This document shows positions 1-64,000 of a stretch of 64,000 nucleotides of DNA, in pieces. Position 1 is the first letter of the stretch. Each line of letters opens with the position of its first letter. The stretch is from assembly GCA_963971535.1 (NCBI GenBank), contig OZ020591.1, forward strand, positions 19,322,577-19,386,576. Reading direction: 5' to 3'. The position numbers were made by a program, and so were the translations under genes. The notes beneath the pieces are model-generated. The model did not search any database and was not told the origin of the DNA. It saw nothing but the letters and a program-made list of their open reading frames with translations. The stretch comes from Notolepis coatsorum. Lineage: Eukaryota; Chordata; Actinopteri; Aulopiformes; Paralepididae.

Positions 1-101
1 TGGATGAGTGAGAATTTTCTCAAGCTAAATGAGGATAAGACAGAAGTTCTCATAGTGGGGTCTAGTGAGCAGAGAGAATCGATAATAAGTAGACTGGGTA
101 A

Positions 102-775
102 CACGTTCAGCCGAACGCACAATTGGAGGGGGGCTTCCCACCCTCCAGAACATTTACAACAAGCGGTGCAGGGGGAAGGCTAAGAGAATTATTAAGGACT
201 CGAGCCACCCGAACAACTGCCTCTTTGAACTGCTGCGGTCAGGCAAGCGATACCGGAGTCTTAAGGCGAGCACAGAAAGACTCAGAAGAAGCTTCTATCC
301 CCAGGCCATCAGGCTGCTAAACTAACAATAAACACTATGCAACAACCATCAAATGCACACAGCACACGCACACACTCACTTAAACAAACAACACACTGCA
401 GCACCCACTCTCCACACTTTAGATCACACAAACACACTTTATATTTATTGATAAAGGATTTGCACTACAACTCGTACACCTACTGTAAATTGTACCTAAA
501 TTGCACCTCATCCCATTTCTGCCTTGCACTATATAGTATTGTATATTAGTACACTGCATAGTATTGTATATTATAAGGTAACTCAGTTACGTCTATTCTG
601 CATCGAACATTGTACATATGTCTATACTGAACACTGTGACCTCATTCTTTTACTTTTTTTATTTCATACTTATCTTGTCTTGCACAGTCTCTGGAGCGTA
701 ACAGTAAGAAGCATTTTGTATAAAAGTATTCTGTACTTCTGTATGACAACTATTAAAGAAACTTGAACTTGAAAC
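102..775 (+). mobile_element. 5'-truncated LINE insertion (LINE A, CR1/L2 group)
   Basis: The sequence matches the end of the longer copy at 5905-7116: the tail of the reverse-transcriptase ORF ('LFELLRSGKRYRSL', 'SFYPQAIRLL') followed by the same 3' UTR ending in repeats of TTGAAC/TTGAAAC. The head starts abruptly at 'ACACGTTCAGCCG', typical of 5' truncation during target-primed reverse transcription. It sits inside the older LINE B. Confidence 0.8.
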
Positions 776-1167
776 TGAATGTAGAAGATAACACTGCAGT
801 AAAGAACCTGGGGGTTATTATTGATTCTGAATGTAATTGAAATACACACATTAATCATGTTACGAAGATTGCCTTCTTTCATCTTAGAAATATTGCACGA
901 ATTAGAGCCGAATTCATCCCTGGATGATGCAAAAACGCTGATCCCCGCTTTTGTTTTCTCTCGGCTTGATTATTGTAATGCAGTTTTTTCTGGCCTGCCA
1001 AAGAAAACTACTGACAGATTACAACTTGTCCAAAATGCGGCAGCCAGAATTTTAACTAGAACTAAGATGAGGGAACATATTACTCCAGTTTTAGCTTCAC
1101 TGCATTGGCTCCCGGTTGTTTTTAGGATTGATTTTTAAATTCTCTTGCTTGTTTTTAAAGCTCTTAA

Positions 1168-2094
1168 CACTTTGAGCACCGGACCCGAGTATAGTAGGGT
1201 TAACTCGCCGAACGTTCTGCGCCAGACCCGAGTATAGTCAGGTTTTGGTCGTTATTTCTTTTATTAGCTATTTCCATTCATAATCCATTGAGGGAGCCCG
1301 ATGTTATCATTGGGAATGGGTCTGAGATCGCAAACGTCCAATACCGCCGCCTGCCGCCTTGCAGCCGGTATTGCACCTCCTTGGAAACTCTCTGGCTTGG
1401 TCTGTCCATCGATCTAAAAAGTCCGGTCCGGGTTTTCGTAGTCGGGCAGGAGTAACGTTTATAACACATGGATTGAGGATAATCAACCACTCCCGGTTCA
1501 TGTTCTTTGGTGGATTATATTGGCAACACGATCAACATCAATACTTGGAATGGCGATCAGATAATTGGAATATTCTTTTTGCAGTACATCCTAGTCAAGG
1601 TAAGGGCTATATGGTATCAATCTTGCGTTGATCGAAGAATCCCTTCCCTGCGATCCTAACGTATGTGTGTAATGTGTGTGTGTAACATATTCTGTTGGTG
1701 ATGATCGAAGCATAGAAACCCCACCCCCACCCTTTCATGCATGCATGATGAAACATAATACCGATAATATAGCGTTGATTTCAGATTGTTGATCCAGGCG
1801 AGGAATGCCACAGTTTCTAGTGAAATGCACTAAACGCTTCCTGGGATTACACAGAATTACTCTAAAACTATACTCGTATTCACCACGGTATAAAACGGGA
1901 ATGTATGGATGAAATAATCATTTCTTTTTTACAAATTGAACGATAGATACTCGATGTAAAATGGGCAATAGTTTTATATCCATAGCTATGATATTTAATA
2001 TAGTTTTAGCCCTGCAAACACCGGCATGTATCCCCATTCATTAGCGCTGGCATTCTTGCCACACAGCTCACAGCGACCTCTGGCGCTGAAAGTG
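1168..2094. mobile_element. non-autonomous piggyBac-like element, TTAA target site
   Basis: The element is flanked by TTAA on both sides (1164-1167 and 2095-2098). Its ends are imperfect inverted repeats: left 'CACTTTGAGCACCGGA', right (reverse complement) 'CACTTTCAGCGCCAGA'. Removing it with one TTAA rejoins the LINE B reading 'LLLVFKALN...NGLAPF'. No transposase is visible. TTAA duplication and CAC-type ends fit the piggyBac superfamily; assignment is by these features only. Confidence 0.8.
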
Positions 2095-2304
2095 TTAATG
2101 GTCTGGCACCGTTCTACCTCTGCGACTGCCTACATAGATATGTTCCAAACCACCCCCTCAGGTCCTCTAGTGCGGACCTGCTCGAGGTGCCTACAATGAA
2201 ATATAAAAGATATAGCGAAGCAGCTTTTTGTTTCTATGGGCCGACGGCTTGGAATAATCTCCCACTACATATAAAACAGGCAGCCTCTGTGGATAGCTTT
2301 AAAG

Positions 2305-2673
2305 TAGGGATGCTCGATATTGACTTTTTTACCGATACCGATATTGTCCAACTCTTAATTTCCGATACCGATATAAACCGATACCGATATATGCAGGGTT
2401 TCCCCCCCCCAAAAAACAGAATAATTTCAGGTAATTAACATTACATATCTCTTGTTGTGGAATTAACACAACATTATGCATACTTTTGACAATAAATAAA
2501 ATCTGAATTTGTTCTTACTTGCTTGCCTGGGTAAATAAAGGTTATAGAAATGTAAAAAAAATTATATATATATATATTTCTTTTTTAAACAGATACAGAT
2601 ATTTTCCGATATCACATTTTAATGCCGATATCGGCCGATAATATCGGTAGGCCGATAATATCGGACATCCCTA
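2305..2673. mobile_element. short hAT-like MITE with 8-bp TSD
   Basis: Exact 8-bp direct repeats CTTTAAAG at 2297-2304 and 2674-2681 flank the element. Ends are 'TAGGGATGCTCGATA' and 'TATCGGACATCCCTA'. The subterminal regions are full of CCGATA/TATCGG repeats. 369 bp with no coding capacity. 8-bp TSD and TAGGG ends are hAT hallmarks. It is inserted in LINE B. Confidence 0.88.
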
Positions 2674-3079
2674 CTTTAAAGCACAGCTCAAGACCTATTT
2701 TTATACTCTTGCTTTCAGCTGATTTTAAAATCCCTGTTGTCATTTATGCTTTTTAGCAATTTTCTAAATCAGGTTTTGCAATTGCAAATTTTCTTTTTTG
2801 TGGTTTTAAATTCCTGCTTTTCTTTTCTTTACTTTATTGTAAAATATTGTTAAAATTTGTTTGCTCTGTTAAGCACGAGCTTCATTCTATGTATGAAATA
2901 TATGTATGTGCTATATAAATAAATATTATTATTATTATTGCCCATTGGACTTATAAACAATAAATATAATTTATTTATTTATTGAAATTGTGTGGACATT
3001 GAAATAGTTTGTTTTGGTCCATGTCAAGCTTGAACAACACCAGGCTCATCACAATTTTATTAAGACATGCGAGTTTACC

Positions 3080-3455
3080 CCTTATTCTTACCTCCATCTC
3101 GAAAGTCATGGACATTTTTTTATACGAACAGGTCGAAAAGTACCTTGCAGAAAAAAATCTAATTTACAAATTCCAATCTGGCTTCAGAACATCCCACTCC
3201 ACTAACACATGCCTTCTATAATGGAACGACCACATCAAACAAGAGGTGGACACAGGGAAATACTGTGGCATGGTCATGCTGGACCTACAAAAGGCCTTCA
3301 ACACTGTCAATCACTCCATTCTGACTGACGAGCTAAAAGCAATTGGTTTTGATAGTACATCAGTGAGCTGGATGCAATCCTACCTGGAGGGGAGAGAACA
3401 GATGGTGGAGGTAAACGGTACACTATCCCCCCCCTCCCAGTGAGCTGCAGTGTTT
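3080..3455 (+). mobile_element. LINE C reverse-transcriptase fragment
   Basis: It encodes part of a non-LTR reverse transcriptase: 'SISKVMDIFLYEQVEKYL', 'FQSGFRTSHST', 'VMLDLQKAFNTVNHSIL', 'SWMQSYLEGREQMVEVNG'. The same family recurs at least ten times in the window; the longest relative is on the minus strand at 37646-39413. One stop and the abrupt ends show a dead fragment. It ends in a C run (about 3426-3435) that is present in other copies. Confidence 0.82.
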
Positions 3456-3650
3456 CTTAGGGCTAGATCCACAAAGAATGGATTGCACGGAGCAAGTTGC
3501 ACCCTTACTTACAATTCATTATGAATTGAAAATGGGGGACCCTGATGTAAACAAGACGAAAGTCTTTCTCTGGTCTGCATCCCCTTAACAATTGTGTGTA
3601 TTGATATTTTCATTCAATCAATCACCATGCAGATTGATTGATTGAATGAC
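3456..3650 (+). mobile_element. SINE-like composite: unknown head plus LINE C 3' tail
   Basis: About 70 bp starting 'TTAGGGCTAGATCCACAAAG' are joined to the LINE C 3' UTR ('AATTGAAAATGGGGGACCC', 'CTCTGGTCTGCATCCCC') and an AATC-type tail. The same head-tail junction occurs on the minus strand at 28195-28401. The head shows no tRNA A or B box. Flanks differ between the two copies. I infer a unit mobilised by LINE C machinery. Confidence 0.5.
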
Positions 3651-3785
3651 ATTTTTATTAACAGAGGGGAGGGGATTGAAGGGTGTCTTTTTTATTGTTG
3701 TCATGTGCTGTTGTTTGTATATATGTATGTTTGTGTAAAAGAAAAAATTTACAATAAAAACATTGTTTAAAAATAAAAGTATTGT

Positions 3786-4213
3786 TGTGAATTTGGTTTT
3801 GAAACCAAGCCATGTTTCTTCAACCTGTGTACCACTGAGCTCATCTGACCAGTCCATGCTCTCCAGTTTTTGGTTAAAGGCCTCTCTAGAGTAGGTTTTG
3901 AGGTCCCTAGATGTGACTGTTTTGTGACAGCCGGCCTTTTGTTTTAGCTCTTTGCGGGTACAGAATATCATGTAATGATCACTTAACCTGCATGCTATCA
4001 CCCCTTTGTTGGAGATCATGGAATTACTTGTCAGAGGTCAGAATTAGATCAATGGTAGTTTGTGTTGAATCACATACTCTTGTGGGTTGGGTGATTAGCT
4101 GGCTGAAACCGTGCAGATCACAAAACCTACCGAAGGCCTTGAAGACGGGTGCTTCTTTACGTAGCATATCCGTGTTCCAGTCCCCGATAAGAATCTTCTC
4201 TACACCTTCCACC
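3786..4213 (-). mobile_element. LINE C endonuclease-domain fragment
   Basis: On the minus strand the reading 'VEGVEKILIGDWNTDML', 'QPTRVCDSTQTTIDLILTS' and 'SDHYMIFCTRKEL' is the C-terminal half of an APE-type LINE endonuclease (GDWN, IDLILT and SDHY motifs). Two frames are needed. It continues exactly where the other endonuclease piece (plus strand, to 18935) stops, so both belong to one family. It ends at a hAT-type terminus at 4214. Confidence 0.75.
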
Positions 4214-4380
4214 TAGGGCTGGGCGATATGGCCTCTAAATGATGTCACGATACACGATGTACATCACGATATTTTGATATATTTCCTCTAAAGCACTTAA
4301 AAATGCTTGATTTAACCATTTGAAGCATACAGTCACGCCAACATGACGATTAAAATAGTCCCTGCAACATATGTCTGCAT
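4214..4380. mobile_element. hAT-like end remnant
   Basis: Starts with 'TAGGGCTGGGCGATATGG', a terminus common to fish hAT MITEs, followed by GATATATT/CACGAT-rich sequence. No matching right end or 8-bp duplication was found, so it is truncated. Confidence 0.5.
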
Positions 4381-4725
4381 TAACCCTTTACCGGTCACTT
4401 CTTGAAATACCTGGAAATTCACAATTTCAACTCTAGAATGTTATTTTGGTGCTATTTCAAAAGTTATCTACAATTTAAAAAAATAAAATATTGATTTCCC
4501 CCCTGTAAATTAAGGTTAACCAAAGTGTCCGTAAACAGGCCCTCGACCGGTACCCTAAAAATGTGGGGGCTATGGGGCATATTTTTCCTTAGGGGGCATA
4601 TCTATGAAACTTGGCAGGCTGATTCATAACATAAAATAAATAAGAAAATGTATTGGGAGTTTTCTTGAATTTGCGTTGCCATGGCAACAGTAGCCGATAA
4701 AGGCCCAAATAAGAATAGCGGACAT
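4381..4725. other. no gene seen
   Basis: AT-rich sequence. A TTAACCCTTTACCGGTC motif near 4380 and a GACCGGTA motif near 4545 hint at a decayed TTAA-type element, but no pair of ends could be defined. Confidence 0.4.
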
Positions 4726-4956
4726 AACTACATGGTACTACATGGTACTACATGGTACTACAGGGTACTACATGGTACTACATGGTACTATACTGTACTA
4801 CAGGGTACTACAGGGTACTACAGGGTACTACAGGGTACTACATGGTACTACATGGTACTACATGGTACTACATGGCAATACAGGGTACTACAGGGTACTA
4901 CATGGCACTACAGGGTACTATATGGCAATACAGGGTACTACATGGCACTACATGGT
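4726..4956. repeat. 10-bp minisatellite, CATGGTACTA type
   Basis: About 23 tandem copies of a 10-bp unit with CATGG/CAGGG and TACTA/CAATA variants. Because the unit is 10 bp it reads open in all three plus frames as a Tyr-rich repeat; no sign of a real gene. Confidence 0.95.
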
Positions 4957-5130
4957 AGAAGTAATACCCTAAGTGTGACTGTGCCACAATAAGGATAAGC
5001 GCTTAATGAAGAGGGGGGGTTTAGGGTAAGGGGTGTAGGGGTAGGGAATAGGATAGGAACCCGGTTTATTTATTGATGCCGATGCTACATACTCTACCAC
5101 ATGGCCCCAGATAGGCATATCGTGTAGATA

Positions 5131-5742
5131 GGCAGCGAGAGCAGCACATCACCAGGGTTATCAAGTAGATAGGCAGTGAGAGCAGCACATCACCAGGGTT
5201 ATCAAGTAGATAGGCAGAGAGAGCAGCACATCACCAGGGTTATCAAGTAGATAGGCAGCGAGAGCAGCACATCACCAGGGTTATCAAGTAGATAGGCAGC
5301 GAGAGCAGCACATCACCAGGGTTATCAAGTAGATAGGCAGCAAGAGCAGCACATCACCAGGGTTATCAAGTAGATAGGCAGAGAGAGCAGCACATCACCA
5401 AGGTTATCAAGTAGATAGGCAGCGAGAGCAGCACATCACCAGGGTTATCAAGTAGATAGGCAGCGAGAGCAGCACATCACCAGGGTTATCAAGTAGATAG
5501 GCAGAGAGAGCAGCACATCACCAGGGTTATCAAGTAGATAGGCAGTGAGAGCAGCACATCACCAGGGTTATCAAGTAGATAGGCAGTGAGAGCAGCACAT
5601 CACCAAGGTTATCAAGTAGATAGGCAGCGAGAGCAGCACATCACCAGGGTTATCAAGTAGATAGGCAGAGAGAGCAGCACATCACCAGGGTTATCAAGTA
5701 GATAGGCAGTGAGAGCAGCACATCACCAGGGTTATCAAGTGG
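5131..5742. repeat. 41-bp minisatellite, about 15 units
   Basis: The unit contains 'GAGAGCAGCACATCACCA' and 'GGGTTATCAAGTAGATAGG'. Units differ by single substitutions (GCGAG/GTGAG/GAGAG/GCAAG). There are no unique spacers, so this is not CRISPR-like. Confidence 0.95.
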
Positions 5743-5904
5743 GCACCTCCCTTCACTGGTGTTTTGTTAAGTTAGGCCCATGACACCTCGGGAAGACTCA
5801 ACAGTTAGTTCCAGTGTCCCAGAAACACCCCCTCCATGCTTTCTCCATGATATCCACATGAACCTCCCTATTTTATCCTATGTCAAAAATAAAACAATTC
5901 CTGA

Positions 5905-7116
5905 TGCCAAAACGAGAGGGCCTACCTGGAAGAGGTCAAGGTCCGACTCCTGGCGGGATGGTGCCAGGAAAACAGCCTCTCCCTGAACGTCAGCAAAACA
6001 AAGGAGATGATTGTGGACTTCAGGAGGTCGGGGGTCAAGGACTACAGCCCCCTCAGCATCGACGGGGCACCGGTTGAGAGAGTCAACAGCTTTAAGTACC
6101 TCGGAGCCTACATATCCGAGGACTTGACATGGACCACACACATTGACAGTGTTGTGAAGAAGGCACGACAACGCCTCTACTTCCTCAGGCGCCTAAGGAA
6201 GTTCCAAGTCAGTCAGAAGATCCTTAAGAACTTCTACTCATGTACAATAGAGAGCATCTTGACTGGCAACATCACCTCCTGGTTTGGGAATAGCACTGCA
6301 CACGACCGAAGCAGACTACAAAGAGTGACACGTTCAGCCGAACGCACAATTGGAGGGGGGCTCCCCACCCTCCAGAACATTTACAACAAGCGTTGCAAGG
6401 GCAAGGCTAAGATAATCATTAAAGACTCCAGTCACCCGAACAACTGCCTCTTTGAACTGCTGCGGTCAGGCAAGCGATACCGGAGTCTCAAGGCGAGCAC
6501 AGAAAGACTCAGAAGAAGCTTCTATCCCCAGGCCATCAGGCTGCTAAACGAACAATGAACACTACGCAACAACCACCAAACGCACATAGCACACACATCC
6601 ACACGCACACACTCACTTTAAACAAACACACTGTAGCACCCACTCCACACACTTTATAGCACACACCCACTTTAAACAAACACACTGTAGCACCCACTCC
6701 ACACACTTTATAGCACACACTCACTTTAAACAAACACACTGTAGCACCCACTCCCCACACTTTATAATTATTGATGAAGGATTGCACTACAACTCATACA
6801 CCTTACTGTAAATTGTACCTAAATTGTACCTCATCCCATTTCTGCTTTGCACTATATAGTACTGTACATTAGTACACTGCATAGTATTGTATATTATATG
6901 GTAACTCAGTTACGTCTATTCTGCATCGAACATTGTACATATGTCTATACTGAACACTGTGACCTCATTTTCTACTTCTAAATTACATGCTATACTATGT
7001 TATTTGATACTATCTTGTCTTGCACAGTCTCTGGAGCGTAACAGTAAGAAGCATTTTGTATGAAAGTATTCTGTACTTCTGTATGACAACTATTAAAGAA
7101 ACTTGAAACTTGAAAC
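5905..7116 (+). mobile_element. LINE A (CR1/L2 group), 3' part with ORF end and 3' UTR
   Basis: The C-terminal reverse-transcriptase region is open over about 180 residues: 'KTKEMIVDFRRSG', 'SFKYLGAYISEDLTWTTH', 'YSCTIESILTGNITSWFG', 'RLQRVTRSAERTIGG', 'LFELLRSGKRYRSL', 'AIRLLNEQ' and stop at about 6558. A 3' UTR with a small tandem repeat (CACTTTAAACAAACACACTGTAG, about 6610-6750) follows, then the tail ACTTGAAACTTGAAAC. In 5905-6005 the upstream ORF continues in another frame ('LAGWCQENSLSLNVS'), so there is at least one frameshift. The copy is 5' truncated. Confidence 0.85.
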
Positions 7117-7989
7117 AATATCACACGTGAAAATCACTCCATACTGGCTTCCCTGAGCTGAGCCCCAGGCCCTCACAGCCTTGTTGCTCCTTACCTGCAC
7201 TGTATGCCGAGCTGCCTCTGCTTCCTGTACTGCCCGTCTTGGGTTCCATTTCCTTGGGTTACTAACTACTGTATCTTTGCTCCCTGATAGCAACAACTCT
7301 GTTCTCACCTTCACAAACCTAAACTCCTGTTAGACTTGTTGTTACTGGTAGTTGGAGAATACCTTTCCAGTGTTTCCCCTACCATTGCCTTGAAGGGGCA
7401 GCCCGCCCCGCCAACAGGACCCCCCCACCAGGACCCCCCCACCCCTCCTGAAAGCTTGCTTTAATCCCAGTAACATTAGCAAGCTAGTGAGCTAGCAAGC
7501 ATTGTTGTGTGATGATGAGCAGCAGTGTTTACAAAATATGCTCAGGTCGGCATCAACTCCCCTACATGTAGCACTATTAGTTTATGGACAACAAACAGAA
7601 TGAAAGTGTTAACAAAACTAGCATCTTGCCATCCAGGCTATACCACTCTATGCAAATGTTGGTAAATTAGTGTGAAAGATTAAAGCTTGTCAGTTCGTCT
7701 TTGAGGCAAGCTGTCAAAGAGTCTATGTTGCTAGGCATCCATGGCACGTGACAACGCTTCTGCTTTTCAAAATATACTGCAAGTGCTTTGGACTGATATT
7801 TTGAAGAGCAGGAGTACTATCAAAATAATCAACATACCGGTGTTGTATAGACAAGGACCCTACAGTCTTAATCAATAGGTGACAGAATGAAAATTATCTT
7901 ATTCATTTTCAAGAATTCACATAGGTAAATTCTTGACCTCTCATCTAGAGACTTAAAAATATTGTATCTATGTTGCACAGAGTCTTCAA
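7117..7989. other. no clear gene; possible minus-strand retroelement scrap and a hAT-type end
   Basis: A minus-strand reading at about 7093-7314 has 'SNPRKWNPRRAVQEAEAARH', which resembles LINE ORF scraps in fish but cannot be placed. 'CAGTGTTTCCCCTACC' at about 7367 resembles a hAT end without a partner. The rest to 7989 has no recognisable content. Confidence 0.3.
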
Positions 7990-8125
7990 TCTCTGGACCT
8001 AAAGATTTCACCATGGATTTATGAGGGATGAGGAGGGTCTACCAGCTAGTGCAAGACAGAGCCAGGTCTTGCTCGAAAAAGAGATATTTGATCTCAAGTG
8101 ACTACCTGGTAAAATAAAGGTAAAA
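7990..8125 (+). mobile_element. probable LINE 3' end
   Basis: 'GGTCTTGCTCGAAAAAGAGA', then 'ACCTGGTAAAATAAAGG' and an A-rich tail resemble the 3' UTR end of fish LINEs. There is no coding sequence attached. Confidence 0.35.
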
Positions 8126-8363
8126 AAAAAACAAACAGTCAAATCTGTTCCCTTTATGAAGAGCAATGAAACACATGGACATTTTGCTTATTTTTCATCC
8201 ATCAGATGTATGTGAAAATACCCCACTTTGTTATGGTAAAAAATAAATAGATTGAGGCTTCATGGAAAGAAAGAGGAGGGAAAGCTGTTGACACAGACAT
8301 ACAACTATGCTGCAACAGAGGAAGGACAACAAGAGAAAAGAAAGAAAAGGAAAAGTAACATAC

Positions 8364-8477
8364 TGGTCTCCTGGTGGTCTGTGGGCTCCTCCTTCAGTCC
8401 AGTGGACATATCCGTGGGTGGGTCTATCGTGTCCTGAACCTCCTCTATTTTAATTATCAGTAGGTCACTGAGTGGAT
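8364..8477 (-). CDS. zinc-finger-protein-type N-terminal exon, copy 1
   Basis: On the minus strand a CAG acceptor (ends at 8478) and a GTATGT donor (starts at 8363) bound a 114-nt exon. It reads 'DPLSDLLIIKIEEVQDT' and 'GLKEEPTDHQET'. Acidic KIEE/KEEP exons of this kind precede the finger exon in many fish C2H2 zinc-finger genes. The exon begins with two bases of a split codon and ends with one base, so it is symmetrical (1-1) and can be duplicated without breaking frame. A closely similar exon lies at 10831-10941. No finger exon is seen downstream on this strand within the window, so it may be a free exon or gene fragment. Confidence 0.6.
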
Positions 8478-8513
8478 CTGGAACAGAGGGAGACAGAAAC
8501 TAAATATTTACAG

Positions 8514-8620
8514 TGGCATGAAAAAGTATTTGCCCACTTTCTGATTTCTTATGTAATTAATTAAATTATTATTAAATTATCAAATTATCTTTATACAAAA
8601 TCTAATACAGGATGTAATTG
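8514..8620. mobile_element. possible Tc1/mariner-type terminal fragment
   Basis: 'CAGTGGCATGAAAAAGTATT' after a TA is a terminus I recognise from fish Tc1/mariner-like repeats. No second end was found nearby. Confidence 0.35.
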
Positions 8621-8667
8621 AGTCCCGAGCCTCTTCTTTCATGATTGATAGGAAGTTGGAGGGAGAT
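8621..8667 (-). pseudogene. decayed third copy of the zinc-finger-type exon
   Basis: The minus strand shows an acceptor-like 'CTCTGCCCGAG' followed by sequence alignable by eye to the start of the exons at 8364-8477 and 10831-10941 (ATC-TCC-CTC-CAA against ATC-CAC-CCA-GAG), then AAAGAAGAGG. It has a stop and no donor. Confidence 0.4.
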
Positions 8668-8882
8668 CTCGGGCAGAGGGAGACAGCAACTAAGGAAATA
8701 CTCCAGTATTTATAGTATATTTTACAAATTACAACATACTTCCTTTTCCTCCATTACATTTATTAAAATATATGAAAGAACATTGGTAATTTAACAGGAA
8801 GCTAATCAGAACAAGCGAAGCAAGACCACTGACCCCTTTAGATAAGGCTTAATACATCACAGTTAGGACCCCTTCTATCAGC

Positions 8883-9173
8883 TTAAAGGAACACTCCAAC
8901 ATTTTGGGAAATTAGCTTATTTGCCATCTACACTGGAGTTAGACAAGAAGATACATAATTTTTTCTTCTCTGTGCATGAGGTAGGAGTAGGAAGACGCGC
9001 ACCGTTAGCCTAGCTTAGCGTCAGTCACTGGAAGTAGGTTCCTCCATTAGCCTAGTTCCCAACGTCTTCCTACTCCTACCTCATGCACAGAGAAGAAAAA
9101 GGTATGTATCTTCTTGTCTAACTCCAGGGTAGATGGCAAATAAGCTAATTTCCACAAATGTTGGAGTATTCCT
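8883..9173. mobile_element. foldback MITE, about 290 bp
   Basis: Two arms of about 115 bp are inverted copies: left from 'GGAACACTCCAACATTTTGG', right ending 'CAAATGTTGGAGTATTCC'. A loop of about 65 bp lies between them. TTAA-like flank at 8883. No coding content. Confidence 0.8.
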
Positions 9174-9302
9174 CCTGTAAGTCCTCCTGGTTGCTATTCA
9201 ATCCAGCAGGGGAACCAGGACAACAGTGTTCCATTTATAAAAGAGATACCAGAATAAAGTGATCCAAATAGTTAGGCTGAATGTGAACAAAAGTTTGATC
9301 AA

Positions 9303-10725
9303 ATGAAAGCACCGAATATTCGGCCACCGAAAATTATCGGCCGAAAATGGTTAAAAAGGCACTTTCGGCCGAAAGGGTTTTAGCACCGAAAATATATCAC
9401 TGAATATCAAAGAACAGAGTTACGTAACGTTCGTAACCTAAAGTGTTGTTGTGATGACGTAATCAAAACGTGCAACATGTAACGTGAGCAGCTTGGCAGC
9501 TCTTCCTGCGTTCTGCAGCCTGTGATAACTAACTCCTCTTGGAAGTCGCACTGTTTCTATGTAAACTCTGTGAGCAACGCATCCAATAAATGCGTCTTTA
9601 ACATGTTTTATATCCTCGCCATTACTATATGCCCGTCGCGGTTCAAACCTTTTGAACTAACGTTAGCGTTAAGCTAGCTAACAATGCTTCCATTCCTCTT
9701 TGACCCGTCTCTCGTAAGCTGCGTCATAAATTTTATTTATTTATTTATTTATAAATGTATTAATTATTTTAAGAGTCACGGGAGATGTAGTAAATACAAC
9801 AGTCCTGTGTGTGTGTCTTTATGCAGATCTTTATGCAGTTTTAAAGCACCTTGGCTTTGTTCTGAATGCACTTTGTTGTAGTTATCCTACAGAGAAAAGA
9901 AAATGCACTTGACTTTAATGCACATTTTGTTGTATGCAAAGAGAAAATGTTTAAATTGTACAATCTTTCAGCAGTCAGTCTGGAATTAATTCAAAAGTGC
10001 TGAATAAATGTTTTATGGGCCCATAATAGTGATTATTAATATTATTTAAGTAAAGTTTTGCCATAATCATGTATTTTGCCATAATCAGGTAGCTGAAAAA
10101 AAAAAATACATTATATAGTATTTATATATATTTTTTTGATCCACTTTTTCTCCCATTTTCTATATTTTCTCCCATCCCAATTTCGTATCATCCAATTCAA
10201 CCCTCCCCTGTCACGAACGCTGTTTCTTGCCTCCCACAAGCCGGCTGCAATGTGGACTAAGTCATACATAGCACAAGTCCCCTCCAGTACTTGAGGTAAC
10301 AGCAGTCGCATCTTTTCACCTGCGCAGCTCGATCTCTCAGTGGCGAGGAGTAACGCGTGGGAGGCTCACGCTGCCCCCGACACTTCCTGATTCTACTGCG
10401 CAGGCGCACCAACCGACCTGTAGGAGTCGCTGTCCACAACGCCCGATCCCCACCCATCAGTTTCCCACCCCCTAATACGGCCAATGTGTATTAGTACGGA
10501 CGACCAGCTAAACTGAAAGCAAATGTGGAGCGCTGGGCTCGAACAGGCGAGCCCAGCGTCTCCAGATTTCGTGGCGAGCGCCTTGCCCACTACGCCACGT
10601 AGCCGCCCTATATAGTATTTATATTAATCATTTTCGGCCTTTCGGCATTCGGTTTTCGGCCAACTGTTTCCTATTTTCGGTATCGGTTTCGGCCAAGAAT
10701 CTCCCATTCGGTGCATCCCTAGAAA
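9303..10725. mobile_element. hAT-like element, CCGAAA-rich ends, containing a SINE
   Basis: The left end carries 'GCACCGAATATTCGGCC' and the right end 'CATTCGGTGCATCCCTA'. Both subterminal regions are rich in TTTTCGGCC motifs in opposite orientation. The outermost left bases are degenerate, so the exact 8-bp duplication is not certain. A SINE occupies 10128-10608. The inner part (9420-10100) has no clear transposase. Confidence 0.6.
10128..10608 (-). mobile_element. tRNA-derived SINE, copy 1 (SINE-1)
   Basis: Reading the minus strand, the element starts 'GGGCGGCTACGTGGCGTAGT'. An A-box-like 'TGGCGTAGTGGGCAAGG' and a B box within 'CTGTTCGAGCCCAGC' mark the RNA polymerase III promoter. About 480 bp, ending in a GGGAGAAAA-rich tail. 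A perfect 16-bp target-site duplication (TATATAGTATTTATAT) flanks it at 10112-10127 and 10609-10624. Near-identical copies are at 40941-41421 and 46832-47311, and a fragment at 62563-62688. Confidence 0.85.
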
Positions 10726-10830
10726 GAACGAGAGGAGAGAAAGCTATGGAGACAAAGACAGAGACATACAAACAAGCTGGAGCAGAGGAAGGAGAAGACA
10801 AAATCAAGATAAGAGAAATAAACAACATAC

Positions 10831-10941
10831 TGATCTCCTGGTGGTCTGTGGGCTCCTCCTTCATCTCAAAGGAAGTCTCCTTGGGCGGCTCTAGCGCGTC
10901 CTGCTCTTCTTTTTTAATAATCAGTAGGTCTCTGGGTGGAT
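10831..10941 (-). CDS. zinc-finger-protein-type N-terminal exon, copy 2
   Basis: A minus-strand CCCAG acceptor and a GTATGT donor bound a 111-nt exon. It reads 'DPPRDLLIIKKEEQDALEPP' and 'EMKEEPTDHQEI'. Phase is 1-1, as in the copy at 8364-8477, from which it differs by one codon in length and scattered substitutions. The next exon upstream (11045-11102) ends in phase 1, which is compatible. Known context: such acidic exons code the linker between the N-terminus and the C2H2 array of fish zinc-finger proteins. The finger exon is not found downstream here. Confidence 0.65.
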
Positions 10942-11044
10942 CTGGGACAGAGGGAAACACAACTCAACATACTAGTCTTTATTTACTCCTGGGTCTGGAG
11001 AGTAAACTAAAGTATCTTCAGTAGGAAGTCTTGTTGTGACTTAC

Positions 11045-11102
11045 AGAGGTCCTGCTGGTCTGATTCCTCCTTCATTCTAGCAGGTGTGATCTTGGTCGTC
11101 TT
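11045..11102 (-). CDS. probable upstream exon of the zinc-finger-type gene
   Basis: The minus strand has a pyrimidine-poor acceptor ending CCAGTAG and a GTAAGT donor (starting at 11044). The 58-nt exon reads 'KTTKITPARMKEESDQQDL' plus one base, phase 0-1, and so joins in frame to the exon at 10831-10941. The ARMKEESDQQDL motif is typical of the acidic stretch in fish zinc-finger proteins. The acceptor choice is uncertain because the frame upstream holds a stop. Confidence 0.5.
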
Positions 11103-11119
11103 CTACTGGAACTGGAGTT

Positions 11120-11990
11120 TTGCTACAACAAGGATAAATGCAGATGGTCACAGAGAGCCCATACTGTAGATCCAAGTCTGGAACTGACTAGTCAGCAGGA
11201 CACATATAAAGGCTTCTCTCCACCAATCACACCACAGTATGAAGGGGAAAAGAATGAGGGAGATCACAGTTTCATCTGAAATATAACTGAAATATATAAG
11301 GAATTATTAACTGTAATCCAAATAGTTTACATGCTTTTATTCCAGGCTGATTAGCGGATTACATAAATGCAGGACTTAATTTGTGCAAGGACCTGCCAGA
11401 TTGGGACCGGCACCTATTTCAATCGGATCCGGCACCTCCTCGGTCATAATCTTCTATCAATACATTTAGTGTAAAACTGTGTAAGATATAATGATATCCG
11501 TTTGGTCATTATTTTATTTCCCATTAATGTTACTCATAAATCGCTTGTTTAAGTAGGCATAGCTTAGTATACTATTTTGGTCTTAATGCCACAATCTAAA
11601 TCAGATTAAAAAAATTATTAAACGTTCTCGAGAAACATCACACACAGTGAGGCCTGCCCTGAGCGCTAACAAAACTACTGCTGACTGCCTGAAGTAGGCA
11701 ACTCTCGTCAACACAGTGGAAAAATTGTAAAATGTTAAAAAGACAGTTGTATTTGTTGATCTTTTTCAAATCAGTTTGACCCTTGCAGACAAAAGTCCTT
11801 TAGAAGAATCAACCATCCATGATGGTTCATGGATTATCAAAGGACACACAGTAGGTCTGTCCAAGACCCTGGTGTAAATGTTATGAAGAGTGCTGTCTAT
11901 ATCGAAGAAAGAGGAAATAGATACACTGTTTGCTGGCAAGTGTTTTTTTCTTTCTAAATATTTTGGCATATTACAGTAAGTTCCACAGCT
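11120..11990. other. no gene seen
   Basis: Unique-looking AT-rich sequence, possibly intron or upstream region of the minus-strand zinc-finger gene. No repeat end or exon could be supported. Confidence 0.4.
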
Positions 11991-11995
11991 AGCAG

Positions 11996-11996
<1 letters not shown>

Positions 11997-12048
<52 letters not shown>
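11997..12048. repeat. (TG)n microsatellite
   Basis: About 26 uninterrupted TG units. Confidence 0.98.
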
Positions 12049-12049
<1 letters not shown>

Positions 12050-12382
12050 TCAGTTACAGGTCACGTCGTTGTGGGCATACAGTGCATACATGTAGATTAG
12101 GCTCCATTGTCAGGTCAGATGATGCAACAATATTTTCAATGGGCGCATGGTGTTGTTTATTATGTCATTCTTGTTTAGTTTCAGCACAGCAGCACCTAGG
12201 TGTTGTCTGTGCACCAGGCTGTGGTTTTGATGATGTTCTGAGACTTTTTTTCTCCCCCCGACCCGCCCTCTCTGTGTTCCTGCACCTCCTGCACCGCCTG
12301 ACTTACAAATTAAGCACTGCATAAAAATGTAATCTGCATAATCAAAAGATTATAGTTATTGTTGAGGAAATCAGCCTATTAA

Positions 12383-13749
12383 CACTATCAGTGCCTGTGC
12401 CGACCTTGTTTACCTTTTTACCCCGTTGAATGCCATCATCCACTTCAATGTTAGCGTTAAAAACGCCTAATCTATGTTTTAAATTATGGCTATGTGTCTA
12501 ATCTGCCCGTCGCTTATCAATGACTTGTTTGCGGTCAACATTGTCGAAACGTTTTTTTTTTTTTTTTTTTTTAAAGGGGAACTATCTTATAAATGGCCTT
12601 TTTGAGTGTTTAGCATTGTTTCCTAGCTATGTGAACTTATATTAATATGATCTATGTCTCAAAATTCTCATATTGGCGCATTCTTCCAATTCTCCTCTCA
12701 CAATATTCACCCTCACTGAACTGAGTCATTTGAAAATGTGCCTATATGTGATGTCATAAAGACACCGCTGCATGTTAATGTTCAGGCGGGGCCGACGCTG
12801 CGCAGTGGTTTAGGAGCCCAGGCTCAAAACAGCTCGAGATCTTGAGGTAGAAAAATGCTGTTTTTGAGGACTTGATTAGAAATACAAAACAATGAATAAA
12901 AAAAATATATATATTACAGAGGTGTTCCTTAGACTCACAGGAATTGTGTAAAAGTGCCCAAATAGTGAAAGAAATAGTAAAATAGTTCCCCTTTAAATCG
13001 GTTCATATCCTTTTTATAGCATTTCGAAAAGCTATGGTTCTCTCTTTCCGGGAAAGATTCCCCCATAAACGGCATTTATTGGAATATTCTCGAATACACG
13101 TTGTCATTTGTCGGCCTATTTATGAATCGTTTTCAAATAAACACTAGATTATCGATAGTATATGTGTACTTAAGCACGCTATAGAAGCGGGCTGAAAAAT
13201 CTATTCTCTCGTTTCCTCAAGATCACACACACACACACACACACACATACACATAGGGAGGACATGCTGTTATCTCAGTGAATACAGCTCTGATTACCCC
13301 AAGACTGGTAACATAGACTCCTTACCTTAGATCAGATGTTCTCCAAAAAGATTATTCCAATTCCTGATGGCCATTCCAAATATCGATCACGCTTATTGAT
13401 TGATTATTGGCTGCTGTAAATATATATTCCAGGCTGCATTCCAACTCGCGATCAGATCCCTCATCATCAGACAGCTCGCCAGCACAATGGAACCAGTTGG
13501 CTCCACCTCTACAGATCTACAGATCCCAGGTCAGTCTAATGGACTGACCTGCAGTTACACAGGGATAGACGATAGGGGGCGCTTTTTTCCCCATCTGAGC
13601 TCCTGGAGGAGCTGCTGTACCAATGGGAGACTCTGTTGATGAAATATGAATTCAGATCGCTAATAAAAAAATCAAACGACATTTCTCGTCGTCGGCACTC
13701 AACGGGGGGCATGATAAAACGAGAATAGTCGTCGACGGCTTTCAAAGTG
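12383..13749. mobile_element. piggyBac-like element, TTAA target site, with a nested TTAA element
   Basis: TTAA flanks at 12379-12382 and 13750-13753. Ends 'CACTATCAGTGCC' and (reverse complement) 'CACTTTGAAAGCC' match the termini of the elements at 1168-2094 and 17185-18555 in the CACTWT start and the GCC at positions 11-13. No intact transposase. It holds a second TTAA element (12575-12992) and a (CA)n run at about 13224-13246. Confidence 0.6.
12575..12992. mobile_element. TTAA-flanked MITE with AGGGGAACTAT ends
   Basis: TTAA at 12571-12574 and 12993-12996. Inverted ends AGGGGAACTATC / AGGGGAACTATT. 418 bp, no coding content. Either Kolobok-like or piggyBac-like; the TSD alone does not decide. 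Confidence 0.75.
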
Positions 13750-13784
13750 TTAATATGGGAGGTCCATACATCTATAAGACAACA

Positions 13785-14053
13785 CAGGGCTTGACATTAA
13801 CTTTTTGATAGATATTTGATATTTGATATTTGATAGACACAGATATTTTACTTGTCCGAAAGCTAAACTTACTTGTCTGAAATGTACTTGTGAAAATAAA
13901 GGCCTATTAAAATTTTTAGAAAACCGACAAGAGATTTGGACAATTATTATGATTTAATAAATTAAACAGTGTGTGCATTTGTGTGTGTGGGGATTTGTGT
14001 GTGTGGGGTATATACTTTATGATCAGTCCTCCAGTTCATCTTCACTCCCCATC
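13785..14053. mobile_element. truncated hAT-like element
   Basis: Begins 'CAGGGCTTGACATTAAC', a terminus seen in fish hAT repeats, followed by 'ACTTGTCCGAAAGC'. No right end found before the next element. Confidence 0.4.
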
Positions 14054-14061
14054 AGCACCAG

Positions 14062-14162
14062 TAGTGATGCACGATATATCGGCCGCCGATATAATATCGG
14101 CCGATATGGCCGTTTTTTTACACATCGGTATCGGTCCGATATCAAGATAGGGCCGATATCCG

Positions 14163-14201
<39 letters not shown>

Positions 14202-14428
14202 ATACATGTTTTGGCCTTAAATAGTTTCAAAATATCAGTCATTTCTGAAAATAAGTTACAAAAGTAAAAAAATTATGCGTTTTGGAAAATAGCTCTTTAT
14301 TTGATTATCATAAAAAAGTGTTTTCTATACAGAGATATCGACATCGGTAAATATCGGTATCGGCCAGAACAGCAATATTAATATCGGTTATCGGTATCGG
14401 CCACAATTTTCACATCGGTGCATCACTA
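14062..14428. mobile_element. hAT-like MITE with 8-bp TSD
   Basis: Exact 8-bp AGCACCAG at 14054-14061 and 14429-14436. Ends TAGTGATGCACGAT / ATCGGTGCATCACTA. Rich in ATCGGCC motifs; contains a 33-A run at about 14167-14199. 367 bp. Confidence 0.9.
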
Positions 14429-14480
14429 AGCACCAGCTCATCTTTCTCATCTCCCCTCTAGCTTGGTTAAACCAGTCTAA

Positions 14481-15152
14481 GGGCCCACGTCCACCTGCCG
14501 CATATTTCTGGGCGCAAGCGTCTTTTGTCAATTGATCCCAATGGGGAGGGAGCGTATGCAGCCGCATGCTGCCGCCTATAGGAAATGCGCTGCAGTCCGC
14601 TTCTTTTTTCAGCGCTTTTCAGCTTTTTTGTGCAGCAGCACCCAGCGTTTAAAGTTGAACTCTTCTGAACTTTTCAGAGCGATGCGCCGAGCGTCTTTTC
14701 AGACAACCAATCACAGCCGTGGCGCTCGTGACACATTCGTAACCTGACACCGGAGTTGCCTGCCTGCCTACCCACAAGAGACAGGAGCAGTATGAGGGCA
14801 AGCGTCTGCTGGTTGGTGGTCATTGCGATAGGCGACAAAGCACTAATAACTACACGAATACACTAATAAAAAGCTAATAAGAAGCAAAAGGCGAACTGTG
14901 GTGTCAGGCAATAACTAACTATATATATAATTAATATACAATGAAGTGTATAAAAATTTGCTATATGTGCAAAACCGCGGCAGTAAAATACGATAAAAAG
15001 ATGGCTGTCGCTAGATTTCTTTCTCTCTGTCATCTTGCTACAAGGCACGCGCTGCGTTTTTTTTTTTCTCACCGCATGCGCTTCATCCCAGCACTACCTG
15101 CGCACTGCCAGCGTTTTTCAGCTGGAAATATGCGGCAGGTGGATGCATGCCC
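14481..15152. mobile_element. Harbinger-like MITE, TAA target site
   Basis: TAA at 14478-14480 and 15153-15155. Ends are inverted repeats sharing GGGC and 'TCCACCTGCCGCATATTTC' (left 14481-14508; right 15125-15152). 672 bp. The 3-bp TWA duplication and GGGC ends fit PIF/Harbinger. No transposase seen. Confidence 0.75.
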
Positions 15153-15155
15153 TAA

Positions 15156-15435
15156 GCGAGCACTCAGAAGACGCTCGCCGTTTGTCCGGGACAAGTAATA
15201 TTGACGTAAGATTGAGAGTTTCCAGTGTGACACTGTGAGACAGGCACTTTCTGATCAGATGGAATAACGTTACTAGGCTCGGAGAGGAAGCATCCAGCCT
15301 TCGGAGCCACGGCTATCCACACAGTACTTACTGCGAATCCGGAACGCAAGAAATTACCCCCGACAGGCAAGTTTGATAGGAAATCAATGTTTCTATTATA
15401 TTTGCTCATGTCAGGTGACATACCCGGGACCCGTC
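15156..15435. other. possible LINE C 5' flank; no gene seen
   Basis: Unique-looking sequence up to the ATG at 15436 that may start the LINE C 5' part. The true LINE 5' end is not defined. Confidence 0.3.
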
Positions 15436-15493
15436 ATGACACGGAACCAGAGACGACAGGAAGCGGCGGCTAGCAGAGACAACTGCTACCTAC

Positions 15494-16343
15494 TAGTGTT
15501 GTCAAAAATATCGAAGTATCGATACATACCGATACTGAATATTTAAAACGGTTTCGATATTCATTTCCCGAAATACCGATACTTTCTGCAGTATCGATAC
15601 CAGCTGGCTTGCTTCCGCAAGTTGTTGACAGACAGACACGCTGCTGTCCTCCTCCTCCTCAGAGACCAACAGACACAAGCTGCTGCAGCCTCCTCCCCCT
15701 CACAGACGCGTCAGACCTGTCTTCAGTTTGTAAACAAAGCTATTAGCTAACGTTAGCTAGTCCGTTAGCTCCGTCCGTTAGCTCCATTAGCTTATGCTAG
15801 CTAGCTGGCCACCTTTATAATTACTTCATGGAAACGGAGTAACGTCAAGCCGAGCCCACCCACACTACACCAGTACACGCATGCAGCCTCCTCCCCCTCA
15901 CAGACGCGTCAGACCTGTCTTCAGTTTGTAAACAAAGCTATTAGCTAACGTTAGCTAGTCCATTAGCTCTGTCCGTTAGCGCAGTTAGCTTATGCTAGCT
16001 AGCTGGCCACCTTTATAATTACTTCATGGAAACGGAGTAACGTCAGGTCGAGCCCATCCATACTACACTAGTACAAAACTAGAAAGGTGCGCTCAGTAGG
16101 TGGCAGTCACACATTTCTTCTCTCTCACTTTTTAAAACAAAGGGTTTTAAAAGTGTATTTATCTTCTCGTATAGTACCAGAGAGAAGCTGAGGAGAATCA
16201 ACCAGCAACAAAAGCAAAATTTGTTAAAAAAAATATATATATATTATTATTTATTTATTTTTTGGTATCGAAATGGTATCGAAGTATCGATACTTTTCAA
16301 GGTATCGTATCGAAGTCGAAATTCCAGTATCGTGACAACACTA
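15494..16343. mobile_element. hAT-like element with internal 199-bp direct repeat
   Basis: Exact 8-bp CTACCTAC at 15486-15493 and 16344-16351. Ends TAGTGTTGTCAAAAATATCGA-like / 'GTATCGTGACAACACTA'. A block starting GCAGCCTCCTCCCCCTCACAG at 15684 is repeated at 15883 (period 199 bp), giving an internal tandem duplication. 850 bp, no transposase. Confidence 0.88.
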
Positions 16344-16465
16344 CTACCTACACGGAGGCTGGCGACACGATCAACGGCAACATTCCTCCACTACCACCTC
16401 TACAAAAGAACCCACAAGAGGCCACAGCGAGAATCGAGGCGCCCAGCACGTCGTGGGACCAAATC

Positions 16466-16953
16466 AGTTTTCACGTACCACACTTAAACAGATGTGTCCT
16501 TCAGTTATTGGTGTAAAGTTGTGGAATTCTCTCCATAGCGAGCTTAAGGGATGTAATAGTGTTTATCAATTCAAAAAAAATTATAAAAAAAAAATGTTTA
16601 GTCAGTATGCAAATCAAATGTGATCTGAATAGTGAGATCTTTTCTTTTTTTTTCTCTTTCTTTTATTCTTTATTTTTTATCATTATTATTATTATTACAT
16701 TTTTTCTTGTTTAACTGTGGATTGTGTGTTTCTTTTATAATGGTATAAATGATTATTTGTGTAAATTAGGTTGTACGCCGACGATTATGTAAATACTTGT
16801 TAGTTTAAGAATAAGGGGCAGGTAACTATAAGATTTATTCTTCTTCCTGCTCCTTTTGTCCATGGAATGACTATTTATGATTGTGTAATGAAGAAACTAT
16901 GATTGTATGATTCCATGATGTGGCAAATAAAAACTCTGAACTGAACTGAAACA
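16466..16953 (+). mobile_element. LINE 3' end (LINE D)
   Basis: The ORF end reads 'NQFSRTTLKQMCPS', 'GVKLWNSLHSELKG', 'SVYQFKKNYKKKM' and stop, a typical C-terminus of a fish LINE reverse transcriptase. An AT-rich 3' UTR and a tail of CTGAA units (ACTCTGAACTGAACTGAA) follow. 5' truncated, inserted in the LINE C 5' part. Confidence 0.75.
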
Positions 16954-17184
16954 GCGAGGCATCGCCTGATGGCCGGCGAGCTAGCCGGCGAGCTAACAGG
17001 GCTAACATCAATGGACAAAGGACCCAGAAAGCTAACGGGGCTAACAACAATGGACATAAGACCCCATCCCCCCCCTCCCCACCTACCGCCACCCGGTCAA
17101 CCAGACACCACAGACAATCAACATTGAACTTGACGACATAAACCAAATAATGAACACAAATGGACTCCACATATTCCACCTTAA

Positions 17185-18555
17185 CACTTTGGTCGCTAGG
17201 GATGGGTACCTTTCACATTTGAACCGATACCGGTACCGGTACCTGTGAATCGATACCGGTACCCAACGGTACCTTTTTTCGGTACTTTAGTCTCAAGAAA
17301 TTTAATTTACTTACCTCAGTCGTAAAAAAGAAATCCAAACTTCAAATAACTACAATTTCGACAGTTTTCGGCTTGTCATTGCTCCGACTGCTTTGTTGTT
17401 GAATCAAGTCAAATCCTAGGTAAGCATATATTGTGCGTGTGAACGTTGACAAAAAAAGAAAAAAGTTAAAAAAAAAATAAAAAAAAATAATAATTTTTTT
17501 TTTTTTTTTTTTTCGGTTTCTCACTTGATTCGATACTCGGTAGTACCGACGTGTTTCGGTTCGGTACCTCAAAAGTACCGAATTCGGTACCCATCCCTAT
17601 TGGTCGCCAGGCTTATATTCTTAATATACCATCCTCCGCCAGCGCTATTTGTCTATATGGGGATGTTTACCTTCTTTGCAGGGCTATAACTTTTTTAATT
17701 GTATTGCTAAATTGACATTACTATGGCCCATTCAACGTCCTATATCTATTGTTCAGGGTGTAGCAACGTTATACTTTTTCATTCACATATTCATACTAAA
17801 ATACGGTCTAAAGTATAAGTATGTTTTTATCGTTTTCTGCAGCTTTCTCCAGAACATGATTTATAGCCCCAAATGCATTATATTGATGATGAAATACAGT
17901 TTGATAGGAATCTGCGCGAGATAAAAAATTTCAAATGGACGTGCTTCTAGAAGTTACTACTGATCATCTGATGTTGACCGGATGGGGGGGGGGGGTCGTT
18001 TATAATTCCGTGGCCAACGTTAGATGATTCATCTAGTGTGGGTGATCATTAGATGATCATTAGAGCAGTTAGTATCGAACACGTTAAAGAATAACGCTGA
18101 ATATTACCGTAGCTTCCTCATAGCGTTGGGCGATGAGCGTGGAACAGAAATATTCCTATTATGGGATGTAGAAATATGCGATCCATTTCCAGGTTGTATA
18201 ATAGTATATACGTCCAAATCATGTTGTTTATCGAGTTATTGGTAACGGATTGCTATCCGTTGTGTCTAGCTCGAGTCCTGGGACTATTACCGAGTGATCG
18301 GACCGAATTGAAATGAGCACCAGCTTCCATTTCCTGTTTCCGCTCTGGGCGATCCGCCGATCGGCCACCAGATGGCGCTCTTGAACCGTTGGAGAGTTGA
18401 GAGGGGCTCAACAGTAGATCTCAAGTCTCCGGGGGAGAAATATGATTTCGATCACAGATTTTTGAAATATTGATATCAAAGACGTGGTACGGCGTCTTTG
18501 GCAGAATGAGCATGGCGGGGAAAGACGTCCTACGGCGTTTTTGGCGACCATAGTG
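17185..18555. mobile_element. piggyBac-like element, TTAA target site, containing a hAT
   Basis: TTAA at 17181-17184 and 18556-18559. Once the inner hAT is set aside the left end is CACTTTGGTCGCCAGG; the right end (reverse complement) is CACTATGGTCGCCAAA. GGCGT/ACGGCG motifs lie under the right end. Removing it rejoins the LINE C reading 'FHLN-TNSLRP'. No transposase is recognisable in the 970 bp that are not hAT. Confidence 0.85.
17197..17599. mobile_element. hAT-like MITE with perfect 14-bp ends
   Basis: 8-bp TTGGTCGC at 17189-17196 and 17600-17607. Perfect inverted ends TAGGGATGGGTACC. 403 bp, with GGTACC-rich subterminal regions. It sits 12 bp inside the left end of the piggyBac-like element. 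The truncated relative at 43278 starts TAGGGTTGGGTACC. Confidence 0.93.
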
Positions 18556-18936
18556 TTAACACTAACAGCCTGAGACCTAAACTGGCTGAAATCAGACAAT
18601 TGTTTTTAAACGGTAAGGCAAACATATTGTGTTTCACAGAAACAAAGCTAGACTCATCTGTACAGGATCCAGATATTGAAATCGAAAACTATTCAATAGT
18701 CAGGAGGGATAGGAATCAATATGGAGGTGGCGTCTACGTATACACAAAGATACCAAATTCATAAACTGTACTGACCTTAACCATGACGAAATTGAAACTG
18801 TTTGGATTGAAATCTTATTCGATAGAGCAAAATCAGTACTAGTAAGCACAATCTATAGACCGCCAGAACAGAGTGGCTTCTATGACACACTTGATGAGTG
18901 TTTATGTTTAGCTGGGGTGGAGGGTGTAGAAAAAAT

Positions 18937-19130
18937 GCACACACCACTGAGGATAAACGGGGCTACCGTGGACAGGGTGAGCAGCTTCAAGTACCTGGGG
19001 GTCCACATCTCAGAGGACCTGACATGGACAACACACATAGACTCAGTCGTAAAAAAGGTGAAGCAGCGCCTCTACCACCTGAGACAGTTTAAGGAAGTTC
19101 AGAGTATCTGGGAAGATACTCCAGTCCTTC
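18937..19130 (+). mobile_element. LINE A-like fragment
   Basis: Reads 'LRINGATVDRVSSFKYLGV', 'HISEDLTWTTHIDSVVKK' and 'QRLYHLRQF', parallel to 'INGAPVERV'-type sequence in the copy at 5905. It is fused directly to the end of the LINE C endonuclease piece. Confidence 0.75.
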
Positions 19131-19884
19131 TACTCCGGAGGCGTGTAGCCTTTTTGCAACGCGTCCGCGTTTCCGGGTTCCCGTTTTGCGCTCTGATTGG
19201 CCGCTGACCTACGCTAGTACGCCCCCCTCGCTATGAGCGTAGCAGGAGGACGGATGCTGAAATCGAACAGCTGTTTCCGCGAGTACGCCCCCCTCGCTAT
19301 GAGCCGCCGTTCTCGAAACCTAACAATGCCCGATCTAAAATGGTTCTCTCCTCTTTGTATACCTTTGTCCTCACAAGTATTCTGCCAGGAATATGGACAC
19401 GACAATAGTAGTAGTTATAAGGTGTTGACGGACACTGATGTTGATACGTTAGCCCCTTTAGCTGCACTAACGCTGTTGTTAGCTTACATGCTAACGTGAA
19501 TGGGATCGAGCATAGCATTGCGGCTAGGCTAGCTACCGAAACCTAACAATGCCCGATCTAAAATGGTTCTCTCCTCTTTGTATGTTTGTCCTCACAAGTA
19601 TTCTGCCAGGGAACTTATGGACACGACTACCCAGCTCCCCTCTAGGTCTGAAAATGGCAGTTTGTGACACAGTTTTTTTCTGTGATGAGAAGTAGGCCAG
19701 ACTGTGCAGCAAAACTAGCTGGACTTGCTAGGGAGGTGACAACTACCCTATTATCTTTGTCTGCTAGTCTTCAACCTGTTACCCTGCTAGCTAAACAACA
19801 ACATGCTAACCACCGGCATATTGGACCCCACCTACCATACCCGAGTTTAGCGTGCTGGTTGCTAGCTGTGGAGGTTAGCATGCT
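19131..19884. other. no gene; imperfect 75-bp direct repeat pair
   Basis: A block from 'CGAAACCTAACAATGCCC' to 'TATTCTGCCAGG' occurs at 19314-19389 and again at 19537-19610. 'GTACGCCCCCCTCGCTATGAG' also occurs twice between 19217 and 19303. It may be part of an unidentified mobile element. GCTAGC/GCTAAC-rich toward 19884. Confidence 0.45.
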
Positions 19885-20680
19885 GGTTGAAAATTGTATA
19901 CAGATGCAGAATGGGTACAATATACAGTACAGCTCAATACACACAATTGTTAAGGGAATGCAGACCAGAGAAAGAATTTCGTCTTGTTTACATTTTCAAT
20001 TCTTTGTGACATATATGACATACATAAAGTTGTGGAAAAAAAGTCAGCACACCGTCTGCCGTGTTCCCAAGTTTAATTTACTTTAACACAACGTTTCGGC
20101 CTGTGGCCTTTGTCAAGTGTCACCAACATGTGAAAAGGGGTGGGGTATATATATTAGGGGTCAAGGTTGAACCAGGTCAAGGTTTAAATCAATTAGCCTA
20201 TAGGCTACAAATTTACAAAACATATTACAGCTTTAAGTGTTAGAACATACGGTACATATAGTTACAATAACAGTAGTACGGTAGTTAGTAGTTAGATGTA
20301 ACACACTTTCACATGTAAAAATAGAGAACAAATATATAATGAGAAAACTTAAAAAACAGACACTTGAAAAAGGCCACAGGCCGAAACGTTGTGTTAAATT
20401 ATATTAAACTTGGGAACACTGCAGACGGTGTGCTGACTTTTTTTTCACAACTTTACTCTATTTGAGTCAAGCACCTGTGACTATACTTTGGATGTGCGTG
20501 AGTCTTCTCTACTACATATGACATACATGACATACAGATAGACAGTACTGCTACATCTAGACATTTATGACCAGATCTACAAATACAGTACTGTTTGAAT
20601 ACAAAAAGGGTCTAAAAAAGAGAGTATACATTTGAGGGGGAAGAAACTGTACATTGGAGGAGGTTGGGTAATATAAAAAC
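19885..20680 (-). mobile_element. LINE C 3' tail, split by a foldback element
   Basis: The minus strand carries the LINE C 3' UTR. 'GAATGGGTACAATA', 'GGAATGCAGACCAGAG' and 'CATTTTCAATTC' appear at 19885-20025, and the tail resumes at 20516 through 'AAACTGTACATTGGAGGAGG'. The break holds the element at 20026-20454 plus about 60 bp. Confidence 0.75.
20026..20454. mobile_element. foldback element with about 85-bp inverted arms
   Basis: The left arm starts AAAGTTGTGGAAAAAAAGTC and the right arm ends GACTTTTTTTTCACAACTTT. Both contain GTTCCCAAGTTTAAT and AACGTTTCGGCCTG. ATATGACATACAT occurs at 20013-20025 and 20516-20528, a possible target duplication that would include 60 extra bp on the right. 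No coding content. Confidence 0.75.
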
Positions 20681-21190
20681 AGAATGCTGGTCTGAACAGC
20701 AACTACAAAATCACAAAACTAAAGAGAACAGATGGTGGAGGTAAACGGTACCCTACCCCCCCCCCCCCCCCCCCTCCCAGTGAGCTGTGGTGTTCCACAA
20801 GGAAGCACACTAGGACCGCTACTGTTCCTAATTTATGCAAATGACATGTCGTCGGCTTGTGACTGCAACTTGTTCCTGTTTGCGGACGACTCAGCCCTGC
20901 TGGTCTCTGACAAGAACAAGTTACAGGTTGAAAAAACCCTCAGCTCGGAACTAGGCAAAATCTGCACCTGGCTCGCTGACAACAAACTATCATTACACCT
21001 GGGTAAAACAGAGTCCATTCTCTTCGGTTCAAATAACAAACTCAGCAAGACCGACGGCTTCTCAGTTACAGTGGGTGACACTATTGTCACAAGGAAAGAT
21101 GAAATTACATACCTAGGTTCCATCCTAGAGGCAAATCTTTCGTGTGACAAAATGGCATCCAATGTAATAAAAAAAAGTCAACCAACAAAC

Positions 21191-22079
21191 CAGCGTTTCC
21201 GTTAGCCGGTAATTACCGGTATTTGACCGGCAAAATCTGTTGAAGTCCGACATATTTAATCTCTCCGGTCTTAATGTCCGGTGAAAATACTTCCCTGAGT
21301 CTAAGCACAATTTGATTATTTGAATTGTATTAAAATAGGCTAAAATTAAATAGCCTATGCGATGAACGAAACGATCATTACATTAGTTTCCTCGTTGCTT
21401 CTAATAATGACAACGACGTTGTCAGCGAGAGCTTAGTGCTGGATGTGCGAACTTTTGTGAAGCAGCAGCAGCACAATGCAGTACTCCAGCAGTACTCCAA
21501 TTCAGCCATTTTCAATTCAATGTTGGGTGGGGGGCGCTGCTGTGCGGTCCCCAGAAAAGAGCCAATAACAGCTGAATCAGCTGCTCTGCATCGACATACT
21601 CTCGCAAATAAGTCATTGGGAGGTGGAGAGAGAGAGAGTCGTCACGCAAACCCACAATAATGTTGCCGTCTCTCTCTGCCAAATTTCTCAGTTCTTCGCT
21701 TGATATAATTAATACAAATGTCCAATATAACGGAATTCGTTAGCTCATAAAAATGTGATTATAACAGACTGTTGTTTATTAATGTCGGGCGACTGCCCAC
21801 AGACACCTATTTGATTTAAAGTCGGCAGCAGCACGAGTCTCTGGACTTATTTTATTTGGAATATAATGACTTTATACGCAAAAGTAGCCTAGTTTTAAGT
21901 AAAAATATTATAAATCTACATGCCTTGATGATGTCATTCTTTTGTTTTGTTGTCATTCTTTTGCCTATCAATTGTTTTTAAGCTCAATAAACTCTGACCG
22001 GAATTTCTCTCATTTGACCGGTAGATTGAAATCTACCGGACACTGAGGCCGGCAACAATTTTTTCTAACGGAAACCCTG
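21191..22079. mobile_element. hAT-like element, 889 bp
   Basis: 8-bp CAACAAAC at 21183-21190 and 22080-22087. Ends 'CAGCGTTTCCGTTAG' / (reverse complement) 'CAGGGTTTCCGTTAG'. CCGGTAATTACCGG-type motifs near the left end and ACCGGTAGATT near the right. No transposase reading of note. Confidence 0.9.
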
Positions 22080-22303
22080 CAACAAACTCGATTCTTGTAC
22101 CGGATCTCCTCTCTGGTAAACAAGAATACCCTGAAGACTATGGCAGGAGCTCATTCAAGGATACTACGACTATGCTTGCACCTCAAAGGCGCTAAAAAAC
22201 AAGATTACAAACATCACAAAACAAACTGGTCAGACTACTGCTTGACCTTACTCCTAGAACCCACCTCACCCCTGCCCACTTTGACAACCTAGGATGGCTT
22301 AGG

Positions 22304-22658
22304 CTGCAGTTAGACTGACTGATGTTTTCGTTTCGTTTTGAAGATGAGTTTCGCTTTTCCAGGTCGCAACGTAGCGGTAGCCGAGTGAGACATTCGTTTT
22401 GCAACCTGAGCACTTTCGTTTTGTCAGAACGAGGCATGGTCAGACCGCAACGGATCGCGTGTCGAATTCGGCACTGAGCATGCGCGGGAGGTAGTTACCT
22501 GCACATAAATCTTGAGAGCGCATTCCCGCCTCACGCGTCCACAGCAACACAACAACAACACAGCTATCGACCACAATATTTTGTTTGCTATGGCGAAAGT
22601 TTCAAGAGACCCGTTTACTTAGACCGACGACGAGGTCATACTGCTGCTAGAGTAGACA
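22304..22658 (+). mobile_element. Harbinger-like 5' end with start of a Myb-like gene
   Basis: From GGCTGCAGTTAGACTG to about 22658 the sequence is foreign to LINE C. At 22590 an ATG opens 'MAKVSRDPFT', stop, 'TDDEVILLLE'. This fits the N-terminus of the Myb/SANT-like protein that Harbinger transposons carry beside their transposase; the stop replaces the expected Trp of the WTDDE motif. Only about 22 codons remain. The element is cut off at its 3' side by LINE C sequence, so it is a truncated fragment. Confidence 0.55.
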
Positions 22659-23395
22659 ACAAGAGTACAGCAACTTGCAATGGGCCTGGTCTACAAGATA
22701 CACTATACGACTAAGGTACCCATGTACATGTCAAGATTACTTCCCAAAGGTCAGTGAATACCACGATCACAACACCAGAGGGAGCTCCACAAACATGTCA
22801 AACCCAGATTCGGCTCAAACAAGGGACTAAACGTTTCGCAATTATGCCACATCAATGTGGAACGCCCTACCCACAGCTGTAAAGGAATGTGAATCACTAC
22901 CCACTTTTAAAACCACTCTCAAAGAACACCTACGGGAGACTGCAATTTGAAACTGGCCCCTGTAAATGTCCTAACCCAACCCCCTCCAATGTACAGTAAA
23001 TGTCCTAACCCAATAATACACAAGACCCTCTTCTTGGGACCAAGTAAGGTTGTCGATAATCCAATGTACAGTTACACCCCCCCCCCCCCCCCCCCCCACC
23101 TACCCAACCTCCTCCAATGTACAGTTTCTTCGTCAAATGTATATATATACTCTCTTTTTTAGACTTTTTGTATCACGTACACATACTGCATTTGTAAATC
23201 TGGTATGTCATAAATGTATGTAGCAGTACTGTCTATCTGTATATCGTGTGTGTCATATATGTTATGATGAATTGAAAATGGGGGACCCTGATGTAAACAA
23301 GACGAAAGTCTTTCTCTGGTCTGCATCCCCTTGACAATTGTGTGTATTGAGCTGTACTGTATTGTACCCATTCTGCAATCTGTTAATACAATTTC

Positions 23396-23425
<30 letters not shown>

Positions 23426-23426
<1 letters not shown>

Positions 23427-23601
23427 GCTAGAAAGCAGCACGCTAACCTCCAGTCAGCTAACCTCCACAGCTACAGTAGCAACCTAGCCCCTTTCGGGAC
23501 CCGTGTGGCAGCATCACAGACCCAAGAGGGACCACCGCCACTACAGTAGCAACCAGCACGCTAACCTCCAGTCGGCTAGCAACACCGCACGCTAATAGTT
23601 A
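23426..23601. other. no gene; GCTAACCTCC-rich spacer
   Basis: Short repeats of 'CACGCTAACCTCCAGTC' (three occurrences) between the LINE tail and the foldback element. No exon supported. Confidence 0.4.
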
Positions 23602-24157
23602 ACCCCTTTCGTGACTGTGATGCACGGAGTGAATCCACAGTCACTTGCTCCTCAATAGGAAACCAACCTAGATTTACCCTGAAGGACTTGTTCTAACCGA
23701 ACCGTTCGTTATACAAGTATCACAGAGACATTTCAAAGGTACTCACAGTTGCACGAGGGTTTCGGACAGAGATACGTGATGGTTTGAAAGCTCTGCGTTG
23801 CTAATAAACATTTTAAGTATTTTTTATAAACTGGTCAACACTGCACTATTTCCGGCGTTGGCTGCCTGGTGTGATCACAGCGCATGCGCATCATGCACCC
23901 AACGCCGGAAATAATGCAGTGTTGACCAGTTTATAAAAATTATTTCAAATGTTTATTAGCAACGCCGAGCTTTCAAACCATCCCGTATATCTGTCCGAAA
24001 CCCTCGTGCAACTGTGAGTACCTTCGACATGTCTCTGTGATACTTGTATAACGAACTGTTCGGCCAGAACCAGTCCTTCAGGGTAAATCTAGGTTGGTTT
24101 CCTATTGAGGAGCAAGTGACTGTGGATTCACTCCGTGCATCACAGTCACGAAAGGGG
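23602..24157. mobile_element. large foldback (palindromic) element, about 260-bp arms
   Basis: The left arm (23602-23873) and right arm (about 23898-24157) are inverted copies. They share 'CCCCTTTCGTGACTGTGATG', 'CACTTGCTCCTCAATAGG', 'CAGTTGCACGAGGGTTTCGG' and 'ACGCCGGAAAT'. The loop of about 25-35 bp contains GCGCATGCGCA. Arms differ by only a few bases. No ORF. The outer CCCCTTTCGTGACTG motif recurs at about 63165. Confidence 0.88.
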
Positions 24158-24160
24158 CTA

Positions 24161-24629
24161 GCTAATGGCTAACCTCTTGTAAATTCGGTTATTATGTCCT
24201 ACAGAGACTGTAGAGTCGGGAGACTGGTTTACTTAAAACGACCCTCCTGGGGGGTATCTCTTCCAATATTATCCAAAGACTCACCACGTTTAGTCCAACG
24301 CATCTTTTCCCCCACATATAGTCCAGTCTTTAGTCCACAGTGAATTGTTTATATTGACCAGACTCTCAGTCTACCCGACTTGGCGCATGCGCATTTCCCA
24401 CACCACCACCATCCAACATTAGGGCGAAACGCTCGATGGATGGATGGATGGATGGATGGATGGGAGAGAACATTTTGTTCAAGGATAGATCTATTTTATT
24501 TGGTTAGTTTATAGATTTTATTTCGTTACAATTACTCATACATATCTATTTAAATATAATTACTGTAACACACAAGCAGATAGTTGGATATGATTATAGC
24601 ATAGTTATAATATATAATATAATATATTA
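24161..24629. other. no gene; (GATG)n microsatellite
   Basis: GATG tetranucleotide run at 24434-24463. The rest is AT-rich with no recognised element. Confidence 0.5.
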
Positions 24630-24985
24630 TTGATTGAAAACTTGCAGAATGGGTACAATATAGTACGGCTCAATACACACAAGTGTTAAGGGGATGCAGA
24701 CCAGAGAGACTTTCGTCTAGTTTACATCAGGTTCCCCCATTTTCAATTCATCGTAACATTTATGACATGACAACATGCAGATAAACAGTACTGTTTCATC
24801 CAGCCATTTATGACAAGATATACAAATATACAGTACTGTTTAAGAGACAGTTTCTAAAAGAGAGTATACATTTGAGGGGGAAGAAACTGTACATTGGATG
24901 TTTACAGGGGCCAGTTTCGAATTGCAGCCTCCCGTAGGTGCTCTTTGAGAGCAGTTTTGAAGGATGGTATTCACAGGTTTCTTGC
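24630..24985 (-). mobile_element. LINE C 3' end (end of ORF and 3' UTR)
   Basis: Minus strand: ORF end with 'LREAAIRNWPL'-like codons near 24900-24985, then 'CAATGTACAGTTTCTTCCCC', 'TGAATTGAAAATGGGGGAAC' and the tail at about 24630. 5' truncated. Confidence 0.75.
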
Positions 24986-24989
24986 GTCA

Positions 24990-25336
24990 CAAAAGAAAAC
25001 GTTTATAGCCCATCAATATATGCTAATCCAGTTTACAGTATTAGCACAGATAGGAGCAGCCAGGTAGAGTTGCCTCCTAATTCGTTTGTTTTCAGCTAGT
25101 TCCCTGCCTTTCCTTGCTATGGTGTACTGCTTTTTCTTAGTGGGTCCAATACTTTTTTCCTGTTTTATTCCACTTTATTACATATAATTTATTTACATAT
25201 GGACTTTAATGTTTAGATTTATTGTCTGGATTCTTTGAGTTAATACCAAAGTCTGGTGCAAATTTCACTTGAATACGCTCATTGGAAATACATTTACTGG
25301 ACAAAATGTTGATGTGTTCAATACTTATTTCCCCCA
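24990..25336. mobile_element. probable Tc1/mariner-like terminal remnant
   Basis: Ends at 25336 with 'CAATACTTATTTCCCCCACTGTA', which in reverse complement is TACAGTGGGGGAAATAAGTATTG, a terminus I recognise from fish Tc1/mariner-type repeats. A partial internal copy ('CAATACTTTTTTCC') sits near 25148. No left end found. Confidence 0.45.
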
Positions 25337-25337
25337 C

Positions 25338-25730
<393 letters not shown>

Positions 25731-26660
25731 TAATATTATTGCTAAAACACAAGGAAGAGGAGATTTTTTGGATGTCAAACCTATTAATTGACCTGTACAT
25801 TGATACAGGAGAGAAACCTATATCCTCTAGCTTGTCTTTATATTGAAACTTGACCCTCTTACTCTCTCATCTCTATCCTTGTTTCTTTTTTCTGTCTCAC
25901 CACCTTGAGGAGGACCCTACGTTTTCTCACATTCTTCAGGGGTTTAGTAACACATGGCTTGTTATTATATGCATGCTTTATACACAACACATGCATAACA
26001 TGGAAATGCTCTTGATGAGGAGATCTTTCCATTTTTCATATCATATAAAGATTATATATAAGAGTAATGTCACAAATACTTAAAAACATGTTGGTCTTAA
26101 AACATGTTGGTCAGAGAGAAAACCAATGAGGACAGTTTTTTTTGTTGCTTTCAAAATAAGTGTTTATTTGCCTTCAAATGTCTTGGTACATGAAAGGGAT
26201 GGATATTCTATGATACCACTACATGGAATTATCTTCTTTAGTGTTTGCTATTATGTAACTGCTTGTGGTTTATGGGAATTGCAGAGCAACCTGATGCAGA
26301 AATGACTGTAACTATTGTGTCATTATTGTGTGTATATTGACAGAGTAATGGCTGAGTGTTGATGAAACTATCAAAACATTCCAGGGACGAGATCAATTAA
26401 CTTTAAATTCAATCAATTCAAAATGTAAACAAATTGTTGTCATGTAGTAAAACCTTTTCATGACAAAATGGTGTCAATATTTCATTTTTAAATAGAATAT
26501 TGACTGAATTAATTTAATTAAAAACATCACATCAAAATGTTTGATATGCTAATGTTCTATAGATACGTGGGAATTTATCTATTATAAGTAAACTAAGACA
26601 ATGACATAGACAATGAAGACACTGAAATATAACTATGAATGTAATAATTAGAGGCATGTT
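25731..26660. other. no gene seen
   Basis: AT-rich, apparently unique. It could be 3' sequence of the dead zinc-finger gene. No exon, RNA gene or repeat end could be supported. Confidence 0.4.
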
Positions 26661-26668
26661 GTCTTGTC

Positions 26669-28180
26669 TCCTGTAGGGGAGTGTCTACAGACAGACAGGT
26701 TATCATGTCTCCTGTAGGGGAGTGTCTACAGACAGACAGGTTATCATGTCTCCTGTAGGGGAGTGTAGACAGACAGACAGGTTATCATGTCTCCTGTAGG
26801 GAGTGTAGACAGACAGACAGGTTATCATGTCTCCTGTAGGGAGTGTATACAGACAGACAGGTTATCATGTCTCCTGTAGGGGAGTGTAGACAGACAGACA
26901 GGTTATCATGTCTCCTGTAGGGAGTGTATACAGACAGACAGGTTATCATGTCTCCTGTAGGGAGTGTATACAGACAGACAGGTTATCATGTCTCCTGTAG
27001 GAGAGTGTATACAGACAGACAGGTTATCATGTCTCCTGTAGGGGAGTGTATACAGACAGACAGGTTATCATGTCTCCTGTGGGGGAGTGTATACAGACAG
27101 ACAAGTTATCATGTCCCATCATCACTGCCCACTTTGACAACCTAGGATGGCTTAGAGTAGACGACAGAGTACAGCAACTTGCAATGGGCCTGGTCTACAA
27201 GATACACTACACGACCAAGGTACCCATGTACATGACTAAATACTTCCCAAAGGTCAGTGAATACCACGATCACAACACCAGAGGGAGCTCCACAAATCAT
27301 GTTAAACCCAGATTCGGCTCAAACAAGGGACTAAACACGTTTCGCAATTATGCCACATCAATGTGGAACGCCCTACCCAAAGCTGTAAAGGAATGTGAAT
27401 CACTACCCACTTTCAAAAACACTCTCAAAAAACACCTAAGGGAGACTGCAACTCGAAACTGGCCCCTGTAAATGTCCGAACACAACCCCCTCCAATGTAG
27501 TATGGTCTTGTCAATAATCCAATGTACAGTGTTGTTTGTACAGTTGTACAGTGTCCCCCACCCACCCCTCCTACCCAACCCCCCCCCCCCCCCCCACTCC
27601 TACCCAACCCCCCCCCCCCCACCCACCCACCCAACCACCTCCAATGTACAGTCCCCCACCCACCCCTCCTACCCAACCCCCCCCCCCCACTCCTACCCAA
27701 CCCCCCCCCCCCCCCCCCCAACCACCTCCAATGTACAGTCCCCCCCCACCCCCACCTACCCAATCCAATGTACAGTTACTACGCCTAATGTATATACTCT
27801 TTTCTTTCTGGACTCTTTTTGTATCACAAACAGTACTGTAATTGCAAATCTGGTATGTCATAAATGTATAGATGTAGCAGTACTGTCTATCTGTATGTCA
27901 TGTATGTCATATATGTTACGATGAATTGAAAATGGGGGACCCTGATGTAAACAAGACGAAAGTCTTTCTCTGGTCTGCATCCCCTTAACAATTGTATGTA
28001 TTGAGCTGTACTGTACTGTACCCATTCTGCAATCTGTTAATAAAGTTTTCATTCATTCATTCATTCATGTCTCCTGTGGGGGAGTGTATACAGACAGACA
28101 AGTTATCATGTCTCCTGTGGGGAGTGTCTACAGACAGACAGGTTATCATGTCTCCTAGGGGAGTGTATACAGACAGACAT
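26669..28180. repeat. about 41-bp minisatellite, split by a LINE C insertion
   Basis: The unit contains 'ATGTCTCCTGTAGGGGAGTG' and 'ACAGACAGACAGGTTATC'. About 11 units at 26669-27113 and nearly 3 at 28067-28180, separated by the LINE C copy at 27120-28065. Unit variants: GGGAG/GGGGAG, TATAC/TAGAC/TCTAC. Confidence 0.93.
27120..28065 (+). mobile_element. LINE C 3' part inside the minisatellite
   Basis: An ORF of about 110 codons is open from 'AHFDNLGWLRVDDRVQQLAM' through 'VYKIHYTTKVPMYMTKYF', 'HNTRGSSTNHVKPRFGSNKG', 'MWNALPKAVKECES' to a stop after 'NWPL'. The 3' UTR has an expanded C-rich region at 27548-27765, the conserved tail, and (ATTC)n. ATGTC borders both sides (about 27112-27116 and 28066-28070), a plausible short target duplication. 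Confidence 0.85.
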
Positions 28181-28194
28181 GTCTGTGCAGTGAT

Positions 28195-28401
28195 CGATTG
28201 AATGAAAATTGTATTAACAGATTGCAGAATGGGTACAATACAGTACGGCCCAATACACACAATTGTTAAGGGGATGCAGACCAGAGAAAGACTTTCGTCT
28301 TGTTTACATCAGGGTCCCCCATTTTCAATTCATAATGAATTGTAAGTAAGGGTGCAATTAGAACCCTGCAATCCATTCTTTGTGGATCTAGCCCTAAGTA
28401 G
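28195..28401 (-). mobile_element. SINE-like composite, second copy
   Basis: Read on the minus strand: head 'TTAGGGCTAGATCCACAAAG', about 70 bp, then the LINE C tail from 'AATTCATTATGAATTGAAAA' to an AATC end. Head and junction match the plus-strand copy at 3456-3650, apart from about 10 changed bases in the middle of the head. The BEL/Pao element is inserted 6 bp beyond the head. Confidence 0.5.
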
Positions 28402-28407
28402 GGTATC

Positions 28408-29815
28408 TGTTGTGAAGGATCAGATTAAACCGAATATATATATTTATTTATGGATATATATTTAATAGTATTTGTATATCGTTTGATATCCCTTGTATAT
28501 TCCTTGTACATATACACTGAATATCCCTTTAGTCTACTAACAGCCCATAATAGTTTCATTCTCTCATTGGACAAGAACTTGGCGCCAGCAGCCAAGCCCC
28601 TTGGTTCAAGTTCAATCGTGCCGACGAACATGTCGTTACTAGCCCGGTTCCGCGTAGGAATACGTCTGGCGAAATACGAATGGTACTATTTGTTCACAGC
28701 GCATATATATATGGCGCAAGTAAAGTAGAACTTCCTTTTAGTCCCTTAGCCCTTAGTTCTTTACCCTCCAACCTAGTGGCAAGACGTTAAGCCTCACCCA
28801 CAATACACGTGTGGTGCAGTATGGTCAATTTGGCCTCAGAATGGCATTGAGACATCGTGTGGATTAATAGTTGAATTGTCATAGTTTGGCACTATACCGT
28901 CGAGTGGGACGTATTTCTATTAAGTTAATAATAGTCTATTATGTATGGTGCATCGTTCGGTTAGAGTTATAAAGTGAGCAGTACCCCCATCGTTTCCTCG
29001 CGTTATCTAGAGTCTTAACCAGGCTGGGCAGACCACGTGTGGTGCTTTCATCCGAGGAGTTCTGGGCCAGGACGAGTGGACCTGCACATTGGATTACCTT
29101 ACCCGGACGACGGCGAGCCCTACACGGCTTGGATTATCTACTTGCTTTGGGTGCTTTGATTATGCCATGGATAACAGCCAACACTGGTAAGTGTTGGAAC
29201 TACCCCCGAGAGGAGTCCAGGTGAGACGGCGCTCTAACCCGAGTGAGGTCGCCTCACGTCTCTTCGTTGTGGACCGGCAGCTACCGTCTACAAGAGGGCC
29301 CAGCTGTATTCATCTGTGGACCAAGGTTCTGTGGGCACCGTGTTCAGTACTCTGAATTCTCCCAAGAAATCGTTGGCCAGATGGGATATCGCCGGCGGCT
29401 CTCCTAACCCCCCCCCCCCCCCCCTACTGACTTACAACCAGCGGGACCCCCTTTAGTGTATCCAGCTATAATAATTAAGTACCATCGCTATAGTTCCCTA
29501 AAGAACCAGGTTGTATACTTGCTTCCTGCGTAACCAGAGATTGGACATTCAATGTTGATTTGCCTACGAATACTCATTTGCCTTACAAGTGCATTCAAAT
29601 CATAAATGTCATTAAGTGAACGTTGTATATACCCTTTGCTATATATTAAATATTCGATTTATACATTTGTGTGGACTTGGTTTCATCAGGTGGGAAAGTG
29701 TTCATCATATCTATATCATGTACTGTGTGGCCAGTAGTTAAAGTACATAAAGCGGTAGTGGTTTAATGATACCATACTTATCAATACAGTCAGGGAATTG
29801 TACCCCTCAGTTACA
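28408..29815 (+). repeat. 5' LTR of the BEL/Pao element
   Basis: Begins TGTTGTGAAGG and ends CAGTTACA; a near-identical copy lies at 35420-36821. Contains a C17 run near 29407. Open frames inside it are shared by both LTRs and are not genes. Confidence 0.93.
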
Positions 29816-29817
29816 AT

Positions 29818-29834
29818 TGGTCCTTCGAGCCGGA
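29818..29834 (+). promoter_or_regulatory. primer-binding site, complementary to tRNA-Tyr 3' end
   Basis: TGGTCCTTCGAGCCGGA starts two bases after the LTR. Its reverse complement, TCCGGCTCGAAGGACCA, is what I recall as the 3' end of eukaryotic tRNA-Tyr. The tRNA identity is from memory. Confidence 0.75.
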
Positions 29835-29859
29835 GGGTAACTAGTGTAATATTAATATA

Positions 29860-32800
29860 GTGTTATTAATATTGAAATGGCCTATGATGAACACTCCACG
29901 AAACGGTCCTCCTAACGTAGAACGCCCGCGGCGCAGACGACAGACACCTCAGTACTTAGAGGATTACGCTGTCAGTCAACTACCTAGCCTTCGACAAACG
30001 GTAAACGCGGTAAAAGTAGAAAGTAAAATTATGTCTGACCTTAACGACCAGGTTACCCCGACCACAGAGGCCCTAGTGGGTTCTAATGTAACTGACCAAG
30101 CTCACGGTGGGGACCAGGAGGGAGCTGACATGCCTTTACCCCCCGCCAATACCGAAGAAGTAGTCCCCGACCAGCCCCGGGAGGAAGACAACCCTACAGA
30201 GAGAGAACTCTGCACGGAACAAGATGAGGAGAGCGCCGAGGAGATAGAGCTCCAGGACTCCCCAACGAGTACAGCCAGGAGCGGCTCACCTCTACAACCG
30301 TCTTCCCCCAGCGAAGCGGAGAGGATGCTATCACAGGCGTTCCTCGTCAGCCTGACAGCCTCTACCGAACGCGATCGACTCCAGGGTGAACGCGATCGAC
30401 TTCAGGGTGAACGCGATCGACTCCAGACGCAGCAACGGAGCGAAGAAGAGCGCATACGCCTGGAGATGAGACGCCTTCAGACGGAAGAGAATATGGCAAG
30501 AGGCCGAGCAGACACCCAGCGTGCCGCTGCCGGTGCCCAAAGAGAAACAGAGCGCGACCTCGCTCTCATCCAGCGTGAAACAGAGCGCGACATCGCTTTC
30601 ATCAAGCGCGAAGCCGAGCGCGACAGACTACAAGCGCAGCTAATGGAGCAGCTGATCCTCAAGGCAACACCCTCTCCCTCCGCCAGGGGTTCAAGGAACT
30701 CGTCGAGACAACAGTCAAGGGCAGCGTCTCCTAACCGAGCAAGCGACCCTGAACTTGACCAACAGACCAAGCCTATACCCCCCGCAGACCCCCTTCCCCG
30801 ACCGGTCCAAGCGAGACCCAGCTACAAGGAAGGAGCGGCATACACTGCGGAGAAGCTAAATAAACGACTACAGGATCTAGAGGACCTGATAGAAGAAGAA
30901 GAGGGAGAGGAGGAGAACCAAGCCCGACGACAGCACAGTACTCCACCGGACCAGGAGGTCCAGTACAGCCCAGGCTATACCCCTGCGGCGCTGCGCTACA
31001 GACCCCCGACTCTATTCACGGGTGAGCATGACGCACGACCAGCCCCGAGGAATAGCACCTGGACCAGCGGGCCATGGTACCCTGCCGGTACCAGCCCACA
31101 GAGAGGCGCAAGAGGAGACTCGCCTAGGAGGCCTCTCCCCCAACGCTCGCCGATGTATCAGCCATCCACGGCGTCATACATTGGTACACCGACGTTTCCA
31201 GACTTCACCTATGAGAATCGAGCACAGTACACGGAGCTCCGGATGTGCTTAGAGACAATGATGGTGGATGTCGCTGATGAACGCCACAAGTATGCAATAT
31301 TACTGAAGCACCTGAAAGTACCCCGAGCGCACAATATAGCGCTAGCCTATGCCACCTCTACGACCCCATACACCGCGGCTCTAGCAGCGCTGGACCAGAG
31401 ATATGGACGTATATGGGATTACGTAATCCAAGAGATAAGGCATATTGACCGCCTACCCCCAGCAACAGACAATCGCTCATTAGACGACCTGTCTATAAAA
31501 GTGCAGTCCCTGGTAGGGATGCTGGGAGCGCAACGAGAAAAGGGTATGCACGAGCTATACGCCAACTCTAACGTCGAGAGGATTTTAGAGAAGCTGCCAC
31601 CCGCCAGACAAGAGCGCTTCAGGCGGCAGAGAGACCACCGTGATCCTAACGGTCCCGAACCATCCCTCCTCGATCTAGCCGACTTCCTGGCGAGAGAAGT
31701 CAGCAGCTTACGACTGGATACGTTCGTGCAGAGCACACCAAGCTCCAGAGAGGGACCCAGGAGAATAAACGATGGAAGAAGATCGGTGACTGTCATGCAC
31801 CAATCAGAATCAGTACCGAGCAGTAAGAACCACAGTACCCCCTCGAGGAAAGAGAAGTGGAAGATGGTGTGCCCGTACTGCGAGAAGGAACACTGGCTGT
31901 CACAATGTGACCTGTTCACCAAGATGAATGCAGAAGAAGTGAGTCAATGGATAAAGTCCAACAGGCGCTGTTACCGATGTGCGCGCAGTCACATGGCAGC
32001 CGAGTGCCGCCTAAAGAAGAGGTGCAGTCGGTGTGACGGAGCCCACCTAGATGTCCTACACGACAGTAACAGAAGAAAGCCTGCACCTGCACCATCGAGC
32101 AGCACCAAGGCAAGTGTCATGTACATTGACCCCGCCAGCAGCAGCGGCGCCCAAGTGCTCTTAAAGGTAGTCCGTGTAACATTGAGCTACCAAGATAAAG
32201 TCATGGACACTTACGCCGTCCTTGATGACGGGTCAGAGAAGACCCTTCTGCTCGCGTCCGCTGCGGCCCAGCTGGGACTGCGGGGGAGCGAGAACCAAAT
32301 GACGATTCGGACAATAAGAAGAGATTTAAAGACGATAAAAGGCGAGAATGTCTCCTTCACTATCGCAGCAAGCGGGCAGCCAGAGCGACGGTATAGGATT
32401 ACAAATGCTTTCACCAGCCAAGAAATAGGACTATCACAGTACACCTACCCCATCGCCAAGCTGATGGATAAATATGTGCACCTGCGTCAACTACCTATCC
32501 CGCTCATAGACGGCGCCACCCCGACCCTGCTGATAGGCTCCGACCATGCAGACCTCATAGTCCCGATAGACCGGGTCCATACAGGACCCAGAGGCTGTCC
32601 TGCAGCAGTCGAGACCCGCCTAGGATGGACACTACAAGGCCCCCTCGCTAAATCTCTCAACCGAACAGCAGCCACTAGCTGCCTCCACTCCAGAGTGACA
32701 GAAGAAGACACCACTCTCCTGCAGCATGTCGAGAGGCTATGGACACTAGAGACAATGCCCTTTAAGAACGAAAAGAAAGACATTCGTTCTAAAGAAGACA

Positions 32801-35301
32801 TTTACGCCATAAACCTCCTCGAGCAAGGGACAAAGAGAGTCACAGTCGGCGGAGTGATGAGATACGCAACTCCACTCCTGAGGCGAGAGGGAATGCCCAC
32901 CTTTCACGCCACGAAAGAAGCTACGGAGCGGTATCTATTGAACACAGAGCGGCGCCTAGCCAAAGACCCCGCTCAAGAGAGTGTGTACCGCGCTGAGATT
33001 GAGAAGCTAATCACAGCGGGACACGTAACGAAGATTGACTGGCGACGCCGTGCGCTGCTCCGCGCCTCTCTGATCAAAGACGGCTTTGATCTCCGGCAGC
33101 GGGCCAGCAGCGACCCCCCAGCATTACGCAGCCTCTCCCCAGAGGAGAAGCCCTTGCTACGGTTACCATGGAGAGAGAGGATCGGGGATGAGCAACCAGC
33201 CATCTACCAAGAGGAAGTCCTCCCTTTCGGAACCACATGCAGCCCGTGCTGTGCTACATTTGCACTGCAGAGACACGTCGCAGAGGACCCAGCAGCAGAT
33301 GAAGAGGTCCGACACAGTGTGAAGAACAGTTTCTACGTGGACAACTGTTTACAAAGCGTTTCGACTCAAGAAGAAGCCGAGGCTCTCCTACTCAAGCTAC
33401 GCGCCTCTCTGATCAAAGGCGGCTTTGATCTCAGGCAGTGGGCCAGCAGCGACCCGCACGTATTGCGCCGCCTCTCCCCCGCGGACAAGGCTGCCAGCAG
33501 CGAGACCTGGATGGCGACAATCCCAGGAGAAGCCCAAGAAATGACACTAGGACTAGTCTGGCGCTTCAAAACAGACTCGCTCCACTATAGACACAAACCC
33601 CTGACCACGGAGCAGGGAAGGTCGACGGCGATACCGACCACCAGACGGAGTGTGTACAGAACACTCGCCAGACAATATGACCCGTTGGGATGTATTCTAC
33701 CTTACACCACCAGGGCAAAGATGATTGTACGAGCACTATGGGACAAGGACCAGGGCTGGGACGACCCAATACCCGCACCCCTTGCCTCCACATGGAGAGA
33801 GTGGGAGACGGAACTCCGCTCACTCCCAGGCGTCAATATACGCCGCAGCTACTTCCCACCCACAGTGAGGCCAGAGACATGCAAGATGGATCTACACGTC
33901 TTCAGTGACGCCTCCGAAGTAGCCTATGGATCGGTGGCCTACTTGCGTGCCCAAGAGAAGGGAGGAGAGATACACACCGCTTTCATCCTGGCTCGCTCAA
34001 GAATAGCCCCACGAAAGCAACAATCTATCCCGCGTCTAGAGCTCTGCGCAGCCCTAGCAGGAGCGCATCTAGCCACGTTAATCCAACGTGAACTCACCAT
34101 TCCGGTGCACAGAACAATCTTGTGGTCAGATTCCACGACAGTACTCACATGGATCAAGTCTGATTCATGCAGATACAAAGCCTTCGTGGGAGTCAGAGTC
34201 ACCGAGATTCAAGAGTTAACAGAAACAGCGAGCTGGCGGTATGTGGACACCAAACACAACCCAGCTGACGTCATCACCCGGGGAATGTCCCTAGATGACC
34301 TCACCCGTCGCAACATCTACAGTGACGGACCAGAGTTCCTCAAGCTCCCGGAAGAAGAGTGGCCTACGCCCACCCCACGGGAAGCGAGTAAAGAGGAGGC
34401 TGAGAACAAGAAACCTATGTTCTGTGGACTGAGCACAGTCGCCTCCACAGACCCCAACATAGATGATTGCATTACCCTACAGAGTGCGCAGCTAAAGACA
34501 TTCCTGTGGCACCACCCAGAGATTCAGCCCACTGCCGACATTTCAGCAGCTGACTACGAAGAAGCAGAACTTCTTCTACTACAACGAGCCCAGAGAGACT
34601 CGTTCCCCGATGAGCTAGACTGTCTACAGGGAGGAAAGCCCGTCCCATCAGACAGCAGATTGCTCCACCTGGCACCCGAGAGCGACGCCCATAATCTCAT
34701 CAGAGTGGGTGGTCGTCTGCGGAGAGCCCCCGACCTACCGGATGACGTTAAGTACCCGATAGTCTTGAACAGCCGACACAAGGTCACAGAGCTGATCATA
34801 AAGAAATACGACGAGGATGTACACCACGCAGGAGCAGAGAGAGTCTTCGCGGAGATCAGACGTCGCTATTGGATACTTCAAGGGAGAGAAGCAGTGCGAC
34901 GCTTCCAGCGAACCTGTCTAGACTGCCGAAAGTGGCGCGCGCAGCCCAGCATACCCCGGATGGCTGACCTACCTCCCTGTCGCCTCCGACTCGGCGACAA
35001 GCCATTCCACTCCACAGGCATGGACTGTTTTGGCCCGTTGTATATAAAGAAAGGAAGAGGAACCGAGAAGCGGTGGGGTATTGTATTCAAATGCATGACC
35101 ACCAGAGCGATACATATCGAACTCCTTCCAACCATGAGCACAGACTCATTCCTTATGGCCTTCCGAAGATTCACATCACGGAAAGGAAAACCGTCTACAT
35201 TGTTGTCTGATCACGGGACAAACTTCAAAGGCGGAGAAAGAGAGCTGAGAGAGAGCTTCCAAGCTAATAGAACTGCCCAGACTCCCAGACACTATCGATG
35301 A
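29860..35301 (+). pseudogene. BEL/Pao gag-pol frame (fossil)
   Basis: Parts in order, with approximate residues. Gag with a charged, RDRLQGE-repeat coiled coil (about 165-260) and a gag core (about 440-600). Zinc knuckles (about 670-740: CPYC, CYRC and CSRC groups). Aspartic protease region around 'YAVLDDGSEKTLL' (about 785). Reverse transcriptase (about 1020-1250). RNase H around 'HVFSDASEVAYGSVAYL' (about 1345). Integrase zinc-binding region around 'CLDCRKW' (about 1690) and the beginning of the integrase core ('HSTGMDCFGP'). It is a continuous frame, but the element as a whole is classed as broken (about two or three breaks). Confidence 0.85.
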
Positions 35302-35419
35302 CGACCATGACCCCATGACTTTGTGAGTTGACTGACCCTTACAGCGGACCTTGAGTGGTAGACAGTGCGGTTAATCTGTCTCTGCTTAGCTAATTAGGTG
35401 GGACTAATTAGGGGGCGGC

Positions 35420-36821
35420 TGTTGTGAAGGATCAGATTAAACCGAATATATATATTTATTTATGGATATATATTTAATAGTATTTGTATATCGTTTGATA
35501 TCCCTTGTATATTCCTTGTACATATACACTGAATATCCCTTTAGTCTACTAACAGCCCATAATAGTTTCATTCTCTCATTGGACAAGAACTTGGCGCCAG
35601 CAGCCAAGCCCCTTGGTTCAAGTTCAATCGTGCCGAGGAACATGTCGTTACTAGCCCGGTTCCGCGTAGGAATACGTCTGGCGAAATACGAATGGTACTA
35701 TTTGTTCACAGCGCATATATATATGGCGCAAGTAAAGTAGAACTTCCTTTTAGTCCCTTAGCCCTTAGTTCTTTACCCTCCAACCTAGTGGCAAGACGTT
35801 AAGCCTCACCCACGATACACGTGTGGTGCAGTATGGTCAATTTGGCCTCAGAATGGCATTGAGACATCGTGTGGATTAATAGTTGAATTGTCATAGTTTG
35901 GCACTATACCGTCGAGTGGGACGTATTTCTATTAAGTTAATAATAGTCTATTATGTATGGTGCATCGTTCGGTTAGAGTTATAAAGTGAGCAGTACCCCC
36001 ATCGTTTCCTCGCGTTATCTAGAGTCTTAACCAGGCTGGGCAGACCACGTGTGGTGCTTTCATCCGAGGAGTTCTGGGCCAGGACGAGTGGACCTGCACA
36101 TTGGATTACCTTACCCGGACGACGGCGAGCCCTACACGGCTTGGATTATCTACTTGCTTTGGGTGCTTTGATTATGCCATGGATAACAGCCAACACTGGT
36201 AAGTGTTGGAACTACCCCCGAGAGGAGTCCAGGTGAGACGGCGCTCTAACCCGAGTGAGGTCGCCTCACGTCTCTTCGTTGTGGACTGGCAGCTACCGTC
36301 TACAAGAGGGCCCAGCTGTATTCATCTGTGGACCAAGGTTCTGTGGGCACCGTGTTCAGTACTCTGAATTCTCCCAAGAAATCGTTGGCCAGATGGGATA
36401 TCGCCGGCGGCTCTCCTAACCCCCCCCCCCTACTGACTTACAACCAGCGGGACCCCCTTTAGTGTATCCAGCTATAATAATTAAGTACCATCGCTATAGT
36501 TCCCTAAAGAACCAGGTTGTATACTTGCTTCCTGCGTAACCAGAGATTGGACATTCAATGTTGATTTGCCTACGAATACTCATTTGCCTTACAAGTGCAT
36601 TCAAATCATAAATGTCATTAAGTGAACGTTGTATATACCCTTTGCTATATATTAAATATTCGATTTATACATTTGTGTGGACTTGGTTTCATCAGGTGGG
36701 AAAGTGTTCATCATATCTATATCATGTACTGTGTGGCCAGTAGTTAAAGTACATAAAGCGGTAGTGGTTCAATGATACCATACTTATCAATACAGTCAGG
36801 GAATTGTACCCCTCAGTTACA
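35420..36821 (+). repeat. 3' LTR of the BEL/Pao element
   Basis: Same boundaries as the 5' LTR; a purine-rich AGGGGGCGG tract lies directly before it. The C run near 36420 is 11 instead of 17, which accounts for the length difference. Confidence 0.93.
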
Positions 36822-36826
36822 GTATC

Positions 36827-37005
36827 AGATATGTGCTTTGTTATGTTCAGTTTGTTTATTCAGTTTGTGGTAGAAATTTGTCACTTCTCTGACTCTCACG
36901 AAACGACATAGTGCACCTTTAATTCAACTAGCCAGCGCCCCCGCTAGAGGGCGTCGCGTACTTGTTGTAAAATCACCCTTTCAAGTCCTTCACGGTGTCG
37001 CCGTC
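36827..37005 (+). promoter_or_regulatory. presumed promoter/5' flank of the dehydrogenase gene
   Basis: Sequence between the BEL element and the first exon. A GC-rich stretch 'CAGCGCCCCCGCTAGAGGGCG' lies about 55 bp before the ATG. No TATA box. The ATG is preceded by GCCGTC. Confidence 0.35.
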
Positions 37006-37341
37006 ATGGCCGCCGCAGTAGCGTTGGTATGTACAAGGAGCGAGTAGAGGACTGGGGCTTGAGTTCTGCAAACACATCGTGAGAAACAGAAAGCTTGCTG
37101 TCGTCGTGGCAACATGCCGGAACCCGGACGGAGCGGCGGAGCTGTCGGGTGGGCCGCCCGGTACCCGGACACAGAGTGATCGACCGTTCTGAAACTGGAC
37201 GTTAACAGAGAAGATGACGTCAGAGGAGCGGCGGAACACGTGACACAGCGGTTCGGTAAAGTGGACCTGGTCATCAACCCCTCGGCTCTGCTCCACCCGT
37301 CCGTGAGGGGGGAGACGAGTCTGCGGGAGGTGTCGGCTCAG
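37006..37341 (+). pseudogene. SDR (C-factor/sniffer-like) gene, first exon, frame-damaged
   Basis: In three alternating frames the exon reads 'MAAAVALV', then 'QGASRGLGLEFCKHIVRN', 'KLAVVVATCRNPDGAAELSG', then 'AARYPDT', 'VLKLDVNREDDVRGAAEH', 'QRFGKVDLVINPSALLHPSV', 'GETSLREVSAQ', followed by a GTGACG donor. GASRGLG is the Rossmann TGxxxGxG-type nucleotide-binding motif of classical short-chain dehydrogenases; DLVINPS corresponds to the NNAG region. Damage seen: a 4-nt duplication after the eighth codon, a 1-nt loss before AARYP, and a TGA that a single CpG transition from CGA would explain. Either a decaying gene or poor sequence. The product would be a cytosolic NAD(P)H-dependent carbonyl reductase-like enzyme. 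Confidence 0.7.
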
Positions 37342-37645
37342 GTGACGTCAGGGGTTCCCCTCAAGACTGAAGCGTAGTCGTAGCCCAGTGGTTTGAATCA
37401 TGTAACCATAACAATAACAATCTGTGCACAATTGTTATTTTATTTGCAAAGTGATCCATAAAGCTAAATGCCTTACTTCAACTCTATCCTTAAAGTTGTG
37501 TCTTACATTTGTAACAAACGAGAAATGCATGTCATTAGTTAGATTTTCTTTTATGAATTTGTTTGAATAAATAGTAGTAACCCAGTGGTTGACGGGATTC
37601 AAGGAGACCCACAGCAAAATAGTGAAATCCATGGGACCATGAATG
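37342..37645 (+). other. intron of the dehydrogenase gene, nothing else seen
   Basis: AT-rich intronic sequence up to the LINE C tail microsatellite. The expected second exon of this gene family is not found here. Confidence 0.5.
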
Positions 37646-39413
37646 AATGAATGAATGAATGAATGAATACTGTATTTAACAGATTGCAGAATGGGTACAA
37701 TACAGTGTACAGCTCAATACACACAATTGTTAAGGGGATGCAGACCAGAGAAAGACTTTCGTCTTGTTTACATCAGGGTCCTCCATTTTCAATTCATAGT
37801 GACATTATGACATACACAACATACATCTTTTTACGGCTGTGGGTAGGGCGTTCCACATTGTTGTGGCATAATTGCCAAATGTGTTTAGTCCCTTGTTTGT
37901 GCCGAATCTGTGTTTAACATGATTTGTTGAGCTTCCTCTGGTGTTGTGGGCGTAGTATTCACTGACCTTTGTGAAGTATTTCGACATGTACATGGGTACC
38001 TCTGTGGTGTAGTGTATCTTGTAGACCAGGCCCATTGCAAGTTGCTGTACTCTGTAGTCTGTCGTCTACTCTAAGCCATTCTAGGTAGTCAAAGTGGGCA
38101 GAGGTGAGGTGGGTTCTAGGGGTAAGGTCAAGTAGTAGTCTGACCAGTTTGTTTAATGTTTTGTGATGTTTGTAATCTTGTTTTTAGCGCCTTTGAGGTG
38201 CTTTGGTACCATGAGGTGCAAGCATAGTCGTAGAGGAGATCCGGTACAAGAATCGAGTTTGTTGGTTGACCTTTTTTATTACATTGGATGCCATTTTGTC
38301 ACAGGAAAGATTAGCCTCTAGGATGGAACCCAGGTAGGTAATTTCATCTTTCCTTGTGACAATATTGTCACCCACTGTAACTGAGAAGCCGTCGGTCTTG
38401 CTGAGTTTGTTATTTGAACCGAAGAGAATGGACTCTGTTTTGCCCATGTGTAATGATAGTTTGTTGTCTGCGAGCCATATGCAGATTTTGCCTAGTTCCG
38501 AGCTGAGGGTTTTTTCAACCTGTAACTTGTTCTTGTCAGAGACCAGCAGGGCTGAGTCGTCCGCAAACAGGAACAAGTTGCAGTCACAAGCTGACGACAT
38601 GTCATTTGCATAAATTAGGAACAGTAGCGGTCCTAGTATGCTTCCTTGTGGAACACCACAGTTCACTGTGAGGGGGGGGGGGATAGGGTACCGTTTACCT
38701 CCACCATCTGTTCTCTCCCCTCCAGGTAGGATTGTATCCAGCTCACTGATAAACTATCAAAACCAATTGCTTTTAGCTTGTCAATCAGAATGGTGTGATT
38801 GACAGTGTCGAAGGCCTTTTGTAGGTCTAGCATGACCATGTTGCAGTATTTGCCCGCGTCCACCTCTTGCTTGATGTGGTCGTTCAAATAGAGAAGGCAT
38901 GCGTCAGTGGAGTGGGATGTTCTGAAGCCAGATTGGAATTCGTAGATTAGATTTTTTTCCGCAAGGTACTTTTCTACCTGTTGGTAGACTATTTTTTCCA
39001 TGACTTTCGAGATGGATGTAAGGATAGAAACAGGGCGGTAGTTGCCTGGGTCTAATTTGCTGCCCTTTTTGTGCAGGGGTGTTACTCTCGCAATTTTGAA
39101 GTCCTTGGGGACGTGTCCCTGTTTTATGGAGAGGTTTATTATGTGTGTGATGACTGGGGTGATGGCGGCTGCTGAGTCTCTGAGGAATTTGGAGGGGATG
39201 TTGTCATGGCCAGTGGCCTTGTTCGGTTGGAGGGCGCTCAGTTTTTTTAGTACCTCATCTGTTGTTACCATTTCTAGTTTGAAGTCGTCTGTGTGGACCC
39301 CTAGGTTCTTGTAGTATGCTACTATGTGTTCTACCCCATACTGCCCTGAGTGGGAGGGTAGTTTCTTTACCAGTGTTGTGGCTATGTTTGTGAAGAAGAA
39401 GAAGTGCACTGCA
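37646..39413 (-). mobile_element. LINE C, longest reverse-transcriptase copy in the window
   Basis: Minus strand, 5' end at 39413. Reads 'SALQPNKATGHDNIPSKFL', 'FKIARVTPLHKKGSKLDPGN', 'RPVSILTSISKVMEKIVYQ', 'LDLQKAFDTVNHTIL', then after a C run 'CGVPQGSILGPLLFLIYAND' and 'FADDSALL', 'TESILFGSNNKLSKTDGF', then a shortened C-terminus and the 3' UTR with an (ATTC)n tail at 37646-37668. RT boxes 1-5 including FADD are visible. The frame breaks at the C run (38673-38684) and in the last third. It lies in an intron of the dehydrogenase gene. Confidence 0.88.
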
Positions 39414-39680
39414 CACCCTGATTAGTTGATTGAGTGAATGATTCAGGATTTATAATAGGTTACTTTGGAAGAACAATAACAATTCTAACAGCTCTAACAG
39501 CTCAATTATGTAAGTTGCTTCACCGAGTTTGGGGTTGATGCAATCGTCATACAGCTTTGAACCCTTGTACTGAAGAACCAAGTCTGTTTTAAAATGTTTT
39601 GGACAGCCCATGTATTTGTTGCAGTTGTGAAGTTAATCTAAATCACTTGGAGTGTGAATGTGATATATCAACCTGACTGT
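39414..39680. other. no gene seen
   Basis: AT-rich sequence between the LINE and the 70-bp tandem repeat. Confidence 0.4.
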
Positions 39681-40013
39681 GAACACAACACTTACCATCT
39701 TTAGGTAATAAAGTACTCAACCTCTACTGTCTTTAACGCTGCATGAACACAACACTCTAACTTACCATCTTTAGGTAATAAAGTACTCAACCTCTACTGT
39801 CTTTAACGCTGCATGAACACAACACTCTAACTTACCATCTTTAGGTAATAAAGTACTCAACCTCTACTGTCTTTAACGCTGCATGAACACAACACTCTAA
39901 CTTACCATCTTTAGATAATAAAGTACTCAACCTCTACTGTCTTTAACGCTGCATGAACACAACACTCTAACTTACCATCTTTAGGTAATAAAGTACTCAA
40001 CCTCTACTGTCTT
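39681..40013. repeat. 70-bp tandem repeat running into the assembly gap
   Basis: The unit contains 'TTACCATCTTTAGGTAATAA' and 'CTCAACCTCTACTGTCTTTA'. About 4.7 nearly identical units, then N's. The true array length is unknown. Confidence 0.95.
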
Positions 40014-40213
40014 NNNNNNNNNNNNNNNNNNNNNNNNNNNNNNNNNNNNNNNNNNNNNNNNNNNNNNNNNNNNNNNNNNNNNNNNNNNNNNNNNNNNNNN
40101 NNNNNNNNNNNNNNNNNNNNNNNNNNNNNNNNNNNNNNNNNNNNNNNNNNNNNNNNNNNNNNNNNNNNNNNNNNNNNNNNNNNNNNNNNNNNNNNNNNNN
40201 NNNNNNNNNNNNN
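40014..40213. other. assembly gap (200 N)
   Basis: Exactly 200 N's between the 70-bp array and the first copy of the direct duplication. The missing dehydrogenase exon and the left part of duplication copy A could lie here. Confidence 0.99.
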
Positions 40214-40309
40214 TGTTTTGTACAGTAAAAACTAAAACAGTTACAGTAAACAAACTATTGTGAAGTAAAAAAAAAAAAAAAAAAGTTAAAGGACGAAAAA
40301 AAGAAAACA

Positions 40310-40850
40310 TTATGGTGCTCAAGCAGCACCTTGCCTCTCCTCAGCATTTGGCCAAAGGATTTCATCTACGTCATATCTGACCGCCATGTCTACAAGTGCC
40401 CTCTCCGGCTGCACAGAGAGAAGACGGCCACGTCCTCCACTTGGTGGCGCTCGTTCAGTTCTAATGTACAGTAAAGATAACAATTACAAAAATTATTCAC
40501 AGCCCACACCTTTAGTATTTATGAAATATACTGTAACAGACAACAATATAATTTTTTACAATTACTGTAATTTCAATATACAGTTACGGTACAGTAATAT
40601 GCACATATTGACTTACCGATTATCTCTCTTACTGTAAAGATTCTTATAATGGATGCCACCGTTGACCTGTTCACGTTTGGCTGCACCACCCTGCCAGCTT
40701 CAGCCAGTGTTAGTCCTCAGTTTACAGTATAATACGTGTATTACGTGGTCAACAATTGTGGCTATAATTTAATTTGAGACAGATGTTCTTCTGCCTCCTT
40801 GGCCACGACCCTGTCCTTCGTTGCCAACCTCAGCTGCACCGACTTGCTCC
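40310..40850 (-). pseudogene. Tc1/mariner-type transposase remnant (copy A)
   Basis: Minus strand, from the N-terminal side: 'GQGRGQGGRRTSVSN', 'ATIVDHVI', 'LAEAGRVVQPNVNRSTVASI' (helix-turn-helix), 'PPSGGRGRLLSVQPERALVD', then directly the C-terminal 'VDEILWPNAEERQGAA' and stop. The middle with the DDE residues is missing and frames change, so it is a deletion derivative. A paired-type HTH plus the DENLWP-like C-terminus fits an IS630/Tc1-type transposase common in fish. Confidence 0.6.
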
Positions 40851-40940
40851 ATGTTGCTCCTTTCTTCAGGTTTCTAAGCATCCTTTTATGTAGTGGTGAA
40901 GAAATAATTTTGTTGCAATGCTACTCACCTGGGCAAGGTT

Positions 40941-41421
40941 TTTTTTTTCTTTATCCACTTTTTCTCCCCATTTTCTATATTTTCTCCCATCCCAATTTCG
41001 CATCATCCAATTCAACCCTCCCCTGTCACGAACGCTGTTTCTTGCCTCCCACAAGCCGGCTGCAATGTGGACTAAGTCATACATAGCACAAGTCCCCTCC
41101 GGTACTTGAGGTAACAGCAGTCGCATCTTTTCACCTGCGCAGCTCGATCTCTCAGTGGCGAGGAGTAACGCGTGGGAGGCTCACGCTGCCCCCGATACTT
41201 CCTGATTCTACAGCGCAGGCGCACCAACCGACCTGTAGGAGTCGCTGTCCACAACGCCCGATCCCCACCATCAGTTTCCCACCTCCTAATACGGCCAATG
41301 TGTATTAGTATGAACGACCAGCTAAACTGAAAGCAATGTGGAGTGCCGGGCTCGAACAGGCGAGCCCAGCGTCTCTGCATTCGTGGCGAGCGCCTTGCCC
41401 ACTACGCCACGTAGCCGCCCT
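40941..41421 (-). mobile_element. SINE-1, copy A
   Basis: Same element as at 10128-10608, with TSD ACCTGGGCAAGGTT at 40927-40940 and 41422-41435. tRNA-like head at the right end (minus strand). Confidence 0.9.
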
Positions 41422-41460
41422 ACCTGGGCAAGGTTGTTGAAGGTAATGAGACTAGTCTAT

Positions 41461-42845
41461 CAGTGAGCTGGATACAATCCTACCTGGAGGGGAGAGAACA
41501 GATGGTGGAGGTAAACGGTACCCTATCCCCCCCCCCTCACAGCTGTGGTGTTCCACAAGGAAGCATACTAGGACCGCTACTATTCCTAATTTATGCAAAT
41601 GACATGTTGTCAGCTTGTGACTGCAACTTGTTCCTGTTTGCGGACGACTCAGCCCTGCTGGTCTCTGACAAGAACAAGTTACAGGTTGAAAAAGCCCTGC
41701 ATAGGCAAAATCTGCATATGGCTTGCCGACAACAAACTATCATTATTTACACATGGGCAAAACAGAGTCCATTCTCTTCGGTTCAAATAACAAACTCAGC
41801 AAGACCGACGGCTTCTCGGTTACAGTGGGTGACAATATTGTCACAAGGAAAGATGAAATTACCTACCTGGGTTCCATCCTAGAGGCTAATCTTTCCTGTG
41901 ACAAAATGGCATCCAATGTAATAAAAAGAGTCAACCAACAAACTCGATTCTTGTACCGGATCTCCTCTCTGGTAAACAAGAATACCCTGAAGACTCTGGC
42001 ATCAAAGCACCTCAAAGGCGCTAAAAACAAAATTACAAACATCTCAAAACAAACTGGTCAGACTACTGCTTGACCTTACTCCTAGAACCCACCTCACCCC
42101 TGCCCACTTTGACAACCTAGGATGGCTTAGAGTAGACGACAGAGTACAGCAACTTGCAATGGGCCTGGTCTACAAGATACACTACGCGACCAAGGTACCC
42201 ATGTACATGTCAAAATACTTCCCAAAGGTCAGTGAATACCATGATCACAACACCAGAGGGAGCTCCACAAATCATGTTAAACCCAGATTCGGCTCAAACA
42301 AGGGACTAAACACGTTTCGCAATTATGCCACATCAATGTGGAATGCCCTACCCAAAGCTATAAAGGAATGTGAATCACTACCCACTTTCAAAAACACTCT
42401 CAAAGAACACCTACGGGAGACTGCAATTCGAAACTGGCCCCTACAAATGTCCTAACCCAGTTGTACAGTAAATGACCAAGTATGGCTTTGTCAGTATTCC
42501 AGTGTACAGTGTACAGTGTGTGTGTCCCCAAACCCCACCCCACCCACCCAACCTCCCCAATGTACAGTTTCTACGTCAAATGTATATACACTCTTTTTCT
42601 GGACACTTTTTGTATCACAAACAGTACTGTATTTGCAAATCTGATATGTCATAAATGTCTAGATGTAGCAGTACTGTCTATCTGTATGTCATGTATGTCA
42701 TATATGTTATGATGAATTGAAAATGGGGGACCCTGATGTAAACAAGACGAAAGTCTTTCTCTGGTCTGCATTCCCTTAACAATTGTATGTATTGAGCTGT
42801 ACTGTACTGTACCCATTCTGCAATCTGTTAATAAACTTTTCAATC
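41461..42845 (+). mobile_element. LINE C 3' part, copy A
   Basis: From 'SWIQSYLEGREQMVEVNG' through the C run (41526-41537), 'CGVPQGSILGPLLFLIYAND', 'LFLFADDSALLVSDKNKL', 'NQQTRFLYRISSLVNK', 'VYKIHYATKVPMYMSKYF' and 'MWNALPKAIKECES' to 'QMS' stop, 3' UTR and tail 'CAATCAATTTCAATCAATCA'. There is a deletion after 'QVEKAL', so the frame is broken. 5' truncated. Confidence 0.88.
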
Positions 42846-43204
42846 AATTTCAATCAATCACATTAGTACAAACAGCTGTTGAATTGATTTAGTGATCTGC
42901 ATTTGTAGTAATAAGCTATTGAACATTGTTGTAATATGAGGTGGCTGTATTCTGAGAATGGAGCATATGATTTAGAGTTTGGCACTTTGTATTAACAGTT
43001 TTGCACTTACACATACAGTAGGATATAATGTTTTAAGGTAAGAATTCTGCAAGTCAGTTTAGAATTTAGGATTATGAGTTTGCATGTTATATGTAAGCAT
43101 AGCATTTAGTATCTTAGAGTATGTTTGTTTGGTAATTTGCATTTTGAGTTTTGTACATTGAAATTCTGCTGTGCAAAATGAGTCAAAGCAATCGTAAAAA
43201 ACTG
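42846..43204. mobile_element. right end of the Tc1-like element (copy A)
   Basis: Ends at 43204 with the inverted terminal sequence 'GAGTCAAAGCAATCGTAAAA' AACTG followed by TA. Counterpart of 48736-49094; the left end of this copy is lost in the gap. Confidence 0.65.
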
Positions 43205-43277
43205 TAATGGGTGCTTGTTGGCAATTTGCATATTCATATAGACCCTTGCATCTCAATGACGGTAAAGGTGTAGAGAT

Positions 43278-43560
43278 TAGGGTTGGGTACCATTCACACC
43301 GTTCACCAGTACCAGTTCCTGGAATTTGGTATCGTTACCTAACGGTACCCCTTTTCGGTACTTAACTCTCTCTGTAATACTTTTTTATTATTTCAGTTGT
43401 AAAAAGAATTTGTCCAAACTTCTCAATTTCAACATTGTTATTTATTCAGAACATTTAGTTATTTATTGTTGTAACACACCACACAAAATGAATAGCATGA
43501 TCATGTATTATGTTTTTAAATGTTAAAATATCAATATTATCTTTATAATATCATCCTCAG
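43278..43560. mobile_element. truncated hAT-like element (copy A)
   Basis: Starts TAGGGTTGGGTACCATTC, related to the ends of the hAT at 17197-17599, with CGGTACCCCTTTTCGGTAC inside. No right end. Confidence 0.5.
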
Positions 43561-43967
43561 TAAATATGATCAAACTCCTCTGACCTCGTCGTGACAGTAA
43601 TATATATACTCGAAAATATAAGTTATATTGTTTGTTAGGGTTCAGTTGTTTACAGATGAAGCAGAGTCAATACGGAACTAATATGTGAACAGACTATTGA
43701 CTTGTTGTTAACACTCCACCCAAAAATAATATTTTGCACATAATCTCACACACCAATCCACTAATCCACACTAATTCAAAAACTAGGCAACCTTTAAAAA
43801 TGCACACCACCAGCTGTGGTACACAAGCCAAACCATGCTGATACAACAGTCCCAGTCAGCTTTGACCAGGTCGTGAAAGGTGTCTGTCTCAGTCAGGTCT
43901 GGCCTGGTTCTAAAGACAATGGAGACGCTCACTGTGTTCCAGACAGGCCACGACACGGCTAAACTCT
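43561..43967. other. no gene seen
   Basis: AT-rich sequence between the hAT remnant and the SINE. Duplicated at 49451-49857. Confidence 0.4.
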
Positions 43968-44231
43968 GGCAGTGGCTCAGGAGGCAGAGCAGTCGTCTGG
44001 TAGTCGGAAGGTTCCAGGTTGGATTCCCAGTCCACTCCTCCCAGGCAGGGTGTCGAAGTGTCCTTGAGCAAGTCACTTAACCCCTAATTGCTCCCGATGT
44101 GCAGGTTGGCACCTTGCATGGTTGCCTCCGCCATCGGTGTGTGAATGTGAGTGAATGGGTGAATGTGAGGAACAAACTATTGTAAAGCGCTTCGGATAAA
44201 AGCACTATAATTGCACCATTTACTATTTACA
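43968..44231 (+). mobile_element. tRNA-derived SINE-2 (copy A)
   Basis: Head with A box 'TGGCTCAGGAGGCAGAGC' and B box 'GGTTGGATTCC'. Body 'GTGTCCTTGAGCAAGTCACT', 'AATTGCTCCCGATGTG', and end 'TTGTAAAGCGCTTCGGATAA'. A SINE type widespread in teleosts. Confidence 0.8.
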
Positions 44232-44247
44232 AGTCCAGTGGTTCATG

Positions 44248-44470
44248 GCCACGGTGGTGTAGTGGTTATAGGCGGCACGGTGGTGTAGTGGTTAACACTG
44301 TCGCCTCACAGCAAGAAGGTCCAGGGTTCGATTCCCGCTTGGGGACCAGGTTTCCATGATGCCAGTTACCCAGGTGGGGTATCTCCCAGGCCTTTCTGTG
44401 TGGAGTTTGCATGTTCTCCCCGTGCTCGCAAGGGTTTCCCCCCGATAAGATAAACCCAATGGAAAAACAT
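44248..44470 (+). mobile_element. tRNA-derived SINE-3 with duplicated head (copy A)
   Basis: CACGGTGGTGTAGTGGTTA (A box) occurs twice, 26 bp apart. B box 'GGGTTCGATTCCC'. Body 'GTGGAGTTTGCATGTTCTCC', 'CCGTGCTCGCAAGGG'. Another common fish SINE-type repeat. Head duplication is unusual. Confidence 0.7.
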
Positions 44471-44509
44471 GCACAACAACAGATCGCTAACGCTGTGGCG
44501 ACGTAGGGC

Positions 44510-45177
<668 letters not shown>

Positions 45178-45180
45178 CAG

Positions 45181-45275
45181 GTCTTGGAGGCTGGTACAGC
45201 TACAGGATGTCCAAAGCAGCCCTCAACATGGCCACCAGAAACCTGTCCATCGAGCTGGGACGCGGTCGACCCAAG
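45181..45275 (+). CDS. SDR (C-factor/sniffer-like) gene, active-site exon
   Basis: A 95-nt exon after TGTCTCCAG and before GTAACT. It enters with two bases of a split Gly codon and reads 'LGGWYSYRMSKAALNMATRN', 'LSIELGRGRPK' (31 codons), ending in phase 0. YRMSK is the YxxxK catalytic motif of short-chain dehydrogenases: Tyr acts as the acid-base and Lys positions the cofactor. N in ALNM is the usual following Asn. The frame is intact, unlike the first and last exons. GGWYSYRMSKAALNM is characteristic of the C-factor/sniffer carbonyl-reductase-like branch. The exon lies between the two copies of the 4.8-kb duplication. Confidence 0.85.
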
Positions 45276-46198
45276 GTAACTCATGTGACTTTATGTTTGA
45301 CAATTATGTTTGACTATTGTCATTCAGTATCCATTTCTGCCCCCGTTTTAAAGATCCCCTCCGCTCAAAAACATGTTTTTTTTATGGTTAACTCCTCTTG
45401 GAGGCATGACTTTGACTATACAGACTATACCGTTTCCACACTCTTCTCTTCCCCTGGAGTTGCATGTGTGATGTCACTAACAGGCCGAAGCTCTCATGGT
45501 CCAACATGTGGCAACTTGACACCGTTGGCTTCAGCTACACAGACAGCTGAGTAGGTCTTGATCTTTCTTGAAAGAATATAAGCTGGCGATTTGGAATTAC
45601 TGGTGAATATTACAGTTTTGTTTTTTACGATTGCTTTGACTCATTTTGCACATCAGCGTTTCAATATGAAAAACTCTTGACACAGAATGCTATACTGCTC
45701 ATTTTGGGTTCAAAATGTAATATAGCATGCAACATCAAAATACCAGTGTCAAATCAGAGAATAGTATTATGCAAAAGTTTATCACAGCAACAGAACATTT
45801 CAAACAATTAAGTGAACAACTGAACCAAATTAGATTATATTTCATGTTAACGTTTATCATAGTGTCAGAACAGTGGATATGTTAATCGCTGAAGTTTTGT
45901 GCACTTTTCAAATACAACGGCCATTATCAAATAATGCAGTAAAACACTAAATACATGTTACCAAAAGAGACTATGCAATGGACATTTCCTCATAACCCCT
46001 GTGATAGACTCCAGTATAGTGCTTGTGTTTTTATGAAAGACAAACAAAATATTTGATTATTTTAAGTTTAATCGTTACAGTAAAGAAAAATACATACAGT
46101 AGTGCTCTGTTTTGTACAGTAAAAACTAAAACAGTTACAGTAAACAAACTATTGTGAAGTAAAAAAAAAAAAAAAAAGTTAAAGGACGAAAAAAAGAA

Positions 46199-46740
46199 AA
46201 CATTATGGTGCTCAAGCAGCACCTTGCCTCTCCTCAGCATTTGGCCAAAGGATTTCATCTACGTCATATCTGACCGCCATGTCTACAAGTGCCCTCTCCG
46301 GCTGCACAGAGAGAAGACGGCCACGTCCTCCACTTGGTGGCGCTCGTTCAGTTCTAATGTACAGTAAAGATAACAATTACAAAAATTATTCACACCCACA
46401 CCTTTAGTATTTATGAAATATACTGTAACAGACAACAATATAATTTTTACAATTACTGTAATTTCAATATACAGTTACGGTACAGTAATATGCACATATT
46501 GACTTACCGATTATCTCTCTTACTGTAAAGATTCTTATAATGGATGCCACCGTTGACCTGTTCACGTTTGGCTGCACCACCCTGCCAGCTTCAGCCAGTG
46601 TTAGTCCTCAGTTTACAGTATAATACGTGTATTACGTGGTCAACAATTGTGGCTATAATTTAATTTGAGACAGATGTTCTTCTGCCTCCTTGGCCACGAC
46701 CCTGTCCTTCGTTGCCAACCTCAGCTGCACCGACTTGCTC
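46199..46740 (-). pseudogene. Tc1/mariner-type transposase remnant (copy B)
   Basis: Same deletion derivative as 40310-40850 (HTH region, then the 'VDEILWPNAEERQGAA' end). Confidence 0.6.
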
Positions 46741-46831
46741 CATGTTGCTCCTTTCTTCAGGTTTCTAAGCATCCTTTTATGTAGTGGTGAAGAAATAATT
46801 TTGTTGCAATGCTACTCACCTGGGCAAGGTT

Positions 46832-47311
46832 TTTTTTTTTTTATCCACTTTTTCTCCCCATTTTCTATATTTTCTCCCATCCCAATTTCGCATCATCCAA
46901 TTCAACCCTCCCCTGTCACGAACGCTGTTTCTTGCCTCCCACAAGCCGGCTGCAATGTGGACTAAGTCATACATAGCACAAGTCCCCTCCGGTACTTGAG
47001 GTAACAGCAGTCGCATCTTTTCACCTGCGCAGCTCGATCTCTCAGTGGCGAGGAGTAACGCGTGGGAGGCTCACGCTGCCCCCGATACTTCCTGATTCTA
47101 CAGCGCAGGCGCACCAACCGACCTGTAGGAGTCGCTGTCCACAACGCCCGATCCCCACCATCAGTTTCCCACCTCCTAATACGGCCAATGTGTATTAGTA
47201 TGAACGACCAGCTAAACTGAAAGCAATGTGGAGTGCCGGGCTCGAACAGGCGAGCCCAGCGTCTCTGCATTCGTGGCGAGCGCCTTGCCCACTACGCCAC
47301 GTAGCCGCCCT
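46832..47311 (-). mobile_element. SINE-1, copy B
   Basis: TSD ACCTGGGCAAGGTT at 46818-46831 and 47312-47325. Differs from copy A only in the T/A-rich tail. Confidence 0.9.
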
Positions 47312-47350
47312 ACCTGGGCAAGGTTGTTGAAGGTAATGAGACTAGTCTAT

Positions 47351-48735
47351 CAGTGAGCTGGATACAATCCTACCTGGAGGGGAGAGAACAGATGGTGGAG
47401 GTAAACGGTACCCTATCCCCCCCCCCTCACAGCTGTGGTGTTCCACAAGGAAGCATACTAGGACCGCTACTATTCCTAATTTATGCAAATGACATGTTGT
47501 CAGCTTGTGACTGCAACTTGTTCCTGTTTGCGGACGACTCAGCCCTGCTGGTCTCTGACAAGAACAAGTTACAGGTTGAAAAAGCCCTGCATAGGCAAAA
47601 TCTGCATATGGCTTGCCGACAACAAACTATCATTATTTACACATGGGCAAAACAGAGTCCATTCTCTTCGGTTCAAATAACAAACTCAGCAAGACCGACG
47701 GCTTCTCGGTTACAGTGGGTGACAATATTGTCACAAGGAAAGATGAAATTACCTACCTGGGTTCCATCCTAGAGGCTAATCTTTCCTGTGACAAAATGGC
47801 ATCCAATGTAATAAAAAGAGTCAACCAACAAACTCGATTCTTGTACCGGATCTCCTCTCTGGTAAACAAGAATACCCTGAAGACTCTGGCATCAAAGCAC
47901 CTCAAAGGCGCTAAAAACAAAATTACAAACATCTCAAAACAAACTGGTCAGACTACTGCTTGACCTTACTCCTAGAACCCACCTCACCCCTGCCCACTTT
48001 GACAACCTAGGATGGCTTAGAGTAGACGACAGAGTACAGCAACTTGCAATGGGCCTGGTCTACAAGATACACTACGCGACCAAGGTACCCATGTACATGT
48101 CAAAATACTTCCCAAAGGTCAGTGAATACCATGATCACAACACCAGAGGGAGCTCCACAAATCATGTTAAACCCAGATTCGGCTCAAACAAGGGACTAAA
48201 CACGTTTCGCAATTATGCCACATCAATGTGGAATGCCCTACCCAAAGCTATAAAGGAATGTGAATCACTACCCACTTTCAAAAACACTCTCAAAGAACAC
48301 CTACGGGAGACTGCAATTCGAAACTGGCCCCTACAAATGTCCTAACCCAGTTGTACAGTAAATGACCAAGTATGGCTTTGTCAGTATTCCAGTGTACAGT
48401 GTACAGTGTGTGTGTCCCCAAACCCCACCCCACCCACCCAACCTCCCCAATGTACAGTTTCTACGTCAAATGTATATACACTCTTTTTCTGGACACTTTT
48501 TGTATCACAAACAGTACTGTATTTGCAAATCTGATATGTCATAAATGTCTAGATGTAGCAGTACTGTCTATCTGTATGTCATGTATGTCATATATGTTAT
48601 GATGAATTGAAAATGGGGGACCCTGATGTAAACAAGACGAAAGTCTTTCTCTGGTCTGCATTCCCTTAACAATTGTATGTATTGAGCTGTACTGTACTGT
48701 ACCCATTCTGCAATCTGTTAATAAACTTTTCAATC
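47351..48735 (+). mobile_element. LINE C 3' part, copy B
   Basis: Same sequence as 41461-42845, including the same C run, the same deletion and the same tail. Confidence 0.88.
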
Positions 48736-49167
48736 AATTTCAATCAATCACATTAGTACAAACAGCTGTTGAATTGATTTAGTGATCTGCATTTGTAGTA
48801 ATAAGCTATTGAACATTGTTGTAATATGAGGTGGCTGTATTCTGAGAATGGAGCATATGATTTAGAGTTTGGCACTTTGTATTAACAGTTTTGCACTTAC
48901 ACATACAGTAGGATATAATGTTTTAAGGTAAGAATTCTGCAAGTCAGTTTAGAATTTAGGATTATGAGTTTGCATGTTATATGTAAGCATAGCATTTAGT
49001 ATCTTAGAGTATGTTTGTTTGGTAATTTGCATTTTGAGTTTTGTACATTGAAATTCTGCTGTGCAAAATGAGTCAAAGCAATCGTAAAAAACTGTAATGG
49101 GTGCTTGTTGGCAATTTGCATATTCATATAGACCCTTGCATCTCAATGACGGTAAAGGTGTAGAGAT

Positions 49168-49450
49168 TAGGGTTGGGTACCATTCACACCGTTCACCAGT
49201 ACCAGTTCCTGGAATTTGGTATCGTTACCTAACGGTACCCCTTTTCGGTACTTAACTCTCTCTGTAATACTTTTTTATTATTTCAGTTGTAAAAAGAATT
49301 TGTCCAAACTTCTCAATTTCAACATTGTTATTTATTCAGAACATTTAGTTATTTATTGTTGTAACACACCACACAAAATGAATAGCATGATCATGTATTA
49401 TGTTTTTAAATGTTAAAATATCAATATTATCTTTATAATATCATCCTCAG
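49168..49450. mobile_element. truncated hAT-like element (copy B)
   Basis: Counterpart of 43278-43560. Confidence 0.5.
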
Positions 49451-49857
49451 TAAATATGATCAAACTCCTCTGACCTCGTCGTGACAGTAATATATATACT
49501 CGAAAATATAAGTTATATTGTTTGTTAGGGTTCAGTTGTTTACAGATGAAGCAGAGTCAATACGGAACTAATATGTGAACAGACTATTGACTTGTTGTTA
49601 ACACTCCACCCAAAAATAATATTTTGCACATAATCTCACACACCAATCCACTAATCCACACTAATTCAAAAACTAGGCAACCTTTAAAAATGCACACCAC
49701 CAGCTGTGGTACACAAGCCAAACCATGCTGATACAACAGTCCCAGTCAGCTTTGACCAGGTCGTGAAAGGTGTCTGTCTCAGTCAGGTCTGGCCTGGTTC
49801 TAAAGACAATGGAGACGCTCACTGTGTTCCAGACAGGCCACGACACGGCTAAACTCT

Positions 49858-50121
49858 GGCAGTGGCTCAGGAGGCAGAGCAGTCGTCTGGTAGTCGGAAG
49901 GTTCCAGGTTGGATTCCCAGTCCACTCCTCCCAGGCAGGGTGTCGAAGTGTCCTTGAGCAAGTCACTTAACCCCTAATTGCTCCCGATGTGCAGGTTGGC
50001 ACCTTGCATGGTTGCCTCCGCCATCGGTGTGTGAATGTGAGTGAATGGGTGAATGTGAGGAACAAACTATTGTAAAGCGCTTCGGATAAAAGCACTATAA
50101 TTGCACCATTTACTATTTACA
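49858..50121 (+). mobile_element. tRNA-derived SINE-2 (copy B)
   Basis: Counterpart of 43968-44231. Confidence 0.8.
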
Positions 50122-50137
50122 AGTCCAGTGGTTCATG

Positions 50138-50360
50138 GCCACGGTGGTGTAGTGGTTATAGGCGGCACGGTGGTGTAGTGGTTAACACTGTCGCCTCACA
50201 GCAAGAAGGTCCAGGGTTCGATTCCCGCTTGGGGACCAGGTTTCCATGATGCCAGTTACCCAGGTGGGGTATCTCCCAGGCCTTTCTGTGTGGAGTTTGC
50301 ATGTTCTCCCCGTGCTCGCAAGGGTTTCCCCCCGATAAGATAAACCCAATGGAAAAACAT
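50138..50360 (+). mobile_element. tRNA-derived SINE-3 with duplicated head (copy B)
   Basis: Counterpart of 44248-44470. Confidence 0.7.
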
Positions 50361-50401
50361 GCACAACAACAGATCGCTAACGCTGTGGCGACGTAGGGCA
50401 A

Positions 50402-51305
50402 AAAATCAATCGAGTGGGGTGTCTAAAATACGTGTTTTTTTGTGGGGAATTCAAATATGAGATTATTTTTCTAATCGGATAACTCCTACCTACATTGTTT
50501 TGGATTTCAAAATGGCCGATTTGACCATTTTTCACCCCTTGGCCATACATGGATGCCAACATGAATCTGAAGGAAATCCTAACATGCAAGGTGTCTAAAT
50601 GATGTGTTTCTTAATGGGGAATTCAAATATGAGTTCATTTTTGGGATAGGATAACTCTATCCTACATCATTTTGGATTTCAAAATGGCCGATTTTACCAT
50701 TTTTCACCCCTTGGCCATACATGGATGCCAACATGAATCTGAAGGAAATCCTAACATGCAAGGTGTCTAAATGATGTGTTTCTTAATGGGGAATTCAAAT
50801 ATGGGATAGGATAAATATAACCTGCATAATTTTGGATTTCAAAATGGCTGATTTTACCATTTGAACCCATTGGTATTGTATTACAAAATTGCAAAGATAA
50901 CAAATATATGGGAAATCATTTATAATGACAAAGCCATCAAATTTATTAACAAGTGAACTGTATATAACTGGATACAACTCCAAAGATCAATAATAATAAT
51001 AATACTAACAATAATAAATTGTATTTGTAATGCACACAAACACCTAAGTGCTAAATCTCGATCTCCTGACTTCTTGAACTTTGCCAGGTTCCAATATCTT
51101 GATTGGACTCATTCTTGGATGGCAAGATCTCCTACTGTACTGCTTTAGCCACCAACCTACAAACACAAACTTAAAGTCAACGTCAGCCATAAATAGGTGA
51201 GCTCTTTCCAGAACTACTCAGCAGAAACCTCTGTAACCATTTTAACAAACGTCTCAATGTATTGAGAAAATCCATGGGGCTCCATCAATCCTCTATCTTC
51301 TTAAA
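50402..51305 (+). repeat. left long TIR with three tandem subunits
   Basis: Three imperfect subunits of about 165-180 bp, each with 'GGTGTCTAAA', 'GGGGAATTCAAATATG' and 'TTGGATTTCAAAATGGC', then about 400 bp of unique arm sequence ending 'CTATCTTCTTAAA'. The inner end overlaps the last codons of the transposase frame. Confidence 0.88.
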
Positions 51306-51943
51306 TTTGATCAGGTTGCACAAGTCCTGCTTGGATTCATTCTTGGACATCAGCCTCCTGCTGGTCTCCTGAGCCCTGATCCCTCCATCCCTTTTTTCTT
51401 GTGAAAAGTACTTAGCAGAGGCCTCAGTCACCACTTTAACAACCCTCTCGATGCTTTGTGTGTGGCAAGGCCAGTCGAGAACCTCCATGGGGGTGTTGAT
51501 TAAGTTATTCACCTCGGAGGTGCTTAGGGAGCAGGTGAGAGGTGGCTCTGACAAATCTTCTGACCAGCTGATTAAGCCACCAATGCTGGAAGCGTCACTA
51601 TTGATGTTAGGTGTTCTTCTGATCCTGACACAGGAGTCTCCCAGCTGAGTGTCTGGATCCCCCTCTCCCCTGATGGCCAGGATTCTCTCCACCCCCTCAA
51701 TTCTCTCTTTTTGATCCTCAGAGCACAGCAGTGTTTGGAGGATGGCTTCACTGTGGGCATACCAAGCAGATCTTCTCACAGTTGGCATCACAACATCCAG
51801 CACCTCCTTCCTCTGAGACTTGAGGCAGTCCAGCTGAAACAGGATGTGCCTAGGCCCTTCGATCCAGGAGTGCTTGACCTTCATGTTGAACCAACATGGA
51901 TAATACACTCTAATGATGAATTCCACAATGCATTGTAGATTAT
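51285..51943 (-). CDS. transposase-like protein, C-terminal part
   Basis: Minus strand. Continues the frame of 51944-53095 after a one-base shift: 'NLNNLQCIVEFIIRVYYPCW', 'FNMKVKHSWIEGPRHILFQL', 'HSEAILQTLLCS', 'ILAIRG', 'VLDWPCHTQSIERVVKVVTE', 'KRDGGIRAQETSRRLMSKN', then 'NLIKFKKIED' and stop. The PCHTQ-ER-VK-VTEAS block and the RDG-IR-SR block near the end look like conserved transposase motifs. I recall similar uncharacterised proteins in fish, arthropods and cnidarians, but this is unverified. Confidence 0.6.
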
Positions 51944-53095
51944 TCAGGTTCTTTCTTTAAGTTGATGCTTTGACACCCAGAGCCTGAGGAGTCTGTTTGC
52001 TGTGGTGAGCCAGCGGCTGTGGTTTACCGGTCCAATCTCCAGCAGAGCCAGCCTTGCAGAAAGCACTCCATCCCTGATTGCACAGACCAGCTTATAGCCA
52101 TAGTGTTGATCAGTTGAGAGATCTTGAATGATCTTCTCAGGCAGCTTGATCAGCGGAGGGCCAAGAAAGATCCTGGTGAAGTTAGGATTGATCTCCAAGT
52201 CTGTAACAGAATCAAGGAGCTGTCCTATTGGCCCAGACAATTTGTTGTCTGACAGAGTAGCCCCATCAACTTCAACAATGAGACGGCGCAGTGGAAGTTC
52301 ACCAGTGTGCAGGTTGCACACCAACCAGACCAGCTTTCTCCCCAGGTGCAGCTCCAGCTTCCGCATTACACCTGCCTTCACTCCAGTGTTGACATTGGTC
52401 GAGTCTCCTCCAATGGCCCACAAGGTCTTATCAGAACCTCTCTCTTTCAGCCAGGCAAACAGGACCTTAGCAATCTTCTCTGCATGGGACTCCTCTTTAG
52501 TTGCTTTCTCTGGTGTAAAGTGGAACAGATAGTTGCTGCCAGGCTCACTAGCAACACTATAGTGTTCTTCCTTGATCTTTGCAGGAAAAGATTGGTCACT
52601 GCCCTCAGCTTCCATCATCACATTGGTCATGTCAATCCGCCCATCAAAGAGGATACAGGAGATCCCCCCCTCCTCCCTGCACTTCTCCTCAAACTCTTCC
52701 CCCAGCTCTTGCATCAACTTTTCTTGTGCTCTATTAACCTTGTTCTTATCAATCACTTTACTTGTGTCATCTTCTAAGATGAGTCCTGCATCAATCAGAG
52801 CTGCAGTTGCTATAGCTGCAGTTGGCCTTAGACCTATGCCATACCTTACACTAGCAAGAGCGATGTTTGGAATCTCATCATAATTTTTCCGTAGCTTTGC
52901 TGAAGCTGCAGGGTCAGTTTCAGGAATGAGCTCAACTTCAGGGACTGTAAGGAAGCTCTCAACATCCTTCCTGGCAACCTTGTCTGCTGCTGCAAAGCTT
53001 TCTTCTTTGCCCCTTCTCCTTTTCTCTGCCTTCTTTTCCATCCCCTGCCTTTCCAATGTTTTAAGAAGATAGAGGATTGATGGAGCCCCATGGAT
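51944..53095 (-). CDS. transposase-like protein, N-terminal and catalytic part
   Basis: Minus strand. The frame is open from 'CIEKIHGAPSILYLLKTL' inside the right arm; the first ATG is in 'RQGMEKKAEK' (about 53041), so the true start is uncertain. Lys/Arg/Glu-rich N-terminus, then 'IPNIALASVRYGIGLRPTA', 'ISCILFDGRIDMTNVMME', 'HYSVASEPGSNYLFHFTP', 'DKTLWAIGGDSTNVNTGVKA', 'KLVWLVCNLHTGELPLRRL', 'LSGPIGQLLDSVTDLE', 'LSTDQHYGYKLVCAI' and 'GPVNHSRWLTTANRLLRLWV'. FDGRxD and GGDSTNVNTG are candidate first and second catalytic Asp motifs of a DDE/D transposase. About 370 codons, ending at 'KERT' stop. Confidence 0.65.
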   Translation of the reverse strand: MHGAPSILYLLKTLERQGMEKKAEKRRRGKEESFAAADKVARKDVESFLTVPEVELIPETDPAASAKLRKNYDEIPNIALASVRYGIGLRPTAAIATAALIDAGLILEDDTSKVIDKNKVNRAQEKLMQELGEEFEEKCREEGGISCILFDGRIDMTNVMMEAEGSDQSFPAKIKEEHYSVASEPGSNYLFHFTPEKATKEESHAEKIAKVLFAWLKERGSDKTLWAIGGDSTNVNTGVKAGVMRKLELHLGRKLVWLVCNLHTGELPLRRLIVEVDGATLSDNKLSGPIGQLLDSVTDLEINPNFTRIFLGPPLIKLPEKIIQDLSTDQHYGYKLVCAIRDGVLSARLALLEIGPVNHSRWLTTANRLLRLWVSKHQLKERT

Positions 53096-53802
53096 TTTCT
53101 CAATACATTGAGACGTTTGTTAAAATGGTTACAGAGGTTTCTGCTGAGTAGTTCTGGAAAGAGCTCACCTATTTATGGCTGACGTTGACTTTAAGTTTGT
53201 GTTTGTAGGTTGGTGGCTAAAGCAGTACAGTAGGAGATCTTGCCATCCAAGAATGAGTCCAATCAAGATATTGGAACCTGGCAAAGTTCAAGAAGTCAGG
53301 AGATCGAGATTTAGCACTTAGGTGTTTGTGTGCATTACAAATACAATTTATTATTGTTAGTATTATTATTATTGATCTTTGGAGTTGTATCCAGTTATAT
53401 ACAGTTCACTTGTTAATAAATTTGATGGCTTTGTCATTATAAATGATTTCCCATATATTTTTTATCTTTGCAATTTTGTAATACAATACCAATGGGTTCA
53501 AATGGTAAAATCAGCCATTTTGAAATCCAAAATTATGCAGGTTATATTTATCCTATCCCAAAAATGACCTCATATTTGAATTCCCCATTAAGAAACACAT
53601 CATTTAGACACCTTGCATGTTAGGATTTCCTTCAGATTCATGTTGGCATCCATGTATGGCCAAGGGGTGAAAAATTGTCAAATCGGCCATTTTGAAATCC
53701 AAAACAATGTAGGTAGGAGTTATCCGATTAGAAGAATAATCCCATATTTGAATTCCCCACAAAAAAACACATATTTTAGACACCCCACTCGATTGATTTT
53801 CC
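53060..53802 (-). repeat. right long TIR with two tandem subunits
   Basis: Inverted copy of the left arm lacking one subunit. About 743 bp. The few substitutions against the left arm (for example ACGTG/ATGTG and TATGAGATTATT/TATGGGATTATT) suggest a recent element. Confidence 0.88.
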
Positions 53803-53803
53803 A

Positions 53804-54468
53804 AAAAAAAAAAGTATGGCCCGCCCTGTGGCGTCCTTGACGAAGACGGACAGGAGCACTTGGATTGGTCCCCTGGCACGGCTCACGTTGACGCCTGTCT
53901 GCTCCCGGCTGCCCTTGGGGGGCAAGGACGACGGGATGGGTTAATCGCAGATACGAATCGCATCTGCGATCCTAAAAGAGACAATGCATGCGTCTGTGTT
54001 CCGGTGTGTGTGCTATACTAACCGCTGTGTGTACCACTAAAACATTGAGTGTCGTTGCATGCCGAATAAAGACCTCTGCAACAGGTCCTGCATTATTATA
54101 GTGACTACATGAGGTTTATAGGTAATAAGTAACAACGTGTAAAGCTCACCTGACTCCACAGCTGTTGGTACCAGATTAAGATTAAAAGAGGTCATTCAAA
54201 CATATTGACCTATTTATTTATCTCGCCAAAGTCAACTGTCCTGTTTGATTGAGGCAATAGTTCAAAACTTCTGAACTGATTCAACCCTTATTTATTCATA
54301 AAATGTCTTATTTAGAACTGCTTATCAGTTGAGATGTGTTTTTGTGGACCTGAGCATGTAGTTTATTGAGTAGAGCACGCCACGAACGCTGGCAGGACTC
54401 CCACTGGGACCACCCTTGCTAAAAATGTACTAAGACGTGTCTCTGTAAAGTGGCCGCCTAGTGGCATG
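53804..54468. other. no gene; unidentified repeat-like sequence
   Basis: GC-richer sequence with 'GACGGGATGGGTTAATCGCAG', 'AATCGCATCTGCGATCC' and an AATAAA at about 54065, which resembles the 3' end of a retroelement but cannot be named. Nothing firm to 54468. Confidence 0.3.
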
Positions 54469-55330
54469 TTAAAGGGTAATTTCACCAAAAAATTATGCCA
54501 ATTTATCCTGCATATAATATCACACACATCCAAAAACTTGAATCGGTTTTGTACACATTCATTTGGTTTGACAGTTATTGAGAGTAAATTAGTTTTAATA
54601 TGGCCACCAGTGATGTCATCGGGGGCATTGGATCCTTGTTTTGTGTTAATTACAGCTCCATGAAATGATATAGATGAACAAATAGCTTACCTTGTCTTAT
54701 AATAATAACTTTTAAATTTTTTCTAGGGACTGATATCTTATCATTGAGCTGTAATTAACACAAAACAAGGATTCAATAGACCTGTTCGCTGTATACAAAC
54801 ATACCGTGTTCGAGCCAATCAGCAATACCAACTGAGTCACGTGACTAAGTCGTCCCGGACCTGCGCGAGCTGCTGCGCTAAAAGAATACGACGGGGCTCT
54901 ATGGAGAAACCATGGCACTCCCCTGACTAAAAGTAGTTTCAAACGAAAACGGCTGGATGTTACTTTGCCAAATCAGCATGGCTGTGAGTGTGAGTCTTTC
55001 ACCTTTCTAGCTTTGGCATGGATTGATTGTTTAGATCGCTAGCATGGCTAACAAATGCAGATATATTGTAGTCTGCGCCGTTGTTCTGACCAGGATTACG
55101 TTCCTTTCTGCTCCAGTGATGCGCGCGCACACTGAGTCTGAAGTATACAGCGAACAGGTCTATGTTCCCGATGACATCACTGGTGGCCGTATTCAAACTC
55201 CTTTACTCTCACTAACTGTAAAACTAAATGAATGTGTGCAAAACTGTTTAGGGTTTTTGGAAGTGTGTGAGATTACGTGTAAAATAAGTGTCTCTTTATG
55301 CTCTTGATTTGTCTCTACTCTACATTCATC
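54469..55330. mobile_element. TTAA-type element with long inverted arms and inner foldback
   Basis: Starts at TTAAAGGGTAATTTCACC. The left arm (about 54520-54640) and right arm (about 55175-55295) are inverted copies ('GGCCACCAGTGATGTCATCG' / GATGACATCACTGGTGGCC). A second inverted pair, 'CCTTGTTTTGTGTTAATTAC' (54642; inverted at 54749), and a third, 'AGACCTGTTCGCTGTATAC' (54779; inverted at 55144), lie inside. Right border not exact. Confidence 0.6.
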
Positions 55331-55406
55331 AGCATATTAATTTACAAAGCAGAGTTAAGGAACTAATACGTTCAAATGTTAAGTACAGTTTCTTACTAAT
55401 TACTCA

Positions 55407-56093
55407 AAGGGATAGTTCAGATCTTTGGACATTGAGTGGTATGACTTACTCGCTAGTTGATGCCCTTACTTCACTCACTGGGTCCTGTGGTCTGAGTTCT
55501 GGCCCGGTTCTGAGTGAACCGGGAGGCTTCAGACGGGCAAATCCACACCATAACCTGCAGGCAAACGATTGAACCAACCACAACAGAAAAAATGCAGTCC
55601 TGGCGCATTCCCTATGCTTGATTCACGTTGGAACGCGGCCAGTGCGTCGTGACTGCATCACACATGGGTTCTACTTCCTGAAGTAGAAGCGCAGTGGGGA
55701 AAGTGCTGGGACCAGTGGGACACACGCTTACGTGCCGGGGGCCCTGGTCCAACATGAGTCAAGCGTGGGGGAAAGCACTGGGACCGGTGTGACACAGTTA
55801 CTACGCGCTGGCCTCGTTCCAACGTGAATCACGCAGAGGGAATGCGCCAGGACTGCGTTTTTTCTGTTGTGGCTGGTTAGACCTTTTGCCTGCAGGTTAT
55901 GGTGTGGATTAACACTTTGTTGTCCCGTGACCCCCGTTTGCTGCCTCGTCTAAAGCATCCCAGTTCGCTCGGAAACCGGGCCAGAACTCGGACCACAGGA
56001 CGTCTGTGAGTAAACTAATGGTATTGCTTCAAATATACTACTAGTAAGTATTTTATACAACTTAATGTCCACAAATCTATCTCTTTTAAGTAT
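55407..56093. mobile_element. foldback MITE
   Basis: The left end 'AAAGGGATAGTTCAGATC' and the inverted right end share GGACATTGAGTGGTAT-type sequence. Inner arms with 'GAGTTCTGGCCCGG' and 'CGCATTCCCT', 'GATTCACGTTGGAACG' repeat in inverse at 55800-56005. No gene. It lies in the last intron of the dehydrogenase gene, ending about 60 bp before the exon. Confidence 0.7.
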
Positions 56094-56153
56094 TAGTTTT
56101 ATACCTCAGCTGTAAAGTGTCTCCCCCCCCTCCCCCGACTGTGGTTTTCCAAG

Positions 56154-56332
56154 GTGGTGTGCGTGTCTCTACACCCGGGGACGGTGAACACGAACCTGTC
56201 CTGGCCGTACCACACCACAGGAACGTGCCAGAGGACCGGCTCTTCAGCACCCAGCGCTCTGTGAGCTGTCTGATGGACATGGACAAGACCGGCAAGGCTT
56301 ACAGTTGGGACGGGACAGAACTGCCGTGGTAG
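56154..56332 (+). pseudogene. SDR (C-factor/sniffer-like) gene, last exon, with 2-nt insertion
   Basis: The acceptor CCAAG at 56149-56153 joins in phase 0 to the exon at 45181-45275. It reads 'VVCVSLHPGTVNTNLSWPYH', then after a 2-nt shift (AC repeated in CACACCAC) 'HRNVPEDRLFSTQRSVSCLM', 'DMDKTGKAYSWDGTELPW' and TAG. HPGTVNT is the PG motif following the active site in SDRs, and the AWDG-like end is the usual C-terminus of this branch. As read, the frame stops early at 'SAPSAL'. Length is 179 nt, two more than a multiple of three, so the insertion is real in this sequence, whether mutation or error. Confidence 0.75.
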
Positions 56333-56962
56333 AAAAACGCGTGGACAGACGGAAACAATTACCTCACAGAATTGATCTCGCTACCTCACTGACTAGGAGA
56401 AAGGTGAATGTAATCAGCTGCTGTCGGAGGACATCATTGGGGGGGGGGGGGGGTGTAAATAAATATGTTCTCAAACTGTTATTTTCCAGGTATAGCTGAA
56501 AACATTCATTTAAAACAGACAGGCAGAGGGGTGGGAATGAGGGAGGGGAAGGGGGAATGAAGGAAAAAAGATGGAAAAATTTACAATATTTAAAACTGAA
56601 ATGTTCAACTTGTGTTTTTTCCTGAAATAAAGAAAGTTTTCCAAAAAAATAAACAGACAGGCAGTTATATGTGTGCTAGTGGCATAAAGGCCAGGACCTC
56701 ATCTGATACGCTCAGCCGTTCTCAAATGTTCCCAGTCTCAGTCGTTCCCACAGCGCAGTGTTGATCCACATCTTATACCCTCAGGTGTCTCAGTCGTCTG
56801 ATTGCTTCATGAGTGTCTCATCATTGACGTCACAGACGCTGAAGGGAAAATGTGCTTTAGTTTACAGAACACCACTTTTGGTTAACTATATATACACACG
56901 GTCAAAACAGTTGATCTAAGCCCCGTTTGAGTTCAGGGTGCCAACACTTGATCTCCACTTAA
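56333..56962 (+). other. 3' flank/UTR of the dehydrogenase gene
   Basis: AATAAA at 56458-56463, just after a G15 run (56439-56453), is a candidate polyadenylation signal; another AATAAA is at about 56624. The rest is unremarkable. Confidence 0.45.
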
Positions 56963-57087
56963 CCTTTTCACTGCCACACGACAGAAGGTTAACCCTTTAC
57001 TATCACACAACCGACGGCGATGCTCCATCATTAGCATCATTAGTCACGGTGAAAGGGTTAACCGGCTGTCGTGTGGCAGTGAAAGGG
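56963..57087. mobile_element. 125-bp TTAA-flanked palindromic MITE
   Basis: TTAA at 56959-56962 and 57088-57091. Inverted ends CCTTTTCACTGCCACACGAC / CCCTTTCACTGCCACACGAC, with a second inverted pair GGTTAACCCTTTAC inside. Confidence 0.82.
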
Positions 57088-57286
57088 TTAATGAGGTGTA
57101 GTAATTTGGAAGAGGCGGACGACTGATCATAAATGAACATGGTGCTTTATTGATTACTGATTACGGGTACTAAAGACTGAAAGAAAAGACTATTACTTTG
57201 ACTCATTAAATTTTTTATACACATGATCTGTGACGACACATGTCGCTGCCTCCTCCTCTGTCATTGGCTATCTTTCTTATGTGTCT

Positions 57287-57344
57287 TTTCAGCAGAGCGA
57301 ATCACAGAAGAGGTCAGACTGTCTCTGAAACACCCTGCCCTGAC
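57287..57344 (+). other. possible terminal exon of a host gene, interrupted by a MITE
   Basis: After a pyrimidine-rich 'TTCTTATGTGTCTTTTCAG' (57272-57290) the frame reads 'AERITEEVRLSLKHPALT'. If the element at 57345-57589 and one target copy are left out it would end 'PD' stop. No upstream exon is identified, so this may be chance. Confidence 0.25.
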
Positions 57345-57589
57345 GCCTATATTCGAATACCAACCGTTTTGTGCGTTTTGCAAATCTGATTGGCCACTGA
57401 CGTTTCTGGTCATGTGACATGTGCACCAATCGTGTGACGGCAAGTTCTTTCGCCGGTTAAGCTTAGGCGCTTAGTTTGCTGCTGGTCGGGGCGGAAATGG
57501 GCGCGTCACGCGATTGGGCGCACATGTCACATGACCAGAAACGTCAGTGGCCAATCAGATTCGCAAAACGGTTGGTATTCGAATAGACG
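57345..57589. mobile_element. palindromic MITE with 10-bp TSD (MULE-like)
   Basis: CTGCCCTGAC at 57335-57344 and 57590-57599. Inverted arms of about 85-95 bp share 'ATTCGAATACCAACCGTTTT', 'TCTGATTGGCCACTGACG' and 'TTCTGGTCATGTGACATGTG'. A 9-11 bp duplication with long arms suggests a Mutator-like element. Confidence 0.75.
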
Positions 57590-57807
57590 CTGCCCTGACA
57601 CCGGACTGACACATCCGTATTCATTCATGCCATAAGGCCCACAGATCATACAGTATATGAACATAATATACACTTGTTGTTATTAGTTATCACAGAGTAT
57701 TTATGTATCTCTTGTTATTTAGAAACACATTTCACAACTGGCTTGATCTTCCACCACAAAGGTGTGTACAGTGAACTCCTTGGACCCTGCATCTTATATC
57801 ACATGTT

Positions 57808-58080
57808 TCATAGTTTCAAGGTTTATTTGTCACATATAAGGTACATGTACATTACAGTGAAATGCTTGGTTCTGTACGAGCCTCCTAAGATTGTGCTTCA
57901 TAAAAAAAAAGTTTGAACAATAAAGACCAAACACTATACAAAATATACAATATACAAACTAAAGTACAAAATGCTAAAATTAGGTAGAGAGGTAGTGCAA
58001 ATATTTGAGTAATAAATAGATCAAATATGGTGTAGTGTTTAAAGTGTCTAAAATGAATCTTAAAGGTGAGTGTACATTTA
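57808..58080 (-). mobile_element. LINE 3' tail (CR1/L2 group, TTGAAAC type)
   Basis: Minus strand ends 'GTGACAAATAAACCTTGAAAC' with a TATGAAAC repeat, as in LINE A-like 3' ends; 'AAGCATTTCACTGTAATGTA' precedes it. 5' truncated, no ORF. Confidence 0.55.
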
Positions 58081-58120
58081 GTCATTTAGCTGATGCTTTT
58101 ATCCAAAGCAACTTACAGAT
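58081..58120. repeat. conserved fish repeat core
   Basis: 'CATTTAGCTGATGCTTTTAT' followed by 'CCAAAGCAACTTACA' is a motif I know as recurrent in teleost repeats. Only this core is present. Confidence 0.5.
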
Positions 58121-58121
58121 T

Positions 58122-58300
58122 GTGAATGAATGAATACTTTATCTAACAGATTGCAGAATGGGTACAATACAGTACGGCTCAATACACATAATTGTTAAGG
58201 GGATGCAGACCAGAGAAAGACGTTTGTCTTGTTTACATCAGGGTCCCCCATTTTCAATTCATAGTGACATTTATGACATACACAACATACATGACACCTG
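58122..58300 (-). mobile_element. LINE C 3' tail
   Basis: GAATGAATGAATA tail at the left, then the minus-strand LINE C 3' UTR ('GGTCCCCCATTTTCAATTC'). Followed by a short tandem repeat CACCTGGTAGACAGTTCAAC (58297-58349). Confidence 0.8.
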
Positions 58301-58960
58301 GTAGACAGTTCAACCTACACCTGGTAGACAGCTCAACCTGGTAGACAGCTCAAGTATTCCACATTTATCAGGGGACCCCCTGTAACTTTCTCAAGGACCC
58401 TTGGACGTCCCCGGAACCCACTTTGAGAATCACTGGTCTAGACTCTAATGCACACAAATAAAAAGACACTGAACCACCAGCATCAATTTTTCCTGTTTGG
58501 TCGACAAGGCCCGTTTATTACCAGAAGATGGCAGCAAAACAGAGACGTCAAGAATAAGACTATTATTTGTTACAGTTTAGTCTTTTTTTCTTCTTCTTTC
58601 TTTTACATTTTTTTTAAACTTCTAAGCTACTGTCAAAATAAATAAATAAACCTATTATATTCTGTGTAATCTGTCACGAATCGACGAACCAGTGATCCTG
58701 TTTTTCGTTGTTGTTATATTGTCATTATTCCTTTCTTTGTGTTAGGATATGGGGGGGGGGGGTAGTAGAATGTCTTTATTTCTCAGAGGCTGTGAAAACG
58801 TGACCCAGCCTTTTAGAAGAATGTCATTGCATTGATAACAACGGCGTCGTTAGCCTTTACTCCTATAATATTGACACCAGCCGCATGACTGAACAGCATT
58901 ACCACCATGGAGAGAATGGCTCGTCGTGTGGAATAGGGGGGTGATGACAGACAGTGGTGT
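58301..58960. other. no gene; hAT-like end scrap
   Basis: 'CCCACTTTGAGAATCACTGGTCTAG' near 58410-58435 resembles a hAT right end. The rest, with a G11 run at about 58751, has no support for a gene. Confidence 0.35.
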
Positions 58961-58961
58961 T

Positions 58962-58969
58962 TATAAATA
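58962..58969 (+). promoter_or_regulatory. candidate TATA box
   Basis: TATAAATA about 20-30 bp before GC-richer sequence, upstream of a possible small exon (59122-59165) and the coding exon at 60145. Confidence 0.35.
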
Positions 58970-59121
58970 CTGCGAGGCGCTCGGGCTTCATTCACAGCCG
59001 CGCCTGCCTCGTTCGTTCTGCCTGCAGGCTTCTTTTCACATAGAACCGGTGTAGATTTCAGTGATATTATTATTAACCTAACTATAGCGTCTTGTGTCTT
59101 TGTGTGTTGTCGTCGCTGCAG

Positions 59122-59165
59122 CAGCAGACAAACCGGTCGAGAAGACGGTGAACGGGTTCGTTCCG
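59122..59165 (+). other. possible small exon
   Basis: Acceptor 'TTGTCGTCGCTGCAG' and donor GTGAGT bound 44 nt that read 'ADKPVEKTVNGFVP' in one frame. It may be a 5' exon of the gene starting coding at 60145. No independent support. Confidence 0.3.
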
Positions 59166-59435
59166 GTGAGTGACGCGTCGCAGCGGCTGTTTGACTCTCA
59201 GTGCAAGACGTGACCTCGAAGGAAACTGTAGTTTTTTTTTTTTTTTTTTTGGCTGCTGCTATACCTCGGTCTTTTATCTTTGACACGAATATTATGCATT
59301 ATTAAACGTGTTAATTTTTGGCGCAATATTTCAAATACATTTCTATAATAAAAACAAGCAAACGATTTGAGTCACACGGGACTATTTCGGTGGCGCGTTG
59401 TGCTGCAGGTTAGCCGGTTGCACACCGAGACCGCG

Positions 59436-60050
59436 AGCTAGTGAGTACGATATATTGTACGATATATTGAGCTACTTAGTACGATATATTGAGCTACTTA
59501 GTACGATATATTGAGCTAGTTAGTACGAGACAACGAGCTAGTTAGTACGATATATTGAGCTAGTTTGTACGATATATTGAGCTACTTAGTACAGACAACA
59601 AGCTAGTTAGTACGATATATTGAGCTACTTAGTACGATATATTGAGCTACTTAGTACGAGACAACGAGCTAGTTAGTACGATATATTGAGCTACTTAGTA
59701 CGATTGAGCTAGTTAGTACGCTATATTGCGCTACTTAGTACGAGACAACGAGCTAGTTAGTACGATATATTGAGCTAGTTAGTACGATATATTGAGCTAC
59801 TTAGTACGAGACAACGAGCTAGTTAGTAGATATATTGAGCTACTTAGTACGATATATTGAGCTAGTTAGTACGATATATTGAGCTACTTAGTACGATATA
59901 TTGAGCTACTTAGTATGATATATTGAGCTAGTTAGTACGATATATTGAGCTACTTAGTACGATATATTGAGCTAGTTAGTACGAGACAACGAGCTAGTTA
60001 GTACGAGACAACGAGCTACAGTAGTTAGTACGAGACAACGAGCTAGTTAG
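59436..60050. repeat. 22-bp minisatellite with two alternating unit types
   Basis: Units GAGCTACTTAGTACGATATATT and GAGCTAGTTAGTACGAGACAAC (both 22 bp) are mixed over about 27 copies. It lies directly upstream of the coding exon at 60145. Confidence 0.93.
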
Positions 60051-60144
60051 TAGGCAGCAGCACACGGCTAGCTGTCGCTCGCTGTCCAACGCGTGTATGT
60101 TCTGCACACAGGCTGCTGCTCCTCCTCCTCCAGCCGCTGCAGCC

Positions 60145-60424
60145 ATGGATCAAGCGAAGTCAATGATGGACACGAAGCGAGCCTCCTCCTCCTCGGGACC
60201 TTTTCATGTAACGAACGGGGGCTGCAGCAGCAACCACGGCTTGAGTGGAACTACTACCAACCACGGCGCCGGCAGACCTCTGGAACACTTCCACAATCTG
60301 CACCAGCAACACCATGACGACGACGCGGAATCCTGCAGCAACAACAACCTCGGCTCCTCGCCGGCGGCCAAGCGAGCCCGGCTCCGGAGGCGGGCGGAGT
60401 CGCTGCTGAAACGGAACAGACCGC
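60145..60424 (+). CDS. first coding exon (alternative 1) of an unrecognised host gene
   Basis: The ATG is in a strong Kozak context (GCAGCCATGG). The frame reads 'MDQAKSMMDTKRASSSSGPF', 'VTNGGCSSNHGLSG', 'LEHFHNLHQQHHDDDAES', 'NNNLGSSPAAKRARLRRR', 'AESLLKRNRPR' and meets a GTAAGT donor at 60425: 93 codons plus one base (phase 1). Ser/Asn/His-rich and probably disordered, ending in a basic stretch like a nuclear localisation signal (KRARLRRR...KRNRPR). A CAG acceptor-like site at 60109-60111 could make it an internal exon. GC-rich, unlike its surroundings. I do not recognise the protein; a nuclear regulator is a guess. Confidence 0.65.
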
Positions 60425-60960
60425 GTAAGTAGTGTGTTTAATACAGTGTTGTGTGCATTGATGCAATGTTGTTGTCTTGCTGCCAAAACGAAGCGCAAAG
60501 CAACGCCACCGGATTGCATTGTGGTGGTTCGCTTTTGTGTTGTTGTTGTTGAGTAATGTGTGTCCAAAGCCACACGCTGCAGAGCTCGGCTGAGCCACAG
60601 TGATCAGCTCTCGTCTTGCACAACCAGTGTTGCACAAAACAAATGATTGCATGCGAAGGTCAACGCATGGACCTTGTTTGTTACCCTCGACTGATGTCTG
60701 CAAACCCTTTATTACCCAGTCGATTGCATACATACTTTGTTCACATTAATTGGATTTGTCATGAATCCCAAAGCATAAGTCATAATATGCCTTATTTGAA
60801 CGTGTTTGTCATAAAGCTAGGTGATTGTATATTACAACAGTGTCTGGAGAGCCCTCTTTGCGAAACCTCAGATTGCAGTTGGTGTGTTGTGATTGGTGGA
60901 TTCTAGGTGGGAGGGAGGGGGGGGGGGAAAGCTCCTGATCAGTGGGCTTGGCGTGTCATA

Positions 60961-61022
60961 GCCAATCAGCGTCCGCCGTCTCTCTCCCTCCTAGGGTTAA
61001 AGGGCCTGAGCCCCGCCCCTTT
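60961..61022 (+). promoter_or_regulatory. candidate second promoter: CCAAT and GC boxes
   Basis: 'GCCAATCAGC' at 60961-60970 and 'GCCCCGCCCC' at 61010-61019, about 225-280 bp before the small ATG exon at 61242. An inverted CCAAT (GATTGGTGG) is at about 60891. Confidence 0.45.
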
Positions 61023-61241
61023 TATTGACTGGATATTGGATACTGGAATCTGGGGAGAAGATACATCTTGGGGAGTTATTTGGATGAATGTAAGAAAGTG
61101 GCATTTTTGTTGTCCTTTCACCATAGAACATCAGGGTACTTTTTAAAGGACTATATACCAAACTAGGCCCCACCACCCATTCACTTTGGAGCGTGTGTGC
61201 AGTTTCTTCTTTGCAAGCACCTGGTTTGAAGTCACATCACA

Positions 61242-61269
61242 ATGAAGCTGATAACTGTTAAGGAACCTG
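61242..61269 (+). CDS. first coding exon (alternative 2) of the same gene, short
   Basis: ATG in 'CACAATGAAG', reading 'MKLITVKEP' plus one base, then a GTAAGT donor at 61270. It ends in phase 1, exactly like the exon at 60145-60424, so both could splice to the same next exon outside the window. Weak on its own because it is only 28 nt. The CCAAT/GC-box promoter upstream supports it. Confidence 0.45.
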
Positions 61270-61275
61270 GTAAGT

Positions 61276-62200
61276 TTCACTGCTTTGCTCTGTCACAAGA
61301 AATGGAAAATACTTTTCTTTTTTAGGTATTCATTGTGAAAAGATGTAAATGTGGGAATACAACAGGATTTGTGCAACAGATCACTGGAAAGTTAGTTAAT
61401 TATTCCTCTATACTGTGTGAACAAATCATGCATGTTCTTGGTTAATCTTTGCTCTCTTACTTTAACATTTTAGTTTTTGCACAGAAACCAACAGGTTCTA
61501 TAGTGGTGGTCTGGTAGCTAAGCCAGCTAGTCAGCATTCCTGAAATCCATCTAATTGTGTTAGCACAGGAGTAGAGTGAGAGTAGAGAGAGAGAGGGGGG
61601 GGGGGGGGGTGAGAGAGAGAGAGCTTTAGCTGACAGCTTTCTCCACCTCTGGCTTCAGGGAACTCATACCTGTCGGTCCCTTTTCCTTCCTGTAACCAAG
61701 TCATTATCAGCTCAGCTTAAAGAATAACTAATAATCAACAATATTATTATTGCTTTTTATTCTTTTATTTTATTTTTTAGATTACATCTTTTTTGTTCCC
61801 CACATTCATTTCTAACCAAGAGTTGCATTTTCCAGATCATTTCTATCATGACTTTTCTTTGTGGTGTCCAAATCCCTTCCCCGCTCAAGACAGCTGTTTT
61901 GTGGCCACTGACTTAGGCTGTTGGCCTACCGAACCTGACCAGGTCAGGGTCAGGTGCCTTGTTCCATACAGAGTACCAATCCCCACCGTTAAGCCAAGAC
62001 ATATTCGTTTGGGGTCATTTAATTTAACAACAATTATTGACAAATAATCAATTTCATCCATTAGAGAGAACTAACATGCTTCTGCAGTAATGTGTTCAAA
62101 TGCAGAACATCAAGTGGTTTGGCTTTAATGTCACATATTTCACATGACTCCTGGTATCTGATTTTTGTTGAATTGAATTCTCTTGAGACGGATCTGTTTT
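61276..62200. other. presumed intron; nothing recognised
   Basis: AT-rich with a GA/G run at 61575-61622 (G14 inside GAGAGA). No repeat end or exon supported. Confidence 0.45.
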
Positions 62201-62204
62201 AGCC

Positions 62205-62548
62205 TGGTATCTGATCAATATCCCATACTGATGCCTGGTAACAGATCAATATCTCATAACGATGCCTTGTTTTAGCCTGGTAACAGATCAATATCCCATA
62301 GTGACACCTTGTTTTAACCTGGTAACAGATCAATATCCCATAGTGACACCTTGTTTTAACCTGGTAACAGATCAATATCCCATAGTGACACCTTGTTTTA
62401 GCCTGGTAACCGATCAATATCCCATAGTGACACCTTGTTTTAGCTTGGTAACAGATCAATATCCCATAGTGACACCTTGTTTTAACCTGGTAACAGATCA
62501 ATATCCCATAGTGACACCTTGTTTTAGCCTGGTAACAGATCAATATCC
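62205..62548. repeat. 42-bp minisatellite, about 8 units
   Basis: The unit contains 'CCTGGTAACAGATCAATATC' and 'CCATAGTGACACCTTGTTTT'. As 42 is a multiple of three it stays open on both strands; not a gene. Confidence 0.93.
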
Positions 62549-62562
62549 CTTTTCACCAGACA

Positions 62563-62688
62563 GCGCGATCTCTCAGTGGCAAGGAGTAAAGCGTGGGAGG
62601 CTCACGCTGCCCCGTTACTTCCTGATTCTGCTGTACAGGCGCACCAACCGACCTGTAGGAGTCGCTGTCCACAACGTCCGATCCCCAC
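62563..62688 (-). mobile_element. SINE-1 fragment
   Basis: 'GCGATCTCTCAGTGGC', 'GCGTGGGAGGCTCACGCTGC' and 'CCGACCTGTAGGAGTCGCTG' match the middle of the SINE at 10128-10608. Head and tail are missing. Confidence 0.85.
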
Positions 62689-62694
62689 TTGGGT

Positions 62695-62998
62695 TTAACA
62701 CAGCTTTACAGTGTGGTCTGGAAGCTCGGAGTTGCTAATGAACAGTTTAAAACATTGTTAGGGAAAAAAAGTGGTACTCACAACGAACTCTGGCAAGATG
62801 GCGTCTTCTTCTTCTGCAACTTTTTTTGGGATAGGGAGCGCAGTGATTGCTGGACGCACCAGGCATGCGACAAAAAAAGTTGCAGAAGAAGAAGAAGACG
62901 CCATCTTGCCGGAGTTCGTTGTGAGTACCACTTTTTTTCCCTAACAATGTTTTAAACTGTTCATTAGCAACTCCCAGACCCCACCGTAAAGCTGTGTT
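62695..62998. mobile_element. foldback element, about 130-bp arms
   Basis: Left arm 62695-62832 and right arm 62868-62998 are inverted copies, sharing 'AACAATGTTTTAAACTGTTC', 'GTGGTACTCACAACGAACTC' and 'AAGATGGCGTCTTCTTCTTC'. Its layout (GTTAGGG/GCTAATGAACAG outward of the arms) recalls the foldback at 23602-24157. Confidence 0.82.
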
Positions 62999-63344
62999 AA
63001 ACCCATATTGTACGCTGGGTATCTTTTGAAATTCATATCTGATATATTTTTGACACAACGTCATCCACGCATTCACGCTTGGTTGGTATTTTCTAAAGTG
63101 GTGGCGTCACATAAACAAGTGACTGCGGTCACAAAAGCCCCAGGCTTGTAAACCGCAGTCACGAAAGGGGCTAGGTATTGGCTCAATACCAATATCCATA
63201 TTGGTGCATCCCTAGTAAGTTGCATTGTTTTGTGACTTTCCCCTCTAACAAAAGGAATGCATTTAATACGTTGTTCTAACAAAGAGGATGCCACCCCTCC
63301 ATCCCACCTTAAATCACCTGCTGGTATCGCCATTCCGGTTCAGT
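62999..63344. other. no gene; foldback scrap
   Basis: 'GTGACTGCGGTCACAAAAGC' and 'CCGCAGTCACGAAAGGGGCT' at 63118-63172 are an inverted pair resembling the tip of the foldback at 23602-24157. 'GGTGCATCCCTA' at about 63204 is hAT-end-like. No exon. Confidence 0.45.
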
Positions 63345-64000
63345 GGCTACCAGCTCAGGGTGCAACAACCATTCAGGTTCAGTGGCTACCAGCTCAGCGG
63401 TGCAACAACCATTCCGGTTCAGTGGCTAGCAGCTCAGGGTGCAACAACCATTCCGGTTCAGTGGCTACTAGCAGCTCAGGGTGCAACAACCATTCCGGTT
63501 CAGTGGCTAGCAGCTCAGGGTGCAACAACCATTCCGGTTCAGTGGCTACTAGCAGCTCAGGGTGCAACAACCATTCCGGTTCAGTGGCTACTAGCAGCTC
63601 AGGGTGCAACAACCATTCAGGTTCAGTGGCTACTAGCAGCTCAGGGTGCAACAACCATTCAGGTTCAGTGGCTACTAGCAGCTCAGGGTGCAACAACCAT
63701 TCCGGTTCAGTGGCTAGCAGCTCAGGGTGCAACAACCATTCAGGTTCAGTGGCTACCAGCTCAGCGGTGCAACAACCATTCCGGTTCAGTGGCTACTAGC
63801 AGCTCAGGGTGCAACAACCATTCCGGTTCAGTGGCTAGCAGCTCAGGGTGCAACAACCATTCCGGTTCAGTGGCTAGCAGCTCAGGGTGCAACAACCATT
63901 CCGGTTCAGTGGCTACTAGCAGCTCAGGGTGCAACAACCATTCCGGTTCAGTGGCTACTAGCAGCTCAGGGTGCAACAACCATTCCGGTTCAGTGGCTAG
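63345..64000. repeat. 39/42-bp minisatellite reaching the window end
   Basis: The unit contains 'CATTCCGGTTCAGTGGCTA' and 'GCAGCTCAGGGTGCAACAAC'. Units are 42 bp (CTACTAGCAG) or 39 bp (CTAGCAG), plus a few 38-40 bp variants (CTACCAGCTCAGCGG). Mostly multiples of three, so long open frames appear on both strands. The array continues beyond 64000. Confidence 0.95.

Follow-up and report, generated by a model that had tools for sequence, protein, structure and literature searches.

A young DNA transposon with foldback-type arms and a putative D-D-CxxH-E transposase in Notolepis coatsorum

The element described here lies in the window, the 64,000-nucleotide stretch of the Notolepis coatsorum genome that was analysed. 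We interpret it as a degenerate copy of a cut-and-paste DNA transposon that is young and autonomous and would move by the mechanism proposed below, a reading to which we give a probability of about 0.9. It is strongly supported that the family is young and recently active, with several hundred near-identical copies. The transposon is ordinary in kind, being a cut-and-paste DNA transposon, and its mixture of features is unusual. Judged from its sequence, it is best described as an unassigned transposon with foldback-type arms and a putative D-D-CxxH-E transposase; it lacks at least one feature each of hAT, MULE, P and Kolobok. The observations made in the first-pass annotation hold overall once the ends are corrected, and its interpretation as a recently active DNA transposon of no assignable family stands, apart from the argument by which recent activity had been derived from a single frameshift.

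The genome (3.42 Gb, 4787 contigs) was searched for further copies, as had been proposed, and this defined both the ends of the element and its 9-bp target duplication. Twenty copies were fetched, selected as those with left arms most similar to that of the window copy. Extension of these copies gave the true tips, which are TAGGGCGGGCCATAC followed by a T-tract on the left and an A-tract followed by GTATGGCCCGCCCTA on the right. By exact pattern, both tips (TAGGGCGGGCC...GGCCCGCCCTA) are present in 18 of the 20 copies. Exact 9-bp target duplications flank 15 of these 18, exact 8-bp duplications flank two (L040 and L043) and one copy (L048) has none; L036 and L047, in each of which a tip was not found, were left out of this count. 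The two-tipped copies are 3624–3643 bp long, with the exception of L042 (4248 bp), and have arms of approximately 942 bp, each with three subunits of approximately 172 bp. A conserved block of the subunit, counted exactly, occurs three times in each arm in 15 of the 18 copies, and three times in one arm and twice in the other in the remaining three. As these three copies are of full length, a block disrupted by a base change is likelier than the loss of a subunit. The element thus has the fixed-length duplication (exactly 9 bp in 15/18) and the empty target site of a cut-and-paste transposon with terminal inverted repeats, together with the long arms of tandem subunits that characterize foldback-type elements.

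The tips of the other copies and the empty site place the window copy at 50394–53827, with the transposase on the minus strand, rather than at 50401–53803 as originally annotated. Its left tip has an internal deletion and its right tip is without the final A. The left arm (50394–51305) contains three subunits, starting at 50418, 50590 and 50762, and the right arm (53060–53827) contains two; because other copies have three per arm, by length and by block count, one subunit has been lost from the right arm. The count of three left and two right subunits given earlier is therefore correct for this copy, in which a direct repeat of 172 bp occurs 2.3–3 times in the left arm and twice in the right arm, but it is not the norm of the family. 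The arms were rightly called near-identical: the inverted matches extend over 314 bp (100%, in the inner part), 301 bp (96%, in the outer part) and 220 bp (96% complementary). The most conserved part of the subunit, the block GGATTTCAAAATGGC.GATTT.AC.ATTT, recurs in each of the five subunits found in the window copy (one of these blocks lies at 50502–50530) and is a candidate transposase-binding site. The arms had also been described as overlapping both ends of the coding frame. This is true of the stop end, where the stop codon (51285–51287) lies inside the left arm, but not of the ATG end, as 18 bases separate the first ATG (53041) from the right arm.

An imperfect target duplication of 9 bp borders the window copy, with GTGGCGACG on the left (50385–50393) and GTGGCGTCC on the right (53828–53836); the two are equal at seven of nine positions. 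A query for the empty site was made by joining the window flanks with the element and one duplication removed, and it matched at 98–99% in 40 of 40 scored places, these being the best 40 of 1163 candidates. All five of the empty sites that were read, each in a copy of the host repeat, have the sequence ...CTAACGCTGTGGCGTCCTTGACG..., which contains GTGGCGTCC a single time. As GTGGCGTCC is found once in the empty sites and on both sides of the window element, we conclude that the element inserted itself within a dispersed repeat. Scarring is seen at the left junction of the window copy.

Copy number was approached in several ways. A search with the left arm, in which the best 40 of 1489 candidates were scored, gave 43 rows: the query place itself, 39 places matching at 96–99% over most of the arm and three partial matches. 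A search with the protein gave 112 scored places (of 983 candidates), all at 98–100%. In the genome as a whole, there are 434 places with the motif RWLTTANR and 417 with that around the second Asp (D2), GGDSTNVNTG. The 19-base tip occurs at 917 places; halving this figure does not give the number of elements, since another repeat also carries some of the tips. Arm divergence among the 18 two-tipped copies is 0.7–0.9% and is about the same within a copy as between copies; extra homogenization within copies was not seen. The hundreds of near-identical copies, the exact target duplications and the empty sites bear out the original view of a recently active DNA transposon.

By hand count, an uninterrupted frame of 594–625 amino acids is present at 62 of the 112 scored protein places, and a 391-amino-acid frame is present at 19, the window included. 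An additional stop was seen within the match at one of these 19 places. Among the fetched copies the 391-amino-acid frame is carried by L034–L040 and L045, and six of these (L034, L035, L037, L038, L039 and L045) have exact 9-bp duplications at different places. As these copies have duplicated their targets at different places, they represent separate insertions made after the frameshift arose. The frameshift of the window copy is not private to it but is common to a subfamily found at different sites, so the broken copies probably moved in trans. Movement in trans by intact copies is the simplest reading, and functional frameshifting may be an alternative to it. To deduce recent activity from a frame that is whole except for one frameshift is consequently unsound; recent activity follows from the identity of the copies, not from the state of the window reading frame.

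The insertion sites show a clear preference. All 15 exact duplications have a pyrimidine at position 2 (Y2) and a purine at position 8 (R8). We fetched 40 additional 9-mers adjacent to tips, from one side only and not verified as duplications, and found Y2 in 39, R8 in 39 and both in 38. The 11 positions immediately flanking the 9-mer served as a control, and the strongest purine/pyrimidine skew there was 30/40, at position −13. Shared flanks raise even this value: TCATCATAT occurs eight times with an identical 20-bp flank, indicating that such tips were copied within another repeat. Deduplication reduced the 40 9-mers to 30, and pooling with the first 15 gave 43 distinct sites, with Y2 in 42, R8 in 42, both in 41, R3 in 38 and Y7 in 36. 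The target rule is a palindrome, near CYGnnnCRG. The window target GTGGCGTCC satisfies Y2 and violates R8. The target rules in published work for Hermes (nTnnnnAn), hobo (GTNCGNAC) and P (GTCCGGAC) have the same layout but differ in length.

The transposase of the window copy is encoded in two minus-strand reading frames, as reported at the outset, of 391 amino acids (51944–53119) and 223 amino acids (51285–51956) offset by one frameshift. None of 500 dinucleotide shuffles reached a frame of 391 amino acids (the maximum was 316), and three of 500 reached 223. The first part of the protein, with 365 amino acids from the first ATG (51947–53041, minus strand), contains D133, D213, C242xxH245 (28 amino acids past D213) and HSRW (341–344); the second part, past the frameshift (51285–51956, minus strand), contains PCHTQSIERVVK and a candidate catalytic Glu. 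In L046, which has a single open frame, the protein is 582 amino acids long from the first Met, with D133, D213, C240xxH243, W342 and E530. The two Asp residues are separated by 79 residues, and D213 and E530 by 316. The numbering of CxxH differs between the two copies since the L046 protein is shorter by two residues. Zinc-finger patterns of the CxxC, CxxxxC and HxxxH types were not found in the L046 protein. We regard D, D, CxxH, RW and E as candidate motifs of the group that comprises hAT, MULE, P, Kolobok and Dada. PMC3706591 describes a CxxH following the second Asp in hAT, Kolobok, P and MuDR, and the motif is required for hairpin formation by Kat1 (PMC4763223).

Single-sequence structure models of the transposase had pLDDT values of 34 and 56. 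In the better model, which is of low confidence and matched nothing convincing, D133 ends one strand and D213 lies close to where a second strand ends, the two being separated by one strand and one helix; the order of these elements is, at that low confidence, that of an RNase H core. No diverse alignment was available for folding because no divergent relatives were found among the matches listed for the same genome. Of the proposed DDE transposase, then, the order and spacing of the Asp residues agree with the D-D-CxxH-E group; the single-sequence models are too poor for the putative RNase H fold to be read from them.

Profile and sequence searches gave no superfamily, in keeping with the earlier failure to assign one: there was no significant match in Pfam, NCBIfam or the PDB sequences. 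The best Pfam match for the window frames and L046 was UPF0020 (E values of 0.067 and 0.063, below its cut-off), and HMMER filters can miss very distant hAT or MULE members in such a search. NCBIfam had no match to the window frames. In the PDB sequences the first frame had a best E value of 0.0059, to a receptor kinase, which we judged to be chance; the best values for the full-length copy and the second frame were 0.32 and 1, respectively. The best match in PHROGs (E = 0.018) was to a family of unknown function. No relatives outside the genome were found in viral, GTDB, phage and plasmid sequences. Two stretches of viral contigs were matched, neither of them a relative; searching viral contigs by DNA pattern gave 14 and seven loci, with only short chance matches in tblastn at E values of 5–10, and further searches gave nothing. 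Three loci in GTDB contigs gave no tblastn match at an E value of 0.001. Phages and plasmids had no match either, the protein searches there being made with the first frame. Within the same genome a search for divergent relatives with an N-variant motif led to one unrelated place and HARWLTTAN to none, and among the matches listed for RWLTTANR (434 in all) and the D2 motif (417 in all) the sequences are within 1–2 bases of the family. No description of the family was recognised in the literature, searched also by motif strings, with most subscription papers and Repbase Reports outside its scope; the family may already be catalogued in Repbase or Dfam. Similar uncharacterised proteins presumably occur in animals, which is a lead only.

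The transposon is expected to work like hAT, MULE and P elements, and its membership in any single one of these is a candidate assignment. A transposase of approximately 580 amino acids, whose DDE core would be RNase H-like and belong to the D-D-CxxH-E group, would bind repeated sites in the arm subunits and then pair the ends. By analogy with Galileo, its N-terminal part may bind the GGATTTCAAAATGGC block. Cutting would take place at TAGGG/CCCTA and insertion at nYRnnnYRn with a 9-bp stagger, and transposase supplied by intact copies would mobilize frameshifted ones, including that in the window, in trans. Foldback-type arms are already known from Galileo and Tetris of Drosophila and from MULEs such as Muta1. 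The autonomous-looking family described here numbers hundreds of near-identical copies, and the transposase frame is open in many of them, which makes it possible to test what part the arm subunits play (as binding sites, in copy-number change and in self-pairing). It is well suited to experiment, its transposase is a candidate new DNA-delivery tool and its mixed features bear on the relationships of hAT, MULE and P.

With regard to placement, the D2–E spacing points to hAT and the duplication length to MULE. A possible reading, though less likely than not, is a superfamily-level D-D-CxxH-E lineage without a curated profile, which would lack a zinc finger and join hAT-like spacing with a 9-bp duplication, foldback arms and a CYGnnnCRG-type target rule. 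It would have arrived recently as one expanding family with no visible older relatives, its intact and frameshifted copies spreading together. A strongly diverged hAT member that makes 9-bp rather than 8-bp duplications is possible but doubtful. The order D, D, CxxH, RW and distant E, with CxxH, RW and a long insertion between D2 and E, is that of Hermes, hobo and Kat1, and the D2–E interval of 316 residues is near the approximately 323 of Hermes (D248–E572). The palindromic rule, with Y2 and R8, has a layout of T or Y at position 2 and A or R at the penultimate position that is shared with the targets of Hermes and hobo, and the tip TAGGG resembles hAT tips. Against this assignment, 15 of 18 copies have duplications of 9 bp (8 bp in two, none in one), the arms of 0.94 kb with 172-bp subunits compare with 17-bp terminal repeats in Hermes, and the protein has none of the zinc-finger patterns. 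It also has no match to Pfam hAT models, including the dimerization domain and BED, at E values up to 10, a search in which HMMER filters may miss distant members.

A strongly diverged MULE or an element of the Rehavkus/NOF type is unlikely. The 9-bp duplications fall within the 8–10 bp of MULEs, and long terminal repeats are known among them up to 1193 bp (PMC13359780). Long tandem-repeat arms are found in Muta1, a type 2 foldback with 8–9-bp duplications that requires D214, D283, H307, W401 and E419 (PMC5225508), and Rehavkus combines 9-bp duplications with a minisatellite (PMC6446971). The likeness thus includes the D-D-CxxH-E arrangement as well as the arms and the duplication. However, D2 and E are separated by 316 residues here and by 120–214 residues and gaps in MULEs (PMC13359780), and the target preference is clear whereas none is apparent in Muta1 (PMC5225508). 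The protein has no zinc-finger pattern and no match to the MULE models in Pfam, for which very distant members may be missed by HMMER filters.

A P-superfamily element of the Galileo type is very improbable. Galileo and foldback elements such as Tetris also have long, internally repeated arms, with subunits of comparable size (approximately 220 bp in Tetris, which is described as apparently non-autonomous), and in Galileo several sites within the tandem arm repeats are bound by the transposase domain (PMC3688188). The motif spacing and the duplication length differ: the D2–E interval of 316 residues compares with 227 for P and 238 for THAP9 (by the positions given in PMC8230255), and duplications are of 8 bp in P and 7 bp in 1360, as against 9 bp here. 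The protein has no CxxC or HxxxH-type pattern and no Pfam match to the THAP domain. Dada elements share the DDE plus C/DxxH grouping and occur in fish among others, but they have 6–7-bp duplications, introns in most cases and insert into small RNA genes; Dada-U6_DR encodes a 1402-amino-acid protein with zinc fingers. Kolobok elements duplicate TTAA, which is not the duplication found here.

That the feature is no transposon but an inverted segmental duplication with an old coding fragment inside, as the near-identical 4.8-kb duplicate segment adjoining the window element might suggest, has next to no chance of being correct and is refuted by the target duplications, the empty sites and the hundreds of dispersed copies. 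The duplicate segment at 40214–45027 corresponds to 46108–50917 and carries 516 bp from the left of the element a second time (44512–45027), ending at a TC microsatellite.

A 4.8 kb segment beside the transposon is present twice in the window, at 40214–45027 and 46108–50917. The two copies differ by four one-base gaps only, with no substitutions between them. A gap of 200 Ns (40014–40213) directly precedes the first copy, which ends within a transposon arm at a TC microsatellite (45026–45177). We read the pair as a tandem duplication of very recent origin or, alternatively, as an artefact of the assembly. We also note an exon-like stretch after the TC repeat, at 45183–45275, for which the matches to short-chain dehydrogenases were all below threshold (E = 0.057 and 0.21).

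Among the 40 transposon tips sampled elsewhere in the genome, eight (L062, L070, L086, L087, L090, L093, L096 and L097) share an identical 20 bp flank ending in TCATCATAT, which indicates that some tips have been multiplied inside another repeat. The copy at L047 is unusual in that its 12 bp flanks, TGGGAGGCTCAC and GTGAGCCTCCCA (near positions 3472 and 7090 of that locus), are inverted complements of each other and not direct repeats; the outermost base is absent from its tips. Ten of the scored transposase places have in common an open frame of 554 amino acids, with an identical E-value in nine of them, and may belong to a further transposon subfamily with an altered transposase.

Elsewhere in the window, direct repeats of 1.4 kb each (28407–29815 and 35419–36821) are 99.3% alike and lie 5.6 kb apart. 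The interior is GC-richer, with A strongly in excess over T, and the repeats resemble retrotransposon long terminal repeats. Minisatellite arrays are found with units of 41 bp (5124–5740 and 26658–27115), 22 bp (59457–60006) and 42 bp (62233–62549 and 63330–63999).
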